Shown: in pieces, positions 1 to 64,000 of the stretch
Layout of the letters: each line of letters opens with the position of its first letter
Position numbering within the stretch: position 1 is the stretch's first letter
DNA from: Paludibacteraceae bacterium
GTDB taxonomy: Bacteria > Bacteroidota > Bacteroidia > Bacteroidales > Paludibacteraceae
Length of the DNA stretch: 64,000 bases
NCBI GenBank assembly: GCA_017450435.1
Contig: JAFSTO010000056.1
Span: forward strand, 1 to 64,000
Direction: 5' to 3'
Notes under the pieces: model-generated
Told to the model about the DNA's origin: nothing
Seen by the model: the letters and a program-made list of their open reading frames with translations, nothing else
Database searches by the model: none
Translations under genes and position numbers: made by a program

Positions 1-1
1 G

Positions 2-754
2 TCAACCATGGTGGTGGACGAAGCCCTTGCGGGCGTGCAGCCCAAGTGGGGCGACATCATCAAGTCGCAGACCGGCGTTTCCGTCTATGACATCTACGGC
101 TGGGAAGGCACGCTCACCGCGCTCGAACCGGGCCACGGCTACCTCTATTACAGCACCGACAGCACGGCTAAGTCCTTCAGCTATCCGACACCCGCGGAAA
201 ACATCCGCCGCGTACAACGGAAGTTGATGGCGAAAATGCCAAACGACCACATGGATAAATGGTACATAGTAAATGACCAAATGGTAAATGCCCGGTGGTC
301 TAACAGCGCTAACGGTCAGGTACTCCGCGCTTACCCCTCCAACATGACGATGGTTATCCGTCTCATGGACGGCGAGGCGGTAGTGGATACCTGCGAGATA
401 GCGGCATATATCGGCGGTGAGTGCCGCGGTGCCGTCCGTGCGCACACCGACAGCCTCTATTATCTCGTTATCGCGGGCGACGGTGCAGGCCAGCCGATGG
501 AGCTCCGAACCGTCATCAACGGTGAAGAGAGAGTAATAGACAATACCCTCACCTTCGTCTCCGACAACCATATCGGCACCCCGTGGGAGCCGTATGTGAT
601 ACAGCTCAATGCCGCGCAAGGCGTGGAGGAAGTACCAAGTGACCAAGTACCAAGTACCAAGGTGCGCAAGGTGCTTATCAACGACCATATCTATCTCATC
701 CGTCCTAACGGCGAGATGTATGATGTGACGGGAAAGAGAGTGTCTGAGAAATAA
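2..754 (+). CDS. Secreted protein, C-terminal part (5'-truncated by the window edge)
   Basis: The reading frame is open from the first bases of the window, so the first ATG at position 8 is probably internal and the gene starts outside. The visible ~250 residues look like the end of a large extracytoplasmic Bacteroidota protein: beta-rich, aromatic, with a segment (VDTCEIAAYIGGECRGAVRA) typical of surface modules. The last 30 residues (KVLINDHIYLIRPNGEMYDV, then TGKRV) resemble the short C-terminal tails of four other secreted proteins in the window, which suggests a common export or anchoring signal. A terminator hairpin follows 28 bp after the stop. The catalytic or binding function cannot be told from this fragment. 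Confidence 0.7.
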   Translation, partial: STMVVDEALAGVQPKWGDIIKSQTGVSVYDIYGWEGTLTALEPGHGYLYYSTDSTAKSFSYPTPAENIRRVQRKLMAKMPNDHMDKWYIVNDQMVNARWSNSANGQVLRAYPSNMTMVIRLMDGEAVVDTCEIAAYIGGECRGAVRAHTDSLYYLVIAGDGAGQPMELRTVINGEERVIDNTLTFVSDNHIGTPWEPYVIQLNAAQGVEEVPSDQVPSTKVRKVLINDHIYLIRPNGEMYDVTGKRVSEK

Positions 755-781
755 ATAATAGCTTTCGGGCTGCATCTGAGG

Positions 782-812
782 GAGGCGGAGCACTTTGACG
801 GTGCTTCGCCTC
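782..812 (+). terminator. Intrinsic terminator-like hairpin after the first gene
   Basis: A 12-bp stem (GAGGCGGAGCAC with GTGCTTCGCCTC, one G-T pair) and a 7-base loop lie just downstream of the stop at 754 and are followed by TGTTTTGTG. Position and shape fit a transcription terminator, although the T-run is weak. Confidence 0.6.
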
Positions 813-853
813 TGTTTTGTGTCCTTGTGTCCGCCTGTATATCATTCCGCCCA

Positions 854-910
854 CGTGTAGAGACGGTAATTGGGGAAGGCAATGTGTGTGGCGCTTACCG
901 TCTCTACACG
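854..910. repeat. Palindromic intergenic repeat, TGTAGAGAC family
   Basis: Perfect 16-bp inverted repeat: CGTGTAGAGACGGTAA at 854-869 and its complement at 895-910, with a 25-base spacer. The same TGTAGAGAC core recurs in hairpins at 36526-36552 and, as TGTAGAG, at 54469-54504. It looks like a dispersed REP-like element. It lies between the first gene and the promoter of the fructan-locus regulator. Confidence 0.7.
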
Positions 911-982
911 TATCGGCGCGTCGTTGTCGGCTTGTCTTTACACGTGTCTGTATGTTTTTTGGTCCGTCTATTTTTTTATTTC

Positions 983-1013
983 TTGGATATTTCCGCTTTT
1001 TTTTGTACCTTTG
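983..1013 (+). promoter_or_regulatory. Bacteroidota promoter of the fructan-locus regulator
   Basis: TTG at 983-985 and TACCTTTG at 1006-1013 (20-bp spacer) match the Bacteroidota -33/-7 consensus. Transcription should start near 1019, about 25 bases before the ATG at 1045. Confidence 0.7.
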
Positions 1014-1044
1014 TATCGCATTTAACCCTATAATCTTTTGACTT

Positions 1045-2550
1045 ATGAAATCCCGTCTGTTCTCACTACTAATATTTTTCCCGTTTTTTTTACTATGTTG
1101 TACCCCTCAGCAACCTAACTATCGTATCGGTGTGAGCCAGTGTTTGGACGATGCTTGGCGGCAGAAGATGAATCAGGAGATGAGTCGCGAGTTGCTTCTA
1201 CATCCTGAGATGACTATATCCACCCGTATTGCGTATGGCAGCAACGTGCTGCAATGTGCGCAGATTGACAGTTTTATTTCCGAACGTGTTGACCTGCTTA
1301 TTGTCAGTCCGAACGAAGCTGAGGAGGTCAAGCCTGCGGTGACTCGTGCCTATCGTGCAGGAATTCCTGTTATTGTTGCAGACCGGCGTGTTACAGGCGA
1401 TGAGTGGACGGCTTTCATTGGTGGCGACAACTACAAGGTTGGAGGGTTGATGGCAGAGTGGATACTGAAGAAGAAAAGCGAATGCGAAGTGACACCTAAT
1501 CGTCCGTTTCATGTTTTGGAGATTTGCGGTTTGCAAGGCTCCACACCGGCTACTTTGCGTCACAAAGGAATGATGGACGGTTTGCAGGTATTAGAAAAAG
1601 CCGATTCCGGCAGTCCTGTAGTCGTTCATTCTGTCATGGGTGAATGGCAGAAGACAGATGCATATAACGCTGTGCAACAATATCTGAGTGAAAATCCGCT
1701 ACCTGATGTTGTAGTTGCGCAAAACGATTTGATGGCAATAGGCGCTGCGGAGGCCATACATGACTTCCTGCCCTACGGCAGTAGTTCTGCAAGGCCTATA
1801 ATGGGGGTTGACGGAATCAAACCCGGATTGCAAGCTATTGTTGACGGAGTGATAGAGTGCACTGCCATCTATTCGTCAAGAGGAGATATGATTATCCAAG
1901 CAGCCTCGCAGATTCTTTCCGGTGAGCCGTTTATCCGTGATACAGTGTTGGAAACAATGCTTATTGACGCAATGGCTGCCCGCCCGATGCTCAAGCAGGT
2001 TGATGCAAGAGAGCACGACTTGGAGACTCTCCGACTTGTGCAAGCGCAGAATGAGCAGAAGTGGCAGCAGCTCAACGCGACAAAAAAGATGTTAGTGTAT
2101 TTCGTTATTGTTTCTTGTGTTCTGTTTCTTTTGTCAATCGGCTATGTGTTGTTTGCGCAAGGTAAAATGCAGACGGAGATTAGGCGGGATATCATTCCGC
2201 AGCTTGAGGAGGTGCAGGAGGCTATTCAACTGAGCCGTAAGGATGCAGTCTTTGCCGAGCGTTTGAGGCAAGTGGTGGATGAGCATCTGAGCGATCCGAA
2301 TCTGAATGTTGAGTCGTTGGGTAGTATGTTGCAGCTGAGCCGCACGCAGCTGTTCAGGCGAGTTAAGATGGTTGCCGGTAAGGGACCGTTGGATTATATC
2401 CGTGAGAGAAGACTGGTGCAGGCTGACAAACTGCTCCACACCACTGATATGACTGTGCAGCAGGTGGCTCTTTCTCTTTGTTTTTCCAGCCCCGGATATT
2501 TCACCAAGTGCTACAAAGAATACTTCGGACATTTACCAAGTGTGCGCTAA
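1045..2550 (+). CDS. Membrane-spanning fructan regulator: sugar-binding domain - TM - AraC HTH, no kinase
   Basis: 501 residues. An N-terminal signal/anchor (residues 1-20, LLCC) is followed by a periplasmic sugar-binding domain of the LacI/RbsB type (about 26-310; LLIVSPNEAEEV, IGGDNYKVGG, DVVVAQNDLMAIGA). A transmembrane helix (about 349-371) leads through a short linker to a C-terminal AraC-type HTH (about 402-501; LSRTQLFRRVK, GYFTKCYKEYFG). Known fructan regulators such as B. theta BT1754 join the same kind of fructose-binding sensor to histidine kinase, receiver and AraC modules. Here the kinase and receiver are missing, so sugar binding must be passed directly through the membrane, as proposed for SusR. 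The gene is upstream of and codirectional with the susC-led operon, so it is the likely activator of the fructan genes. Fructose as ligand is inferred from family and context. Confidence 0.85.
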   Translation: MKSRLFSLLIFFPFFLLCCTPQQPNYRIGVSQCLDDAWRQKMNQEMSRELLLHPEMTISTRIAYGSNVLQCAQIDSFISERVDLLIVSPNEAEEVKPAVTRAYRAGIPVIVADRRVTGDEWTAFIGGDNYKVGGLMAEWILKKKSECEVTPNRPFHVLEICGLQGSTPATLRHKGMMDGLQVLEKADSGSPVVVHSVMGEWQKTDAYNAVQQYLSENPLPDVVVAQNDLMAIGAAEAIHDFLPYGSSSARPIMGVDGIKPGLQAIVDGVIECTAIYSSRGDMIIQAASQILSGEPFIRDTVLETMLIDAMAARPMLKQVDAREHDLETLRLVQAQNEQKWQQLNATKKMLVYFVIVSCVLFLLSIGYVLFAQGKMQTEIRRDIIPQLEEVQEAIQLSRKDAVFAERLRQVVDEHLSDPNLNVESLGSMLQLSRTQLFRRVKMVAGKGPLDYIRERRLVQADKLLHTTDMTVQQVALSLCFSSPGYFTKCYKEYFGHLPSVR

Positions 2551-2572
2551 TGTGAAACATTTGTTATAATAC

Positions 2573-2635
2573 ACATGTTGCAAAATATGTCTTATTTGTT
2601 GCAGTGAAACATAAGTAACATATTTTGCAACATGT
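2573..2635. promoter_or_regulatory. Candidate operator: 18-bp perfect inverted repeat upstream of susC
   Basis: ACATGTTGCAAAATATGT (2573-2590) is repeated perfectly inverted at 2618-2635, with a 27-base spacer. GTTGCA also occurs directly repeated at 2577 and 2598, 21 bp apart, as expected for two AraC-type contacts on one helix face. The element ends a few bases before the -33 box of the susC promoter, which suits an activator site. A role as RNA hairpin or terminator of the upstream gene is the alternative. Confidence 0.6.
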
Positions 2636-2638
2636 ATT

Positions 2639-2670
2639 TTTGTATATATATGTAAAAGCGTGTAATTTTG
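2639..2670 (+). promoter_or_regulatory. Promoter of the fructan susC operon
   Basis: TTTG at 2639-2642 and TAATTTTG at 2663-2670, with a 20-bp spacer. The predicted start near 2676 gives a leader of about 45 bases before the susC ATG. Confidence 0.7.
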
Positions 2671-2722
2671 CAGCGGAGTTCGGTTATGTCGGATTCCGTT
2701 GTTATTTTTTTAATTTAATATC

Positions 2723-5700
2723 ATGAAAAAGAAAAGGATTATTACTACCTCCTTCTTTGTAATGTTGTTATCGATTTCGTTTTTGTATGCTCAAGTAGCA
2801 GCAACAGGAACGGTGGTTGAGGCGGCAACAGGCGAGCCAATCATCGGTGCGTCTATCTTGGAAGAAGGAACGTCTAATGGTACCATCACTGATTTCGATG
2901 GTAATTTTCAACTCAATGTATCCACCGGAGCTAATCTGGTAATCTCTTACGTAGGTTATCAGACACAAACTGTTGTTGCAGCTTCCGGCATGATGGTCAA
3001 GCTTGCAGAGGACAATGAAATTCTTGAGGAGGTGGTTGTCACCGGTTATACCACTCAGCGCAAGGCTGATTTGACCGGTGCCGTCAGTGCTGTCAGTGCT
3101 CGAGACCTTGAGAAGCAACAGGAGAACAATCCCATGAAGGCATTGCAGGGTAAGGTGCCGGGTATGAACATCACTGCAGATGGTGCTCCTTCCGGTGCTG
3201 CGACAGTGCGTATTCGTGGTGTGGGTACGCTTAACGACAACGACCCGCTATATATCATTGACGGCGTGCCGACTAAATCAGGTATGCACGAGCTTAACCC
3301 TAATGATATTGAGTCTATTCAGGTCCTGAAAGACGCTGCCTCTGCATCCATTTATGGTAGCCGCGCTGCCAATGGTGTGATAATAATCACTACTAAGAAA
3401 GGTGCCGAAGGAAAGATTCGTGTTGATGTGGACGCTTCGGTTGCCGTACAGTCATATACCAATCGTATGCGTGTGTTGAACGCGCAACAGTTCGGTCAGG
3501 TGATGTGGCAGGCATACGTGAACGACAACATGAACCCCAACACCAATGCCTTAGGCTATCGTTATGACTGGGGATATAATGCGCAGGGTGCTCCCGTACT
3601 GAACAACATCATGATGAATAAATATCTTGATGAAGCGGGCACCGTTCCGGCAGCAGATACCGATTGGTACAGCGAGACGACCAGACCTGGTGTGATACAA
3701 AACTACAACATCTCTGTCTCCAACGGCAGCCAGAAGGGTAGTTCGTTCTTCTCGCTGGGCTATTATAAGAACAACGGTGTCATCAAGTCGTCCGACTTTG
3801 AGCGTTTTTCTGCCCGTATCAACAGTGATTATAAAATCATCGGCGACTACGTAACTATCGGTGAGAACTTCACCCTTAACCGCACCTCAGAGGTTGCTGC
3901 TCCCGGCGGTTTCCTTGAGAACGTGCTGCAGTTCAACCCCTCGTTGCCGGTCTATACAACGAATGGTGACTTCGCCGGTCCTGTAGGCGGTTACCCTGAC
4001 AGGGAGAACCCCGTCGCGCGGCTGGAGCGTAATAAGGATAACCGATATACATATTGGCGTATATTTGGCAACGCGTTCTTGAATATCAATCCTTACAAAG
4101 GACTGAATATCCGCACTACAGCGGGTATTGATTACGCTCAAAAGAAACAGCGTATCTTCACCTATCCTATTACTGAGGGCACGATGGCGAATGACAAGAA
4201 CGCTGTGGAGGCAAAGCAGGAGCACTGGCTCAAATGGATGTGGAATGCTATTGTCACGTATAATCTTGAGATTGGCAAGCATCGTGCAGACTTCTTGCTT
4301 GGTACGGAGCTTAACCGCGAAATAGATGAGTGGTTTAGCGGTTACAAGGAAGACTATATTGTTCTCAACCCGACCTATATGTGGCCGGACGCAGGCGTCG
4401 GTACGGCACAGGCTTATGGTTCGGCCGGCAGCTATTCGCTTATCTCGTTCTTCGGAAAAGCCAACTATACCTACGACAACCGTTATCTCATTTCTTTCAC
4501 TTTGCGTCATGACGGTTCCAGCCGTTTTGGTAAGAACAACCGTTTTGCCACCTTCCCGTCTGTCTCTGCCGGCTGGCGTATCAGTCAGGAGAAGTTTATG
4601 CAAAACGCTTCCTCGTGGCTTGACGACCTCAAGCTCAGAGCTTCATGGGGACAAACGGGTAACCAAGACATCTCGTCCACGGCTCGTTATACTATCTATG
4701 TGTCGAACTATGGTGTGAACGAGTCCGGTGGTCAGAGTTATGGTACGTCTTACGATATTGAAGGCACCAACGGTGGGCACACCCTGCAATCCGGCTTCAA
4801 GCGTAACCAGATTGGCAACGACAACATCAAATGGGAGACCACCACGCAGACTAATGTCGGTCTGGATTTCGCTTTCTTCAAACAGAGTCTGTACGGTTCG
4901 TTCGACTGGTTCTATAAGCAGACGAAAGACATTCTCGTGCTGATGGACGGCATCGGTGCTATGGGTGAAGGCTCAGTGCAGTGGGTTAATGCCGGCGCAA
5001 TGGACAACATGGGTGTAGAGTTGAGTCTGGGTTATCGTAATCAGACTTCCGGGGGCTTCAAGTATGACATCAACGCCAACCTCTCTTCCTATAGAAACAC
5101 TGTTACCAAACTGCCGGAGACGATAGCTGCAAAAGGCACGTTCGGCGGCAATGGCGTCAAGTCGGTGGTCGGACATGCCATGGGTTCGCAAGTGGGATAT
5201 ATAGCAGACGGTATTTTCAAGAGCCAAGAAGAGGTTGATAACCATGCTGTGCAAGAGGGGGCCGATGTGGGACGTATCCGTTATCGTGACCTTAATAACG
5301 ACGGGTTTATTACGGAGGCTGACCAAGATTGGATTTATTCACCCGTGCCTGACTTGATGTATGGCGCCAACTTCTACTTCGAGTACAAGGGCTTTGACCT
5401 GACAGTATTCTTCCAAGGCACAGCCGGAGTGGACGTCATTACCGACCTCAAGCGCGAGACAGATATCTGGGCAGGTCTGAATATAGGCTTCCTTAACAAA
5501 GGCACACGTTTGTTAGACGCATGGAGTCCTACTAATCCGAACAGCAATATTCCGGCTCTGTCGCTATCCGATAACAACAACGAGAAACGTGTCAGCACTT
5601 ACTGGGTGGAGAATGGTTCTTTCCTCAAACTCCGTAACCTACAGTTGGGCTATAACCTGCCTAAGACCGCTTGTGACAAGATGAAAATGCAGAACTGGAG

Positions 5701-5830
5701 ATGGTTCGTTTCCGCTCAAAACGTGTTTACTATACATTCAAGAAACTTCACGGGTGTTGACCCCGAGAACCCCAACTTCGGATATCCTATTCCGCTGACT
5801 GTAACATTAGGAACAAAAGTAACATTCTAA
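2723..5830 (+). CDS. susC: SusC-type TonB-dependent outer-membrane transporter, fructan locus
   Basis: 1035 residues, normal SusC length. Signal peptide (to LYAQ, ~24), carboxypeptidase-regulatory-like domain (~25-105, with EPIIGASILEEGTSNGTITD), TonB-box-like EEVVVTGY, plug domain with the SusC signatures PLYIIDGVP and QVLKDAASASIYGSRAANG, then a 22-strand barrel ending in VTLGTKVTF with the usual terminal Phe. It imports oligosaccharides across the outer membrane, powered by TonB, with the SusD lipoprotein as its lid. The SusD gene starts 4 bases after the stop. Fructo-oligosaccharide as substrate is inferred from the two GH32 genes, the permease and the fructokinase downstream. Confidence 0.95.
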   Translation: MKKKRIITTSFFVMLLSISFLYAQVAATGTVVEAATGEPIIGASILEEGTSNGTITDFDGNFQLNVSTGANLVISYVGYQTQTVVAASGMMVKLAEDNEILEEVVVTGYTTQRKADLTGAVSAVSARDLEKQQENNPMKALQGKVPGMNITADGAPSGAATVRIRGVGTLNDNDPLYIIDGVPTKSGMHELNPNDIESIQVLKDAASASIYGSRAANGVIIITTKKGAEGKIRVDVDASVAVQSYTNRMRVLNAQQFGQVMWQAYVNDNMNPNTNALGYRYDWGYNAQGAPVLNNIMMNKYLDEAGTVPAADTDWYSETTRPGVIQNYNISVSNGSQKGSSFFSLGYYKNNGVIKSSDFERFSARINSDYKIIGDYVTIGENFTLNRTSEVAAPGGFLENVLQFNPSLPVYTTNGDFAGPVGGYPDRENPVARLERNKDNRYTYWRIFGNAFLNINPYKGLNIRTTAGIDYAQKKQRIFTYPITEGTMANDKNAVEAKQEHWLKWMWNAIVTYNLEIGKHRADFLLGTELNREIDEWFSGYKEDYIVLNPTYMWPDAGVGTAQAYGSAGSYSLISFFGKANYTYDNRYLISFTLRHDGSSRFGKNNRFATFPSVSAGWRISQEKFMQNASSWLDDLKLRASWGQTGNQDISSTARYTIYVSNYGVNESGGQSYGTSYDIEGTNGGHTLQSGFKRNQIGNDNIKWETTTQTNVGLDFAFFKQSLYGSFDWFYKQTKDILVLMDGIGAMGEGSVQWVNAGAMDNMGVELSLGYRNQTSGGFKYDINANLSSYRNTVTKLPETIAAKGTFGGNGVKSVVGHAMGSQVGYIADGIFKSQEEVDNHAVQEGADVGRIRYRDLNNDGFITEADQDWIYSPVPDLMYGANFYFEYKGFDLTVFFQGTAGVDVITDLKRETDIWAGLNIGFLNKGTRLLDAWSPTNPNSNIPALSLSDNNNEKRVSTYWVENGSFLKLRNLQLGYNLPKTACDKMKMQNWRWFVSAQNVFTIHSRNFTGVDPENPNFGYPIPLTVTLGTKVTF

Positions 5831-5834
5831 GATT

Positions 5835-7556
5835 ATGAAAACATTGAATAAAATAGCACTTTGCACTATGTCGCTTTGTACGTTGTTCCTTTGTGCATCA
5901 TGCGACAGCTTCCTTAATAAAGACATGCCTCAGGGTATTCTTAACGAGGAACAAGTAAGTGACCCTCAGTATATCGATCAATTGGTCATTTCGGCCTACG
6001 CTGTGTTTATCTCTTCGGAGGATATCAACTCGTCGTTCTCCATGTGGAACTTCGATGTCCGTTCTGATGACGCATATAAAGGCGGCAACGGCACATCTGA
6101 CGGCGATGTGTTCCATCAGCTGGAAATATCGCAGGGCATCCTCACTACCAATTGGAATATCAACGATATGTGGGTACGTCTGTACAATAGTATCAGCCGT
6201 GTTAATGCTGCCATCAATGCTCTCAACTCCATGGACGACAGCTACGAGCTGAAGGAGCAGAGGCTTGGTGAGATGTATTTCTTGCGTGCCTACGGCCATT
6301 TCCTGCTCAAACGGCTGTATAAGAATATTCCGTTTGTAATACAAGCTAATATGTCGCAGGAGGATTATAACAACCTGTCAAACACTGCCTATACAAACGA
6401 TGAGGGGTGGAAGGTTATTATTGCCGACCTTGAGCAAGCGTTCAAGTCGCTTCCTCAGACGCAGGCTGACAAAGGTCGCCCGACCAAGGCAGCTGCCGCT
6501 GCTCTCTTGGCAAAGACTTATATTTACAAGGCTTATCGTCAGGATAACCCCTCATCGCACGCCGTGACGGACATCAATGCCGACGACCTGAGAAAGGTGC
6601 TGGAATATACTGACCCTGCTCTGTATGCCGGCTATGGTTTGGAACCGGATTTCCATAATAACTTCCGTCCGGAACCGCAGTATGAAAACGGCATTGAGAG
6701 TATTTGGGCAATGCAATACTCGATGAACGATGGTACAAAGAATGGTAACCTCAACTGGTCGTATGGTCTGATAGTGCCCAATATACCGGGTGTCACAGAT
6801 GGTGGCTGCGATTTCTACAAACCCAGCCAGAACCTCGTTAATGCATTCCACACTGATGATGCCGGACTGCCGCTTATTGAAACATTCAATCAGAAAGACT
6901 TCAATTCTTCTTCTGACAATGCAGACCCGCGTCTGTGGCTTACTATCGGAATACCGGGTTTCCCGTATATGTTCAATGCTAATTATTTCATGGCAAAGAC
7001 GCAGACATGGAGTCGCTCTAACGGTTTGTACGGCTACAATGTGAGTCTCAAGCATAATGTTGACCCTGATAGCGAGTACCTGATTAAAGGCGCATGGTGG
7101 GGGAGCCCGATGAACCGTATTGTACTGCGCTATGCTGATGTACTGCTCATGCGTGCAGAGGCACAAGCACAGTTGGGTAACGGCACAGAGGCTATCGCTC
7201 TCGTCAATCAATTGCGTCTGCGCGCTGCACAGAGCACTGCAATGCTCAGCGGATATAATGTTCGGTACGGTGCTAAGATGCGCGTTAAACCTTATAGCGA
7301 CACCGGTGACGCCCTGGCTCGCGTCAAAATGGAGCGACGACTTGAGATGGCTATGGAGTCGGAGCGTTTCTTTGACCTCGTGCGCTGGGGGGAAGCTGAG
7401 CAGGTTATAAACCGCTATTATGCTGAAGAAGCTGACAACTGTGCTATTTATTCGGCAGCACATTTCACTGCCAACAAGAACGAATACCTGCCGATACCTT
7501 ATGAGCAGATTGCTGCTTCAAACGGACATTATACACAAAACATCGGCGAGTGGTAA
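5835..7556 (+). CDS. susD: SusD-type surface glycan-binding lipoprotein, fructan locus
   Basis: 573 residues with a lipoprotein signal (LFLCASC, then DSFLNKD, a classic SusD start). The body has the TPR-like helical SusD fold: YFLRAYGHFLLKRLYKNIPF, LLAKTYIYKAYR and, near the end, RRLEMAMESERFFDLVRWGEAEQ followed by the C-terminal YLPIPYEQI. It binds glycan at the cell surface and closes over the SusC barrel. The 4-base gap to susC and the downstream fructan enzymes assign it to this locus. Confidence 0.95.
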   Translation: MKTLNKIALCTMSLCTLFLCASCDSFLNKDMPQGILNEEQVSDPQYIDQLVISAYAVFISSEDINSSFSMWNFDVRSDDAYKGGNGTSDGDVFHQLEISQGILTTNWNINDMWVRLYNSISRVNAAINALNSMDDSYELKEQRLGEMYFLRAYGHFLLKRLYKNIPFVIQANMSQEDYNNLSNTAYTNDEGWKVIIADLEQAFKSLPQTQADKGRPTKAAAAALLAKTYIYKAYRQDNPSSHAVTDINADDLRKVLEYTDPALYAGYGLEPDFHNNFRPEPQYENGIESIWAMQYSMNDGTKNGNLNWSYGLIVPNIPGVTDGGCDFYKPSQNLVNAFHTDDAGLPLIETFNQKDFNSSSDNADPRLWLTIGIPGFPYMFNANYFMAKTQTWSRSNGLYGYNVSLKHNVDPDSEYLIKGAWWGSPMNRIVLRYADVLLMRAEAQAQLGNGTEAIALVNQLRLRAAQSTAMLSGYNVRYGAKMRVKPYSDTGDALARVKMERRLEMAMESERFFDLVRWGEAEQVINRYYAEEADNCAIYSAAHFTANKNEYLPIPYEQIAASNGHYTQNIGEW

Positions 7557-7617
7557 AACAAGCAACTGAGCTGTTTACTATTTTATTATAACCGCTTACT
7601 TTTATTTTTGACCAGCT

Positions 7618-8994
7618 ATGAAAACAAATAAAGTTTTAGCACTTTGTCTTTTGCTGTCAGCCTTTGTGGGCTGCAATAAAAAAGACGACTCGTTTAATCT
7701 CGCCGGTGAGTGTAACTTGTCCGCTCTCACGCTTGACGACAACTACGCCGGTGTCATCGACCAGACTCGTCGTACTATTATCGTTGCTATACCCGAGACA
7801 TACGACGAGCAGGACATGACAATCACGTCGCTCACTCTCTCTGAGGGAGCCACCGCGTCCATTAAGACCGGCGAACATCTCAACCTCATTGCTCCGCTCC
7901 AGATACGTGTTACTAACGGCAATGTGTTTAGGGAATACACGCTCTCTGTTAAACATGACGAGGCTCGTATCCTTACATTCATCATCAACGGGCAATATAC
8001 GGGTGTTATCAATGAGTCAACAAAGACCATCTCCGTGCAAGTACCCGTTGGCACTAATCTGGCTTCTCTCACACCGGCCATCACCACTACCGAGGGTGCA
8101 TCTGTCACTCCCGCAAGCGGTGTTCCGTGTGACTTCACCTCTCCTGTCGCTTTCACTGTTACTTGCGGCACAGCATCATACACCTACACTGTAACAGTGA
8201 CCGAGATGGCAGCACCGCATGCTTTGTATGTAGGAATGGCGGCTACTCAGCAGCAACTTAATCCTGAAGAGCTGGCGGCATGCTCATGGCTCATGAGCAC
8301 GGTGGAGAAGGCGGCTTACGCGTCATTCAGCGACCTGGCTGCCGGACAGGTGGACCTTAGCGAGTGCAAAATCATCTGGTGGCACCTGCACAAGGATGGA
8401 GGTATTGACGGCAAAGGTCAGTTCGAGGCTAACGCTTCCGAGGCTTTGGCGGCTGTTGATGTCATTAAACAGTATTACCAAGCCGGTGGCGCACTGCTAC
8501 TTACCCGTTATGCTACCTATTTGCCCGCATATATAGGTGAAGCCGATTGTGTTCCAAACAATTGTTGGGGACAGAACGAGGCCGACGCCGAGACTGTCGG
8601 AAACCCGTGGGAATTCAGCATTGCCGGACACACCGACCATGCCTTGTGGCAGAACCTGCTAATGAAAGCTGACGCACCTGAGAATGTGTTTACCTGCGAT
8701 GCCGGATACCGCATCACTAACTCTACTGCACAGTACCACATAGGTACTGATTGGGGCGGGTATGATAATCGCGAGATGTTCCGTTCGAAGACAGGGGCTA
8801 TTGATATAGCCGGAGGTGCAGACGCTGTTGTCGCATGGGAGTATCCTGCTTCTGCCGAGCATGGCGGAATAATCTGCATCGGCTCAGGATGCTACGACTG
8901 GTATTCGGTGGCCGGAGACGCCGGTACAGAGTATTATCACGCTAATGTGGCCAAGATAACGGAGAACGCTATCAACTACCTGACAGCTGATTAA
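7618..8994 (+). CDS. Surface lipoprotein with Ig-like repeats and DUF4960-like domain, probable fructan binder
   Basis: 458 residues. Lipoprotein signal (FVGC at ~19). Two beta-sandwich repeats follow (~30-110 and ~115-195; for example GVINESTKTISVQVPVGTNL and DFTSPVAFTVT), a pattern common in SusE-position binding proteins. The C-terminal ~260 residues (HALYVGMAATQQQL, CKIIWWHLHKDGG, GGALLLTRYATYLPAYIG) resemble DUF4960, which I recall from fructan-locus lipoproteins such as B. theta BT1761. It sits in the SusE position, 61 bases after susD. Role: surface capture of fructan. The domain name rests on memory of the family, not a search. Confidence 0.75.
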   Translation: MKTNKVLALCLLLSAFVGCNKKDDSFNLAGECNLSALTLDDNYAGVIDQTRRTIIVAIPETYDEQDMTITSLTLSEGATASIKTGEHLNLIAPLQIRVTNGNVFREYTLSVKHDEARILTFIINGQYTGVINESTKTISVQVPVGTNLASLTPAITTTEGASVTPASGVPCDFTSPVAFTVTCGTASYTYTVTVTEMAAPHALYVGMAATQQQLNPEELAACSWLMSTVEKAAYASFSDLAAGQVDLSECKIIWWHLHKDGGIDGKGQFEANASEALAAVDVIKQYYQAGGALLLTRYATYLPAYIGEADCVPNNCWGQNEADAETVGNPWEFSIAGHTDHALWQNLLMKADAPENVFTCDAGYRITNSTAQYHIGTDWGGYDNREMFRSKTGAIDIAGGADAVVAWEYPASAEHGGIICIGSGCYDWYSVAGDAGTEYYHANVAKITENAINYLTAD

Positions 8995-9043
8995 TATACG
9001 TGGTAAAAATACTACAGAACAAACGAACAGAAAGGAACTTATT

Positions 9044-10648
9044 ATGAAAACAATATCTAATATAAAGGCATGTCTGTCATTACTTGTTATTCCTTGCTCA
9101 ATATTGCTTGCAGGGTGCAGTAACGAGGTTCAGCAAGAGCAGAAAGACTGGGATGGAACCACTGCTCAGTACGCCTCGGTTGATGAGAAGCAGAGTACTA
9201 CCTACTATAAGCCTTATGCCGGGTTTATAGGTGACCCGATGCCGTTCTTCGACCCGCAAACAGAAACCTTCAAGGTTTTGTATCTGCAGGAGTACCGTCC
9301 GAATATGGCGGGCACCTATCATCCGTTCTGGGGAGTGGAGACCAAGGATGCGGCATCATATACCTCGCTCAATGAGGTACTGCCTACCGGGGCACGTGCG
9401 GAGGCTGACGCTGCTTTAGGTACGGGATGTGTGGTTTACAACGAGCAGGAAAAGCTCTATTATATATTCTACACAGCCAACCGCGATCAGCCAAAGGCTG
9501 GCGAAGACGCACAGGTGGTGATGTACGCCACCAGTCCTGACTTCAAGACGTGGACGAAAAACCGGCTTTTCCGCTTGCGTGGTATCAACTATGCTTATAG
9601 TAGTTCGGATTTTCGTGACCCGTGCGTGTGGTTTGGCGAGGATAACCTTTGGCACATGGTGGTCAGCACTAAGACAGGAGGTAAGGGGCAGCTGGCGGAG
9701 TTCACCTCGTCTGACCTCAAGACATGGGAGCATAAGGGCGTGTTCATGTCAATGATGTGGGACCGATTCTACGAGTGCCCGGATATTTTCAAGATGGGCG
9801 ACTGGTGGTATCTCGTCTATAGCGAGATGCATCAAGCCATCCGTCGTGTTCAGTATTTCAAGGGTCGCACTCTTGATGACCTTAAGGCTTGTACTAAGGC
9901 CGACGCCGGTCTTTGGCCCGACGACCATGAGGGCTTTCTTGACAGCCGTGCCTTCTACGCAGGCAAGACAGCCTCTGACGGCACGAACAGGTATATCTGG
10001 GGCTGGTGCCCGACACGAGAGGGTAACGACAATACCAAGACTAACCCCGAGGGCGAACCGCAGTGGGCAGGCTCACTCGTTGCACACCGGCTGATTCAGC
10101 ACGAGGATGGAACACTTACTCTCGGAGAAGTGCCGGCTGTCAAAACTAAATATGCAACAAACAAGGAATTGAAGCTGATGGCGCAGAGCGAAGAAGGGGT
10201 GAGCTATGCTGACGGATTGTACACCTTAGACGCTAACAGCTATGCATTGTTTAGTCGCTTGGAATATCATAACCATATTTCAATGAGCGTTACCACCGCT
10301 ACTGCTAATGATAAGTTTGGCATTTCTTTCGTTCGCGGAACCGACAGTGAGAAATATTACACCCTGGTGGTTAACCCCGAGAGTGATACTCGGCGCAAAA
10401 TCAATTTTGAGGAAGAAGGTGCTAAAGGTATGGGCTTTATTGGTGCTATTGACAGCTATATCTTCCACACTCCGGCAGACAATACCTACCATATTGATAT
10501 TTATACCGACAATTCCGTGCTTGTAATGTATATCAACGACGTGTTGGCTTATACCAATCGTGTATATGGAATTCAGCATAACTGCTGGTCAATCAACTCA
10601 TATAACGGAACAGTCAATGTTTCTGATATAAAGGTGTCTTACTATTAA
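9044..10648 (+). CDS. GH32-like fructanase lipoprotein (DUF4975 type), probable surface endo-levanase
   Basis: 534 residues with a lipoprotein signal (LLAGC at ~25). The five-bladed propeller carries the three GH32 acidic residues in variant motifs: GDPMPFF with Asp64 as nucleophile (in place of WMNDPNG), FRDP with Asp192 as stabiliser, and YECPD with Glu244 as acid/base. A C-terminal beta-sandwich (~375-534) completes the GH32 layout. The position after susCD and the surface lipoprotein, with lipid anchoring, fits the surface endo-acting enzyme that makes importable fructo-oligosaccharides. The exact linkage preference (levan beta-2,6 or inulin beta-2,1) is not visible. Confidence 0.8.
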   Translation: MKTISNIKACLSLLVIPCSILLAGCSNEVQQEQKDWDGTTAQYASVDEKQSTTYYKPYAGFIGDPMPFFDPQTETFKVLYLQEYRPNMAGTYHPFWGVETKDAASYTSLNEVLPTGARAEADAALGTGCVVYNEQEKLYYIFYTANRDQPKAGEDAQVVMYATSPDFKTWTKNRLFRLRGINYAYSSSDFRDPCVWFGEDNLWHMVVSTKTGGKGQLAEFTSSDLKTWEHKGVFMSMMWDRFYECPDIFKMGDWWYLVYSEMHQAIRRVQYFKGRTLDDLKACTKADAGLWPDDHEGFLDSRAFYAGKTASDGTNRYIWGWCPTREGNDNTKTNPEGEPQWAGSLVAHRLIQHEDGTLTLGEVPAVKTKYATNKELKLMAQSEEGVSYADGLYTLDANSYALFSRLEYHNHISMSVTTATANDKFGISFVRGTDSEKYYTLVVNPESDTRRKINFEEEGAKGMGFIGAIDSYIFHTPADNTYHIDIYTDNSVLVMYINDVLAYTNRVYGIQHNCWSINSYNGTVNVSDIKVSYY

Positions 10649-10664
10649 CTAAAACTATATGATT

Positions 10665-11510
10665 ATGAAAAAGATTTCTCTTATTGCACTCTTTGCCGCG
10701 GTGGTAATGAGTGTTAACGCAACAGACCTTTTCACCGGTAGAAAAATGGTATCGTGGGGAGAAGGCGGTTTACAGATTGAAGCATCGGCGTTCGCTTCTG
10801 CTCAGCCGGGCAATCTGATTAAAGTACACTTTCTTGATGCTACCGATGGTATTGAGTTCAAGGTTATGAATGAAACATTCGACCACCTTGCCGGCTCGCG
10901 TGAGGCTGCATGGATTAGCGGTGATGGCACTTATGAGCAGTTCCTTACCGAAAAGGCAGTTGACGACCTAAAGCAGTACGGACTTGAGATAATCGGCGCA
11001 AACTTCTCATGCTACAGAGTAGAACTGCTTGATGGCAAGCAGCTCAAGGAGGGTATTTCTGTCTGGACAGGATTCTTCTGGGCAGACTCTTGGACCACCT
11101 TGGAACTTTATGCTGATGGCTACAAGTACATTGATTTCAGCAAGGCTACTGCACTGCGCATCTATTCTGAGGCAGGACGTTCCAACTTCACAATCAACGT
11201 CAAGGAGAACTGGGACGAGGGCGGTCAGATCGCCGGTCAGGATGCGATGACAGCCGGTGAGGGCTATATGGAACTGCCTCTTACTGACGAGATTCGTACA
11301 CGTCTGGCTAATGCCGGTCACTGGATGATTCAGTTCGACAAAGGCGAAGGCAACGCGTTCAATGTAACAGACATTGTAGTAGTGGGAGATTTTACCACTG
11401 CTCTTGAGAACATTGTTGCCGACACAAAGGCCGCTAAAACTATCGAGAACGGACAAATCGTTATCATCAAGAACGGCGTGCGTTACAACGCTTTAGGAGC
11501 AAAGTTGTAA
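10665..11510 (+). CDS. Secreted protein of unknown function with a C-terminal tail, fructan locus
   Basis: 281 residues from ATG 10665 (an ATG at 10659 is also possible; the later one gives a compact MKKISLIALFAAVVMSVNA signal peptide). I do not recognise the body: two beta-rich halves, the second reading like a carbohydrate-binding sandwich (WTTLELYADGYKYIDFSKAT, HWMIQFDKGEGNAFNVTDI). The end, KTIENGQIVIIKNGVRYNAL then GAKL, is almost the same tail as in secreted proteins of the second locus. Lying between two GH32 genes, it is probably an accessory fructan-binding protein. There is no lipobox. Confidence 0.7.
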   Translation: MKKISLIALFAAVVMSVNATDLFTGRKMVSWGEGGLQIEASAFASAQPGNLIKVHFLDATDGIEFKVMNETFDHLAGSREAAWISGDGTYEQFLTEKAVDDLKQYGLEIIGANFSCYRVELLDGKQLKEGISVWTGFFWADSWTTLELYADGYKYIDFSKATALRIYSEAGRSNFTINVKENWDEGGQIAGQDAMTAGEGYMELPLTDEIRTRLANAGHWMIQFDKGEGNAFNVTDIVVVGDFTTALENIVADTKAAKTIENGQIVIIKNGVRYNALGAKL

Positions 11511-11528
11511 TTCCTGCACTTATTCTAC

Positions 11529-11557
11529 GGCATAAGCGGCTGATTACCGCTTATGCC
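11529..11557 (+). terminator. Hairpin inside the fructan operon (partial terminator or processing site)
   Basis: Perfect 11-bp stem GGCATAAGCGG / CCGCTTATGCC with a 7-base loop, followed within 15 bases by a run of seven T. It lies between the unknown secreted protein and the second GH32 gene and could lower expression of the three distal, intracellular-side genes relative to the surface genes. Confidence 0.6.
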
Positions 11558-11603
11558 GACTAATATGTTTTTTTGAAGTAACGTTTAACTGATAAAAATT
11601 ACC

Positions 11604-13055
11604 ATGAAACACCAACAATTAACTCTCATGGCTCTGCTGAGCATTGTTCTCGGTTTTGTTGCATGTTCTCGTTCGCGTGTGGCAGAGCCTTATCGCTCGG
11701 TCTATCATCACACTCCGGCTGCAAACTGGATGAATGACCCCAATGGAATGTTCTATGATGAGACCACGCAACTGTGGCATCTTTATTATCAACACAATCC
11801 TTTTGGTGCCACGTGGGGACCAATGCACTGGGGGCACGCCACTTCTGCTGACTTGTTGCATTGGCAGGAACACCCGATTGTCTTGTATCCCGATAGTATC
11901 GGAACTATCTTCTCCGGCTCTTGTATCATTGACCGTGAGAACACCGCCGGATTCGGAGAGAATGCCATCGTGGCTGTTTATACACAGTCGGAGGTGTGTG
12001 GTCAGCACCAGTCAATAGCGTACAGCACCGACGGTGGATATACTTTTACAAAGTATGAGGGTAACCCTGTCCTCAAAGGTGATGTGCCTGATTTCCGTGA
12101 TCCGAAAATTTCCCGCGACGGCGACCACTGGCTTATGACACTGGCATGCGGACAGGAAATTCGCTTTTACGCGTCAGAGAACCTCAAAGACTGGACGTAT
12201 CTCTCCTCTTTTGGTGAGGGTTATGGCGCGCATGGCGGTGTGTGGGAATGTCCGGAGCTGCTTTGCTTTGACAACACGAAGATGAGCAAACCGGAGGCTT
12301 CAGAGCAGGAAACAGCTGAGCCTAAATGGGTACTGCTGGTCAGCATCAACCCGGGCGGTCCGTTCGGCGGTTCAGCTACGCAGTATTTTGTAGGTGACTG
12401 GGACGGCAAGACCTTCACTTGCATCGACGCTCCTGATGCGCAGAAATGGTTGGATTACGGCCGTGACAACTACTCTACCTTCACCTTCCACAACGCACCT
12501 GACAACAGGTTTGTTGCTATGGGGTGGATGTCCAACTGGCAGTATGCGCAAGTGCTGCCGACCGAGCCTTTCCGCTCGCAGAACACCGTAGCGCGAGACT
12601 TTTCGCTCTTTGTGGACGATGAAGGGCAGTACCGACTGGCGTCGGTGCCTTCTGTTGAGACGCAGGCATTGCGCGGACAGGTGACAGAAAAGTTGTCGGA
12701 CGCCGCTGTGGTAGAACTTGAGCTTGACGGCAAGCAGGACGCGCTTATTACACTTGCTAACGACAAGGGCGAGAAAGTGGTAATGACACTTGATGTTCAC
12801 AGGCAGACGTTCTCCATGGACAGAACTGCTTCCGGCGACTGCTCATTCTCACATGACTTTGCGTCTCACACCGTCGCTCCGCTCTTTATCAAGCGGGACT
12901 GTTATCACGTTACTTTGTTTATTGACCACTGCTCTATCGAAGCGTTTGACAAAGAAGGCGCTTGGTCAATGACCAACCTGGTTTTCCCTTCCCAACCATA
13001 TAATCATATATCTGTGGAGGGAGGCAAGGTGACTATATATGATATAAAGAAATGA
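11604..13055 (+). CDS. GH32 exo-fructosidase (levanase/inulinase type), lipoprotein
   Basis: 483 residues, lipoprotein signal with VAC at Cys21. All GH32 signatures are canonical: NWMNDPNG with nucleophile Asp45, FSGS, FRDP with Asp166, and ECPE with acid/base Glu215. A C-terminal beta-sandwich follows (~350-483; SIEAFDKEGAWSMTN). It hydrolyses terminal beta-fructosides from imported oligosaccharides or sucrose to give fructose, probably in the periplasm. The permease and fructokinase genes follow 31 bases apart each. Specificity cannot be read from the sequence. Confidence 0.93.
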   Translation: MKHQQLTLMALLSIVLGFVACSRSRVAEPYRSVYHHTPAANWMNDPNGMFYDETTQLWHLYYQHNPFGATWGPMHWGHATSADLLHWQEHPIVLYPDSIGTIFSGSCIIDRENTAGFGENAIVAVYTQSEVCGQHQSIAYSTDGGYTFTKYEGNPVLKGDVPDFRDPKISRDGDHWLMTLACGQEIRFYASENLKDWTYLSSFGEGYGAHGGVWECPELLCFDNTKMSKPEASEQETAEPKWVLLVSINPGGPFGGSATQYFVGDWDGKTFTCIDAPDAQKWLDYGRDNYSTFTFHNAPDNRFVAMGWMSNWQYAQVLPTEPFRSQNTVARDFSLFVDDEGQYRLASVPSVETQALRGQVTEKLSDAAVVELELDGKQDALITLANDKGEKVVMTLDVHRQTFSMDRTASGDCSFSHDFASHTVAPLFIKRDCYHVTLFIDHCSIEAFDKEGAWSMTNLVFPSQPYNHISVEGGKVTIYDIKK

Positions 13056-13086
13056 CCATTGTAGAATTTAAACAATAAGGTAAGCT

Positions 13087-14250
13087 ATGGAAAACAACAA
13101 AATGAGTAAATGGGCGATAGTGCCTGTTATGCTTTGCTTTTTCACGATGGGATTCGTTGACCTTGTCGGAGCAGCCAGTAACCATGTGCAGGCAGACCTT
13201 GGTCTGACAGAGGCGCAGACGTATTTTATCCCCAGTTTGGTTTTTTTCTGGTTCTTGATATTCTCTGTACCTACATCGGCATTGATGAACCGTATCGGGC
13301 GTAAGAACACAGTGCTTGTATCATTGGGTATCACCCTTTTGTCGCTTCTACTGCCTCTTTTCGGCAATAGCTACTACCTGATGCTCACTGCATTCTCGCT
13401 TCTTGGTATTGGTAATGCCGTGATGCAGACGTCGCTCAATCCTTTGGTAACCAATCTTATCAGTGGTGATAAGCTTGCCTCGACGCTCACTTTCGGGCAG
13501 TTCGTCAAAGCTATCGCATCTTTCATGGCGCCGCTTATCATGACGTGGGGTGCTGTGGCGGCTATTCCTTCTTTCGGACTTGAGTGGAGAATAGTGTTCG
13601 TTATCTATGGTGTTCTTGGTGTTCTTGCTACTATTTGCTTGTACCTGACACATATCGAAGAGCAGCCCATAGAGGGTAAGCCGTCGGGCTTCGCAGACTG
13701 CTTCCGCCTACTCGGCAAACCGATGGTACTGCTTTGTTTTCTTGGCATCATGTGTCACGTCGGAATAGATGTGGGAACGAATACGACTGCACCCAAATTG
13801 CTGATGGAGAGACTCGGATGGTCGCTGCATGAGGCTGCATTTGCTACATCGCTGTATTTCATTTTCCGTACGATAGGTTGCTTCAGCGGAAGTTTTATTC
13901 TGCGTTACGTATCAAGCAAAATCTTCTGTGCTATCTCTGCTGCAATGATTGTGTGTGCTATGCTTCTCATGGCGTTTGGTGACTCACAAGCCATCCTTTA
14001 TGCCGGTATAGCATTGGTGGGTTTCGGAAACAGCAACATCTTCTCGATGGTTTTTGCCGAAGCTCTGAAGGCTGAGCCGCAACGGCAGAACGAGGTGTCC
14101 GGACTTATGATTATGGGACTCTTCGGAGGCACCGTCTTTCCGTTCTTCATGGGCTTCGCCAGCCAAGCAATAGGCACTGTCGGAGCTGTAGCAGTGATGG
14201 CCGTAGGGGCTGCATACCTCGTGGGCTTCTGCTTCAAAATGACAAAGTGA
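13087..14250 (+). CDS. MFS sugar permease (glucose/fructose type), inner membrane
   Basis: 387 residues, 12 predicted membrane helices, FucP/GGP-like major facilitator: MGFVDLVGAASNHVQADLGL in helix 1 and NRIGRKN in the loop after helix 2. It would carry fructose released by the GH32 enzymes into the cytoplasm, matching the position of the permease in the B. theta fructan locus. It sits between the exo-fructosidase and the fructokinase with 31-base gaps, so it belongs to the operon. Confidence 0.88.
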   Translation: MENNKMSKWAIVPVMLCFFTMGFVDLVGAASNHVQADLGLTEAQTYFIPSLVFFWFLIFSVPTSALMNRIGRKNTVLVSLGITLLSLLLPLFGNSYYLMLTAFSLLGIGNAVMQTSLNPLVTNLISGDKLASTLTFGQFVKAIASFMAPLIMTWGAVAAIPSFGLEWRIVFVIYGVLGVLATICLYLTHIEEQPIEGKPSGFADCFRLLGKPMVLLCFLGIMCHVGIDVGTNTTAPKLLMERLGWSLHEAAFATSLYFIFRTIGCFSGSFILRYVSSKIFCAISAAMIVCAMLLMAFGDSQAILYAGIALVGFGNSNIFSMVFAEALKAEPQRQNEVSGLMIMGLFGGTVFPFFMGFASQAIGTVGAVAVMAVGAAYLVGFCFKMTK

Positions 14251-14281
14251 CACAATAGTTAAACAAATAATAATAGACTAA

Positions 14282-15190
14282 ATGGAAAAGAACTCATATA
14301 TTATCGGAATAGGCGAGGCATTGTTTGATTGCCTGCCGGAGGGTCGTAAGTTAGGTGGTGCGCCTGCAAATTTCGCATATCACGTATCACAGTTCGGACT
14401 GAACGGATATGTCATCTCCGCTATAGGGAATGATGAGTTGGGGGAGGAGATAGTCAGCACCTTCAACAAGGTGCAACTCAAGCACATACTGCCCGTTGTG
14501 GAACAACCGACAGGTACTGTCAAGGTTACGCTTGACGAGAAAGGGGTGCCGCAGTATGATATTTGTCTCGGAGTGGCATGGGATAACATTCCGTTTACAG
14601 AGGAGATGCTTGCTGTTGCTCGCCAGGCCAAGGCTATCTGTTTCGGCTCGTTGGCACAACGCTCTGAGAAGAGCCGCGAGACTATTCATGCGTTCTTGGC
14701 TGCTGCTCCTAAAGATGCTATGCGCGTGTTTGATATTAATCTGCGTCAGCAGTGGTACACGGCGGAAGTGATTGCTGAGTCGCTGAACAGAGCAAATGTC
14801 CTGAAGATTAACGATGAAGAGCTGGACATTGTAGCTACTATGCTCTTAGGCGAACCGACTGTTCAAGGAAAACTTATTGCAGAGGATGCTGACAAGACAA
14901 GACGTGTTTGCCGCGAGTTGATTGCCAAGTACAATCTCAATATGCTTATTCTTACTTGTGGAGCTGTTGGTTCTTATGTTTTCACAGCTTGCGAAGAGAG
15001 TTATGTTAAGACCCCGAAGGTGCAAGTCGCAGATACTGTCGGAGCCGGAGACAGCTTCACGGCTACTTTCGTAGCGCAAATACTGCTCGGCAAGACAATA
15101 CGTGAGGCGCATGAGAAGGCGGTCGCTGTTTCGGCGTTTGTTTGCACGCAGCATGGGGCAATGCCGATTATTCCGGCAGAGCTGAAGTAA
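14282..15190 (+). CDS. PfkB-family fructokinase
   Basis: 302 residues of ribokinase/PfkB fold. N-terminal GGAPANFAYH (sugar-binding glycines) and C-terminal DTVGAGDSFTATF with catalytic Asp257 are both present. It phosphorylates fructose with ATP to fructose 6-phosphate, the step that brings the products of this locus into glycolysis. It is the last gene of the operon and is followed by a terminator at 15243. Confidence 0.92.
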   Translation: MEKNSYIIGIGEALFDCLPEGRKLGGAPANFAYHVSQFGLNGYVISAIGNDELGEEIVSTFNKVQLKHILPVVEQPTGTVKVTLDEKGVPQYDICLGVAWDNIPFTEEMLAVARQAKAICFGSLAQRSEKSRETIHAFLAAAPKDAMRVFDINLRQQWYTAEVIAESLNRANVLKINDEELDIVATMLLGEPTVQGKLIAEDADKTRRVCRELIAKYNLNMLILTCGAVGSYVFTACEESYVKTPKVQVADTVGAGDSFTATFVAQILLGKTIREAHEKAVAVSAFVCTQHGAMPIIPAELK

Positions 15191-15242
15191 CCACCTGCAT
15201 TTTCATCATTACTTGCTCGCAACATCAATTGCAGGAATACAA

Positions 15243-15279
15243 AAGAGGCTGTCTGACAAAATTGATTAGATAGCCTCTT
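15243..15279. terminator. Bidirectional terminator between fructokinase and tpiA
   Basis: 12-bp stem AAGAGGCTGTCT / AGATAGCCTCTT (one G-T pair), 13-base loop. It belongs to the same AGGCTGTCTGACAA family as the hairpins in the tRNA repeats at 26100 and 30146. Confidence 0.75.
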
Positions 15280-15305
15280 GGTTTTGAGTGTCGGTATGCA
15301 ATACC

Positions 15306-15363
15306 GTCTGACACCCCACGTACGTTGTTTGCGGAGACACAGGTGTCTCTACCGGTGTCGGAC
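15306..15363. repeat. Cloverleaf-like palindromic intergenic element
   Basis: Outer arms GTCTGACACC (15306-15315) and GGTGTCGGAC (15354-15363) enclose an inner hairpin GAGACAC / GTGTCTC (15334-15349). It lies in the convergent gap between fructokinase and tpiA. It probably is a dispersed palindromic repeat or an extra terminator. Confidence 0.5.
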
Positions 15364-15388
15364 AACGTTCAGTTTGTCAAAATACGTT

Positions 15389-16138
15389 TTATCTTGCTGC
15401 GATGATAGCAAGGAACTTCTCGGCAACGAGCGCAGCACCTCCAATCAGCCCCCCGTCCACGTCGGGGTTAGCGAACAGCTCTGCAGCGTTCTTCTCATTG
15501 CATGAGCCACCATAGAGGATAGTGGTGTTGTCAGCAGCTTCTTTGCCGTATTTCTCTGCAACGAGCGAACGCAGATAAGCATGCATCTCTTGTGCTTGCT
15601 CAGGAGTGGCGGTAAGACCTGTGCCGATAGCCCATACAGGCTCGTAGGCGAGAGTGATGTTTTTCCACTCTTCTGCCGACAGGTTGAAAACTGAGCCTTC
15701 AAGCTGTGCTTTAACCACCTCGTTCTGTTTGCCTGCCTCGCGCTCCTCTTTTACTTCGCCAATACAGAAGATAGGTTTCAAACCGTTTTCAAGAGCGAGA
15801 AGTACTTTCTCACGAAGGATTGCATAATCCTCATGGTAGTATGCACGACGCTCGGAGTGACCGAGAATAACATATTCAGCGCCGGTTGACTTAACCATAG
15901 CAGCGCTCACCTCTCCCGTGTAAGCTCCCTTCTCTTTGTCAGCGCAGTTCTCTGCTGCCACCTTTATAGGACTGCCTTTGAGCAGTTCTGCTACTGAGGC
16001 AAGGTGGATAAACGGAGTGCCGATAACTACGGCGCATGACGGGTTCTTAACGGCTTCTTTGAGCTCGGTAGCCAAGGCTACTCCTTCTTGCAGGGTCTTG
16101 TTCATCTTCCAGTTGCCTGCAACCATTTTTGTTCTCAT
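15389..16138 (-). CDS. tpiA: Triose-phosphate isomerase
   Basis: 249 residues, usual length. Visible: GNWKMNKT (catalytic Lys at the N-terminus), HSERR (catalytic His), [11 protein letters not shown] (catalytic Glu) and [11 protein letters not shown] phosphate-binding loop. It interconverts dihydroxyacetone phosphate and glyceraldehyde 3-phosphate in the cytoplasm. It is the last gene of a minus-strand cluster, 95 bases after the DoxX-like gene. Confidence 0.97.
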
Positions 16139-16233
16139 AATCTTGTATTTTTAGAGTATTAATGTTTTTTATGTCAGTTGGTTATTCTCTTTAGAGCAGG
16201 ATAATCTTTCTAAACCGCATATCCTGTTAACGA

Positions 16234-17340
16234 TTATCTGTTTCTTAGGTTATATTTGTCAATTATCGTTCCTTGTTGCAGCACCACTATGCCCGGGTTG
16301 GCACGAACGATTGTTTTGAGTGTGACGGGGTCGCAACTATACACGGGTTGTTCATACCCTGTCTGTTCGCGGAAGGCAGCTATCTCTTCCTCTCCGCTTC
16401 CGGTTAGCAGATAGAAGGGCTTGCCGCTCTGTTCGGCATCCTGTGCCATTTGATTGAGACGGCGCGCTTGCTTGATGTTAGTCTTTTCCACCTTGTAGAG
16501 GATGGCAAGTATAACTTCCCTGTCGTCTTCGAGAATGTCGTACGTCAGGTCTTCAAAGTCTTGGTTGGTAATTACAAAGTCGTGAATAGGCGGCTCATAA
16601 CCTTTGCTTATCAGCACAGAGCGTTGGTCCACGAAGTGCCATGACGGGTCGTCTTTGGGATAGTCCTGCAGGCTGAACTCCTGCTCTGTGCCGTCTTTCT
16701 CGTATATAAGGCGTATGTCATACACGTCAGGTGTGGCATCGTCGGGTATCTCCATCAGTTCCGGAATGTTATTACCTATCTTATACGGGCGGAAGTCTTT
16801 TAGTGGCAGGTGCAGACGTGTGTAGGTCATCAGACATAGCACTATGAGTAGGGCGATTCCTGTCAGACCGAGCTCTGCCTGCCAAACAAATGTTTGCGGT
16901 ATGTACCGTTTGGTGCAGAGCAGCACTATGACAAGAGCAAGCAGCACGATGTTCTTCCAAAACGTCTGCCAGTTGGTTAGAACAAGCGCGTCGCCAAAGC
17001 ACCCGCAGTCGCTGACGGGGTTGCTGAGGGCAATCCAAAGCGTGAGAGGCGTCATCACCAGCATCATTGCAAACGATAACCATGACGTCACATCGCTCTT
17101 AACGTTGGTCAGCAGAAGCACACCTAACACGAACTCAAACGTTATCAAGCCCCATGCCATAGGCTCGGCTAATGGAGTGAGCGTGGTCATTATACCACCG
17201 AAGGCACCAAGGTAATCTTCAATCTTGTAAGTGGTGCCAAGCGGGTCAAGAGCCTTGACAAAACCTGAAAAGATGAAAGTGATGCCAAGCAAGGTGCGGC
17301 TGACAGAGCCTGTTACATGGAGAGCGGGATTGCGTTTCAT
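16234..17340 (-). CDS. DoxX/MauE-like membrane protein, BT_3928 family
   Basis: 368 residues. Four or five N-terminal membrane helices (FSGFVKALDPLGTTYKIEDY is typical of this DoxX-like group) with a CxC motif in SDCGCFGD, as in MauE-type thiol-redox membrane proteins. A soluble C-terminal half (~190-368) looks like a thioredoxin-like or small alpha/beta domain (VILAILYKVEKTNIKQARRL, GIVVLQQG). The order DUF1599 - this family - tpiA is common in Bacteroidales. Function is unproven; a role in envelope redox or disulfide balance is an inference. Confidence 0.8.
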   Translation of the reverse strand: MKRNPALHVTGSVSRTLLGITFIFSGFVKALDPLGTTYKIEDYLGAFGGIMTTLTPLAEPMAWGLITFEFVLGVLLLTNVKSDVTSWLSFAMMLVMTPLTLWIALSNPVSDCGCFGDALVLTNWQTFWKNIVLLALVIVLLCTKRYIPQTFVWQAELGLTGIALLIVLCLMTYTRLHLPLKDFRPYKIGNNIPELMEIPDDATPDVYDIRLIYEKDGTEQEFSLQDYPKDDPSWHFVDQRSVLISKGYEPPIHDFVITNQDFEDLTYDILEDDREVILAILYKVEKTNIKQARRLNQMAQDAEQSGKPFYLLTGSGEEEIAAFREQTGYEQPVYSCDPVTLKTIVRANPGIVVLQQGTIIDKYNLRNR

Positions 17341-17370
17341 AGTCGGTATGTCAATTAATACTGGATTATA

Positions 17371-17919
17371 CTATATGGCATTTTCTTTTTCGTTCATCTG
17401 AATGAGATAGAACACTGCATAATTAAGCATGTCGAAATAGTTGCCTTCAGCACCCTCTGAAATTAGTGTCTTGCCGTCATTGGCTGCTATTTGTTTATTG
17501 CGATTGATTTTGGTGAGGATTATATCTGTTAGTGACGAGGGCAACATGTCGCGCCACGCCTCGCCATAATCGTGGTTCTTACGCATCATCAGTTCCTCTG
17601 CCTCACGTGTGTACTCGTCGTAAAGTTCTGTTGCTTTGTCCGCATTCATATCGGTGCTATCGGCGAAGCCTTGTCGAAGCTGTATCAGTCCGATAACGCT
17701 ATAGTTGACTATTGCCATCAGTTCGCCACGCACGTCCTCGCCGACAAGGTTGACGCCGGTCATCTCTATCGTTCTGATACGTTTGGCTTTGATAAAAAGC
17801 TGGTCGTTGACGGTTTGCGGACGCATGATTCGCCACGACGGACCGTAATCCTTCATCTTTAGTGTATAAACGTGCCGGCAGGCACTGATAACTTCGTTAT
17901 ATTCGCTTTTAGTATCCAT
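17371..17919 (-). CDS. DUF1599 protein
   Basis: 182 residues with two internal repeats of the DUF1599 motif (MKDYGPSWRIMRP near 22-34 and KNHDYGEAWRDML near 112-124), each followed by a conserved K(A/I)-R/N helical segment. Cytoplasmic, no signal or membrane helix. Biochemical role unknown. It is 33 bases from hisS and 30 from the DoxX-like gene, so it is cotranscribed. Confidence 0.85.
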   Translation of the reverse strand: MDTKSEYNEVISACRHVYTLKMKDYGPSWRIMRPQTVNDQLFIKAKRIRTIEMTGVNLVGEDVRGELMAIVNYSVIGLIQLRQGFADSTDMNADKATELYDEYTREAEELMMRKNHDYGEAWRDMLPSSLTDIILTKINRNKQIAANDGKTLISEGAEGNYFDMLNYAVFYLIQMNEKENAI

Positions 17920-17952
17920 TGCTGTCGAATGATTAAATACAATGTCTTGGTT

Positions 17953-19266
17953 TTATGAGCGGTGAAGGATGTCAATCAGTTCGTTGAGCGGCATGCTTTT
18001 CTGTTCGCCGGTCAGCATGTTCTTAAGTGTCACGGCTGCGTTTTGCATCTCTTCTGAACCTACGATAGCAACGTATGGGATGTGTTTGGCATCGGCGTAT
18101 GCCAATTGTTTCTTTATCTTTGCAGGTTCGGGATATACCTCGGTACTGATGCCGGTTGCTCTCACTCTTGAGGCGCAGGAGAGAGCGTAGCGCAGTTCGT
18201 CTTCACCGAAGGAGAGGAATATTACCTTTGTGCCCTGCAATACATCGTCGGGGAAGAGGTCTAACTCTGTCAGTACGTCGTATATTCGGTCAGCTCCGAA
18301 TGATATTCCCACTCCTGACACGTCCGGCATGCCGAACACCCCTGTCAGGTTGTCGTATCTGCCGCCGCCGGTGATGCTACCCATCTCCACGTCTAACGCC
18401 TTGACTTCGAAGATGGCACCGGTGTAGTAATTCAGACCGCGGGCAAGCGTGAGGTCGAGCTCAATCATCAGGTCCACACCCGATGCATCGCATAGGTCGA
18501 ACAACTGCTCCACCTCGCTAATGCCTTGTAAACCGACCTCGCTCTCTGCCAATACATCTCTTAGTTGTGCCAGTTTGCTTCTGTTGGAGCCCTGCAGTTC
18601 TAATACCGGCTGCAGCCGTTCTACAGCTTCGGTGCTCAGACCGCGATCGATAAGTTCCGTGTTAACATTCTCTTTGCCAATCTTATCCATCTTGTCAATA
18701 GCGGTGGTGATGTCGATAAGACGGTCCGGCTCGCCTATCACCTCGGCTATGCCGGCGAGTATCTTGCGGTTGTTGAGTTTCAGGCATACATTGATGCCTA
18801 ACCTATGGTAAACATCAGCAACGATATGCATCAGTTCCATTTCGGCAATCAGTGACTTGGTTCCAATGATGTCCACATCGCACTGATAGAACTCTCTGTA
18901 TCGCCCTTTCTGCGGACGGTCGGCACGCCATACGGGTTGTATCTGAAAACGCTTGAAAGGGAAATGAATTTCGTTGCGATATTGTGTTACTAATCGTGCA
19001 AACGGTACGGTAAGGTCATAGCGCAAGCCCTTCTCCGGGGCAGCACCGGCTTTCTCGCCGCTGTTCTGGATGCGGAAGAGCAGTTTGTCGCCCTCCTCTC
19101 CATACTTGCCCATAAGAGTCTGCATCGTTTCCATTGCGGGTGTCTCTATCTGCTCAAAACCGTAGAGGTGGAAGACATCGCGAATGGTATTGAAGATATA
19201 ATTACGGCGTGCCATCTGCTCCGGCAGAAAATCACGTGTACCTTTGGGAATGTTTGGTTTGTTCAT
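17953..19266 (-). CDS. hisS: Histidyl-tRNA synthetase
   Basis: 437 residues, class II synthetase. Motif 1 near [19 protein letters not shown], motif 2 in [19 protein letters not shown], the His-specific segments [15 protein letters not shown] and GGGRYDNL, and motif 3 around VGISFGADR are all present, followed by the C-terminal anticodon-binding domain. It charges tRNA-His. It lies 45 bases after kdtA and 33 before the DUF1599 gene. Confidence 0.97.
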
Positions 19267-19311
19267 ATAGTATGAAATGTCTGATTATCTTTATTTTCGT
19301 TTTGTATTTTG

Positions 19312-20601
19312 TTATTTGGTGCTTAGTGTGGCATTGTATATGGTGTCAGCCGCACCCAGTTCCGCCTGCACGTATTCTCCTGCGCGTTTGCCATAATCAT
19401 CAGAATGGAGCAGTGCTTCGTCCATTGCTTTTTCGAATGATGTATAGTTGTTGAAGGTAAAGGCTGCACCGCGCTCAAGCATGTCTTGGGCTTCTCTGAA
19501 CTTCTTGTTGTTCGGTCCGAACAGTACCGGCACTCCGAACACAGCCGGTTCTATCGTATTGTGTATTCCTACTCCGAACCCGCCACCAACGTAAGCCACT
19601 GTGGCGTATTGATAAATGGAAGAGAGTAACCCCATCTTATCTACAAGCAGCACGCGTGCGAGAGACAGGTTGTTTCTATTCGCTTCGCTCATGCGAACAA
19701 AGCGCCCTTCGAAGAGATTGAATATATGATGCATGTGTTCGTCCGTCAGCTCGTGCGGTACTAACACTAATTTTACGTCCGTGTGCTTATTTACATAACG
19801 CTCCAACAGCTGCTCGTCAGGCAGCCATGTACTACCGGCAACTATTACCTTTGTCCGGGGCTGAGAGGACGGCATGACCGGTGATAAAGGCATCGGAAAC
19901 TCTGCTGATACCACTGTGAGAGGAGTTACTTCGGGTTGGACGAAATACTCAAGAATATCAATCTGTTTATGTTGTTGGCAAATAGCATTAACACGATCAA
20001 AACGAGTGTCGCCTGCCACTATTGTGTTGCGTATCCCATACCGGTCAAGCAGTTCGCGTGAACGCTCGTCCTGAACGAATAGAATGGTAAACAGGCGAAG
20101 AAGACGGCGGTAGGGGGCACCATACCAGCGGAAGAACGGCTGACGCTCGCGATAAATGGCATCTATGATATATGTCTTGATGTTCTGTTTGTTCAGTTCA
20201 CGCAGATATGCCGGCCAATACTCGTACTTGACAAATAGAGCCATTTCCGGTTGCACCGCTTTAATGAAGAGACGGGCATTGCGGCGTGTGGCGAAGGGGA
20301 GATACAGGACAAGGTCTGCCAAGGGATAGTCTTTGCGCATCTCGTAGCCGGAGCAGGAGAAGAATGTGATTAGAACTTTCCTTTCCGGCTGCTCACGTTT
20401 CAGTCTTTCAATGATAGGGCGGGCTTGCTCAAACTCGCCGACGGAGGCGGCATGAAACCATATACAACCGCGAATATCCGGCACCGGCATCGTTGTCTTG
20501 CCAAGTAGAAGACGAAGCGATTCACGCTGACCACGGGTAATCTTGCGGGCTTTGCTATTGAAGAGGGAGGCTATGTAGTAAAATAATACAAATAGATACA
20601 A
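19312..20601 (-). CDS. waaA: 3-deoxy-D-manno-octulosonic acid (Kdo) transferase, lipid A synthesis
   Basis: 429 residues, GT30 glycosyltransferase. N-terminal membrane anchor, WFHAASVGEFEQARP (catalytic Glu of the HAASVGE motif), FVKYEYWPAYL and the C-terminal nucleotide-sugar site VGGGFGVGIHNTIEPAVFGVP. It adds Kdo to lipid A at the inner face of the inner membrane. The start is TTG at 20601: an in-frame stop lies 5 codons upstream with no ATG between, and the promoter -7 box at 20623-20630 leaves a short leader. A loop of about 20 residues around VVSAEFPMPLSPVMPSSQP looks longer than in most relatives. First gene of the cluster down to tpiA. Confidence 0.92.
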   Translation of the reverse strand: MYLFVLFYYIASLFNSKARKITRGQRESLRLLLGKTTMPVPDIRGCIWFHAASVGEFEQARPIIERLKREQPERKVLITFFSCSGYEMRKDYPLADLVLYLPFATRRNARLFIKAVQPEMALFVKYEYWPAYLRELNKQNIKTYIIDAIYRERQPFFRWYGAPYRRLLRLFTILFVQDERSRELLDRYGIRNTIVAGDTRFDRVNAICQQHKQIDILEYFVQPEVTPLTVVSAEFPMPLSPVMPSSQPRTKVIVAGSTWLPDEQLLERYVNKHTDVKLVLVPHELTDEHMHHIFNLFEGRFVRMSEANRNNLSLARVLLVDKMGLLSSIYQYATVAYVGGGFGVGIHNTIEPAVFGVPVLFGPNNKKFREAQDMLERGAAFTFNNYTSFEKAMDEALLHSDDYGKRAGEYVQAELGAADTIYNATLSTK

Positions 20602-20622
20602 TGTGGTAGATATTTATTATTG

Positions 20623-20690
20623 CAAAGTTACTGCTTTTTTTTGAATTAGACAAAGTATTTTGCATAATTCGGAAAAAAGCAGTACCTTTG
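20623..20690. promoter_or_regulatory. Divergent promoters of waaA (minus) and tsaD (plus)
   Basis: Minus strand: -7 box TAACTTTG (complement of 20623-20630) with TTTG at 20651-20654. Plus strand: TTTG at 20659-20662 and -7 box TACCTTTG at 20683-20690. Both spacers are 20 bp, and the two -33 elements lie side by side. Confidence 0.75.
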
Positions 20691-20715
20691 TATGTCTAAA
20701 AATTGTTAAATACGG

Positions 20716-21804
20716 GTGAAAACGGTAATTTTGGCGATAGAGTCCTCTTGTGACGATACGTCGGCAGCAGTGCTTGTCGATGGCAAGTTGTGTTCGAATG
20801 TCACTGCGTCACAACAGGTTCATGAGGAGTATGGTGGTGTGGTGCCTGAGTTGGCAAGCAGGGCGCATCAGCAGAATATTGTTCCGGTAGTGAGTACGGC
20901 GCTACAACGTGCCGGTGTGTATAAGGCTGACATCAGTGCTATAGCTTTCACGCGTGGTCCCGGTTTGCTCGGCTCGCTGCTCGTCGGTACATCGTTTGCA
21001 AAAGGGTTTGCGCTGTCCTGCGACTGCAAACTGATTGAGGTTAATCATCTTCAGGGACACATAATGGCGCATTTCGTAGAGCCCTCGGCAGATATGGTCA
21101 ACGCAGGATATATTAAAGGTTTGAGCGAGTCTGACCTGCCATTGCGCCACCCGCAGTTTCCGTTTTTGTGCCTCTTGGTGAGCGGAGGCAACTCGCAGAT
21201 TGTGCTCGTGCGGAGTCCGTATGATATGGAGATTATAGGCCAGACCATTGACGATGCTGCCGGGGAGGCTTTCGACAAGTGTGCCAAAGTGTTAGGACTG
21301 CCGTATCCCGGCGGACCCTGGATTGACCGTTTGGCGAAAGAGGGAAACGCGAAAGCTTTTCCTTTCGCGAAACCTAATATAGCCGGATATGACTATTCGT
21401 TCTCCGGACTGAAAACATCGTTCTTATATACTATCCGTGATATGCTCCGTGAACGTGGTCTTGCTTCGGTTGAAGAGTTATGTGCCGTGCAGCCGTCGCT
21501 ACGTGCCGACCTCTGTGCTTCGCTGCAACAGACGGTGATTGAGGTGCTGATGAAGAAACTGAGAAAGGCGGCTAAGGACCTCGGTATTGATTCCGTCGCC
21601 GTTGCGGGTGGGGTTAGTGCCAATAGCGGACTGAGAAACGCGTTCTTAGACTACGGCAAGAGATATAACGCCGAGGTTTTTATACCCCCGTTTGCTTTCA
21701 CTACCGACAATGCGGCTATGATTGCACAGGCGGGATATTATAAGTTCTTGGCAAACGACTTCTGTGGCTTAGATGTCGTTCCTTACGCAAAGACGAGAAT
21801 ATGA
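20716..21804 (+). CDS. tsaD: tRNA N6-adenosine threonylcarbamoyltransferase
   Basis: 362 residues, GTG start at 20716. ASKHA fold with the N-terminal IESSCDDTSAAV, metal-binding His111 and His115 in NHLQGHIMAHF, SGGNSQIVLV and the C-terminal VAVAGGVSANSGLR. With TsaB/TsaE it transfers threonylcarbamoyl to A37 of ANN-reading tRNAs. The stop overlaps the start of the exosortase gene (ATGA at 21801-21804), so the two are translationally coupled. Confidence 0.96.
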   Translation: MKTVILAIESSCDDTSAAVLVDGKLCSNVTASQQVHEEYGGVVPELASRAHQQNIVPVVSTALQRAGVYKADISAIAFTRGPGLLGSLLVGTSFAKGFALSCDCKLIEVNHLQGHIMAHFVEPSADMVNAGYIKGLSESDLPLRHPQFPFLCLLVSGGNSQIVLVRSPYDMEIIGQTIDDAAGEAFDKCAKVLGLPYPGGPWIDRLAKEGNAKAFPFAKPNIAGYDYSFSGLKTSFLYTIRDMLRERGLASVEELCAVQPSLRADLCASLQQTVIEVLMKKLRKAAKDLGIDSVAVAGGVSANSGLRNAFLDYGKRYNAEVFIPPFAFTTDNAAMIAQAGYYKFLANDFCGLDVVPYAKTRI

Positions 21805-22376
21805 AAGACTTGCTGCGACAATATTATGATGTGATACTCTTCATCGTCTGTCTCTTTGCTGCCAATTTTTTTTGGAAGTGCACAGTCAGTGGTGATGAGG
21901 CGTTAGGTGACGTGTGGTGGCTGAGCGTGAATATGACGGCTCCGTTTGCATGGTTGGCAGAGCATACGGCTGCGGTCAGTGCGTGGTTTTTGGAACTTGT
22001 AAGAGGTGACAATGTTCACTATTTTGCGCCATACTCGATACGTTTTGCAAGCGGGTTCGGAGTGAGAATAGTATGGAGCTGTACGCCAATCAAGCAAGCG
22101 TTTATCTGGCTTATAATAATGTTGTTTGCACGAGGGGTGTGGCTGAAAAAACTATGGTATATACCCTTGGGCTGGCTGATGATACATGTCTTTAATGTGT
22201 TCCGGATTGTCATTATCAGTCTGCTGTGTGAGAACCATCCGGAGATGTTCTCGTTCTGGCATGAGTATATCTTCAAATACGTTTTTTACGGAATGATTTT
22301 TCTGATGTGGGTATTGTGGGTTGAGCGTATCAGTCCTGTTGAGGCAGCTCACACAACGAGCGCATCGGACAACTGA
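21801..22376 (+). CDS. Exosortase/archaeosortase-family membrane protease-transpeptidase
   Basis: 191 residues, five or six membrane helices. The exosortase triad is visible with the expected order and spacing: Cys94 in VWSCTPIKQA, Arg135 in VFNVFRIVI, and His154 in FWHEYIFKYVFYG. Family members cut and transfer C-terminal sorting domains (PEP-CTERM-like) on secreted proteins. I saw no candidate substrate tail (short motif, helix, basic end) in the window. It starts inside the last codons of tsaD and its end overlaps the convergent nuclease gene by 47 bases. The XrtF/XrtN-type Bacteroidota subgroup is a guess. Confidence 0.85.
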   Translation: MKDLLRQYYDVILFIVCLFAANFFWKCTVSGDEALGDVWWLSVNMTAPFAWLAEHTAAVSAWFLELVRGDNVHYFAPYSIRFASGFGVRIVWSCTPIKQAFIWLIIMLFARGVWLKKLWYIPLGWLMIHVFNVFRIVIISLLCENHPEMFSFWHEYIFKYVFYGMIFLMWVLWVERISPVEAAHTTSASDN

Positions 22377-25206
22377 CGCATATCTGTTCTGTTTTTTTCT
22401 TGTCAACTCTTTTGAAAGGCTTATCCTTTTGTAGCAACTCGTCCTCTATCAATGTGGCGAGGCGGCTGATGTATTCTTTCTTGGCGTCTTGCCATACAAA
22501 GATTTCCTCTCCCTTCCTATGCACCAGCGTGTCAAGGTCTTTTTTCTCTGCTGATACTTTTCTTATGTTATACAGGTGCGGCTCTATCCGTGTTTCGTTG
22601 TGCTCCTGCTCATAGAAATAGCAGTAGAGCAGGGTCTGCAATGCATAACTGTTATGTTTGTTGCTCTCCGTGTCAAACAGTTCGTCCATGTCGTTGTAGG
22701 TGTTCGGGCTTTTTCCTGTTTTGTAGTCAATGACGCGTATCGTTCCGTCCGGCATCATATCAATGCGGTCAATGGTGCCCTTCAGGCGTGCTTCTCTGCC
22801 GTTGTTGAGAGGCAGAGTTGTCGCGTGTTCCTTCTCCAAACCGATGATGGTAAACGGAGTGTTGTCACGGTCGAACAGCAGCATTGAGGTGGCGTATTGC
22901 TCAAGTACGTTCATCAGCAGCCTGTCATTCTTTACTGCTTCTAATATGGGCATATCGGCAAGCAGGGTAGGCAGGTGAGCTGCGATATCGTCAATATCGG
23001 AAGCGGTCAGCTGTTTGTTCAGGTACGGGCGATACAGGTCTTCCATCACACCGTGGAACCATGTCCCGAAATCGTTGGCAGCTACATCGTTGTCAAGCTC
23101 TTCGGGCTCGCGCAAACCGCACACGGCTTGGTAGTAAAATAATTTCTGACAACGGAAGTAAGTGTTTATCGCTGATGGTGACAGACCGTCTTCGAACACT
23201 TTTTTCTCTAATTTGTGCATTCTTTCCGCCGTCTTTGGAATATCGCCGTCTGACTGATGGTCAGCATGCGGAAGAAAGAGCACATGTTCTTCCTCTATAG
23301 GTACGTTGTATTGGTATCTGAGCTGGTTGAGAAAGCGTGAGGGCTCGCCTGAGCGGCGGTCATCGGAGAGGCTGTTGGTGACAAACCATACTCGGCGGGC
23401 AGAGGAAAACAGGTGGTAGAAGTTATACGCAAATATGGCATCTTGTCTTTCCGGCACCGGCAGACCGAAGGCGCGGCGGATGGAGTAGGGGATGAATGAG
23501 TCGGCAGATGAGTGACCCGGATAGAGGTCATCGTTGAAGCCGGTGATGATAACATCGTCAAAGGCTAAAGCGCGTGTCTCCAATACTCCTAATACTTGCA
23601 ACCCTTGCAGGGGTTCGCCGACAAACGGGATAGTGGCATCAGACAGAAGCATCTTCATCAGGCCGAACAGTGTCTCCACTTGCATGTCACGAGAGATGTG
23701 TGGCCTTGTTGATAATACGTTATGCAGGCGGTTGAGGGTGCTTTGCATTATATACAACGCTTCATCACCGTTCATAGCTTCGTCGCTTAGTAGTGCAAGA
23801 ATAGATATGAGGTAATCGATAAGCTCTTCGGCTGTTTCTGCCGGGCGAAACACTTGTGTTAGCAGTTGCCTGGTGTTAGTGTGTTTGTCCTGAATCTTGC
23901 GAATGGTGGATGCCGCGACAAACAACCACCGCCCTCGCACAATGAGGTCATGAAGTTCCTTTGCACCTTCCGTCTCAAATAATCCGGCAAGCAGAGGATG
24001 CCGCAGCACGGTAAGAATATCCCTATAATAGAAGGCCCCGTTGCGATAGGTTGTTTGCAGCCGTATCAAACCTTCTAACAGTGCCCAAAGAGAAGTGGAG
24101 GCAAGAGGATATCCCATTGAGACATTAACGACATCGATATCTTTCGGTATGCTCCTAAGCAGTGGCAGAAGCAGGCGCTCGTCAGGCATGACAATAGCTG
24201 TGCGCGTCCAGTCTGTATCAGAGGCGGAAGCCACTGTGGCGGTTAGTTTTTCCTCTAAGATTTTATTCACCTCAAACGTCTCTGCAACGTCTGACGGCAC
24301 TTTTATCCACCTAACCTGCGGCAACTGATGTTGCTGTTCTTCATCGTTGTCAAACGGTGGTCTGCCAAAGTCGGCAATGTTCTGTTGCATAAAAAGCGAT
24401 GCACGGCACGCAGGGTCGCTCAGGAAGGGGAATTCGTAGTCGAAGAAGAATTCAGCCTTACCGGCTTTTTTCAACAGTTGCATCAGTCTCCGTTCAGAGG
24501 CGGAAAGTGCGTTGAAGCCCACGAAGACGTATTTGGTTATATCATCCGCTCCCGTCTCACCTGAACTTAGCCGTTCTATAGCGTCGCGGTGAATCATACC
24601 TTCATAACCTGTTCCTTCACTTTTCAAACGCTCTTTAAACGCTGTATAAAGAGGACTTAAAAGAGCCCAGGTTTTCGCAAACGGTGTGTGGAAATCGTGT
24701 CGCTCGTCATCTTTGTGACGCTCTGCCGAGAGGAGATAGTCGCCCCAGAAACGTTTGAGCCAGCGGCGTTGCTCGTCGCTTAGAAAAGTAAAACCGGCGT
24801 CAATCTCCTTGATGTCACTAATTGTCTGAAAGAGCGACTCTACATTCGAAACAAGATGATTGTCAACCTCGGAAAAGTCGCTTAAGATAGTGCGGCCTTT
24901 GTATAGAAAATCGTCAAACGACTCAGGTTGGTTGTCTTTGTTTTGCAAATGTAGCAGTTTGCAGTACTCCTCATATAATGTAAAGAGTAGCGTCAGTTGG
25001 TCGGCACTGCGAAGAGACGAGAAAGCGGAAAAGCACTCGTTGATGGTTATCATTCGGGGAGCAAAGACCGGACTGTTAAGTTCTTCTGCTAAGGACTTGC
25101 GGAAGAACAGCCCGGCACGACGGTTGGAAAAGACAAAAACGTATCCGGACAAGTCACTACCTGCTTGGCGGGCGTAATATGATGCTGTGCGTGAGAGAAA
25201 CGACAT
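22330..25206 (-). CDS. AddB-like PD-(D/E)XK nuclease / inactive helicase
   Basis: 958 residues. The N-terminal UvrD-like half begins FVFSNRRAGLFFRKSL where a Walker A would be, so its helicase ATPase appears inactive, as in AddB subunits. The C-terminal nuclease domain is intact: LKGTIDRIDM and VIDYKTGKSP give the Asp/Asp-x-Lys active site. Flanking cysteines (YFRCQKLFYY and CVSCPMRSLC) match the Fe-S cluster of AddB nucleases. It would act with an AddA-type partner, not present here, in double-strand break processing. The 3' end overlaps the exosortase gene tail-to-tail. Confidence 0.85.
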   Translation of the reverse strand: MSFLSRTASYYARQAGSDLSGYVFVFSNRRAGLFFRKSLAEELNSPVFAPRMITINECFSAFSSLRSADQLTLLFTLYEEYCKLLHLQNKDNQPESFDDFLYKGRTILSDFSEVDNHLVSNVESLFQTISDIKEIDAGFTFLSDEQRRWLKRFWGDYLLSAERHKDDERHDFHTPFAKTWALLSPLYTAFKERLKSEGTGYEGMIHRDAIERLSSGETGADDITKYVFVGFNALSASERRLMQLLKKAGKAEFFFDYEFPFLSDPACRASLFMQQNIADFGRPPFDNDEEQQHQLPQVRWIKVPSDVAETFEVNKILEEKLTATVASASDTDWTRTAIVMPDERLLLPLLRSIPKDIDVVNVSMGYPLASTSLWALLEGLIRLQTTYRNGAFYYRDILTVLRHPLLAGLFETEGAKELHDLIVRGRWLFVAASTIRKIQDKHTNTRQLLTQVFRPAETAEELIDYLISILALLSDEAMNGDEALYIMQSTLNRLHNVLSTRPHISRDMQVETLFGLMKMLLSDATIPFVGEPLQGLQVLGVLETRALAFDDVIITGFNDDLYPGHSSADSFIPYSIRRAFGLPVPERQDAIFAYNFYHLFSSARRVWFVTNSLSDDRRSGEPSRFLNQLRYQYNVPIEEEHVLFLPHADHQSDGDIPKTAERMHKLEKKVFEDGLSPSAINTYFRCQKLFYYQAVCGLREPEELDNDVAANDFGTWFHGVMEDLYRPYLNKQLTASDIDDIAAHLPTLLADMPILEAVKNDRLLMNVLEQYATSMLLFDRDNTPFTIIGLEKEHATTLPLNNGREARLKGTIDRIDMMPDGTIRVIDYKTGKSPNTYNDMDELFDTESNKHNSYALQTLLYCYFYEQEHNETRIEPHLYNIRKVSAEKKDLDTLVHRKGEEIFVWQDAKKEYISRLATLIEDELLQKDKPFKRVDKKKTEQICVSCPMRSLCELPQQD

Positions 25207-25247
25207 TGTATGTACTTTCGGGGCTTTTTCGGTTTACCTTTTATTTG

Positions 25248-25336
25248 CAAAGGTACTTATTTTGCTGCAAATATGCAATAAATATGAAAAAAAATTTATC
25301 CATTGTTGCGTATTTAGAAAAATTGTACTACCTTTG
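25248..25336. promoter_or_regulatory. Divergent promoters of the AddB-like gene (minus) and the sirtuin gene (plus)
   Basis: Minus strand: -7 TACCTTTG (complement of 25248-25255) with TTG at 25276-25278. Plus strand: TTG at 25306-25308 and TACCTTTG at 25329-25336. Both spacers are 20 bp. Confidence 0.75.
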
Positions 25337-25365
25337 CTTTCACCTTGTTTAATCTTCATTTTGTC

Positions 25366-26064
25366 ATGAAAATCGTTGTTTTTACCGGTGCCGGTGTGTC
25401 TGCAGAGAGCGGACTTGGCACGTTCCGCGATTCTGATGGGTTGTGGGAGAAATACAGAGTGGAAGATGTGTGCACGCATGAGGCATGGCTTCGTAACCCG
25501 GAGTTGTGTGTGTCGTTCTATAATGCTCGACGTCGGGATACTCTGGCTGCAAAGCCTAATGCTGCGCATCTGGCTATTGCTAAACTGCAGAAGGCTGTAG
25601 CCGGAACACGTGTTATCACTCAGAATGTTGATGACCTGCATGAGCGTGCCGGCAGCACTGATGTGGTGCATTTGCATGGCGAACTGATGAAACTACGCTC
25701 GTCAATTGATGAGACGGACACTGTACCTTGCCTTGGTGACCAACACTACGGAGACAGACATCCGGACGGCTCGTTGCTCAGACCGTATATAGTGTTTTTC
25801 GGTGAAGGAGTGCCGTATTTTCCCTTAGCCTGCGAGATTGCTGCGGAGGCGGATGTGCTGGTTGTAGTGGGCACCAGTCTCAATGTCTATCCCGCGGCAT
25901 CACTGCTACAGTATGCACCGGGTAATGCGAAGATCTATGTCATCGACCCGGGGCATCCTGAGATGGGGTATTATAGAGACCGGATAACCTTCATTCAAGA
26001 GAAAGCTTCCGTTGGCGTACCGCAGCTCGTGGAGCAGCTTATACAACAAGCCGGCGGAAAATAA
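25366..26064 (+). CDS. cobB: NAD-dependent protein deacylase, sirtuin lacking the zinc cysteines
   Basis: 232 residues from ATG 25366, placed just after the predicted transcription start (the frame extends up to 25345). Sir2 motifs: FTGAGVSAESGLGTFR, TQNVDDLHERAG and HLHGE with catalytic His104, then IVFFGEGVP and VGTSLNVYPAASL. The small domain that normally has CxxC...CxxC shows only one Cys (VPCLGD), so it probably binds no zinc; this form is seen in Bacteroidota homologs. Role: removal of acyl groups from lysines using NAD. A terminator hairpin begins at 26100. Confidence 0.92.
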   Translation: MKIVVFTGAGVSAESGLGTFRDSDGLWEKYRVEDVCTHEAWLRNPELCVSFYNARRRDTLAAKPNAAHLAIAKLQKAVAGTRVITQNVDDLHERAGSTDVVHLHGELMKLRSSIDETDTVPCLGDQHYGDRHPDGSLLRPYIVFFGEGVPYFPLACEIAAEADVLVVVGTSLNVYPAASLLQYAPGNAKIYVIDPGHPEMGYYRDRITFIQEKASVGVPQLVEQLIQQAGGK

Positions 26065-26202
26065 AAGATTTGCCGTTCGGATATAGGTTTACTGATAACG
26101 AGGCTGTCTGACAAGTTTTGTTAGGCAGTCTTTTATGTACACGATTTGCGAATGGGTGTCTATAAGAATTTGTGAAAAATACTCATATTCTGATAAAAAA
26201 TA

Positions 26203-26238
26203 GAGACTGTCTAACATTTTTTGTTGTTAGACAGCCTC
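26203..26238. terminator. Terminator hairpin downstream of the tRNA gene, copy 1
   Basis: 14-bp stem GAGACTGTCTAACA (26203-26216) / TGTTAGACAGCCTC (26225-26238) beginning 4 bases beyond the tRNA 3' end. T-rich on the minus side after the stem. Confidence 0.75.
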
Positions 26239-26241
26239 GTG

Positions 26242-26315
26242 TAGCGGGACCCGGGATTGAACCGGGGACCTCATGATTATGAATCATGCGCTCTAACCAG
26301 CTGAGCTATCCCGCC
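26242..26315 (-). tRNA. tRNA with anticodon CAU, probably elongator Met (copy 1)
   Basis: On the minus strand the 74-base sequence folds as a cloverleaf: acceptor GGCGGGA / TCCCGCT (first pair G-U) with A73, D-arm AGCTCAGCTGGTTAGAGC, anticodon stem CATGA/TCATG around loop TTCATAA (CAT), T-arm CCCCGGTTCAATCCCGGG. No CCA is encoded. Elongator Met is preferred over lysidine-type Ile by overall similarity to Bacteroides tRNA-Met. No own -7 box is visible upstream; it lies 133 bases downstream of the codirectional 26449-26988 gene and may be read through from it. Confidence 0.9.
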
Positions 26316-26448
26316 TCGCGCGAACTATGGCTCAATACGAATCGCGACAAAATCGCTCATGTGAATTTTCGCCATGTTCTCGCTCTTCGGTCGGAATTTT
26401 TCACTTCCCACTGCGCATTCCGAAAATTATTTGTAAAGAAATGCTTTG

Positions 26449-26988
26449 TCAGAGTTTTTCAACCAATGTAAGCCCGTTTTTGTCTCCCATATGATAGCCT
26501 TCGTACGTGCCGTTTTCCGTCTTGACATGATCCACAATCAACTCTTCGCCTTGTGCCTTCGTGCGGCAAGAAAAAGTGTTGCCGGCCTGCAGTTTGCCGT
26601 TGGATGCTTCCTCTACGCGCCATCGGTAGTTGCCCAAATAACTCAGCACACAGATACGGTCCGGAAACCATGCAATCCGGACACGATCGCCTTTCCGGCA
26701 TTCATCAGCATGGATAGCGATTGAATGAATGAAGTCCGATTCCTCGTTCGTTTTTGCGTAGTGCTCCAACACACGCGCTGTGCTCTGCCGGACGGAAGAA
26801 TAGCTATTCTTGTAACCCCAAATACGGCTGAGGGTGTCCGGACTTAGCCGTTCACCGGTCATCTTCAAAATAGCGATACTCAATTCTCCAAAGTCCGAAG
26901 GAGTTGCCGGAGTGCGTCCGAAACGCGCTTCAACAGCCTTTTTCAGTTGGTCAATTTTGGTACTATTTGTTTGAAAAGAAGTGTCCAT
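26449..26988 (-). CDS. Bacteroidota-type DNA-binding-like protein paired with a kinase gene
   Basis: 179 residues. The N-terminal ~90 residues (TPSDFGELSIAILKMTGERL, TLSRIWGYKNSYSSVRQSTA) match a small helical module frequent in Bacteroidota and resembling an HTH. The C-terminal ~80 residues form a beta-barrel-like domain (GDRVRIAWFPDRICVLSYLG, NGKLQAGNTFSC). No signal peptide. It is divergent from the membrane kinase gene with a 71-base shared promoter region, which suggests co-regulation or autoregulation. Function is not established. Confidence 0.75.
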   Translation of the reverse strand: MDTSFQTNSTKIDQLKKAVEARFGRTPATPSDFGELSIAILKMTGERLSPDTLSRIWGYKNSYSSVRQSTARVLEHYAKTNEESDFIHSIAIHADECRKGDRVRIAWFPDRICVLSYLGNYRWRVEEASNGKLQAGNTFSCRTKAQGEELIVDHVKTENGTYEGYHMGDKNGLTLVEKL

Positions 26989-27001
26989 AATTCAAAGATT
27001 T

Positions 27002-27051
27002 GTGCAAAATTATAAAATTATTTGCACCTACACAAATTTTTTGTACTTTTG
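27002..27051. promoter_or_regulatory. Overlapping divergent promoters with an inverted repeat
   Basis: Plus strand: TTTG 27021-27024 and TACTTTTG 27044-27051 (19-bp spacer), driving the kinase. Minus strand: TTTG (complement of 27033-27036) and TAATTTTG (complement of 27005-27012; 20-bp spacer), driving the 26988 gene. Inverted GTGCAAA (27002-27008) / TTTGCAC (27021-27027) overlaps both, so one bound protein could control both genes. Confidence 0.7.
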
Positions 27052-27059
27052 CACTCTCA

Positions 27060-28640
27060 ATGGATACAAATTCGTTCACATCGGGTCCTATTCGTCCGCT
27101 TAGTTCGCAAGAATTAGGTGCAAATCGCCTCACGGATTATGAGTTACTGTCCGACTCCGGTCACAACCTGGTTTATCGTGCACAGATGGGCGGCAAATGG
27201 GTCGTTCTGAAGGCTGCCAAACCCACTGAAGGCGAACAGACTCGCAATCAACTCTTATTGGAGCGTGAGTTTGAGATCATGCATCGTCTGGATTCAATCT
27301 ATGTGGTTCAGACAATATCCATGGTGGATGACCCGCAGTTAGGACGTGCTATCCTAATGGAGTATGTACACGGCCGTTCGTTGGACAAATTTGTAGCGGA
27401 AAATCCTTCTTATACCGAGCGTCGCCGCGTAGCAGACGAACTAATGGAGGCGTTGATTTTCCTGCATGACCGCCAGATAGTTCACGGCGATCTGAAGCCG
27501 AGTAACATTCTCATTACCGGCTCCGGCAATCATGTCCGGCTGATTGATTTCGGCTTTGCGGATAATGAGGCTTATATCGCCAAGAATATCGGTACGTCTC
27601 CGTCTATCAGTACAGAGGAACAACTGCCGACAGATGTCTTGCTTCCCGAGAGGGACATCTATGCCTTGGGCAAGATGTTGGCACTTCTTTTTCCGCATTC
27701 GGCTAAACCGATTATCCGTCGTTGCCTTGCTTCCGATAGAAGCCGCTACACTTCTGTCCGCCAAGTCCGTGCTGCTCTTCATCGTTATTGGTGGATGAGA
27801 TGGTTGCTGCCTCTCATACTTGCTTTTATCGTCATATGTGCGATTATTATACACATCCTTCCGTCTCAGGTTATTCCTTCGCAGCAACCTGTAGTTTCAT
27901 CACAACCGGCTGAAGACCCCATCAAACGCTCTCCGGAAGATGTTTTGAGAAGTTTCTATAGTTATTCAACTGTCGATTGGGCATTGATAGACACCATCTA
28001 TTATCGGCCTTATTACTGTGATTGGCCTGACCGGATTGAAGAGCAGATGCTTTCTGATTTCCCGAAGGAGTATAGTGCAAAATACTGGCATCTGTTGCAG
28101 AATGCGAAAAAGTATTTTCATCAGCAAACATTACCTTTGCGCTCCGGAGCATCAAAAGAATTTATTGATCAACTGAACTACACGGAGTCAGCTTTTGATA
28201 GTGTGTTTGTCGCTATCGTCAGCCAAGAGTACTATTTGCGACTTTTTGTGGACTGTTATGAAGAGATTATGCCTGCAGAAATTGACAAATGCCTTGAAAC
28301 ATACGCATTACGGAGTACAGCCACACCTTCTGTTGATAAACAATGGGAAAAGTTGAGCAAAAGGGCAGAGCTTGACTATCAGGAACTATACCAAAATTAT
28401 GCGGATTCTATTCGCCACTTGCAGTATTATAATGATGCTATGACAGCGTTTAATGCATATGCTTTGTTCATGTATCAAAAGAGCGAGAACTTTGTGAAAT
28501 CCCATCCGCAGTACGAGACACAACTGCATAATCAGTACTTGGCTATCTACGACCGTGATTGCAAGCGTATGATAGCTATTTTCAAAGATTATCCGGTGTA
28601 TAGTATCAATATCAACGGCGATACTATGATCCATCCATGA
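27060..28640 (+). CDS. Transmembrane serine/threonine protein kinase
   Basis: 526 residues from ATG 27060, nine bases after the -7 box; the longer frame from 27000 would include the promoter. N-terminal Hanks-type kinase (~25-240): VVLKAAK with Lys51, HGDLKPSNI with Asp144, LIDFGFAD with Asp163. The catalytic loop is HGD rather than HRD, so it is a non-RD kinase that may not need activation-loop phosphorylation. One membrane helix (~248-267) leads to a ~260-residue extracytoplasmic domain rich in Tyr and charged residues that I do not recognise. Probably senses an envelope signal. Located inside the tRNA-flanked island. Confidence 0.88.
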   Translation: MDTNSFTSGPIRPLSSQELGANRLTDYELLSDSGHNLVYRAQMGGKWVVLKAAKPTEGEQTRNQLLLEREFEIMHRLDSIYVVQTISMVDDPQLGRAILMEYVHGRSLDKFVAENPSYTERRRVADELMEALIFLHDRQIVHGDLKPSNILITGSGNHVRLIDFGFADNEAYIAKNIGTSPSISTEEQLPTDVLLPERDIYALGKMLALLFPHSAKPIIRRCLASDRSRYTSVRQVRAALHRYWWMRWLLPLILAFIVICAIIIHILPSQVIPSQQPVVSSQPAEDPIKRSPEDVLRSFYSYSTVDWALIDTIYYRPYYCDWPDRIEEQMLSDFPKEYSAKYWHLLQNAKKYFHQQTLPLRSGASKEFIDQLNYTESAFDSVFVAIVSQEYYLRLFVDCYEEIMPAEIDKCLETYALRSTATPSVDKQWEKLSKRAELDYQELYQNYADSIRHLQYYNDAMTAFNAYALFMYQKSENFVKSHPQYETQLHNQYLAIYDRDCKRMIAIFKDYPVYSININGDTMIHP

Positions 28641-28690
28641 GTACCACTTCCCGAATATCTCACAAATATCGCGAAAAAACGCAGATTTAT

Positions 28691-28721
28691 TTGCATAATT
28701 CAGTTTGTTGTTGTACCTTTG
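28691..28721 (+). promoter_or_regulatory. Promoter of the DUF4143 ATPase gene
   Basis: TTG 28691-28693 and TACCTTTG 28714-28721 with a 20-bp spacer. Predicted leader about 70 bases. Confidence 0.7.
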
Positions 28722-28797
28722 CAGCGGGTTTTTTTAATAGTTACGTATGGAAAAATCTAAAATCAGCATATAAATTCACATATAAGTACACAAAACC

Positions 28798-30093
28798 ATG
28801 AAACGGAAGATTTTGGACTCCTTGCGCGAATGGCGTACAAAAAATGGACGAATGCCGCTCGTTTTGAATGGCGCTCGTCAAGTGGGGAAAACCTATATTC
28901 TGGAAGAATTTGGCAAGCAGTACTATACCAACACCGTGCGATTTAATTTAGAGGCGGATACACGTGCTCGTGCCGTTTTTGAGGATGACTTGAATCCCCA
29001 AAACATCATCATGCAATTAGAAAGCATCTCTTCCCAGCGTATTTGGCCGCATGAGACATTGCTGATTCTGGACGAGATTCAGGCCTCCGAGCGTGCTTTA
29101 ACAGCCTTGAAATCCTTTTCTGAACAAGCACCTGAGTATCACGTATGTGCAGCAGGTAGCATGTTAGGTGTGGCGATACATAGAGAGAATTATTCCTTCC
29201 CCGTAGGAAAAGTGGATGAGTTGCAACTCTTTCCTTTGGATTTTGAGGAGTTCCTGTGGGCGATGTCGAAACAGTCGCTGGCGGAACAGATACGATTGCA
29301 TACCGCTGAAAACACGAAGATGCCATCAGCTTTGCATGAAGAAGCATTGGCTATGTGGCGACAGTATTTGGTGGTAGGAGGAATGCCTGCCGTTGTGGTG
29401 GAATATGCGCAGACTAACAGCATCGTGCATATAGCTGATATTCAGCAACGTATTCTAAATGAATACGTGGCAGATATGGCGAAATATGCCTCACCCGCCA
29501 CATCCGTCAAAATACGTGCGTGCTATAACTCTATTCCTGCCCAATTGGCGAAAGAAAATCATAAGTTCCAGTATAAAGTAGTGCAACGTGGTGGTAGTGC
29601 AACCATATTCGGCGAATCCATCGAATGGCTCCATTATGCAGGGGTAGTGCTCAAATGCCAGGAGGTGGAGAAGGCTCTCATACCTCTTGCTGCATATATG
29701 GAACTTGGGGATTTCAAGTTATACATGAGTGACGTCGGATTATTGACGATGAAAGCCGGTATGCCTTCTTCCTTGCTTCTGTCTCCAACGCCGATAGACA
29801 ACACGTTCATGGGAGCCATTGCTGAGAATTATGTAGCACAAGCGCTGGCGGCTCGACAAATACCTTTGTATTATTGGCGAAACAGTAATACAGCAGAATT
29901 GGATTTTCTATGGCAAAAGGACACTGCAATCATTCCCATAGAAGTCAAAAAAGGTCTGCATACACGCGCAAAGAGTATGAACCAGTTCCGACAAACGTAT
30001 CATCCGGAATGTGCGATCCGTATTTCGCAGAAGAATTTTGGTTTGGAAGAAGGAATACGCTCAATACCTTTTTACGCGGTATTCTGCATGTAA
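28798..30093 (+). CDS. AAA+ ATPase with DUF4143 domain
   Basis: 431 residues. N-terminal AAA_14-type ATPase: Walker A NGARQVGKT (Lys31), Walker B LLILDEIQ (Asp92, Glu93), sensor CAAGSMLGVA. The C-terminal DUF4143 part contains ELDFLW near residue 367 and IPIEVKKG shortly after, a PD-(D/E)XK-like pattern (E...D...ExK) typical of this family. Such ATPases are common, patchily distributed accessory genes in Bacteroidota. Function is uncertain; nuclease or toxin-like roles have been suggested for the fold. Third gene of the tRNA-flanked island. Confidence 0.88.
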   Translation: MKRKILDSLREWRTKNGRMPLVLNGARQVGKTYILEEFGKQYYTNTVRFNLEADTRARAVFEDDLNPQNIIMQLESISSQRIWPHETLLILDEIQASERALTALKSFSEQAPEYHVCAAGSMLGVAIHRENYSFPVGKVDELQLFPLDFEEFLWAMSKQSLAEQIRLHTAENTKMPSALHEEALAMWRQYLVVGGMPAVVVEYAQTNSIVHIADIQQRILNEYVADMAKYASPATSVKIRACYNSIPAQLAKENHKFQYKVVQRGGSATIFGESIEWLHYAGVVLKCQEVEKALIPLAAYMELGDFKLYMSDVGLLTMKAGMPSSLLLSPTPIDNTFMGAIAENYVAQALAARQIPLYYWRNSNTAELDFLWQKDTAIIPIEVKKGLHTRAKSMNQFRQTYHPECAIRISQKNFGLEEGIRSIPFYAVFCM

Positions 30094-30249
30094 CATTCGT
30101 TAATTCTTTCACTCGTTCAGTCATTAATTTAGGGCTAATTAGGAGGAGGCTGTCTGACAAGTTTTGTTAGGCAGTTTTTTATGTACACGATTTGCGAATG
30201 GGTGTTTATAAGAATTTGTGAAAAAAAATCGTATTCTGATAAAAAAATA

Positions 30250-30284
30250 GAGACTGTCTAACATTTTTGTTGTTAGACAGCCTC
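30250..30284. terminator. Terminator hairpin downstream of the tRNA gene, copy 2
   Basis: 14-bp stem GAGACTGTCTAACA (30250-30263) / TGTTAGACAGCCTC (30271-30284), the counterpart of the hairpin at 26203-26238. Confidence 0.75.
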
Positions 30285-30287
30285 GTG

Positions 30288-30361
30288 TAGCGGGACCCGG
30301 GATTGAACCGGGGACCTCATGATTATGAATCATGCGCTCTAACCAGCTGAGCTATCCCGCC
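30288..30361 (-). tRNA. tRNA with anticodon CAU, probably elongator Met (copy 2)
   Basis: Identical in sequence to the copy at 26242-26315. It has its own promoter upstream. It lies about 150 bp downstream of metG on the same strand, which is separated from it by that promoter. Confidence 0.92.
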
Positions 30362-30425
30362 ATACTTTCGATAAAGGTGTTCTGACAAAACCAAATAAAT
30401 TCACACACCCTCACGAAAGCGGCTG

Positions 30426-30457
30426 CAAAGGTACTAAAAAAAAATGAACCGACCAAA
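30426..30457 (-). promoter_or_regulatory. Promoter of the tRNA(CAU) gene, copy 2
   Basis: Minus strand -7 box TACCTTTG (complement of 30426-30433) and TTTG (complement of 30454-30457) with a 20-bp spacer. Transcription would start about 60 bases before the mature tRNA 5' end. Confidence 0.7.
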
Positions 30458-30510
30458 TTATTTCGTAAAAAACAGCTATTTTTCACAATCTGAGGTCGGT
30501 TTTTTCTCTC

Positions 30511-32637
30511 TCACCCAACCTGTGCACCATTGGCAACAGGTGCCGTTATAGACGTTACGACCAGTTTGCCGTCGGCGTTCACGGCTGAGAGAACCATTCC
30601 TTCGCTCTGGTGACCCATCATCTTGCGAGGCGGGAAGTTGGCGATGAAAAGAATCTGCTTGCCTACCAGTACTTTCGGATCAGGGTACGATTGTGCTATA
30701 CCGGACAGGATAACGCGATACGGCTCACCTGACGGGCGGTTAGTGCCCATGCCGTCATCGATGGTAAGACGCAGAAGACGATCAGATTTCTTCACCTGTT
30801 CGCACGTGATAACTGTACCTACACGGATGTCGGTCTTGTCAAAGTCGTCAATGCTGGTGTCTTCTTTCACGGCAGACGGCTTCCACTGGGCAAGCGACTC
30901 GGCAGCGGCACGCTCCTCGTTCTCATGTTTGATGCGCTCAAGGCGATCAAGTTGCTTTTGTATAACATCGTCTTCTATCTTCTCAAACAGTAACGATGAT
31001 TCGTTGAGTTGGTGACCATCCGGTAAAAGCTTCATATCGCCGAGCATTTCCCATTTGTAATCGGTGAAGAAAAGCATTTCTCTCAGTTTTTCTGAGGAGA
31101 ATGGAAGGAACGGCTCGAAAGCAATAGAGAGGTTAGCGGAAATCTGGAGGGAGAGGTTGAGGATGGTGGCAACACGTGCCATGTCGGTCTTGGCGAGTTT
31201 CCAAGGTTCTGTCTCGGCAAGATACTTATTCCCTATGCGGGCTATCTCCATCGCTTCTTTCTGAGCATCACGGAACTTGAAGTCCTCTAACAGACTCTCC
31301 AGACGCTCCTTTATGTTGCGTATTTCGATAATGATTTGCCGGTCATATTCAGTCAGTTCTCCGCATGCCGGCACTTTGCCGTCGAAGTATTTCTCGGTGA
31401 GCTTGAATGCTCGGTTGACGAAGTTTCCATACACGGCAACCAGCTCGTTGTTGTTACGGGCTTGGAAGTCGCGCCAAGTGAAGTCGTTGTCTTTCGTCTC
31501 CGGTGCGTTGGCGGTCAGCACGTAGCGTAGCACGTCCTGTTTGCCGGGCATGTCATCAAGGTACTCGTTCAGCCACACTGCCCAGTTGCGGGAGGTGCTG
31601 ATCTTGTCTCCCTCAAGGTTGAGAAACTCGTTGCTCGGCACGTTGTCAGGAAGAATATACTGCCGTTTGCCGCCGGATGCAGCCTCTGCTCTGTTCCAAG
31701 CGTTGAGCATAGCGGGGAAAACGATGCAGTGGAAGACGATGTTGTCCTTGCCTATAAAGTGTATCATTCGTGTGCTCTCGTCCTGCCACCACGTCTCCCA
31801 TTTGCCGTAGGTTTCCGGCTTTGCATCACACAGCTCCTTGGTGTTGCTTATGTATCCTATCGGTGCGTCAAACCAGACGTATAGTACTTTGCCCTCGGCA
31901 CCTTCTACCGGAACGGGAATACCCCAATCAAGGTCGCGGGTCACGGCGCGTGGACGCAAACCGCCGTCTAACCACGATTTGCACTGGCCATACACGTTGC
32001 TACGCCACTCCTTGTGCCCCTCCAGTATCCACCGACGCAACCATTCCTCATCTTTGTCAAGGGGAAGGTACCAGTGTTTGGTCGCTTTTTTTACAAGAGC
32101 GTTGCCCGTCTCTGCGTTATATGGGTTGATAAGCTCTTCCGGTGATAAAGTCGAACCGCACTTCTCGCATTGGTCACCATAGGCGCCTTGGGCGTGGCAG
32201 TGAGGACATTCGCCTTTGATGTTACGATCGGTGAGAAAGTGACCGGTCTCCGGGTCGTAAAACTGTTCCGTCGTCTGCTCTATGAAGCGACCGCCATCGT
32301 AGAGCTTGCGGAAAAAATCAGAAGCAAGATGCTGATGAACATCGGAAGTGGTGCGGCTATACACGTCAAATGATATACCAAAACGCTCGAAAGAGTCTTT
32401 GATTAGATTATGATAACGGTCAACCACCTCTTGAACGGTGATGCCTTCTTTGCGGGCGCGGATAGTGACAGGCACGCCGTGCTCATCGCTGCCGCCTACA
32501 AATAATACGGGGCGGCCCTTCAGGCGAAGATAACGTACATAGATATCAGCAGGGATATATACGCCGGCAAGGTGACCTATGTGGACAGGGCCATTGGCGT
32601 AAGGCAATGCTGAGGTTACAAGTGTTCTTTTATACAT
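30511..32637 (-). CDS. metG: Methionyl-tRNA synthetase
   Basis: 708 residues. Class I signatures: [13 protein letters not shown] (HIGH) and [13 protein letters not shown] (the KMSKS counterpart). A zinc knuckle [18 protein letters not shown] is present. The C-terminal ~110 residues form a tRNA-binding OB fold ([21 protein letters not shown]). It charges tRNA-Met and initiator tRNA. The start overlaps the end of cdaA by 22 bases. Confidence 0.97.
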
Positions 32638-33365
32638 ATATTTATTGTGTTGATATTTATTTCTTTTATTTCTCCGTTTTGTGCCACCGACACTTCACCT
32701 GTCTCCTCTGACACAACGATGGCTAATGCATCGGTCTTCTCTGTCAGTCCCAGTGCAGCCCTGTGTCTGAGACCATAATGTTGCGGAATGGTGTTGTTTC
32801 TTGAAACGGGGAGAATACACGCTGCAGAGCGGATTCTGCCACGACTGATGATGACGGCTCCGTCGTGAAGCGGAGTGTTCTTAAAAAAGATGTTCTCCAG
32901 TAGTCGTGCAGACACTTCTGCGTCCAAGCGCTCGCCGGTATCTGCATATTCGGCAAGAGACACTGAACCTTCAATCACTATCAGTGCGCCGGTCTTGCTG
33001 GTGTGCATGCTGTTGCACGCCTTGCTGATTTCATCAATATACCGCTCTTGTTTAGTGTTTGAATTGCTGAACATATTTTTCAGTCCGGATATCTGTATGC
33101 GTGCCCCTAAGCGATACATAAAGCTCCGTAGCTCATCCTGGAAGATGACAATCAACGCTAAAGCACCTACAGAGATAACGCGGTCGAACAACGCGCCGGT
33201 CATCTCTAAGTTCAGTATCCCGCTCACCACCACCCAAGCGATTGCGAATAGCAGGATGCCCCAAAACAGATTCGTGGCACCGGAGCGCCTGAGAAGACGG
33301 TAGAAACCATACAGTATGCTGGCAACCAGCAAAATATCAATTATGTCCTTGAGTGAGATGTTCAT
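32616..33365 (-). CDS. cdaA: Membrane diadenylate cyclase (c-di-AMP synthase)
   Basis: 249 residues. Three N-terminal membrane helices (~8-75), then the DisA_N catalytic domain (~90-230) with the signature LHDGAVII and the RHR motif in GLRHRAALG. It makes c-di-AMP from two ATP. It overlaps folP by 29 bases and metG by 22, so the three genes form one unit. A PgpH-type c-di-AMP phosphodiesterase gene is at the right end of the window. No CdaR/YbbR regulator gene is adjacent. Confidence 0.95.
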
Positions 33366-34152
33366 ATAGAGTAATGGCTTCTTTAGCTTCTTTTGTGTCG
33401 TGTACCCGTAGTATGTTTGCCCCGTTCATTAGTGCTATGGTGTGCAACGCTGTAGTGCCGTTGAGAGAATATTCGGGTGTGGTGTTTAGTACTTTGTAAA
33501 TCATTGATTTGCGCGACAACCCGACAAGAATGGGATAACCTGTTGTCTTGAGCTCATTAAGGCGATACAGAACCTCATAATTCTGAGCTGTTGTTTTTGC
33601 GAAGCCAAATCCGGGGTCAAGGATAATATCGTCTGTTCCTGCCTTGTGCAAAAGTTCTATCTTTCTCATGAAGAACATCGTCATGTCGGCAATAATGTCG
33701 TTGCCCGAGTATGGTGTAAAACGCTCTTCTGCGGGGTATGGCATGTAAGAAAGGATGTATTTGGCGTGCCTGCTCCCTACTACATCAATCATCGTTCTGT
33801 CCCACTCGGCGCCGCTAATGTCATTGATGAGCTTAACGCCATACAAGTCAATTGCTTCTGCTGCAATGGACGAGCGAAAAGTGTCTAACGATAATATCAC
33901 GTCGGGGAAGGCTTGATTGAGGGCTGCTAATGCCGGCATCACTCGCTGACGCTCTTCTTCGGCACTGACTAAGGAACCGTTCGGACGAGTGGAACAACCA
34001 CCAATATCAAGAATAGTGGCTCCTTCTGACAAATGACGCTCGGCAATCTCAATAACCGCAGATATGTCACATGCCTGACTGCTGCCGGAGAAGCTGTCGG
34101 GCGTTACGTTGATTATGCCCATCAATTGAGCCGCTAATGATGACTTGCCCAT
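33337..34152 (-). CDS. folP: Dihydropteroate synthase
   Basis: 271 residues from ATG 34152. The frame extends up to a TTG at 34188, but that lies on the -7 box, so the ATG is preferred. TIM-barrel motifs MGIINVTPDSFSG, DIGGCSTRPN and ILDPGFGFAKT mark the pterin and sulfonamide/pABA sites. It joins pABA to hydroxymethyl-dihydropterin diphosphate in folate synthesis. First gene of folP-cdaA-metG; folP next to a diadenylate cyclase gene is a recurrent Bacteroidota arrangement. Confidence 0.95.
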   Translation of the reverse strand: MGKSSLAAQLMGIINVTPDSFSGSSQACDISAVIEIAERHLSEGATILDIGGCSTRPNGSLVSAEEERQRVMPALAALNQAFPDVILSLDTFRSSIAAEAIDLYGVKLINDISGAEWDRTMIDVVGSRHAKYILSYMPYPAEERFTPYSGNDIIADMTMFFMRKIELLHKAGTDDIILDPGFGFAKTTAQNYEVLYRLNELKTTGYPILVGLSRKSMIYKVLNTTPEYSLNGTTALHTIALMNGANILRVHDTKEAKEAITLYEHLTQGHN

Positions 34153-34177
34153 TTCGTTTATCTGCCCAAAACTTATG

Positions 34178-34185
34178 CAAAGGTA
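34178..34185 (-). promoter_or_regulatory. -7 box of the folP-cdaA-metG operon
   Basis: TACCTTTG on the minus strand, about 26 bases before the folP ATG. The -33 region is not clear. Confidence 0.6.
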
Positions 34186-34309
34186 CAAAAAAAAAGCGAA
34201 ACGGCATTATTTGTTACATATTTTCACGTGAAAATGCGTTTTTTTTGACAAAATTGTGTTTTTTTTGCTTTTTTTGCAGCAAAAGTTAGAAATTATGAAA
34301 AAAAATATG

Positions 34310-34317
34310 TAACTTTG
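34310..34317 (+). promoter_or_regulatory. -7 box of the GldJ-like lipoprotein gene
   Basis: TAACTTTG on the plus strand, giving a very short leader before ATG 34335. The -33 element is weak; the upstream 100 bases are extremely A/T-rich. Confidence 0.55.
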
Positions 34318-34334
34318 CGAGCTGAAATGAATAT

Positions 34335-35987
34335 ATGGAGAAATATATCGTTATGAGAAGGCTTACAAATATTTTGCTCATTGCGTTAGCAGTGTTATCT
34401 ATCGGGTGCTCGAAGCGCGAGCTTAACACACGTGTGTCAAACACTACAGGGTGGAACTATTTCGACCAGAAAACTACTAACTTTGAGGCTATTGAGGGGC
34501 TTGGTAATGTCAACCCTGCCGGTATGGTTGCCATTCAGGGCGGTACGTTTACCAAGGGTGAGAACGACGAGTTTATCACCGCTCCGCGTGATAACATCCG
34601 TCGTACCATTACCGTTACCTCTTTCTATATGGACAAGTATGAGGTTACCAACCTTAACTGGCGCGAATATGAGCATTGGATGAGCGTTGTGTTCGGGCGT
34701 GTTGCTCCCGAATTGGTGGCTCGTATGTTGCCTGACTCCACTGTCTGGCGTGAGGAAATGGCGTATAATGAGCCTTACGAGCTTTATTACTATCGTCACC
34801 CTGCATTCAGTTTCTATCCTGTGGTGGGTGTGAGCTGGACACAATGTATGGACTACTGCCGTTGGCGTACCGACCGTGTCAATGAGCTTGCTCTGATGCA
34901 GAGCGGAAATATCACTCCGCCTCCGTTCGATGAATTGGAGCCTACATTCGAGGACGCTACGCGCAACGCCTGGGAAGAGGCGCACCCCGGATATTATATG
35001 GAGGAAACAGAGGTTACTGACCCAGAGGACCCGACGACTACTGCTACGCTTTACACCGTGCCCTTTGACTGGTTGAGAGATCAGTTCATCTTCAATACCG
35101 AAAAGTATCTGTATGACAGTAGATATAACCCGGATTTCGGCAGACATCCGAAAACCGACATTTATGGTAACGACCGTAAAATCAACCGTGCTGACGGTAT
35201 TCTTGTCGTTGGTTATCGTCTGCCGACCGAAGCGGAATGGGAGTTTGCCGCTTTTGCTCCTGTGGCAGGAGAAGACGGACTGACAGTGGAAGGCAAGCTC
35301 TATCCGTGGTCAGGATACCATCCGCGTAACCTGAAGGACAAGAAACTGCTCGGACAAATGCAGGCGAACTTCGTAAGAGGAAGAGGCGACATGATGGGCG
35401 TCAGTGGTGAACTTAACGACCACTATGTTGTAACCGGACCCGTGGACGAATATCAACCTAACGATTTCGGACTCTACAATATGGCAGGTAACGTCAACGA
35501 GTGGGTAATGGATGTCTATCGTGAGACGACAAACCAAGAGACTTCGGAGTATAACTCTTTCCGCGGTAATATCTACTCTAAGCCGGTGATGTCAACCGAC
35601 GAGATGGGTAATGAGGTTGTTGTTATCGACTCTCTCGGCAGACTGCTCACACGCTGGGAAAGTGATGATGATAAGCGCGATTGGAAAGACGGTGACTTCG
35701 CTTCTATCATCGATACCGACTTCCCGCTTGACACTACCGACCTCAAGACTCTGCTTGGCGAAGACGTGGAGATTCATATTGATCCGACTGACCTCCTTGC
35801 ACCGCGTATCACAAAGAATACCCGCGTGTATAAAGGTGGCTCGTGGAAAGACCGCGTCTATTGGATTAACCCAAGTTCCCGACGCTACCTTGAGCAGGAT
35901 AAGGCAACGGCGACAATCGGCTTCCGCTGCGCAATGTCAACTGTCGGCAACCAGATACCTAACGGCTCACCTACACTGCAGCAGTAA
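34335..35987 (+). CDS. GldJ/GldK-type lipoprotein with FGE-sulfatase fold
   Basis: 550 residues. Lipoprotein signal (LSIGC, near residue 25; the ATG at 34353 would give a shorter signal). The body is an FGE/SUMF-like domain interrupted by inserts: GMVAIQGGTFTKGENDEF, YEVTNLNWREYEHWM, GYRLPTEAEWEFAA, YNMAGNVNEWVMDVY, VYKGGSWKDR, IGFRCAMS. Length and order fit the gliding/T9SS lipoproteins GldJ and GldK/PorK. PorL-M-N genes do not follow (gcvH does), so it is more like a stand-alone GldJ. Expected at the periplasmic face of the outer membrane, supporting the T9SS that the tail on the 52342-54366 product implies. Confidence 0.85.
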   Translation: MEKYIVMRRLTNILLIALAVLSIGCSKRELNTRVSNTTGWNYFDQKTTNFEAIEGLGNVNPAGMVAIQGGTFTKGENDEFITAPRDNIRRTITVTSFYMDKYEVTNLNWREYEHWMSVVFGRVAPELVARMLPDSTVWREEMAYNEPYELYYYRHPAFSFYPVVGVSWTQCMDYCRWRTDRVNELALMQSGNITPPPFDELEPTFEDATRNAWEEAHPGYYMEETEVTDPEDPTTTATLYTVPFDWLRDQFIFNTEKYLYDSRYNPDFGRHPKTDIYGNDRKINRADGILVVGYRLPTEAEWEFAAFAPVAGEDGLTVEGKLYPWSGYHPRNLKDKKLLGQMQANFVRGRGDMMGVSGELNDHYVVTGPVDEYQPNDFGLYNMAGNVNEWVMDVYRETTNQETSEYNSFRGNIYSKPVMSTDEMGNEVVVIDSLGRLLTRWESDDDKRDWKDGDFASIIDTDFPLDTTDLKTLLGEDVEIHIDPTDLLAPRITKNTRVYKGGSWKDRVYWINPSSRRYLEQDKATATIGFRCAMSTVGNQIPNGSPTLQQ

Positions 35988-36094
35988 TTGCAGGACAACG
36001 CGGGGGCTGACTTTCTCTCCTCATCTCTGAGCAACCACAAACTTACAAAACAACGAACGTACAAAAGTTAAACCTGTTATATATCTTACTACAA

Positions 36095-36475
36095 ATGTTA
36101 TTTCCTGATAATATCAAATACACGTCAGAACACGAGTGGATTCGTGTTGACGGGGATGTTGCTTATGTCGGCATCACCGATTATGCTCAGTCTGAACTTG
36201 GTGAAATTGTTTTTGTTGACGCAGAAGGTGCTGTGGGGAGTAGTTTCGCGCAGGGTGAGGTCTTTGGCTCTGTAGAGGCTGTCAAAACAGTTTCTGACCT
36301 CAACATGCCGGCATCAGGAGAGGTTCTTTCTTTCAATGATGAGCTGATTGACCACCCCGAATTGGTTAACGATGACCCATACGGCAAAGGCTGGATGATT
36401 ACTGTTAAGCTCAGCGATGCTGACGAACTCAGCAACCTGATGTCGGCTGCCGATTACGAGGCGTCACTCGATTAA
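36095..36475 (+). CDS. gcvH: Glycine cleavage system H protein
   Basis: 126 residues, usual length. Lipoyl-carrier fold with the lipoylated Lys64 in GSVEAVKTVSD, plus YTSEHEWIRV at the start. It shuttles the aminomethyl group between the P, T and L proteins. No other gcv genes are adjacent. It lies 107 bases after the GldJ-like gene and may share its transcript. Confidence 0.96.
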   Translation: MLFPDNIKYTSEHEWIRVDGDVAYVGITDYAQSELGEIVFVDAEGAVGSSFAQGEVFGSVEAVKTVSDLNMPASGEVLSFNDELIDHPELVNDDPYGKGWMITVKLSDADELSNLMSAADYEASLD

Positions 36476-36525
36476 CAACAAGGTTATCCTTTCGAAAAAT
36501 ATTTTTCGCGGTTTATAACATCCGC

Positions 36526-36552
36526 GTGTAGAGACGGTTTTTTTACCGTCTC
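36526..36552 (+). terminator. Hairpin after gcvH, TGTAGAGAC repeat family
   Basis: GTGTAGAGACGGT is followed by a T-run and ACCGTCTC; the stem is 8 bp (36531-36538 with 36545-36552). It shares the core of the palindrome at 854-910. It may act as a terminator for gcvH. Confidence 0.55.
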
Positions 36553-36645
36553 TTGTTCTTTCTTCTTCTCCCATCTAAAGAAAATCACGTCTCTTTCCGG
36601 CGCGTGTCAATATTGTGCCGGAGTAATATTATGACGCTTTCATGT

Positions 36646-36691
36646 GATAACGAAAAAAGCTTGCTTTGATTGGCAAGCTTTTTTCGTTATC
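36646..36691. terminator. Strong bidirectional terminator between gcvH and the sugar kinase gene
   Basis: Perfect 19-bp inverted repeat, GATAACGAAAAAAGCTTGC at 36646-36664 with its complement at 36673-36691 and an 8-base loop. A- and T-tracts within the stem make it work in both directions. Confidence 0.85.
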
Positions 36692-36730
36692 ATCATCTTT
36701 TCATCTGCCGCATAGGGGTGACGAAGTGAC

Positions 36731-37798
36731 TCATATCTCCATTTCTGCTGATTTGAACTCCTGCTCTTCGAGCAGCCTTATTTGTGCACGGGTTCGAACA
36801 AGATTATGCTCCGCGTAGTCGGTCTTGTAGTACGTGTCGCCGTTGATATAGTCTGTCAGGAACCGCACTGCTTGCATGTAACTCATACGCCGGCAACCGT
36901 AGGGCAAAAAACCTCTTTCTATAGGTGTGAGGAATGTGGCGCTCCTGAGGTAGCCGCGCGTATAGGCACGATACACATCCATATTGACATGTATGTTGTC
37001 TAAATTAGGGTCGTCCTCCGCCCCCGTGTTGGCTCCTGTGCGCATGAAATCGCCGAAGTCGCTGAATACGAAGCCGGGCATTACTGTGTCAAGGTCAACG
37101 ATACAAAGAGGCTTACCCGATTCGTCAAACAGCATATTGTTAACCTTCGTGTCGCAGTGATTGATGCGTTTAACCAGCTTACCCTCGCTAAACAACCCTT
37201 CTGCCAAACACATCTCTCTGCGGCGTACATTGATTTTTTCAATCAGTTCGGTGCAGTCTTTCAAACGACCTACAGCGTCTTTGGCTATTGCTTCGTCTAA
37301 CTGCTGAAGACGGAATGGTATATCATGGAAGTGAGGTATCGACTCTGTCAGACTGTCAAACGGCAGGTCTGACAGCAACATCTGAAACCGACCGAAGGCT
37401 TCTCCTGCCAACTCTGCAGACTCCGGGGTTACTTTGTCGGTGGAGTGAGAGTTGTCGATATGAACGTATATGCGCCAATATTGCACATCAGCGCCATCTT
37501 TCTTGCAATAGTAAAGTTTCCCGTCGTGTGTCGGAACCAATTGCAGCACTTTCCGCTCTATATCCGACTCACCTGTCTCTTGTAGCTTCTTCCGGATATG
37601 GTCGGTTACTATCTGTATGTTACGTTGCAAACCTTCTACATCTCGGAAGACGTTGTCGTTGATGCGTTGCAAAAAATACGACTTGCCGCCTGCCACTGCC
37701 GAGGGAAGCATGAAAGAGTCGTTGATAAAACCCACCTTGACAGGTACAGGAGCTTGTACTGCATTTGCTAATACAAATTGGGAAATGATGTCGTTCAT
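36731..37798 (-). CDS. Phosphotransferase-family sugar kinase, NahK-like
   Basis: 355 residues, aminoglycoside-phosphotransferase fold. The catalytic loop reads HCDTKVNNML (in place of HGDxHxxN) and the metal-binding segment IVDLDTVMPG. Both match N-acetylhexosamine 1-kinase (NahK) and relatives. It would phosphorylate a hexose or N-acetylhexosamine at C1. Substrate is not certain. A promoter lies about 150 bases upstream. Confidence 0.82.
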   Translation of the reverse strand: MNDIISQFVLANAVQAPVPVKVGFINDSFMLPSAVAGGKSYFLQRINDNVFRDVEGLQRNIQIVTDHIRKKLQETGESDIERKVLQLVPTHDGKLYYCKKDGADVQYWRIYVHIDNSHSTDKVTPESAELAGEAFGRFQMLLSDLPFDSLTESIPHFHDIPFRLQQLDEAIAKDAVGRLKDCTELIEKINVRRREMCLAEGLFSEGKLVKRINHCDTKVNNMLFDESGKPLCIVDLDTVMPGFVFSDFGDFMRTGANTGAEDDPNLDNIHVNMDVYRAYTRGYLRSATFLTPIERGFLPYGCRRMSYMQAVRFLTDYINGDTYYKTDYAEHNLVRTRAQIRLLEEQEFKSAEMEI

Positions 37799-37991
37799 GT
37801 TTTTTATGTTATTAGTGATAAGTGTTCTGTGTTGTGCATTTGGGGGCTCCGCGAACAGCGTGAAGTGGGGGTGTTAGTTGTGCCTCCCCCGAGAACATGA
37901 TAATAATTGCTTGTCGTCTCTCAACGATGTAATAAAAACATTGCAAAGATAGTAAATTATTCTGATACCTGCAATATTTTTTGCCGCTTTA

Positions 37992-38041
37992 TGCCAAAAT
38001 CAACAACTCTTGCCAATATGAACAATTAGTCTGCCAATCTG
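37992..38041. promoter_or_regulatory. Operator direct repeats, TGCCAAT type, upstream of the second locus
   Basis: TGCCAATATG at 38011-38020 and TGCCAATCTG at 38032-38041 lie 21 bp apart, two helical turns, as for AraC-type activators. A weaker TGCCAAAATC at 37992 may be a third contact. The downstream site starts 36 bp before the -7 box. The same spacing and offset occur upstream of 48684. The 45461-48514 regulator is the natural candidate to bind them. Confidence 0.7.
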
Positions 38042-38067
38042 TGCCTGCTATTGTTGACAAAAAGCGG

Positions 38068-38075
38068 TAATTTTG
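38068..38075 (+). promoter_or_regulatory. -7 box of the second locus, no -33 element
   Basis: TAATTTTG at 38068-38075. No TTG is found about 20 bp upstream, which suggests dependence on an activator bound at 38011-38041. Predicted leader about 68 bases. Confidence 0.65.
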
Positions 38076-38149
38076 CAGCAACTAAAATTGTTCTTGTTCT
38101 TCTATCTGCTCGAGCCTGAACATAATGTTGCCGAATTATCATTACTACC

Positions 38150-38905
38150 ATGAAAAAGTTATTATTCTCACACGTACTTCTTTTGCTTGCTGCATTTACT
38201 GTGTCATGCCGCAAGACGATTGATGATTATCCGCTCGCCAATCTCCGTGCTATTTCTTCTTTTGATATAGAGTATTATCACAACTCCGGCAGCAATATTT
38301 TTATTCATCACTACGGTGTGATTGACGAGACTAATCGTTATATTACAGTCAGCGTTCCTACAGATGCTGACCTTTCGCACCTCAGACCGTCTATCAAACT
38401 TTCACCTTGGACAACTTGTCACCCGGGCAACCTCGATGAAGTGGATTTCTCTAACGGAGAGGTGGAATATGAGGTTACGGCTCAAAGTGGGAAAAAAGCA
38501 TATTATAGGGTGTTGATAACAGCCGACTATGTTTATCAGGACGCTAATCTTCTACGTCTGTTCTTATCTGACATTCCTCTTGCTAATGCTGAAGATATTG
38601 ACCCTGACGACCCCACATCCGGTCGCTCAGCCACTCCCGACTCCTATATGGACGGAGCACTGGTACAGCTGCTTTTGGAGAATGGCAGCGGCTATGACCT
38701 CACCCGTCAACGCACTCATCTTGATGTTTCCGCCTCGTCACATAAGTGCTCTATTGAGGTGGCGGAGTTTAATGATGAGAGCAACTACAGACCGTTCCAC
38801 GACCTTGATACAATCAATTATTCTGATACCGTTATCTATCGTATCACAGCCGAAAGCGGTAAGGTAATCAGATACAGGGCTGTCGTAAGAGAGAAGACGG
38901 AGTAG
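38150..38905 (+). CDS. Lipoprotein with Ig-like domains at the head of the second locus
   Basis: 251 residues, lipoprotein signal with VSC at Cys20. Two beta-sandwich segments; the first (GVIDETNRYITVSVPTDADL, LRPSI, VEYEVTAQSGKKAYYRVLI) follows the same pattern as the repeats in the fructan-locus lipoprotein at 7618-8994. Probably a surface glycan-binding accessory of the SusCD pair that follows 36 bases later. Precise family not recognised. Confidence 0.75.
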   Translation: MKKLLFSHVLLLLAAFTVSCRKTIDDYPLANLRAISSFDIEYYHNSGSNIFIHHYGVIDETNRYITVSVPTDADLSHLRPSIKLSPWTTCHPGNLDEVDFSNGEVEYEVTAQSGKKAYYRVLITADYVYQDANLLRLFLSDIPLANAEDIDPDDPTSGRSATPDSYMDGALVQLLLENGSGYDLTRQRTHLDVSASSHKCSIEVAEFNDESNYRPFHDLDTINYSDTVIYRITAESGKVIRYRAVVREKTE

Positions 38906-38941
38906 GTTGAACGCCGTTTGAATGTTGAGTAATCTTGTGCT

Positions 38942-41900
38942 ATGAACCCCAAACCGATAAGTAGTATGAAACGTGCTTTACCTTATATAATTATTTTGTT
39001 GAGTCTTCAGTGTGCAGCTCAGTCTGTCACTATCAGTGGTGTAGTTGAGGATATGGGCGGTGCCGGACCTGTCATTGGAGCCACTGTTCTGGAAAAGGGC
39101 ACCTCTAATGGTACAATAACTGATTTTGACGGGAAATTTACGCTTACCGTGAGGCAAAACGCACAAGTCGAGATTTCCTATATGGGCTACGTCACCAAGA
39201 CGCTGACAGCAAAGAGCGGCAAGCCGCAAAAGATTATGCTTGAGGAGGATAGCAAGCAGTTAGACGAGGTGGTCGTTGTCGGATATGGTACGATGAAGAA
39301 ACGTGATGTTACAGGTTCTATCACCTCATTGGCGGAAAAGACACTTTTGGAAAACAAGCCTATCAATGTGGCATCTGCGCTGCAGGGCAAGGTGTCAGGA
39401 CTCGAAATCGTCACTGCAAGCGAACCCGGTTCAGAGAGCAACTATAGAATCCGCGGAGCCAGTACACTTTCCGCCGAAGGCTCAACGCCGCTGTTTATCG
39501 TCGATGGAACAGAGGTGGATAATATTGACAATATCAACCCGGCGGACATCGCTTCCGTCGAGGTCCTGAAGGATGCGGCATCTGCGGCTATCTACGGCTC
39601 AAAGTCTGCTAATGGTGTTATTATTATCACCACTAAACAAGGTACATCCTCCACGCCGGTTGTCACTGCCGGCTACTCGCTGAAGATTGCCAACCTTGCA
39701 CGCACTTTGCCGCAGATGAACAGACGACAGTGCATCGACTTTGATATCCTGCGCAGTTATCTGGCAGGCTCTTCAGGATTCTCTGTTTATGTGAATGATT
39801 CGCTCAACCCTTCCTTCGGCGACGATAACTTTTATCAAGACATTCTTTTCCGCACAGGGCTGACTCATCAGGCCGATGTCAGTTTGGCGGGCAAAACGGA
39901 TAGAATAAATTACTTCACGTCTATTAGTTTCATGAACGATGACGGTATCGCCCTCAACACTTGGAACAGGCGAGGCACCGCGCGCATCAATATTGATTAT
40001 CGCCCGCACGAGAGGGTAACTATCGGCAGTCGTATTTCGCTCACTATCGGCGCCAATCGGCGAACTCCCGGCGGTGCACGGCAGCGTATATTGGAAAGGC
40101 CTGCGAATATGGCGTTAATATTCCCTGACGGCACCTATGCGCCGGTTATCGCATCACGAAATAACCCTTTGGCCTGGTCTTATATCTGCACAAATAATAA
40201 CAAGTATTATGAGGCCAACATCAACGAGTTTATCGAGTGGCGCATCATCGACGGACTATCCTTTAAGACCTCTATCGCCGCCACTTTCCATCAGAATAAC
40301 TACCGTTATTTCGAACCGGCCATACTTAATAAGAACCAGATAACCGCATCTGCAAACAGAAATACTACATCCTTGCGTTGGACACATGATGATGTGCTCA
40401 CCTTCACACGCACTTTTGCCGACGAACACAATGTGGGTATAATGGCGGGATTCAGTATTCAGGGCTACAAGAGCGAGTATATCAATCTTGCCGTTAACCA
40501 TAATATCTCTGAGGCGATAGAAACAAGCTATGCTTTTAACGAGGTTAACCTCAACAGCACCTACCACTATCAGACGGAGAACCGTATGTCGTCGTTCTTC
40601 GCACGTGTCGGTTATTCATATAAGGGACGTTATCTCTTCAACGCCAATGTCCGTGCCGACGGCAGTAGCCGGTTTGGCGCAAAACGCAAGTGGGGAGTTT
40701 TCCCAAGCGGAAGTGTCGGCTGGAGACTCTCTGACGAGCAATGGATGCAATGGGCGCAACCCGTACTTTCCGATTGCAAGATACGCTATAGTTTCGGTAT
40801 GACAGGTAACCAGACTGCCGGTGACTACGCGGCTATGTCTAAATACTCTACTATCGCCTATGCTGACTATGTGGGCATCTATCCTACTCAACTGGAGAAC
40901 GACCAACTCGGCTGGGAGACTACAATGCAGCATAATCTCGGAGTCGATCTGAGTCTTTTTAACAGTCGCCTCTCTGTGATTATGGACCTCTACAAGAAAG
41001 ACACACGTGATGTCTTGTTCTCAATGAAACTACCGGGCACAACAGGGTTTAGTTCATCATATACCAACATCGGAAATATAAGCAACAAAGGTCTGGAGTT
41101 TACTATCAGCGGACACATGATAAAGACGCGGGACTTCGACTGGACGGCATCTGTCAACTTCGCTTTCAACAGAAACAAACTGTATAATATCCCGGAGGAG
41201 AACAAGAGTATTCAAAACAGTCTGTACATCATCGACAACGACTACACACTCGGCACTATGTACGGCTATCATGCACTGCAGATTTTTCAGTATGACCAAT
41301 CTAACGCTTTTTTTGTTGACGAGGGAGGGGCTTGGCATCAACTCACACCCGTCTTCGATGACAAAGACCGGTTTGTGGAATATCAACTTGACGGCGTCAA
41401 GTATGATGGAGAGGTCAGGCAACTCAGATATGGAACGGATAAGGGGGAAATCTTCCGGGGAGGAGACGTGATGTGGGACGATATCAACCACGATGGTGTT
41501 ATCAATGACGAAGACAGACAGGTCATTGGATGCGGACAACCTGACTTCACTGGCGGATTTACCACCGAGTTTCGCTGGAAAGGACTTCGCGTCTCTGCAT
41601 TCTTCAATTTCTCTGCCGGCGGAAATGTAATCAACGTGTATGAGGCTAATCGTAATGCTCACATCTATGGTACGCTTACACAGGCCAGCCCCGTCTATCT
41701 GGCGCAATCATGGCTCGCACCGGGAGATGTCGCTAAGTACCCTATTCCAACCAACGCCAGAGCTATTGTGCAAAACACAAGACTCAATAGCGACCTCTGG
41801 ATACAGGACGGTTCGTATATACGACTGAAAAATATCAAAGTCAGCTACACACTGCCTAAGAACTGGCTCCGGACACTACACATGCAGGACTGGACTTTCT

Positions 41901-42046
41901 CTGTCATGCTGCAGGACTTCTTTACCTGGACCAACTACGACGGCTTCGACCCGGAGATACCTTCATCAGGATTCGCTATCGGATATGATAACAACTCTTA
42001 TCCGCGTGCCAAGTCCGTACTCTGCAGTATGAATGTTACATTCTAA
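38942..42046 (+). CDS. susC: SusC-type TonB-dependent outer-membrane transporter, second locus
   Basis: 1034 residues. Signal peptide ending CAAQS (ATG 38966 is an equally good start), carboxypeptidase-regulatory-like domain (GPVIGATVLEKGTSNGTITD), LDEVVVVGYGTMKKRDVTGS, plug with PLFIVDGTEV and EVLKDAASAAIYGSKSANG, barrel ending SMNVTF. It imports oligosaccharides released at the cell surface. Uronic-acid-containing oligosaccharides are inferred from the PL8 and GH105 genes. SusD follows 59 bases downstream. Confidence 0.95.
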   Translation: MNPKPISSMKRALPYIIILLSLQCAAQSVTISGVVEDMGGAGPVIGATVLEKGTSNGTITDFDGKFTLTVRQNAQVEISYMGYVTKTLTAKSGKPQKIMLEEDSKQLDEVVVVGYGTMKKRDVTGSITSLAEKTLLENKPINVASALQGKVSGLEIVTASEPGSESNYRIRGASTLSAEGSTPLFIVDGTEVDNIDNINPADIASVEVLKDAASAAIYGSKSANGVIIITTKQGTSSTPVVTAGYSLKIANLARTLPQMNRRQCIDFDILRSYLAGSSGFSVYVNDSLNPSFGDDNFYQDILFRTGLTHQADVSLAGKTDRINYFTSISFMNDDGIALNTWNRRGTARINIDYRPHERVTIGSRISLTIGANRRTPGGARQRILERPANMALIFPDGTYAPVIASRNNPLAWSYICTNNNKYYEANINEFIEWRIIDGLSFKTSIAATFHQNNYRYFEPAILNKNQITASANRNTTSLRWTHDDVLTFTRTFADEHNVGIMAGFSIQGYKSEYINLAVNHNISEAIETSYAFNEVNLNSTYHYQTENRMSSFFARVGYSYKGRYLFNANVRADGSSRFGAKRKWGVFPSGSVGWRLSDEQWMQWAQPVLSDCKIRYSFGMTGNQTAGDYAAMSKYSTIAYADYVGIYPTQLENDQLGWETTMQHNLGVDLSLFNSRLSVIMDLYKKDTRDVLFSMKLPGTTGFSSSYTNIGNISNKGLEFTISGHMIKTRDFDWTASVNFAFNRNKLYNIPEENKSIQNSLYIIDNDYTLGTMYGYHALQIFQYDQSNAFFVDEGGAWHQLTPVFDDKDRFVEYQLDGVKYDGEVRQLRYGTDKGEIFRGGDVMWDDINHDGVINDEDRQVIGCGQPDFTGGFTTEFRWKGLRVSAFFNFSAGGNVINVYEANRNAHIYGTLTQASPVYLAQSWLAPGDVAKYPIPTNARAIVQNTRLNSDLWIQDGSYIRLKNIKVSYTLPKNWLRTLHMQDWTFSVMLQDFFTWTNYDGFDPEIPSSGFAIGYDNNSYPRAKSVLCSMNVTF

Positions 42047-42105
42047 AGCAGGCTGATTTATATAAATCGTGAGTTTTAATAACTACCCGTAAATAGGTAA
42101 ATACA

Positions 42106-43599
42106 ATGAAAAGTTTTGTATCCTGTCCCTTCGTACATCGTGCTTTCGTCCTTTGTACATCATTTGCCGCGTTGTCGCTTATACTCTCATCTTGCCTCAA
42201 CGAGTTCCTTACTGTTGAGCCTCTCGCCGACATAACTACTGAGGGCTATTGGCAATCAGAGAGCGACGTCAGGGCGGAACTCAATGCCGGATATGCGCAC
42301 ATAAAAAACGCTTATAAGACAGGGTTCCTTTATTGGACTGAGGCAAGAAGCGATAATTTCTTGGGAAACGTTACAGGAGGATCGCCGGTGCAGAATATAA
42401 CCCTCAACAAACTCCACTCCAATATCGGAGCCTGCAACTGGAACAACTGGTATAACCTTATCAGTGTCAGCAACTATGCTATTCATTTTATTCCTACTAT
42501 GAACGGCAAGGTTGACGAGTATCGACTGAATCATCTTCTCAGTGAAGCCTATTTCCTGCGTGCCTTTGCCTACTTTAATCTGTATCGTATATGGGGCGAT
42601 GTGCCATTAGTGACCGAACCCGTTTTGCGAAAGTCGGATGTCACCAAACCCGGCAAGACGGATAAGAATAAAATTTTCGAACTGGTGGTCAGTGACCTCC
42701 GGAAAGCCGATTCACTCGTTGACGTCACCGTAAACGAAATCTTTATTTACTCCCCGGCGGCGCTCTATGCCCTCACTACCGATGTGGCTATGTGGGAAAA
42801 GGATTATGAAAAGGCGGTCAACTTTTCCGACAAACTGTTTGCGCTTGGCAAACATACTCTTATTGGGGTGGATTTTGCGGATGTGTGCCGTGACGCTACT
42901 ACTGCCGACAATATTTGGACACTCAAATGGAACTACACCACCGACGGGGAGAACAATATCTGTTCCACGCTTGCCAATAGTGCCAACCCGCTCGTTCCGA
43001 CTTTTGAAATTTTCCAAAAATGGTTTGCATGGGAGCGTGAGTTCTCTGCCCGGGACATGCGCCGGGTTGCCACTATTGACTCCTCCAAGTACAAGACCTT
43101 CACTACGAAGCATGTAATGGCTCTGCCTAATAGCACACAATGCTGGAAATGGTCGCCAGGAGAACATAAGCCGCAGACCGAATATCAGGAGTGCTATATC
43201 CCAATGTACAGGCTCGCCGATATCATTCTTCTGAGAGCCGAAGCACTCAACCGATTGGGGAGAATGGAGGAAGCTGTCACGGAAATGAACAAAGTAAGGG
43301 TAAGAGCCGGACTCCCGGAAAAAGAACTTGCATATTACGCCGGAGATACGGATAAATTAGAAGAGGATATCTGGCAGGAACGCCAGTTCGAACTTTATGC
43401 CGAAGGGCGACGATGGTTCGACCTTATGAGAACAGGTAGGGTGGAAAAGGTTATGAACCACTATTTCGAAGGCTATATCTCCAAGTACGGAGGTGCAGGG
43501 GCGTATCGACTCTTTGAGGAAGAGTGGCAATTATATTGGCCCGTGCATCAGGATATTCTCAACGAAAATGAAAACCTGCACCAGACAGGTGCTTATTAG
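42106..43599 (+). CDS. susD: SusD-type surface glycan-binding lipoprotein, second locus
   Basis: 497 residues, lipoprotein signal (ILSSC then LNEFLTVEPL). SusD helical signatures: YFLRAFAYFNLYRIWGDVPL, LLRAEALNRLGRMEEAV and RQFELYAEGRRWFDLMRTGR. It binds the locus glycan with its SusC partner. Its first 25 codons are almost the same DNA as those of the unrelated 59389-62268 gene, which points to copying of a signal-peptide cassette. Confidence 0.95.
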   Translation: MKSFVSCPFVHRAFVLCTSFAALSLILSSCLNEFLTVEPLADITTEGYWQSESDVRAELNAGYAHIKNAYKTGFLYWTEARSDNFLGNVTGGSPVQNITLNKLHSNIGACNWNNWYNLISVSNYAIHFIPTMNGKVDEYRLNHLLSEAYFLRAFAYFNLYRIWGDVPLVTEPVLRKSDVTKPGKTDKNKIFELVVSDLRKADSLVDVTVNEIFIYSPAALYALTTDVAMWEKDYEKAVNFSDKLFALGKHTLIGVDFADVCRDATTADNIWTLKWNYTTDGENNICSTLANSANPLVPTFEIFQKWFAWEREFSARDMRRVATIDSSKYKTFTTKHVMALPNSTQCWKWSPGEHKPQTEYQECYIPMYRLADIILLRAEALNRLGRMEEAVTEMNKVRVRAGLPEKELAYYAGDTDKLEEDIWQERQFELYAEGRRWFDLMRTGRVEKVMNHYFEGYISKYGGAGAYRLFEEEWQLYWPVHQDILNENENLHQTGAY

Positions 43600-43631
43600 T
43601 CATTATGTCTCATTTTTTATCTTATTCCGAT

Positions 43632-44237
43632 ATGAAACACTCATCGCTCATTATTCTTTCTTTGTGCATCTTCCTTGCTGCGATGCTGTCGTCGTGCTCA
43701 CTCTTCGGTCTTAGCTACGCCTATAGCTACCACAACGAACCCGGCGAGGATTTCCGAAAGCTCAACTACGATGCTTACGAGTTTATCAAGCAACACAGTA
43801 CCGGCGAATTCGCACTTATGTACGAGGCTATCAATAGGGCCGGCATGGAGAGCTATTATCACGACTCCGTTTATACTTTCTTCATTCATAAGGACGTGGT
43901 TTGGGATAAGTTCCTTAGTGATTATCACTACTCGTCAATAAGCGAAGTGCCTGTGCAAACACTACGCAACTACCTTCTTCGGAGCATCATTCCCGGAAAG
44001 TATCTGAGTAGTGATATTTCTGCACCAATCTTTGTCCAAACGCTTGACCCCAATGTGACGATGAGGCTCTATAAAACGATTGTGGCGGCTACTTCATCAC
44101 AGAACCTCAATGCACTAAGAGCCGGATGGACTAATGCTAACGGCAAAATCAACCAAGTCGGCTGCACCACTTCTAATCTCGAATGTACCAACGGCGTCAT
44201 TCACGTAATGGGTGCACGATTCACTTTCATGTCATAA
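43632..44237 (+). CDS. FAS1 (fasciclin)-like lipoprotein
   Basis: 201 residues from ATG 43632 (43605 possible), lipoprotein signal LSSC. The mature part resembles one fasciclin domain: FALMYEAINRAGMESYYHDS, VYTFFIHKDVVWDKFL, VPVQTLRNYLLRSIIPGKYL and the terminal NGVIHVMGARF. FAS1 domains mediate adhesion or glycan/protein binding. Position directly after SusD suggests a SusE-like surface role. The assignment rests on pattern, not a search. Confidence 0.72.
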   Translation: MKHSSLIILSLCIFLAAMLSSCSLFGLSYAYSYHNEPGEDFRKLNYDAYEFIKQHSTGEFALMYEAINRAGMESYYHDSVYTFFIHKDVVWDKFLSDYHYSSISEVPVQTLRNYLLRSIIPGKYLSSDISAPIFVQTLDPNVTMRLYKTIVAATSSQNLNALRAGWTNANGKINQVGCTTSNLECTNGVIHVMGARFTFMS

Positions 44238-44263
44238 TTCATAATTCATCAATAAACTCTGCT

Positions 44264-45442
44264 ATGAACAATTCACCTTTCACCTTTCATCGTTTATCAA
44301 TCATCATCATTTCTTGTGCCTGCCTTGCCGCATGTGCTTCTTCAGAACATACCCGGTATTTTTCTGACGATTTGTCAACTGAGGCTGTCACGTGTGTCAC
44401 TGATGCTGCTGTTGCATGGCAGGTGACAAACTATGAAAACACCGGCAATAAGCGTAACCGCCCCAGAACCAACGACGTCAACTGGGCGGATGCTATCTTT
44501 CTTACCGCTGCTTATGAGTGGGCAGGTATGAGAGAAGATACCGCTACTCTGCTATGGGTGAATACGTTAGCACGGAAAAACGATTATCGCTTGCCGATGG
44601 GTGTGCATGTCTATCACGCCGATAATCTTATTGTCGGCATGCTTTATGCTGACATGTTTGAACAAACAGGAGACGAACGCCTGTTGCAGCAACCCCAGGA
44701 GAGACTTGAATATATTGTCAGACACCCTTCGCAATGTGACCTTTTCTCTGATGACAACGACCAAACTTATTATTATAAGCAGCGATGGTCCTGGTGCGAC
44801 GCCCTCTTTATGGCGCCACAGGTCTTTGCTCGATACGCTGCGCTCTGTGACAATCCGCAACTCCTGCATTTTATGGACAAGGAATACCGGGCTACCGTTG
44901 ACTATCTCTATTCACCTGAATATAAACTCTTCTTCAGAGACAGCAACTACTTCAACAAACATGAACCGAACGGCAAACCTGTCTTCTGGGGCAGAGGAAA
45001 CGGATGGGTGCTCGCAGGACTCGCTAAACTTATTCCTCTTCTGCCGCAAGACTTTGACGGACGAAGCGATTATATCCGACTCTATCGTGACATGATAAGC
45101 ACTGTTGTACAACTGCAATCATCTGACGGACACTGGTACGTAAGTATGCTCGACCCGAACGCCTATCCCGCACCCGAGATGAGCAGTACTGCCTTTTTCT
45201 GTTATGCGCTCTGGTGGGGTATCAACAGCGGCATCATTGACAAGAACACTTACCTCGTGCCTGCAACAAGAGCATGGCAGGCTATCGTGAGAAACGTTCA
45301 CAAAAATGGAATGTTAGGCTCTGTGCAGGCGGTGGGAGAAAAACCCGAAGCTATAACAACCGGCATGACCGAGGTGTACGGACCGGCTGCTATGGTCTAT
45401 GCTGCACAACAGATTCTGATTTATCTTGAAAATATCCGCTAA
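44264..45442 (+). CDS. GH105 unsaturated glycuronyl hydrolase
   Basis: 392 residues from ATG 44264, lipoprotein signal (CLAAC). (alpha/alpha)6 barrel of GH105: NWADAIFLTAAYEW, DNLIVGMLYADM, RWSWCDALFMAPQVFARYA, VFWGRGNGWVLAGLAKLIP and a C-terminal GMTEVYGPAAMV. It removes the unsaturated uronic acid that lyases leave at the non-reducing end of oligosaccharides. Here it would finish the products of the two PL8 lyases. GH105 members act on unsaturated galacturonyl or glucuronyl ends; which one applies is not visible. Confidence 0.9.
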   Translation: MNNSPFTFHRLSIIIISCACLAACASSEHTRYFSDDLSTEAVTCVTDAAVAWQVTNYENTGNKRNRPRTNDVNWADAIFLTAAYEWAGMREDTATLLWVNTLARKNDYRLPMGVHVYHADNLIVGMLYADMFEQTGDERLLQQPQERLEYIVRHPSQCDLFSDDNDQTYYYKQRWSWCDALFMAPQVFARYAALCDNPQLLHFMDKEYRATVDYLYSPEYKLFFRDSNYFNKHEPNGKPVFWGRGNGWVLAGLAKLIPLLPQDFDGRSDYIRLYRDMISTVVQLQSSDGHWYVSMLDPNAYPAPEMSSTAFFCYALWWGINSGIIDKNTYLVPATRAWQAIVRNVHKNGMLGSVQAVGEKPEAITTGMTEVYGPAAMVYAAQQILIYLENIR

Positions 45443-45460
45443 TGTAAAACCTGTCAACCT

Positions 45461-48400
45461 ATGCTGAATAGTGTGTGCAACATATCATCCGCTCGCTGTC
45501 GCTTAATCGGCACTTGCAACCCTGTACGCTTTCCCTCCGCGCTCGGACGACTATGTCTGCTGATGATATGCCAACTCACACTCTGCTCTTTCCTGCCATA
45601 TTTCCACGACTTGTCTGACCAACTCCACGCCGGACATAGCAGTGTTACTGCCATCGACGAAGATACTTGCGGATTCACTTGGCTCGCTATGGGGGATAAT
45701 ATAGTTAGAACCGACGGAGTAAATGTCAGGCATTATGCCGACAAATTCGCACAACAGGGATTCTGGCTTATCTCTTTCCACTCCGTTTGTTGCACTCTCG
45801 ACGGAAATATCTATGCGGCATCTTCAAGAGGATTATTCCAATATGTGCCCGAAACGGATAACTTCATCCTGCTCTATGACCGGCCAATAAGAAACATCTA
45901 CGAGGACAAACACCAAAATCTCTGGCTAAGCAACGGCTTCGTCGTCTTCTATCACACGCGCTCACGCACCGCAACGACGATAGAGGATAACGGACGTGAG
46001 ATACAAGGACAACTGTTTACCTCACCAACCGCCCCCTTTGTCTATATCATCACCAACGAAGCACTACTCACTATCTCACCGCCGCAACAACCTCTGTTAA
46101 ACGCTCAGCAACTCGACAAGCAGACAATTCACTCTTCACCGCACCCCTTCCTCCATAAGCAGGTAAGAGCTCTCGCACTCGCCGATTCTACTCTTTTTGT
46201 CCTTACTAAAAGCAGCGGACTGTGGAAACAGCAGGACAATCGGTTTACACTCGTCAATCAGCTGCTATACGACGGCAGACCTGTTAATGCAAGGCAACTC
46301 GTCTCCGATAATGACACCATCATCTGGGCAGGTACAATGCAGGGACTGTTCCGCATAAACTTAAACACACTTGCCTGCCGGCTCTTCAGACAAACATTCG
46401 AACCCGGGGCTCTCGTGAACAATAGCGTTCAGGCACTGTTCCTCGATAGCAGACATAACCTTTGGGTCGGAACCTATGCCGGAGGACTCTGTGTCCTTAA
46501 CCAAAACGATTACAACAAACAAAATAACCATTCCTTCGCTGACTATGGAGTGGTGAATATGCCAATCAGTGCACTCCTTCCCGCTAATGATACTCTCTGG
46601 TTGGGAACAGAGGGAAACGGACTGTTCTGCTACGTCAAAAACAAAGGCCTGCTCAGACGCTTTGCGCATTCTGACGACCCGTCTTCTCTCCCCTCTGACA
46701 ATATCAAAGCACTTTCAAGGCAAGGTGATTACCTTTGGGTCGCTACCTATCTCGGCGGACTCTCTTGCCTCAATATCTCTACAGGCAAGTGTGATAACAC
46801 TCTGATGACTAATTCTGATAACCGCTTGATAAGCCGGCAGGTGTATAATATCGTAACCGACAGCTCCGGCGGATTGTGGGCGGTCTATCAGGACATCACC
46901 AACGTCGTGTCTTGTGTCAATACCGCCGCTAAGCCTTACTCTGTTGTCAATTATCATATTCCCGACCCGGAAGGAGAACATGTTTCTACAAGACTCTATT
47001 ACCTCGCTGTCGGCAACGACTGTCTCTGGCTCGCCACTACTACTTCACTCCATTGCTTCTCGCTCTCCGAGCGCACTTATCTCTTCTCTGCTACACCACA
47101 GACACATGCCTTGATACAGGATATTTGTTATGACCCCGCCTGCAGGTGTCTTTGGTTAGCCACTCTCAATAATGGGTTGATGAGGTTTAATATTACCACA
47201 CACTCTTTCTCAACCATTCCACTGCCTTTCGAAAAAGGCAATGACGGAATACGCAAACTCTGTCTGGTCGGCAATACCTTATATCTCTCAACTGACGGGC
47301 AAGGTGTGTTCGCGCTCAATACACTCAACTGCAACATGGCGGCGGTCGCCGATGTCTCCAATATCTTCACCATCACACCTAATCTCGCTGACTCAACACT
47401 TATTCTCGGCGCCGGCGGACAATGGACAACCGTTAGTATGCAGCGTGCCGCAACAACCGATGCCCATCCGGCGCAACCGGCTACCTTCATCGCCGATGTC
47501 GCCGTTAACAACCAGTCGGTCTATCTCAACGATACTACATACTATCAAAAGATAAAACAACTCCTAAACGCACATATCTCACTCGCACATAATGAGAATA
47601 ACCTCTCCCTCACTCTGTCTAACGGAGCTTATGTGCCTTCTCAAGCATGCCATTTCCGATTTCGCTTGTTACCATCACGACGAAACAGAAGAGTAGCACC
47701 GGCGGACACTGTCTGGAGAGAACTGCCGAACACACAACGAACCGTCAATCTACTGCAACTCAATACGGGAACATATCTGTTCCAAGCACAAGCGTCAAAC
47801 GACATCATTCATTGGGGCAATACTCTTTCCCTGAAGATTACTGTCAAACCCGTGTGGTGGATGAGTAACGCTGCTATCTGTTGCTACGTTTTTGCCGGCG
47901 CTATGATTGTCGCCTATATCATCTTCCTGCTCATATCGCATTATCGGCTTCAGCGCTCATTGTTTGAAACAAATATACGCCGGCAAGCAGAAGAAAAAGC
48001 CTCAAGGGCTAAAGTGCTCTTTTTTACAGATGTGAATAAGGAACTCAAAGCACCTTTGATTAACCTGAAGAAAAACGTTAGTGCTGAACAAGCTATATAC
48101 GTGCAGCAGATGCTCGACATCATGGACTCTTATACACAACGGTATTGTATCGATATAGGAACCAACCCCGTCGCCACAATGCAGCAACAACAACTTGACA
48201 AACTCACTACGATGATAAGTGAACGTATGCTTGACGGACATGTGGATATTGACCGCCTTGCTGCGGATATGGGGATGTCAAGACGAAAACTATTCTCTTT
48301 TGTTAAAGACATGACTGGTAAGGCTCCTATTGAGTATATCCGCTCTTTCCGACTGCAAACAGCAGCCAAGCTGATGCTGGAGCAGGGATTGACGGTCAAA

Positions 48401-48514
48401 GAAGCTATGGATAAGGTCGGTATTGAAAGCCAGAGCTATTTTGTTAAAGCCTTTAGAGCTGAGTTCGGTGACACACCCGGGGCTTTCGTCACTAAGCAGG
48501 GGAATAAGCATTAA
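45461..48514 (+). CDS. Membrane-spanning regulator: Reg_prop/Y_Y_Y sensor - TM - AraC HTH, kinase lost
   Basis: 1017 residues. Membrane anchor (~30-47), two-propeller sensor of ligand-binding repeats (GLFQYVPETDNF, LWVGTYAGGLC, LWLGTEGNGLF), Y_Y_Y-like sandwich (~700-795), membrane helix (~804-826), AraC HTH (~910-1012; MSRRKLFSFVK, SQSYFVKAFRAEFGDTPGAF). This is the hybrid two-component (HTCS) layout without ATPase and receiver. A relic of the HisKA box remains, FFTDVNKELKAPL at 854-866, with Lys860 where FFTNISHEFRTPL has the phospho-accepting His. It therefore cannot signal by phosphotransfer. It is the likely activator of both transcription units of this locus. Confidence 0.88.
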   Translation: MLNSVCNISSARCRLIGTCNPVRFPSALGRLCLLMICQLTLCSFLPYFHDLSDQLHAGHSSVTAIDEDTCGFTWLAMGDNIVRTDGVNVRHYADKFAQQGFWLISFHSVCCTLDGNIYAASSRGLFQYVPETDNFILLYDRPIRNIYEDKHQNLWLSNGFVVFYHTRSRTATTIEDNGREIQGQLFTSPTAPFVYIITNEALLTISPPQQPLLNAQQLDKQTIHSSPHPFLHKQVRALALADSTLFVLTKSSGLWKQQDNRFTLVNQLLYDGRPVNARQLVSDNDTIIWAGTMQGLFRINLNTLACRLFRQTFEPGALVNNSVQALFLDSRHNLWVGTYAGGLCVLNQNDYNKQNNHSFADYGVVNMPISALLPANDTLWLGTEGNGLFCYVKNKGLLRRFAHSDDPSSLPSDNIKALSRQGDYLWVATYLGGLSCLNISTGKCDNTLMTNSDNRLISRQVYNIVTDSSGGLWAVYQDITNVVSCVNTAAKPYSVVNYHIPDPEGEHVSTRLYYLAVGNDCLWLATTTSLHCFSLSERTYLFSATPQTHALIQDICYDPACRCLWLATLNNGLMRFNITTHSFSTIPLPFEKGNDGIRKLCLVGNTLYLSTDGQGVFALNTLNCNMAAVADVSNIFTITPNLADSTLILGAGGQWTTVSMQRAATTDAHPAQPATFIADVAVNNQSVYLNDTTYYQKIKQLLNAHISLAHNENNLSLTLSNGAYVPSQACHFRFRLLPSRRNRRVAPADTVWRELPNTQRTVNLLQLNTGTYLFQAQASNDIIHWGNTLSLKITVKPVWWMSNAAICCYVFAGAMIVAYIIFLLISHYRLQRSLFETNIRRQAEEKASRAKVLFFTDVNKELKAPLINLKKNVSAEQAIYVQQMLDIMDSYTQRYCIDIGTNPVATMQQQQLDKLTTMISERMLDGHVDIDRLAADMGMSRRKLFSFVKDMTGKAPIEYIRSFRLQTAAKLMLEQGLTVKEAMDKVGIESQSYFVKAFRAEFGDTPGAFVTKQGNKH

Positions 48515-48572
48515 GGTCATTTTTGAATATTGCAAATTGCTGTTTTGAATTTTTTTGTATATTTTGTTATTT

Positions 48573-48637
48573 TGCCAATTTGAGCAAAACAATTGCAATT
48601 TAAACGCCGTTCAAGTTGCGTTTAAATGCTAATTTTG
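48573..48637 (+). promoter_or_regulatory. Operator repeats and -7 box of the secreted-protein unit
   Basis: TGCCAATTTG at 48573-48582 and TGCAATTTAA at 48594-48603 are 21 bp apart; the second starts 36 bp before the -7 box TAATTTTG (48630-48637), exactly as upstream of 38150. TGCAAATTGC at 48531 lies 42 bp (2 x 21) further up. No -33 TTG is present. An inverted repeat ATTTAAACGC / GCGTTTAAAT (48598-48627) overlaps the site. This second promoter should drive 48684-62268. Confidence 0.68.
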
Positions 48638-48683
48638 CAGGTGAAATATAATCCGTACACACGAACCAAAACATACTACAACC

Positions 48684-50594
48684 ATGAAAAACGCTCAACT
48701 ACCATTCCTGTTGATGACATTCTTTGTTCTTCCATCTGTCGCCTCTGCCTCAGACTACGAGCGCAATGAGACAACTCATTATTTCGACTACACCGGTACG
48801 CCCCTTGACACCGACCTTGAGGTCGATTTCTCCGAGCTCACATCAGACATGGTCGCCTATTCAAGCGGCACCACTCATTCCGAGACCATCCTCGAGTTCC
48901 AAGGCTTGGGGTTGTATAAGTACTGCTATTACGCATCACGAACGTTGGGCGAAAATACGTATGCACCGTTGTTGTGGAATAGTGGTAAGAGTTATGTTGC
49001 TGGTGAAGAAAAAAACAACAAAGATGTGGAAAACGTATATGACCTACCTGCAGTGTATTTTCCTGAATTTAAGGACGGAATTAGGTACATCGCTTTTGAG
49101 GGTTGGGGAGTTAACAATCCTGCCAATATTACATTTATGAAGCAAGCTGATGATGGAACATGGTCAAATATAGCAACAAAGAGTCTATCAAAAAACTCTT
49201 ATACACGTGACACAATTTTTATTAACAACCGAAATGTAAAGCGGGTAATGTTTCATCGCATTACGGCAAATAACGCATACCAATATATAACAAAAATCAC
49301 CGTTGCTACTTATTCTCCAAAGGAATGGATATACAATTCCACCTCAGGCAGATACGACTATACCGGTACACCGCAAACAGACACTCTTGTCGTGGATTTT
49401 TCAGGTCTGACAGAGAGAGAACATAAAACACATGATGGTAGTAACGTTTTCGCTGAAGAAACACTTGCGGAGTTTAATCATGTAGGCTTGTATAAATTTG
49501 GTTGGTACTCCTCGAGAACGTGCGAGGATGTAGCTTATTCACCTGTGCTGTGGTCTTGCGGTAATTCTTACTATAATGGCGTTTCAACTAACAACACCGC
49601 GATAACTGTGGTCTGTCGCCCTGCAATTTATCTACCAACGATTCAGAACGGCATCAAGAAGATTATTATTGAGGGTTGGACTAACGGCGCAACTGCCTAT
49701 CCTTTAAACATAATGGCCAAACAGAACGGAACATGGAAAAACTTGAATTCAATAAATTCTTCATATCCCGGAACTGTCTCTCTTCAAGGAAATAAATATT
49801 CAAGAGATACAATAGTGATTGACAATACAGAGGTGAAGGATGTGTTGTTTACACGTAGTAGCACTGCATACCAGTTTATAACCAAGATAACGATTATTCC
49901 TATTCCAAATATTGTTATTGCCGAAGATGCCGACAATAGCGAACTGTTGGCAGAATATAACGGAGAGAAGGTAAATCTGACAGTTCATCGTACCATCAAA
50001 GCAGGAATGTACAACACCTTCTGTCTGCCATGTGATGTGAGTGGTAGCAGGCTGAAGGAGGCGTTAGGAGTCAGTGAGTGTTCGCTCAAGTGGTTTAATG
50101 CTGCAAGTATGGCGGGCGAGGCAATAGACATGCAGTTCACGACAGCATCATCTGTTCAAGCCGGAGCGCCATATCTTATCAAGACAAACGAGGACGTTAC
50201 AGAGTCGTTTATACTGCGGGATGTGGTAATTAAAAATACTACTCGTCATATTGACAAGCCTTCAGGCACGCCTTTGGTTAAGTTCTACGGAACTTTCAAT
50301 CCGACACCTCTCTCTACCTCACGCAACACCCTTGTTCTCGGTGCCAACAGTACCCTTTATTACGTTGACCACGACCTGACGATGGACGGTATGCGCGGCT
50401 ATTTCCAACTGACAGGAACGGCTGCCGCTGCTGCACCGCAAGTGCGTATCAGGTATATGGAGGATACGGCAACCGATACAGAGGCGGCTGAGGGTAACCC
50501 GCAAAATAGCATAAAAGTGATACGCGACGGACAGTTGCTGATTATCCGCGACGGCGTAATGTATAACACTTTAGGTCAAACAATTAACAAGTAA
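48684..50594 (+). CDS. Secreted protein with two copies of an unrecognised ~200-residue domain (copies 1-2)
   Basis: 636 residues, signal peptide to VASAS (~23), no lipobox. Two tandem copies (~30-213 and ~225-410) share YTGTP-x-DT-L-VDFS, a GLYK(Y/F)xxY(A/S)SRT motif, PxLWxxG(K/N)SY, P(A)(V/I)Y(F/L)P...GI, a Gly-Trp and a closing YQ(F/Y)ITKIT. The pattern suggests a beta-sandwich, possibly carbohydrate-binding. A third part (~425-600) is a different beta domain (TIKAGMYNTFCLPCDVSGSR). The C-terminus KVIRDGQLLIIRDGVMYNTL then GQ is the shared tail. First gene after the 48630 promoter. Function unknown; glycan capture or adhesion is inferred from context. Confidence 0.75.
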   Translation: MKNAQLPFLLMTFFVLPSVASASDYERNETTHYFDYTGTPLDTDLEVDFSELTSDMVAYSSGTTHSETILEFQGLGLYKYCYYASRTLGENTYAPLLWNSGKSYVAGEEKNNKDVENVYDLPAVYFPEFKDGIRYIAFEGWGVNNPANITFMKQADDGTWSNIATKSLSKNSYTRDTIFINNRNVKRVMFHRITANNAYQYITKITVATYSPKEWIYNSTSGRYDYTGTPQTDTLVVDFSGLTEREHKTHDGSNVFAEETLAEFNHVGLYKFGWYSSRTCEDVAYSPVLWSCGNSYYNGVSTNNTAITVVCRPAIYLPTIQNGIKKIIIEGWTNGATAYPLNIMAKQNGTWKNLNSINSSYPGTVSLQGNKYSRDTIVIDNTEVKDVLFTRSSTAYQFITKITIIPIPNIVIAEDADNSELLAEYNGEKVNLTVHRTIKAGMYNTFCLPCDVSGSRLKEALGVSECSLKWFNAASMAGEAIDMQFTTASSVQAGAPYLIKTNEDVTESFILRDVVIKNTTRHIDKPSGTPLVKFYGTFNPTPLSTSRNTLVLGANSTLYYVDHDLTMDGMRGYFQLTGTAAAAAPQVRIRYMEDTATDTEAAEGNPQNSIKVIRDGQLLIIRDGVMYNTLGQTINK

Positions 50595-50601
50595 CACTGC
50601 C

Positions 50602-50730
50602 ATGAAGACGTATATCACACCACAGACCACGATACTAACAACGACTCCTTCCGCTATTATCTGTACCAGCGTTAGAGGTAACGCCCTACAAGGCGGAGAC
50701 TTCGGCATAGGAGATATGTATATTCTATGA
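50602..50730 (+). CDS. Small 42-residue protein between the secreted-domain genes
   Basis: ATG 50602 to TGA 50730. It starts MKTYITPQTTILTTTPSAII and ends GDFGIGDMYIL. Bacteroidota often carry such tiny genes (MK-x-Y-x-x-P start, Ser/Thr-rich middle, Gly/Asp-rich end) next to secreted-protein genes. It begins 7 bases after the preceding stop and ends 42 bases before the next gene, so it fits the operon. Function unknown; existence inferred from position and pattern. Confidence 0.5.
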   Translation: MKTYITPQTTILTTTPSAIICTSVRGNALQGGDFGIGDMYIL

Positions 50731-50772
50731 TAAGAACCCAAGCTGCTAATAATATACCTAAAATATACCGCT

Positions 50773-52320
50773 ATGAAAAAACTATTTCTCTTTGTAGGTC
50801 TTCTGACCGCTTGTGCGGCACATGCCGCTCTTTACACATTGTCAGATGACGGTTATGCCTATACCGGCACGCCTGTTGACTCGTTCCGCGTGGATTTCAC
50901 CACATGGGCAGCTGATTCGTTGCCTGCCTCGTGGCTTGACGCAGATGCAGCACATGAGGCCGGCGGAATGGCGTTCGTCAAGTGGACGCTCACCAACCGC
51001 TCTGTCAAGATTGACGGTGTGTCGTCCACCATGCCGACGGCGTTTAACAACGGCACAACAGCCGACCCGACACCCGTGAAGAACAACGCCACCTCTAACA
51101 AACCGCGTATCTACCTGCCTACCACTACACGTGGAGTGAAGGCTATTCATGCGCGGATAGCGTGTGCCAAGGCACGGTCGCTGGCTATTAATTATAAAGA
51201 CGACAACCATTCCGCTTGGGCATATACCTCAGCGCAAGTGCTTTCCGCACAGGCTTCGTGGAATGTGGCTGAGGTTAGTTGCGAACTGAACACTGTAGGT
51301 GAAACAAGTATCTTTCTCCAATATGGCAGCACCGACTATTTCGCTATCCTCAGTCTTGAACTTGAGCTTGTCGGCAATCAATCCGTCAGTCTTGATATGC
51401 ACAGTCTGCTGTTGAACACCGACGCGCAACGTTCACTCACTGCTACACCGATACCTGCCGACCTCCCACTCTCATGGAGTTCCACTGACGAAACGGTGTG
51501 CACCGTAGCTGATGGTGTAGTGACAGCTGTTGGACCTGGCACTGCCGATATCATCGTTAGTGCCGGAGACGCGGCAGCGGATACCTGTCATGTGACAACG
51601 GTGGCGCATAACAACTATGCCGTCGGTGAGGACGGTTATTGGCATTATACCGGCGAACCGGTGAACGAACTCGATGTTGAGTTCAGCAACCTCTCCGAGG
51701 AGAATTCTTATTACACTACCGGCAATATACACGCTGACTTGCTTTGGAATTTCGCGGGAGTAGGACTATATAAATGGGGATACTTACAGTCGCGTTCATG
51801 CGCAGGAGAGGAGTACGGACCCATGCTCTGGAATAGCGGCAATAGCGAGAACGGAACCAACTTCGCCATTAAAGACTCCAACCCCGACAAACTGCCTGCT
51901 ATCTATCTGCCGGAAATAGCAAACGGTATCAAGACACTTACCGTGGAGGGATGGACCAACAACAACGGACGAAGCCTCATGATTGACGTTGAGAACGAAG
52001 AAGGAAACTGGCAAAACATTACTGCGTTTAACCCCGGTTATGAAAGCTATTATCTCACACTTGATGGCAATAGTTATTCAACCGCTACCTTCAACGTCTC
52101 TGACCGAAATATAACACGTATGAGACTCTATCGTAATAGCAACGACTATCAGTTCATCACACGTATCACCGTTGAACCGATGCCCGAAGTGACCGACCCT
52201 ACCGCTGTTGAACAACTGACAGCTGATAAACACGGCGCCGAAAAGCTTATGCGAAACGGACAATTGGTCATTCTTCGTGGTGAGAATACCTACAACGCAA
52301 TAGGACAAACAGTAAAGTAA
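50773..52320 (+). CDS. Secreted protein with two unrecognised domains and a BIG2-like domain (copies 3-4)
   Basis: 515 residues, signal peptide ending AAHAA. Domain order: divergent copy 3 (~20-198; DDGYAYTGTPVDSFRVDFTT, PRIYLP), a bacterial Ig-like BIG2 domain (~203-280; LSWSSTDETVCTVADGVVTA), then copy 4 (~283-475; GYWHYTGEPVNELDVEFSNL, GLYKWGYLQSRSC, GPMLWNSGNSENG, DYQFITRITVE). Ends with the shared tail KLMRNGQLVILRGENTYNAI, GQTVK. Copy 4 is close to the first domain of the next gene. No catalytic motif recognised. Confidence 0.75.
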   Translation: MKKLFLFVGLLTACAAHAALYTLSDDGYAYTGTPVDSFRVDFTTWAADSLPASWLDADAAHEAGGMAFVKWTLTNRSVKIDGVSSTMPTAFNNGTTADPTPVKNNATSNKPRIYLPTTTRGVKAIHARIACAKARSLAINYKDDNHSAWAYTSAQVLSAQASWNVAEVSCELNTVGETSIFLQYGSTDYFAILSLELELVGNQSVSLDMHSLLLNTDAQRSLTATPIPADLPLSWSSTDETVCTVADGVVTAVGPGTADIIVSAGDAAADTCHVTTVAHNNYAVGEDGYWHYTGEPVNELDVEFSNLSEENSYYTTGNIHADLLWNFAGVGLYKWGYLQSRSCAGEEYGPMLWNSGNSENGTNFAIKDSNPDKLPAIYLPEIANGIKTLTVEGWTNNNGRSLMIDVENEEGNWQNITAFNPGYESYYLTLDGNSYSTATFNVSDRNITRMRLYRNSNDYQFITRITVEPMPEVTDPTAVEQLTADKHGAEKLMRNGQLVILRGENTYNAIGQTVK

Positions 52321-52341
52321 AACCAAGAAAAACATACTAAT

Positions 52342-54366
52342 ATGAAAAAGTGTTTGTTATCACTAATTATCGTTCTCTCTACCGCCGCCGTCTCGGCACA
52401 GGCTACATACTCCTTGGGGAATGACGGATATTATCACTATCAAGGACCGGCTGTCACCGGTGTAGCTGTTGATTTTGCTGACATGACTTCCGCTGACGAA
52501 GCTTACTCCGAGGGAACAACACATGCCGACCGGCTGATGAATTTTCAAGGACTGGGAATGTATAAGTTCTGCTACCTTCAGTCACGCAAATGCGGCACGG
52601 CAACAGACGACCCCGTTTACGGACCACTTGCTTGGAACAACGGTTCTTCCGAGAACGGAAAGAACTATGATATTAAGACATCCAATCCCGACAAACTGCC
52701 CGCTATATATTTTCCGGAGATAGAAGGAGGTGTGAAATACGTAATAACCGAGGGCTGGTGCTACAACCAAAACAGGTCACTCATCTTCCAATGCGAGAAC
52801 GCCAACGGAGAATGGGTGGATGTCAACACCGTTGCTACATCGATGAACACTTACTATCAGACTATGCGAAAGAATATTTATACTCGCGACACTCTGGTAG
52901 TAAACAGTTCAGCCGTCAGGAAGCTCCGACTTTATCGTAATAGCAACGAATACCTGTTCTTGTGCAATATTCAGGTCATCTCTATGACCGACAATGGCAC
53001 ACTTGTGCCTGTCACCGCCGTGGTGCTCAATCAGAGCGCTGCATCCATGGAGGTGAGTCAGACGCTGCAGCTGAAAGCTACCATCAAGCCCTTCAACGCT
53101 TCCGTACAGACGGTGACATGGAGCAGCAGCGACAATGAAGTGGCAACAGTTGACGACAACGGCGTAGTCACCGCTATCGCTGCCGGCAGCGCTACTATCA
53201 CCGCTTCTTGCGACGGACAAACGGCGACATGTGTGCTCACAATAACAGGAGAGAAGCCTGTCACATCCATCACTCTGGACCAGACAACGCTGCGTGTTGC
53301 GGAAGGCAAATATGCGCGACTCACTGCCACCGTTCTGCCAACCGACGCAAGTAACCCTAACGTTACTTGGACATCGTCCAAAGAGAATGTGGCTACGGTG
53401 GAAGGAGGACTCATTCATGCCATCGCAGAGGGAAACACTACCATCACCGCTACCGCCGGCAACTGCTCTGCTACATGTCAGCTGGAGGTCTATTGGGAAA
53501 TGCCGGAAGCAACCGACTTCATCCTTGCTGAATACTATCCGGGATGCTTCTACTACGAATGGTGGGGCGATGCACTTACGAAGCCCCTGTATATCGACTT
53601 TACCAAGTGGACATACGACAGCCTGCCGGACCCGCAGTGGCCGGACTTTGCGACAGCACGTTCTATGGGACACTCAGGAGAACTGGTACAACGGGATAAT
53701 ATCGGCTTCTATCAGTGGATGATATACGAGGGACGCTCGCTCTCTTCTGACGGATATGTCTCGGAAACCGGCGCTACTACAGCTAATGTCCTTTTCAACG
53801 GAGGATATAGTTATATCAACGGCGTTAGAGAAGGAGCAGGAGCCGTTGCGCTATGTTATCGACCGAGAATCTATTTCCCAACTTTCAAGGCAGGACTACA
53901 CCAGGTGCGCATAACAGGCGTCAGCCACAGCAACACACGCTCAATGTTCGTACAATATAAGGATATGACACTCAGCTCTCTCGGGCAAGACAGCGCTATC
54001 ATGGCAGGGCTACCGGCTCTGCAGTTCGGAAACGTCTGGGACGAGTACGTAATTGACATCACCAACGAGGGCATAACCGATGTCAACCTCTCACGTAACA
54101 GCACTGACTTCTGGTTCATTGGTAGCATTGAGCTTATACCTTATGATGCATCTGCTTTGGAACACGTTGCTGACACAAGGTATGAGGCAAGAGCGGTTAC
54201 AGGTGGAATACTCATAAACGCTAAACAAACGGTGCAGGTACCTGTCTATAGCCTTACCGGCTATCTACTGCATACCATCACCGCACTGCCTCAGCAACAC
54301 ACCTTCATACCTATGCCGCAGGGTGTCTATCTGGTAGGTAAAGAAAAGGTGGTTGTCGGAAACTAA
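52342..54366 (+). CDS. Secreted protein with two unrecognised domains, two BIG2 domains and a T9SS tail (copies 5-6)
   Basis: 674 residues, signal peptide to VSAQ (~20). Copy 5 (~22-215; GYYHYQGPAVTGVAVDFADM, GMYKFCYLQSRKC), two BIG2 Ig-like domains (~222-302 and ~305-384; VTWSSSDNEVATVDDNGVVT), divergent copy 6 (~400-600; YIDFTKWTYDSLPDPQWPDF, PRIYFPTFKAGLHQVRITG). Residues ~612-674 form a canonical type IX CTD: VPVYSLTGYLLHTI, then GVYLVGKEKVVV. So this protein should cross the outer membrane by the T9SS and be anchored or released at the surface. Role in binding the locus glycan is inferred. Confidence 0.78.
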   Translation: MKKCLLSLIIVLSTAAVSAQATYSLGNDGYYHYQGPAVTGVAVDFADMTSADEAYSEGTTHADRLMNFQGLGMYKFCYLQSRKCGTATDDPVYGPLAWNNGSSENGKNYDIKTSNPDKLPAIYFPEIEGGVKYVITEGWCYNQNRSLIFQCENANGEWVDVNTVATSMNTYYQTMRKNIYTRDTLVVNSSAVRKLRLYRNSNEYLFLCNIQVISMTDNGTLVPVTAVVLNQSAASMEVSQTLQLKATIKPFNASVQTVTWSSSDNEVATVDDNGVVTAIAAGSATITASCDGQTATCVLTITGEKPVTSITLDQTTLRVAEGKYARLTATVLPTDASNPNVTWTSSKENVATVEGGLIHAIAEGNTTITATAGNCSATCQLEVYWEMPEATDFILAEYYPGCFYYEWWGDALTKPLYIDFTKWTYDSLPDPQWPDFATARSMGHSGELVQRDNIGFYQWMIYEGRSLSSDGYVSETGATTANVLFNGGYSYINGVREGAGAVALCYRPRIYFPTFKAGLHQVRITGVSHSNTRSMFVQYKDMTLSSLGQDSAIMAGLPALQFGNVWDEYVIDITNEGITDVNLSRNSTDFWFIGSIELIPYDASALEHVADTRYEARAVTGGILINAKQTVQVPVYSLTGYLLHTITALPQQHTFIPMPQGVYLVGKEKVVVGN

Positions 54367-54429
54367 AGTGAAAACCACAAACGTTCAACCCTGAACGTCT
54401 GACCACTAACGTGAACCCCCAACAAGGTT

Positions 54430-57000
54430 ATGAATATGTTTGCTCAATCCATTACCGGCTCTCTCGGCCTCTGTAGAGTCATAGCACGCTATGGCTCTAC
54501 AGAGAGGCTGACGGCGCCACACTTCGTACGTCTAACCGCTCTGCTCCTGCCATTACTAATGTTCGCACCATGTACTTACGCGGACGACTTTGACATTATG
54601 AGGGATAACCTCAGAACGCAGGTATTTCTTGGACCTCTTGACTACGACCCCACTGACCCCGATGTTCAGGCGTTTATAAACACTATCGAAACGAACGCTA
54701 CTAAGTGGCAACAGAGTCTGCAGAAAACCCCAACCACCTGTCTCTGGACAGACTACCCGAGTATTAAAGGCGATGCTAACAACACATGCAAACACCTTAA
54801 TTACACTCTGCAACGACTGCACACTATGGCGCTGGCTTGGGCGTATCCGACTTCCGCATTGTATCATAATCAGACATTGTTATACAACATCACACACAGC
54901 CTTGATTTCTTATACGGATATTGCCTTAACGAAAACACTACGCTCATTGGCAACTTCTGGGAATGGCGTATTGGTATGCCTACTGAGTATGCCGCGATAG
55001 TCAGTATCTTGTATGAGCAACTGACACCTGCACAACTCGACCACTACGACAAGGCGTTCAGTAACTTCGTCAGAGCTTTCGCCAAAGCGGGAAACCTGAC
55101 CTTTGCCAATCAGGCGGATATATGTCGTAACTTGCTTTATATGGGAATTCTTCTCGGCAGGCAGCAAGACATAACCGACGCTCTCAGTATGGTCAAACGT
55201 GCCTTTGTTGACGAGACTACGCTCGCACAACGGAAGAATGCACAACGCCTGATGGAGCAGATGATCCGGGAACAAGGCGACTATCACAACTATAACGGCA
55301 TACTGAAGAAAGAGGGACTGTACGACGACGGAACCTTTATACAACATACCGCTATACCATATATCGGAGCATACGGAACCAGCATGGCACGTTTCGCTTC
55401 CGAGATGCAACTCTGTTTTGCGGGTACAACATCGTTTAAGGCACCACAGTACTTCTACACGGCTATGCCACTATGGATAGACAAGGCATACATGCCGGCT
55501 ATCTATAAGGGAGAGATGATGAGAATGTTCATGGGCAGAAGTGTCAACTCTGCGCACTCCTCGCACGAAGCAGCACGGGATATAGGACTATACTTGTATA
55601 ACGCCTCTGCTCTTATTCAGGACACTGTGATGAGACAACGGGTGATAAACACTTGCGCAGACTGGTACAGGGCAAACACTTATTACTCTTCACCCTACGA
55701 CGGAATGAATCCTATTGTACATAGACCGCAGATTAACCGACTGCTTGAAAACGCACAGAATGCTGCTGACGAACAACCCTTTGCGAAGATGCTTGCTGCC
55801 GGAGACAGACTCATTCACCAGACGACACGTTTCAGACTCGGGCTCGCTATGTCAAGCTGCAGAATCGGAAAGTTCGAAGGATTCTCAGGCAATAATATGT
55901 CAGGATGGTACACCGGCGACGGTATGACATATATCTACACCCCCAACCATCGTGAACACTGGCTATCCTTCTTCAATTACTGCAACTACTATCGGATGCC
56001 CGGAACGACCGTGGATATGATTACCAGGACCGCTGACGGAGCAGGCATCGCTCTGTTTGACAATCCCGTCAATGCACAATCGCATGTCGGAGGACTCACA
56101 CTCTCCGGCAGATACAGCGCAGCGGCAATGAGTCACGTCGGAGCAAAAAGCGACCTCGTCGCAAAGAAAGCCTGGTTCTGTTTCGACAACGAGGTCGTCT
56201 GTCTCGGGGCAGGAATAACTATGTCTGAACAACGTATGGTCGAGACTATTGTGGAAAGCAGACGGATTGACGTACCCTATTTCATTGATGAAGAGCAGGG
56301 GACAACCAGAAAGTGCTATCAGATGAACTACAACAACCCGACTTACGCCTATATCAACGAGGTCGGAGGATATGTCTTTCCACAACCCTGTACGCTCTCT
56401 ACATACATCGAGCAGAACAAGTGTATAAGCCTCTTTATTCAACACGGGAAAGCGCCAAACAACGCCGGCTATGCCTATATCCTTCTTCCGCAACTGTCGC
56501 GCGAACAAGTCAGCAACTACGCTGCTGATATACCCGTCACGATACTACGAAACGATACCTTCGCGCAAGCGGTAAGACATGATGATTTGGATATAACCGC
56601 TGTCAACTTCTGGCAAACGGCTTCCGTCAATGGCGTCAACGCTGACGGACCTTCCATCCTGATGTTCCGACACGTCGCGGACTCTTTCTATCTCTCTGCT
56701 GCTGACCCGACCTGGAAAAGAAACACTATGCGCTTTGTCATCAATGGAAAATACACTCTTGTCACTTCCAACAAGCAGAATGTCAACGTCACCATTGACG
56801 ACTCGAAAACGACAATCGACATTGATTGTACCGACCTTATGGGACAAGCGACTGAACTGGTTTTCCAAACGGAACAACGTATGTCATACCTCGATCTGCC
56901 GGCAACCGACCAAACGACTGCTACTAAGTTGGTTCGTGACGGACAGATTGTCATCAACCGGGATGGGATACACTACAACGTCTTAGGCACAAAACTATAA
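54430..57000 (+). CDS. PL8-family polysaccharide lyase, with C-terminal tail
   Basis: 856 residues. PL8 fold: N-terminal (alpha/alpha) toroid with GNFWEWRIGMP and C-terminal beta-sandwiches (GWYTGDGMTYIYT, YRMPGTTVD, KAWFCFDNEVVCLGAGI). Catalytic residues appear intact: Asn227 (FANQADIC), His306 and Tyr315 (DGTFIQHTAIPYIGAYG, nine residues apart as in chondroitinase AC) and Arg370 (FMGRS). It cleaves a uronic-acid glycan by beta-elimination. Ends with the shared tail KLVRDGQIVINRDGIHYNVL. The N-terminus is odd: a palindromic repeat encodes part of a long charged extension before the signal peptide (TALLLPLLMFAPCTYA). Substrate (hyaluronan, chondroitin, xanthan or other) unresolved. Confidence 0.9.
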   Translation: MNMFAQSITGSLGLCRVIARYGSTERLTAPHFVRLTALLLPLLMFAPCTYADDFDIMRDNLRTQVFLGPLDYDPTDPDVQAFINTIETNATKWQQSLQKTPTTCLWTDYPSIKGDANNTCKHLNYTLQRLHTMALAWAYPTSALYHNQTLLYNITHSLDFLYGYCLNENTTLIGNFWEWRIGMPTEYAAIVSILYEQLTPAQLDHYDKAFSNFVRAFAKAGNLTFANQADICRNLLYMGILLGRQQDITDALSMVKRAFVDETTLAQRKNAQRLMEQMIREQGDYHNYNGILKKEGLYDDGTFIQHTAIPYIGAYGTSMARFASEMQLCFAGTTSFKAPQYFYTAMPLWIDKAYMPAIYKGEMMRMFMGRSVNSAHSSHEAARDIGLYLYNASALIQDTVMRQRVINTCADWYRANTYYSSPYDGMNPIVHRPQINRLLENAQNAADEQPFAKMLAAGDRLIHQTTRFRLGLAMSSCRIGKFEGFSGNNMSGWYTGDGMTYIYTPNHREHWLSFFNYCNYYRMPGTTVDMITRTADGAGIALFDNPVNAQSHVGGLTLSGRYSAAAMSHVGAKSDLVAKKAWFCFDNEVVCLGAGITMSEQRMVETIVESRRIDVPYFIDEEQGTTRKCYQMNYNNPTYAYINEVGGYVFPQPCTLSTYIEQNKCISLFIQHGKAPNNAGYAYILLPQLSREQVSNYAADIPVTILRNDTFAQAVRHDDLDITAVNFWQTASVNGVNADGPSILMFRHVADSFYLSAADPTWKRNTMRFVINGKYTLVTSNKQNVNVTIDDSKTTIDIDCTDLMGQATELVFQTEQRMSYLDLPATDQTTATKLVRDGQIVINRDGIHYNVLGTKL
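54469..54504. repeat. Palindrome inside the 5' coding region of the first PL8 gene
   Basis: 17-bp arms CTCTGTAGAGTCATAGC (54469-54485) and GCTATGGCTCTACAGAG (54488-54504) with a 2-base loop; one G-T mismatch. It shares the TGTAGAG core with the intergenic palindromes at 854 and 36526. It is translated as part of the region ahead of the hydrophobic signal segment. Confidence 0.75.
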
Positions 57001-57016
57001 ACACTTACTCGTAATC

Positions 57017-59374
57017 ATGATTCGCCTTTACTCTCTCTCCCCCCTTTTCCCGCGACGCAGCGTTCTTTTCGCTGTTTCTCTGATGCTTTCTTTCAACATC
57101 GCCTTTCCTTCCGACTTGACTCTGCTCCGTCAACGGCTTCGGGAGACAGTCACACTCGGCACACTCGATTATTCGGAAGAGGAACCCCAGATGAGAGCTT
57201 ATCTCAATGATTTGGCAGAAAAAACCACTATCTACCAACGCTCAATGAGACGGGACACCTCTTTCCTCTGGGACGATTGTAACCTTCTTACCAGAGTGCC
57301 CGCGTTTACACCCTTTCATGTCCATTATTCGTATATGAGGCTACATACAATGGCAAGAGCTTGGGCGTACCACGGCACACCTTTTTATCATGACCCGCAA
57401 CTCCTTGACGATATACGGTTTGCTTTGGAGCTGCTATACCGTGTCGCTTATAATGAGAATACACCTATGTGCGGCAATTGGTGGGAATGGCGCATAGGAA
57501 ACACTTGGGACTACGCTAATATCGTTAGTATCCTCTACGACCAACTCACAACAACCGAACTGCAACATTTTGAAAAAGGCGCAAGCCGGCATGTCCGGGA
57601 CTACGCCAAGACCGGCAACCTGACCTATGCTAATCAGGCGGATATATGTCTAAACCTCATTATGATAGGACTCCTTACCGATAACGAACAAGACGTATAT
57701 GACGGCATAAGATGTGCCGTACCTGCTTTCGTGGATAAGACCACACCTCAACAGAGAGCGCTGGCTAATCTCTCGCACGACAGTATTATCCGGGAACAAC
57801 GGCAATACAGGCATAACACTATCGTCTGGAAGAAAGAAGGACTATATCCTGACGGCACTTTTATTCAACATGTCGCTATACCGTATATCGGCACTTACGG
57901 CAAACAGATGGCAAACTTGCTCTCTATTATGCTCAGGCTCTTCCACGACACCGGATATCAGATACCTAAGCAGATAATCGATGTGGTTCCGACCTGGGTG
58001 ACACGTACCTACCTGCCGGCTATCTACAGAGGAGAGATGATGCTTATGTTTATGGGGAGAGGTAATGCGAGGGACCCGTACCGCAACGCAAGGCAGTGTG
58101 TGCTTGACCTGCTCGATTGTGCTTCTCTCATCAAGGATTCTGCGCTTCACAACAGGGTGGTCAGTGAGTGTGCTGACATGATTGCTTTTGACAGCCATTA
58201 TCCCTCGCCGTATAGCAATATAGGTGAACTGCCTGTCAATAAGCCGCGAGTGGATGCCGCATTGGAGTTGGCTGACAAGAACTATGCGCAGCAACCGTTC
58301 TCTCTTTTTCTTGCTGCGGGAGACCGACTCATTCACCAGACCGACAACTACCGTTTCGCTCTCGCAATGTCAAGCAACAGAATAGGCAAATACGAGGCGT
58401 TTATACGACCTACCAAAAGCGAGAATACTACCGGCTGGTACACAGGAGACGGCATGACTTACATATACACACCTTTTGACCCCTTCCAGTATAAGCAGTA
58501 TGTGCCGCGTGTCAATCCTTATAAGATTCCCGGAACAACCGTGGATTTGTTGCCACGTGAGCCTTGTGCAAGCAACATGATTCTTTTCGACAGTCAACCG
58601 GCGGCGGCTGATGTAGCAAGGGCGGGAGGAGTAACAATGAACGGGATGTATGTGTCTGCTATGATGCAGCTGCTTGCTTCCCGCTCTGACTTGAAAGCAC
58701 GTAAGTCTTGGTTCTGCTTCGACAACGAAATAGTCTGTCTCGGCTCGGCAATTACACTCACTGACGACAGAGAAGTTATCACAACTGTAGAGAACAGACA
58801 GTATAATAGGCGGCTTACGCTGAATGGAACACAGCTCACAAATAACGACACTGTTGTGGAAAATGTCAAATATGCCTGGCTTGACAGCACAGGTGCCTAT
58901 TTCTTCCCTAAGCCCGTTACGCTTCATACTGCCGTTAGTGAGAGAGGATACAACGAGATGTGGCTCTCACACGGTAACGCCCCTTACAACGCCTCTTATG
59001 AATACGTCTTACTGCCTACAATGACGGAGCAGGACGCGGGGAACTATGCACGCCGGCCTGACGTGACTGTTCTGAGAAACGACACCGCTGTGCACGCTGT
59101 TTATGACCGGGTGTCCGGCATTACTGCCATCAACTTCTGGCAAAAGGCAACTGTCGCCGGAGTAACAGCCGATGCTATGACGGCGTTAATGATGAGACAA
59201 CAGGGCGACTCACTACTCATCGCTGTTGCCGAACCGACCTGGTTGCGAGATACCCTCTCGTTAACTATTGACGGATACGGTACAACCACCCTGAATACAC
59301 GACTCATGCAGGGGACAACACAACAGATATGCCTGCCTCGGCAGAGAAAATGCAAACACAAGAATAATAGATAA
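57017..59374 (+). CDS. PL8-family polysaccharide lyase, without the C-terminal tail
   Basis: 785 residues, paralog of the preceding lyase. Signal peptide ending NIAFPS. Motifs GNWWEWRIGNT, TYANQADIC (Asn206), DGTFIQHVAIPYIGTYG (His285, Tyr294), FMGRGN (Arg348), GWYTGDGMTYIYT, YKIPGTTVD and KSWFCFDNEIVCLGSAI are all present, so it should be active. It stops about 70 residues earlier than its neighbour and lacks the shared tail, ending in a basic stretch (LPRQRKCKHKNNR). It may therefore stay periplasmic and act on imported oligosaccharides while the tailed paralog works outside. Starts 16 bases after the first lyase. Confidence 0.9.
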   Translation: MIRLYSLSPLFPRRSVLFAVSLMLSFNIAFPSDLTLLRQRLRETVTLGTLDYSEEEPQMRAYLNDLAEKTTIYQRSMRRDTSFLWDDCNLLTRVPAFTPFHVHYSYMRLHTMARAWAYHGTPFYHDPQLLDDIRFALELLYRVAYNENTPMCGNWWEWRIGNTWDYANIVSILYDQLTTTELQHFEKGASRHVRDYAKTGNLTYANQADICLNLIMIGLLTDNEQDVYDGIRCAVPAFVDKTTPQQRALANLSHDSIIREQRQYRHNTIVWKKEGLYPDGTFIQHVAIPYIGTYGKQMANLLSIMLRLFHDTGYQIPKQIIDVVPTWVTRTYLPAIYRGEMMLMFMGRGNARDPYRNARQCVLDLLDCASLIKDSALHNRVVSECADMIAFDSHYPSPYSNIGELPVNKPRVDAALELADKNYAQQPFSLFLAAGDRLIHQTDNYRFALAMSSNRIGKYEAFIRPTKSENTTGWYTGDGMTYIYTPFDPFQYKQYVPRVNPYKIPGTTVDLLPREPCASNMILFDSQPAAADVARAGGVTMNGMYVSAMMQLLASRSDLKARKSWFCFDNEIVCLGSAITLTDDREVITTVENRQYNRRLTLNGTQLTNNDTVVENVKYAWLDSTGAYFFPKPVTLHTAVSERGYNEMWLSHGNAPYNASYEYVLLPTMTEQDAGNYARRPDVTVLRNDTAVHAVYDRVSGITAINFWQKATVAGVTADAMTALMMRQQGDSLLIAVAEPTWLRDTLSLTIDGYGTTTLNTRLMQGTTQQICLPRQRKCKHKNNR

Positions 59375-59388
59375 ATAAGGTATATACA

Positions 59389-62268
59389 ATGAAATGTTTT
59401 GTCTCTTTTCCTTTTGTACATCGTGCTTACGTCCTTTGTGCATCATTTGCCGCGTTGTCGCTTTTTACAATTTTGCCTGTTTTCGGACAAGCTGTGATTA
59501 GTGAGACATCCCGCACCTTCACCACCTATCCCTATTCCGACCCTACACCCGTGGCACTCTTGGCACCACAACAGGAAAGGCCGTCCTATCCCTATTTCAG
59601 ATGGGACGGATATACCGACAAGGCGCTGGAGAAAGACTGGAAACTGGTGACGCTCGAAAATCCCTATATCTCGCTTTCCGTTTTGCCGGAGGTCGGAGGA
59701 AAAATATGGGGCGCAACCGAAAAATCAACCGGCAGGGAGTTTATTTACACCAACAAGGTTTTGAAGTTCCGGGATATAGCTATGCGCGGAGCTTGGACCT
59801 CAGGCGGAATAGAGTTCAACTTCGGTATTCTCGGGCATGTACCTACAACCGCAACACCCGTTGATTATTTGACTTGCACTTTGCCAGACGGCTCGGTCAG
59901 TTGTTATGTGGCATCGTACGAATGGGTAACCGGAGCATGGTGGATGGTCGATATCAACCTGCCCCCCGACAAGGCGTATTTTACCACCTCTGTCACGTGG
60001 TATAATGCTTCAAATAACCTTCAATCTTGTTATCAGTGGATGAATGCTGCATACTCCGTCAGGGGAGATGCCGAGTTTGTCTATCCCGGAAATGCCTCTA
60101 TCAGTCATAGCGGCGACTGGGACACTTACCCGGTCAATAAATTGGGGAAAGACATTTCTTGGTACAAGAACATCGATTTCGGAAACAGCATGTCTGTACA
60201 TGTTCTCGGAGCATACAGCAATTTTTACGGTATCTACTGGCACGACTCGGATTTCGGCTCGGCTCACATGGCAGAGCATGCCGACAAACTCGGTATGAAA
60301 TATTTTATCTGGTCCACTGCTCGCAGTGGAGCTATATGGGAGAACCTGCTCACCGATGCGGACGGACAATATATCGAGCAACAGTCAGGACGTATGTTCT
60401 GCCAACCTGACGAACATTGTGCCACAACCCCGTTTCAGCATACTGCATTGCAACCGGCGCAGACTGACACCTGGACAGAATATTGGTTCCCTGTCAAGGA
60501 TATTGGAGGAGTAAAACAGACAAGTACGCTCGGCTCCCTCAATGTCACTCGTTTGGAAGATGGTACGATACTGCTGGGCTTCTGCCCGTTGCAGGCTGTT
60601 AACACAGACTTGCTTGTCTATGCAGGAGACTCCCTTGTCACTACTCTCCCGCTGAAGGCAGAGGTGCTGCAGAAATGGGAGCAGAAGGTTAGCAACCCCT
60701 TGCTGTCGCGGCAGGGGACGCTCAGAGTGGAAACTAAAGATATGCAGCTTGTGTATTCCGAGCGAACGCAAGACAATCTGACCGACAGGCCACTTGAACA
60801 GCCGAAGGATATAAATCATAACAGCGTGTATGAATTATACTCGCAGGGGTACAATTGGTTGTGCCAGAAGCGCTATCCGGAGGCGGAACAATATCTGAAA
60901 CAGGCTATCGGCAAAGACTCCTATTTTGTGCCGGCACTTACTGCGCTTGCCACTGTATATAACGAGCAAGGACGATTCGATGAAGCTCTCACGCTTTGTC
61001 GAACGGCTCTCGCAGTCAATACCTACGACGGGCCTGCCAACTACCAGTATGCTGTCGCTTCGCTCGAAAAAGGGCAGCTGCTGCACGCCAAAGACGGGTT
61101 TGCGATGGCGGCAAAGAGAGACCTCAATCTCCGCTCTGCTGCACTCTTGCAACTTACTGATATCGCTATGCGCGAGAAGAATTTACTCAAGGCGGAACAA
61201 TACGCTGCACAGGCGCTCACAACTAATAATCTAAACCTTGACGCACAGATAAGGTTGGCTGCTATAAGCAGAATAAAAGGAAACAAAAAGGAGGCGCAAA
61301 CGACGATTGAAGCCGTTTTGAAGCAATTGCCGCTCTATCAACCAGCAAGGTTCGAAGCCGCACTGCTCGGCTTGATGACAATGCAGCAATTCAAACAGGG
61401 AGTACAATGTGAAATGAAGGACGAGGTTTTTCTTCAACTCGCTGACAACTACTCTGACGCTGAACTGTATGATGAGGCGGAACAAGTACTGAATTTGGCA
61501 GGAGGAACAATCGCTGCTTACCACAGAGCATACCTCGCTTACCTAAGAGGAGATAAGGAGAGGGCTACAGCCTTGCTGCGTGAGGCACAACTCAGACCGG
61601 CTGACTATGTCTTCCCGCACCGGTTGTCAACAATGCGTATCATGCAATGGGCGGATAAACTGCTGCCGGCTTGGCAGAATAAGTATTATGAGGGATTGGT
61701 ATTACTCGGGCTGCAGCGAGCAGAAGAGGCGCTCAAACTACTTCTGATGTGTGAACAAGCTGACTACGCTCCACTCTTTCTCACAAGGGCTACCCTACAG
61801 AATGGCGAGGACAAACTCAAGAGTCTCCTCAGAAGCGAAAGTTTGCAACAATCCTGGAGATGCGGCAGAGAGTTGATTGACTATTATCTTACTGAGAACT
61901 TGCTGAAAAAGGCAGTCGGGTACGGAAAGAAATACCACAAGCTATATCCCGGTAATTATTATATCTCTGTCTTGTACGCCGATGCTTTGTGTCGTGACGG
62001 ACGCTTTAGCGACTGTATCCGACTGCTCGGCAAAACCAAAGTTTTACCTTATGAAGGCGCCACTGAGGGACATGACATTTATCGTGATGCGTATCTCGGC
62101 ATGGCGAGACACTTACTACAAAAAGGTAAATATAACGAGGCGCTTGAGGCCGTCAACAAAGCACGCCTTTGGCCGGAGAACCTCGGCGTCGGCAAACCTT
62201 ACGATAATCTTATAGACTCCTCTAAGGAAGACGCTCTCGAAGCCGAAATAAAGAAGCACATAGAGTAG
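59389..62268 (+). CDS. DUF5107-TPR protein, probable glycan-active accessory enzyme
   Basis: 959 residues. Signal peptide (to VFGQA). N-terminal ~430 residues match the DUF5107 type of beta-sandwich, similar to galactose-mutarotase-like domains: ENPYISLSVLPEVGGKIWGA, RGAWTSGGIEFNFGILGHVP, WYNASNNLQSCYQWMNAAY, GKDISWYKNIDFGNSMSVHV, WENLLTDADGQYIEQQSGR. The C-terminal half (~465-955) is a series of TPR helices (RYPEAEQYLKQAIGKDSYFV, GRFDEALTLCRTAL, KYNEALEAVNKAR). The family is found with glycan-degradation genes in Bacteroidota; I do not know a proven reaction. Its first 25 codons closely match those of susD at 42106. Last gene of the locus. Confidence 0.8.
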   Translation: MKCFVSFPFVHRAYVLCASFAALSLFTILPVFGQAVISETSRTFTTYPYSDPTPVALLAPQQERPSYPYFRWDGYTDKALEKDWKLVTLENPYISLSVLPEVGGKIWGATEKSTGREFIYTNKVLKFRDIAMRGAWTSGGIEFNFGILGHVPTTATPVDYLTCTLPDGSVSCYVASYEWVTGAWWMVDINLPPDKAYFTTSVTWYNASNNLQSCYQWMNAAYSVRGDAEFVYPGNASISHSGDWDTYPVNKLGKDISWYKNIDFGNSMSVHVLGAYSNFYGIYWHDSDFGSAHMAEHADKLGMKYFIWSTARSGAIWENLLTDADGQYIEQQSGRMFCQPDEHCATTPFQHTALQPAQTDTWTEYWFPVKDIGGVKQTSTLGSLNVTRLEDGTILLGFCPLQAVNTDLLVYAGDSLVTTLPLKAEVLQKWEQKVSNPLLSRQGTLRVETKDMQLVYSERTQDNLTDRPLEQPKDINHNSVYELYSQGYNWLCQKRYPEAEQYLKQAIGKDSYFVPALTALATVYNEQGRFDEALTLCRTALAVNTYDGPANYQYAVASLEKGQLLHAKDGFAMAAKRDLNLRSAALLQLTDIAMREKNLLKAEQYAAQALTTNNLNLDAQIRLAAISRIKGNKKEAQTTIEAVLKQLPLYQPARFEAALLGLMTMQQFKQGVQCEMKDEVFLQLADNYSDAELYDEAEQVLNLAGGTIAAYHRAYLAYLRGDKERATALLREAQLRPADYVFPHRLSTMRIMQWADKLLPAWQNKYYEGLVLLGLQRAEEALKLLLMCEQADYAPLFLTRATLQNGEDKLKSLLRSESLQQSWRCGRELIDYYLTENLLKKAVGYGKKYHKLYPGNYYISVLYADALCRDGRFSDCIRLLGKTKVLPYEGATEGHDIYRDAYLGMARHLLQKGKYNEALEAVNKARLWPENLGVGKPYDNLIDSSKEDALEAEIKKHIE

Positions 62269-62319
62269 CCCAATGAGAGAAAATAGTCACAACACCGGCA
62301 TCTCTACCAACCCGCACTC

Positions 62320-64000
62320 TCACTTCAAGTCCGGGTATTTGATCCGGTGGTGGTTCATTGAGATAAGCTTACGGGTGAAGACGGCTTTAATCTTGCTGAT
62401 GTCTCTGAAGGTAAGCGGAGCCTGATCAAACTGATGTTCTGACAGCTGCCGGTCAATCATGTCATTCACCATTTCTGCTATTGACTCTTCTGTCAGGTCG
62501 GTTAGCGAGCGACTGCGAGCCTCAACTGCGTCTGCCATCATCAAGATGGCAGTCTCTTTCGTTGACGGAGTCGGACCGGGGTAGGTGAACAACGCCTCAT
62601 CAGGAGTCTCACCCGGATGCTCGTTGCACCAGGTGTTGTAAAAGAAACGGACTTTGCTCGTACCGTGGTGGGTAAGAATGAAGTCAATAATCACTTCCGG
62701 CAAATGGTTCTTCTTTGCCAGCTCTACACCGTCTTCTATGTGCCGAATCACCGTTTGCGCTGCGGTTGTGGAGGGCATTCTCAATAGAGGATTGTCGCCG
62801 AGCGTCTGATTTTCGGTGAAGAACTGCGGTGCCTCAATCTTTCCTATGTCGTGGTAGAGTGCTCCTGTTCTGACAAGCAGGGCGTTGGCCTGAACCTCTT
62901 TGGCGGCTTCCATCGCAAGGTTACTTACCTGCAGGCAGTGCTGGAACGTGCCAGGGGCTTTCTCGGCGAACGTGAGCATGAAGTCGCTATTAACGTTGGT
63001 CAGTTCCACCAGAGTAATACTGCTTACAAGACCGAACACACGCTCGAAGAGATAAATAAGACCGTATGCGAACACTACTAACAAGGCGTTGGTCAGGAAA
63101 TACACGTAGGTGTGCCAGTGAAGAGTGTCGGGGTTACCCTTCTCTGTAAGAATAACTGCTGTGTAGCATACGCAGTAGGTGAGAAAAATCCACAATGCTG
63201 TTTGCACCAATTGTGAGCGTTGCGCCATATCCCGAAGACTGGATACCGCCACCATTCCGACTGCCATTTGTAAGATTAAAAACTCGTAAGGCACAGGTGC
63301 AAGCATTGCACATACAAAAATAGTGACTAAGTGCATATACAGGGCGGTACGGGAGTCGTAGAAGACGCGGGTGATGACCGGAACCCACGCAAACGGGACA
63401 ATATATATGCTTAGAAGTGTGAAGCGTTCAACCAAGCAGGCTAATGAGACAATAGAAGTGATTAGAATAGTGAAGAACAGCCACGAACGGGTGTCTTCAA
63501 ACAGCTTCGGGCGGAATACACGCAGGTAGAAAATCATCAGCATCACAAACACAAGGATGAGAAGAACCAGTCCGGTCATCGACCACATCACCTGACCTTT
63601 GTTCAGTCCGCGTTCTTCTTCTGTCTGCCGGAGAGAGGTCAGAATCTGCCACGTCTCGTCGGTCACAATTTCGCCCTTGTCGATAATCTTCTCTCCTTCC
63701 TGTACAACACCGGAGTATATGGGTATTGCAGCTAATTCCGCTTGCAGCTGTCGGTTAGTGAGAGCCGTATCGAGGGAAATATTGGGTAGTAACATACGAT
63801 TAAGGCTCAGTCTGTTCAGCAGCGACATTTCTCCTTCCGGAGACTTCGAGAGCAGTTCATCGTACGCCGATTTGGGGGTGTAGAAACCGGATATGTCGTA
63901 CTCGCTTGCTACACGACGCTCGTCAATAAGCCTGAGACGCGTGTAGCCTTCTTGTTGCAGATAAGTGCGGTCGTCCACTGACATCACGCCGTGGCTGTAT
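62320..64000 (-). CDS. pgpH: PgpH-type HD-domain c-di-AMP phosphodiesterase (5'-truncated)
   Basis: About 559 residues are visible and the frame is open to the window edge. The part seen contains the end of the extracytoplasmic 7TMR-HDED region (NRQLQAELAAIPIYSGVVQE), seven membrane helices (~135-335) and a cytosolic HD domain with FQHCLQVSNLAMEAA, LYHDIGKIEAPQFF, LTHHGTSKVRFF and ADAVEARSRSL. PgpH proteins hydrolyse c-di-AMP to pApA. With cdaA at 32616-33365 the window encodes both making and breaking of this messenger. The GTG at 63987 and ATG at 63984 are probably internal. It is convergent with the second polysaccharide locus. Confidence 0.92.
   Translation of the reverse strand, partial: YSHGVMSVDDRTYLQQEGYTRLRLIDERRVASEYDISGFYTPKSAYDELLSKSPEGEMSLLNRLSLNRMLLPNISLDTALTNRQLQAELAAIPIYSGVVQEGEKIIDKGEIVTDETWQILTSLRQTEEERGLNKGQVMWSMTGLVLLILVFVMLMIFYLRVFRPKLFEDTRSWLFFTILITSIVSLACLVERFTLLSIYIVPFAWVPVITRVFYDSRTALYMHLVTIFVCAMLAPVPYEFLILQMAVGMVAVSSLRDMAQRSQLVQTALWIFLTYCVCYTAVILTEKGNPDTLHWHTYVYFLTNALLVVFAYGLIYLFERVFGLVSSITLVELTNVNSDFMLTFAEKAPGTFQHCLQVSNLAMEAAKEVQANALLVRTGALYHDIGKIEAPQFFTENQTLGDNPLLRMPSTTAAQTVIRHIEDGVELAKKNHLPEVIIDFILTHHGTSKVRFFYNTWCNEHPGETPDEALFTYPGPTPSTKETAILMMADAVEARSRSLTDLTEESIAEMVNDMIDRQLSEHQFDQAPLTFRDISKIKAVFTRKLISMNHHRIKYPDLK

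Follow-up and report, generated by a model that had tools for sequence, protein, structure and literature searches.

Conserved candidate operator sites at two promoters of a Paludibacteraceae polysaccharide utilization locus and a kinase-less relative of hybrid two-component regulators encoded between them

Two promoters in the DNA of a Paludibacteraceae bacterium (here P1 and P2), both with candidate regulator half-sites 57 and 36 bp upstream of an identical –7 box, probably belong to one polysaccharide utilization locus and depend on an activator, the regulator whose gene lies between them. The analysed stretch (referred to as the window) comprises positions 1 to 64,000 of contig JAFSTO010000056.1 (assembly GCA_017450435.1), from a genome of 2.65 Mb. 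Loci syntenic with that of the window are found in another species of the same genus (G104) and in G564 and G343, which belong to another family.

A regulator without kinase or receiver domains between two operons

The genes of the locus and the relevant parts of the regulator are as follows:

38150..45442, + strand: operon 1, encoding a DUF5018-like protein, SusC, SusD, a fasciclin-domain protein and GH88 (Pfam)
45461..48514, + strand: regulator with a periplasmic propeller sensor, a membrane span, a histidine-kinase relic and an AraC-type HTH
48020..48058, + strand: kinase phospho-acceptor relic FFTDVNKELKAPL (residues 854-866), from alignment to FFTNITHDFKTPL of full-length orthologs
48257..48487, + strand: HTH_18 DNA-binding domain (residues 933-1009, Pfam E 2e-19)
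48684..62268, + strand: operon 2, encoding a 636-aa protein, two Big_2 proteins, two PL8 lyases and a DUF5107/TPR protein (Pfam)

The DUF5018 match in operon 1 falls under its curated Pfam cut-off, and the Pfam search returned no match for the 636-aa protein of operon 2. The gene order of operon 1 is shared by G104, G564 and G343, and the G104 counterpart of operon 2 is without the first gene. The substrates of the locus are probably animal-type polysaccharides, with the two PL8 lyases and the GH88 suggesting glycosaminoglycans.

The earlier note on this DNA had described a kinase-less sensor regulator, which is borne out by the domain content. The sensor is of the type found in hybrid two-component systems (HTCS; Reg_prop E 1.8e-18) and is joined to the AraC-type HTH, while HATPase_c and receiver domains, present in the G564 and G343 proteins, are absent from the Pfam results for the window and G104 proteins. 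HisKA was likewise without a Pfam match, at E up to 0.001 for the window protein and up to 1 for that of G104. A Y_Y_Y domain was found in the G104 ortholog and is not reported for the window protein, and the membrane span was read by eye at about residues 802-827. With a sensor, a membrane span and a DNA-binding domain but neither kinase nor receiver, the protein is built like the one-component transmembrane transcription regulators. The best solved structure matching its profile is 4a2l, which we take to be the BT4663 sensor.

The regulator is orthologous to the full-length HTCSs of the syntenic loci, with which the window and G104 proteins grouped in a tree of the HTH domain (support 98/88). 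Compared with these orthologs, about 350 residues have been lost, corresponding to most of the kinase and the whole receiver, and Lys860 replaces the phospho-acceptor His, as a Lys does in G104. The kinase-less proteins were also inspected for loss of the receiver-facing Asp of the DNA-binding domain (Gao et al. 2024, PMC11253607); on an uncertain column assignment, the G564 and G343 HTCSs too are without the consensus Asp where many other rows carry it. Absence of kinase and receiver together with the His-to-Lys replacement might be taken for a decayed pseudo-regulator without function, but the frame is open in two species whose proteins are 42% identical overall, NKELKAPL in the relic is identical in both, and the HTH is much better conserved. 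This looks like purifying selection, and decay is accordingly a very improbable account.

Half-sites in a common register at P1 and P2

Site strength was expressed as the fraction of positions in the window, counted over both strands, that reach at least the same score with a motif trained on the promoters of the other family. The training set consisted of 8 half-sites from G564 and G343, with a generic –7 term added for promoter ranking, and was not fully blind because these sites were picked by eye with knowledge of the window's TGCC and 57/36 spacing. The promoter features are:

37992..38005, + strand: P1 extra half-site TGCCAAAATCAACA, 76 bp before the –7 box and 19 bp before the 38011 site (top 2.0e-4 of window positions)
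38011..38024, + strand: P1 distal half-site TGCCAATATG, 57 bp before the –7 box (fraction 2.0e-4)
38032..38045, + strand: P1 proximal half-site TGCCAATCTG, 36 bp before the –7 box (fraction 0.0089)
38068..38075, + strand: P1 –7 box TAATTTTG
48573..48586, + strand: P2 distal half-site TGCCAATTTG (TGCCAATTTGAGCA), 57 bp before the –7 box (fraction 7.8e-5)
48594..48607, + strand: P2 proximal half-site TGCAATTTAA, weak, 36 bp before the –7 box (fraction 0.26)
48598..48627, no strand: 10-bp perfect inverted repeat, ATTTAAACGC (48598-48607) and GCGTTTAAAT (48618-48627)
48630..48637, + strand: P2 –7 box TAATTTTG, identical to that of P1

The letters and coordinates previously given for the TGCC/TGC sites and for the identical –7 boxes at 38068 and 48630 all proved correct. 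The paired geometry claimed for both promoters is confirmed in part: the 48594 site, at a fraction of 0.26, is by itself not above chance; direct repeats about 21 bp apart, as in HTCS operators, are present at P1 and the orthologous promoters, while at P2 the second copy falls short. The inventory of two sites per promoter had also missed the third P1 site at 37992, an 87% repeat of 38011-38025 over 15 nt whose G104 counterpart, TGCCGAAAAGAGCA, lies in the same place (L041:10380). Within P1, the 19-bp pair (37992/38011) is stronger than the 21-bp pair (38011/38032). No TTG stands at 20-bp spacing before either –7 box (0/2), and most other boxes have one, as had been claimed (7/10, in a count over the 12 TAnnTTTG boxes that survived filtering among those upstream of window ORFs).

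The inverted repeat at 48598-48627, a possible site of another factor, overlaps the weak 48594 half-site and sits within the 30-nt inverted repeat I1. When a 1-base gap is allowed, 48593 TTGC-AATTTAAAC resembles TTGCCAATTTGAGC, a reading made after the fact.

Scored with the G564/G343 motif and the –7 term, P1 ranked 1st and P2 3rd among 127,872 window positions, and the G104 promoter 1st among 37,872; without the –7 term, P1 ranked 3rd and P2 168th. The scores were 22.3 for P1, 19.5 for the G104 promoter and 13.15 for P2, the last being 17th among the best 25 hits listed in about 733 kb of DNA. Out of 437 combinations of spacing and distance, 21/36 gave the top sum both for P1 and P2 and for these plus G104; taken singly it came 2nd (P1), 2nd (P2) and 19th (G104), because the 19-bp pair or shifted readings compete.

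Conservation of the sites and genome-wide searches

Conservation at orthologous loci, on which the earlier note had staked its proposal, was found: seven promoters from four genomes align in the common 57/36 register, among them one syntenic promoter in G104 and four in G564 and G343. The sites precede the orthologous operon 1 in all three relatives and also follow the regulator gene in G564 and G343, and they accompany regulator orthologs whose DNA-binding domains form the supported clade, in agreement with the proposed link to one regulator family. Three of the seven –7 boxes differ from TAnnTTTG by one base. No second promoter was recognisable in G104. A regulator ortholog occurs in 1 of 177 other genomes of the genus searched, and that genome has the sites.

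Of the HTCS orthologs at greater distance, that of G310 is accompanied by comparable repeats upstream of SusC (21/37) and GH88 (21/36), and the repeats of G456 and G282 score within background. A related-locus search of genome contigs yielded only one distant locus.

The paired-pattern search proposed earlier, run as TGCNAATNTG-N(40-52)-TANNTTTG, matched only P1 and P2 in the 2.65-Mb genome, with none in the reversed control, for a pattern derived from these very sites; a relaxed window pattern had no match in G104. The 13-mer TGCCRAAAAGAGC occurs 6 times in the four whole genomes (reversed control 0), 4 times within these promoters, the G104 copy being its –76 site; the genome of the window itself has no exact copy. 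One extra match (G343:C10) lies in a stretch without promoter-like layout, read as coding, and the remaining one is G564:C120. Two looser patterns were discarded as noise, namely TGCCRAA-N50-52-TANNTTTG (1 match in the own genome versus 2 in the reversed control) and TGCCRAA-N25-52-TANNTTTR (76 matches in G343 and 64 in G564 versus 59 and 45 in the controls).

Across 124 TAnnTTTG boxes of HTCS-bearing and related loci, a lag of 21 bp gave the highest mean self-similarity (z 2.7 versus other lags for the 117 boxes that remained once those in front of seven named genes were removed). Distances to the box were scattered, leaving a fixed 36-bp rule for the HTCS class unsupported.

Alternative readings of the sites

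The sites may bind the regulator while the working unit in the genus is the 19-bp pair or a three-site array, with 38032 secondary. To this we give a modest probability: in P1 and G104 the two upstream sites fit the motif better than the 36-bp site, the 19-bp spacing has the top single-promoter scores, and the repeat finder lists the 19-bp and not the 21-bp pair, but P2 and the four G564/G343 promoters have no matching –76 site, and the latter four are occupied at –36. P2 could instead resemble P1 by coincidence in an AT-rich intergenic stretch, so that P1 alone would be regulated and P2 would answer another factor via the palindrome. The weak 48594 site, the palindrome itself and the missing P2 of G104 speak for this; it is nevertheless unlikely, given that 48573 is in the best 0.008% of window positions at exactly 57 bp before the box (about 0.001 such matches expected over 12 boxes by our own arithmetic) and that 57/36 sites are present in the promoters directly downstream of the regulator gene in G564 and G343.

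A different regulator of AraC or HTCS type from this genome might also read the sites, with the neighbouring regulator acting elsewhere. Four further propeller-type regulator genes (Reg_prop matches) are present in the own genome, and binding by the neighbour is a prediction, but in G104, G564 and G343 the motif and its register occur alongside orthologs of the regulator, which makes such a reader rather unlikely. Among the other PL8 loci of the genus, which also occur in G108, G127 and G064, those compared (G104 C5, G012 and G106) reach best 21/36 scores of at most 14.6, below P1 and the G104 promoter but not below P2. The predicted control of both promoters by the regulator at 45461-48514 finds support in the sites kept at orthologous loci, with the weak 48594 site and the lack of a recognisable second promoter in G104 as qualifications.

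Comparison with known systems

Bacteroides HTCS operators consist of two direct repeats, on average 21 bp apart and interpreted as a same-face dimer site, that precede genes of the regulator's own locus, as those of the window do (Ravcheev et al. 2013, PMC3878776). That part is therefore known, and the novelty implied earlier does not extend to the repeat type. The passages of that study consulted here give neither a fixed distance to the –7 box nor motif letters for the window clade (PMC3878776). What would be new is the predicted motif (TGCCRAAAAGAGCA-like), the register it has relative to the –7 box within the clade and, apparently, a one-component derivative with operators kept from its ancestor. 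Bacteroides HTCS regulators have kinase and receiver domains (PMC3878776), unlike the window regulator. The B. thetaiotaomicron glycosaminoglycan HTCSs BT3334 and BT4663 share its combination of Reg_prop-type sensor and AraC HTH, but they have a full kinase and receiver (PMC3878776).

For certain HTCSs, among them BT4236 with Gln for His, control independent of phosphorylation has been proposed (Gao et al. 2024, PMC11253607). The phospho-acceptor His is replaced in both BT4236 and the window regulator, but BT4236 is described as an HTCS with receiver motif CSIP (PMC11253607), whereas the window regulator physically lacks the catalytic kinase part and the receiver. Transmembrane transcription regulators (TTRs) are likewise membrane-tethered one-component regulators, and where the TTR study raises the idea of descent from two-component systems it points to Neisseria Rsp, in which a PilS receptor is fused to the DNA-binding domain of PilR (PMC10269533). 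Compared with TTRs, the window regulator has a visible kinase relic and comparable syntenic full-length orthologs and operators.

Proposed mechanism and significance

The regulator descends from an HTCS-type protein that lost the catalytic kinase part and the receiver but kept its DNA-binding domain, and we propose that with this domain it kept the ancestral operators, which would be TGCC(R)AA..GAGCA-like half-sites two helical turns apart, the proximal one ending directly upstream of where a –33 element would be. An oligosaccharide of the PL8/GH88 pathway would bind the periplasmic propeller, and the signal would cross the membrane span and then the relic of the kinase dimerization domain, setting the paired DNA-binding domains to grip both half-sites and contact RNA polymerase. 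The sequences themselves show the domain loss, the synteny and the conserved register, from which binding, activation, ligand and signal path are inferred. The wider claim, that within one lineage a regulator of the phosphorelay type turned into a one-component one, with the dimerization relic coupling the membrane to the DNA-binding pair, is one on which we are evenly divided; on that reading, operators and promoter register were kept despite the loss of most of the kinase and the whole receiver, and phosphorylation therefore never set the operator geometry.

The receiver is reported to hold the DNA-binding domain off in most HTCSs (Gao et al. 2024, PMC11253607), and a receiver-less form must therefore be kept off otherwise. 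The syntenic loci, with similar operators served by a full HTCS or by the kinase-less form, offer a natural before-and-after pair, and they yield a specific prediction of motif and spacing in a class of regulators for which the sites put forward in 2013 were predictions awaiting experiment (PMC3878776).

The locus and its regulator

The polysaccharide locus in the window comprises the following features:

38150-45442: operon 1, encoding a DUF5018-like protein, SusC, SusD, a fasciclin-domain protein and GH88
45461-48514: regulator of 1017 aa, with Reg_prop repeats and an HTH_18 domain
48684-62268: operon 2, with two PL8 lyases among its products

The PL8 and GH88 families point to a glycosaminoglycan, e.g. 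hyaluronan or chondroitin, as substrate. Neither Pfam nor NCBIfam matched the first gene of operon 2 (48684-50594, 636 aa) at E up to 0.001; its product partly resembles the proteins that correspond to its Big_2-type neighbours in G104, a genome of the same genus.

Paired sites at P1 and P2

All six sequence elements that the earlier note had placed at P1 (sites 38011 and 38032, –7 box 38068) and P2 (sites 48573 and 48594, –7 box 48630) were confirmed at their positions, and a genome-wide search with TGCNAATNTG-N(40-52)-TANNTTTG, a pattern derived from these very elements, returned only these two places in the 2.65-Mb genome. Measured against the promoter consensus of –7 TAnnTTTG and –33 TTTG quoted in PMC7366714, both promoters indeed lack the –33 TTG at a 20-bp spacer that is present in seven of the ten other boxes (the comparison covered the 12 TAnnTTTG boxes that precede window ORFs and passed the filters). 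By eye, both also carry an additional TTG starting 14 bp before the –7 box (38054-38056 and 48616-48618), which is absent at that place in G104.

The proposed identical geometry of the paired sites is real and supported by ortholog comparison, but the second P2 site (48594) is weak, scoring at background level (0.26 of window positions score as high) and overlapping a 10-bp palindrome. P1 has an extra site at 37992, 19 bp from 38011, for which no counterpart was found at P2.

Conservation in orthologous loci

Within the genus, 178 genomes including the own one (G000) were searched, and only G000 and G104 (43% identity) gave a regulator match at E <= 1e-20. The G104 locus has the gene order of the window apart from the 636-aa gene at 48684, which has no counterpart there. 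Of 393 genomes sampled evenly from the order, 13, own counted, had a match at E <= 1e-25, and in the other 12 the frames are open and 1136-1396 aa long; loci were fetched for the best five of these matches, plus G498, G531 and G555 for a general test. Two genomes of another family, G564 and G343, are syntenic with the window, with DUF5018-like, SusC (59%), SusD, fasciclin and GH88 genes, a further gene (heparinase-like in G564) and a hybrid two-component system (HTCS; sensor, kinase, receiver and AraC-type HTH in one protein) carrying HisKA, HATPase_c, receiver and HTH_18. A gene weakly similar to 50773 lies 3′ of the HTCS in both, and in G343 PL8 as well.

When the –7 boxes are superposed, seven promoters (window P1 and P2, G104 P1, and P1 and P2 of both G564 and G343) have their distal and proximal half-sites in a common register, 57 and 36 bp before the box, with ortholog sites picked by eye using the window spacing as guide. 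Strong half-site copies in G564 and G343 read TGCC(A/G)AAAAGAGC(A/T), from which G343 P2 departs at two positions, and three of the seven –7 boxes are one base off TAnnTTTG (G104, TTACTTTG; P2 of G564 and G343, TAATTTTA). The 13-mer TGCCRAAAAGAGC has six matches in G000, G104, G343 and G564, four of them within these promoters and none in G000; its G104 promoter match is the –76 site. The best G104 site lies at the place equivalent to window 37992, and no P2-like promoter was found in the G104 locus.

A motif built from the eight G564 and G343 half-sites plus a generic –7 term ranked P1 first and P2 third among 127,872 window positions, and G104 P1 first in its own 19-kb locus (37,872 positions); with the –7 term removed, P1 ranked third and P2 168th. 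In the fetched DNA as a whole, about 733 kb once seven overlapping loci were set aside, P1 was the top match after the four training promoters and P2 was 17th among the matches listed. Of 437 combinations of repeat spacing and proximal distance, 21/36 gave the highest sum for P1 and P2, with or without G104; taken singly, it ranked second for P1, second for P2 and 19th for G104, other geometries being preferred.

The sites might instead be served by a regulator other than the neighbouring one. Other PL8 loci of the genus (G104 C5, G012 and G106) reach best scores of up to 14.6, versus 13.15 for P2, and because they form a weak control, this alternative becomes slightly likelier and control by the neighbouring regulator slightly less so. 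The in-register sites are nevertheless conserved beside orthologous regulators, apparently through the loss of domains described below, and we regard service by another regulator as unlikely.

A motif drawn from six promoters was also run over the loci of remoter HTCSs in the clade. It brought out clear repeats in G310, ahead of SusC (21/37, score 34.0) and GH88 (21/36, 21.7). G456 has two candidates at the expected places (14.1 and 13.8), both outscored by a 15.7 match on the minus strand of that locus, and G282 has one (15.2); background in comparable loci reaches 15.7, above the candidates of both genomes. Including G310, G456 and G282, the register would extend over 12 promoters in 7 genomes, nine of the 12 being from the first set or above background. 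A fixed –7 distance was not upheld as a rule for HTCSs at large.

Loss of kinase and receiver

The window and G104 proteins align with full-length HTCSs as far as FFTxxxxxxKxPL, where a gap of about 350 residues opens, and the alignment picks up again at the YxxxYxIDxG linker that precedes the HTH. Both proteins have Lys in place of the phospho-acceptor His, and the relic EEKAxRAKVLFFTxVNKELKAPL differs at two positions only between the two species. A tree built from 51 HTH domains (bootstrap not fully settled) groups window and G104 together (100/99), joined in turn by G564 and G343 (98/88), then by G310 and G456 (95/86) and last by G282 (100/95). Because they nest among longer HTCS-type relatives, with kinase domains confirmed by Pfam in G564 and G343 only and frames of 1321-1391 aa in G310, G456 and G282, the kinase-less state would most simply reflect a loss within this genus.

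Other propeller regulators kinase-less by Pfam (G000 C13 and C56, G008, G059) lie on other branches of the tree, and the architecture therefore had more than one origin or is ancient elsewhere. Those of C13 and C56 (L085:6415-9177 and L086:8540-11368) are propeller-Y_Y_Y-AraC proteins without kinase or receiver matches, in which inspection revealed no kinase relic. HTCS-type frames of about 1185-1259 aa from 11 genomes of the genus (L109-L121 without L112 and L118) form a separate, supported HTH branch of 11 rows (98/99), and L109 and L110 contain kinase and receiver domains.

A second kinase-less sensor regulator in the window, 501 aa long (1045-2550) and encoded directly before a further SusC gene, combines Peripla_BP_4 with an AraC HTH and, judging by eye, probably has a membrane span. 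A large near-palindrome upstream of SusC 2723 (2568-2640; 36-nt arms, 78% complementary, 1 nt apart), including CATGTTGCAAAATATG / CATATTTTGCAACATG, is a candidate operator for it.

Proposed mode of action

HTCS operators have been predicted as direct repeats spaced 21 bp on average, i.e. same-face dimer sites, and SusR-like sites have centres 67 or 77 bp apart (Ravcheev et al. 2013, PMC3878776); because of this spacing, the window operators are HTCS-like rather than SusR-like. P1 and P2 are probably switched on by the regulator encoded between them, through predicted operators inherited from an HTCS ancestor. A dimer would bind one DNA face. The proximal half-site lies 36 to 23 bp upstream of the –7 box, stopping where a –33 element would start, and the regulator may substitute for the –33 contact with RNA polymerase.

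The DNA-binding domain of HTCSs is reported to be inhibited via the receiver, and some HTCSs may work without phosphorylation (Gao et al. 2024, PMC11253607); the relic is the likely coupling element here. Transmembrane one-component regulators have been surveyed (PMC10269533). Titles and abstract openings of the mainly open-access literature searched described no kinase-less HTCS derivative and, among the matches listed, stated no –7 distance for HTCS sites. The operator type is thus already known, and what is new is a kinase-less regulator that, as judged from sequence comparison, retains predicted HTCS operators.
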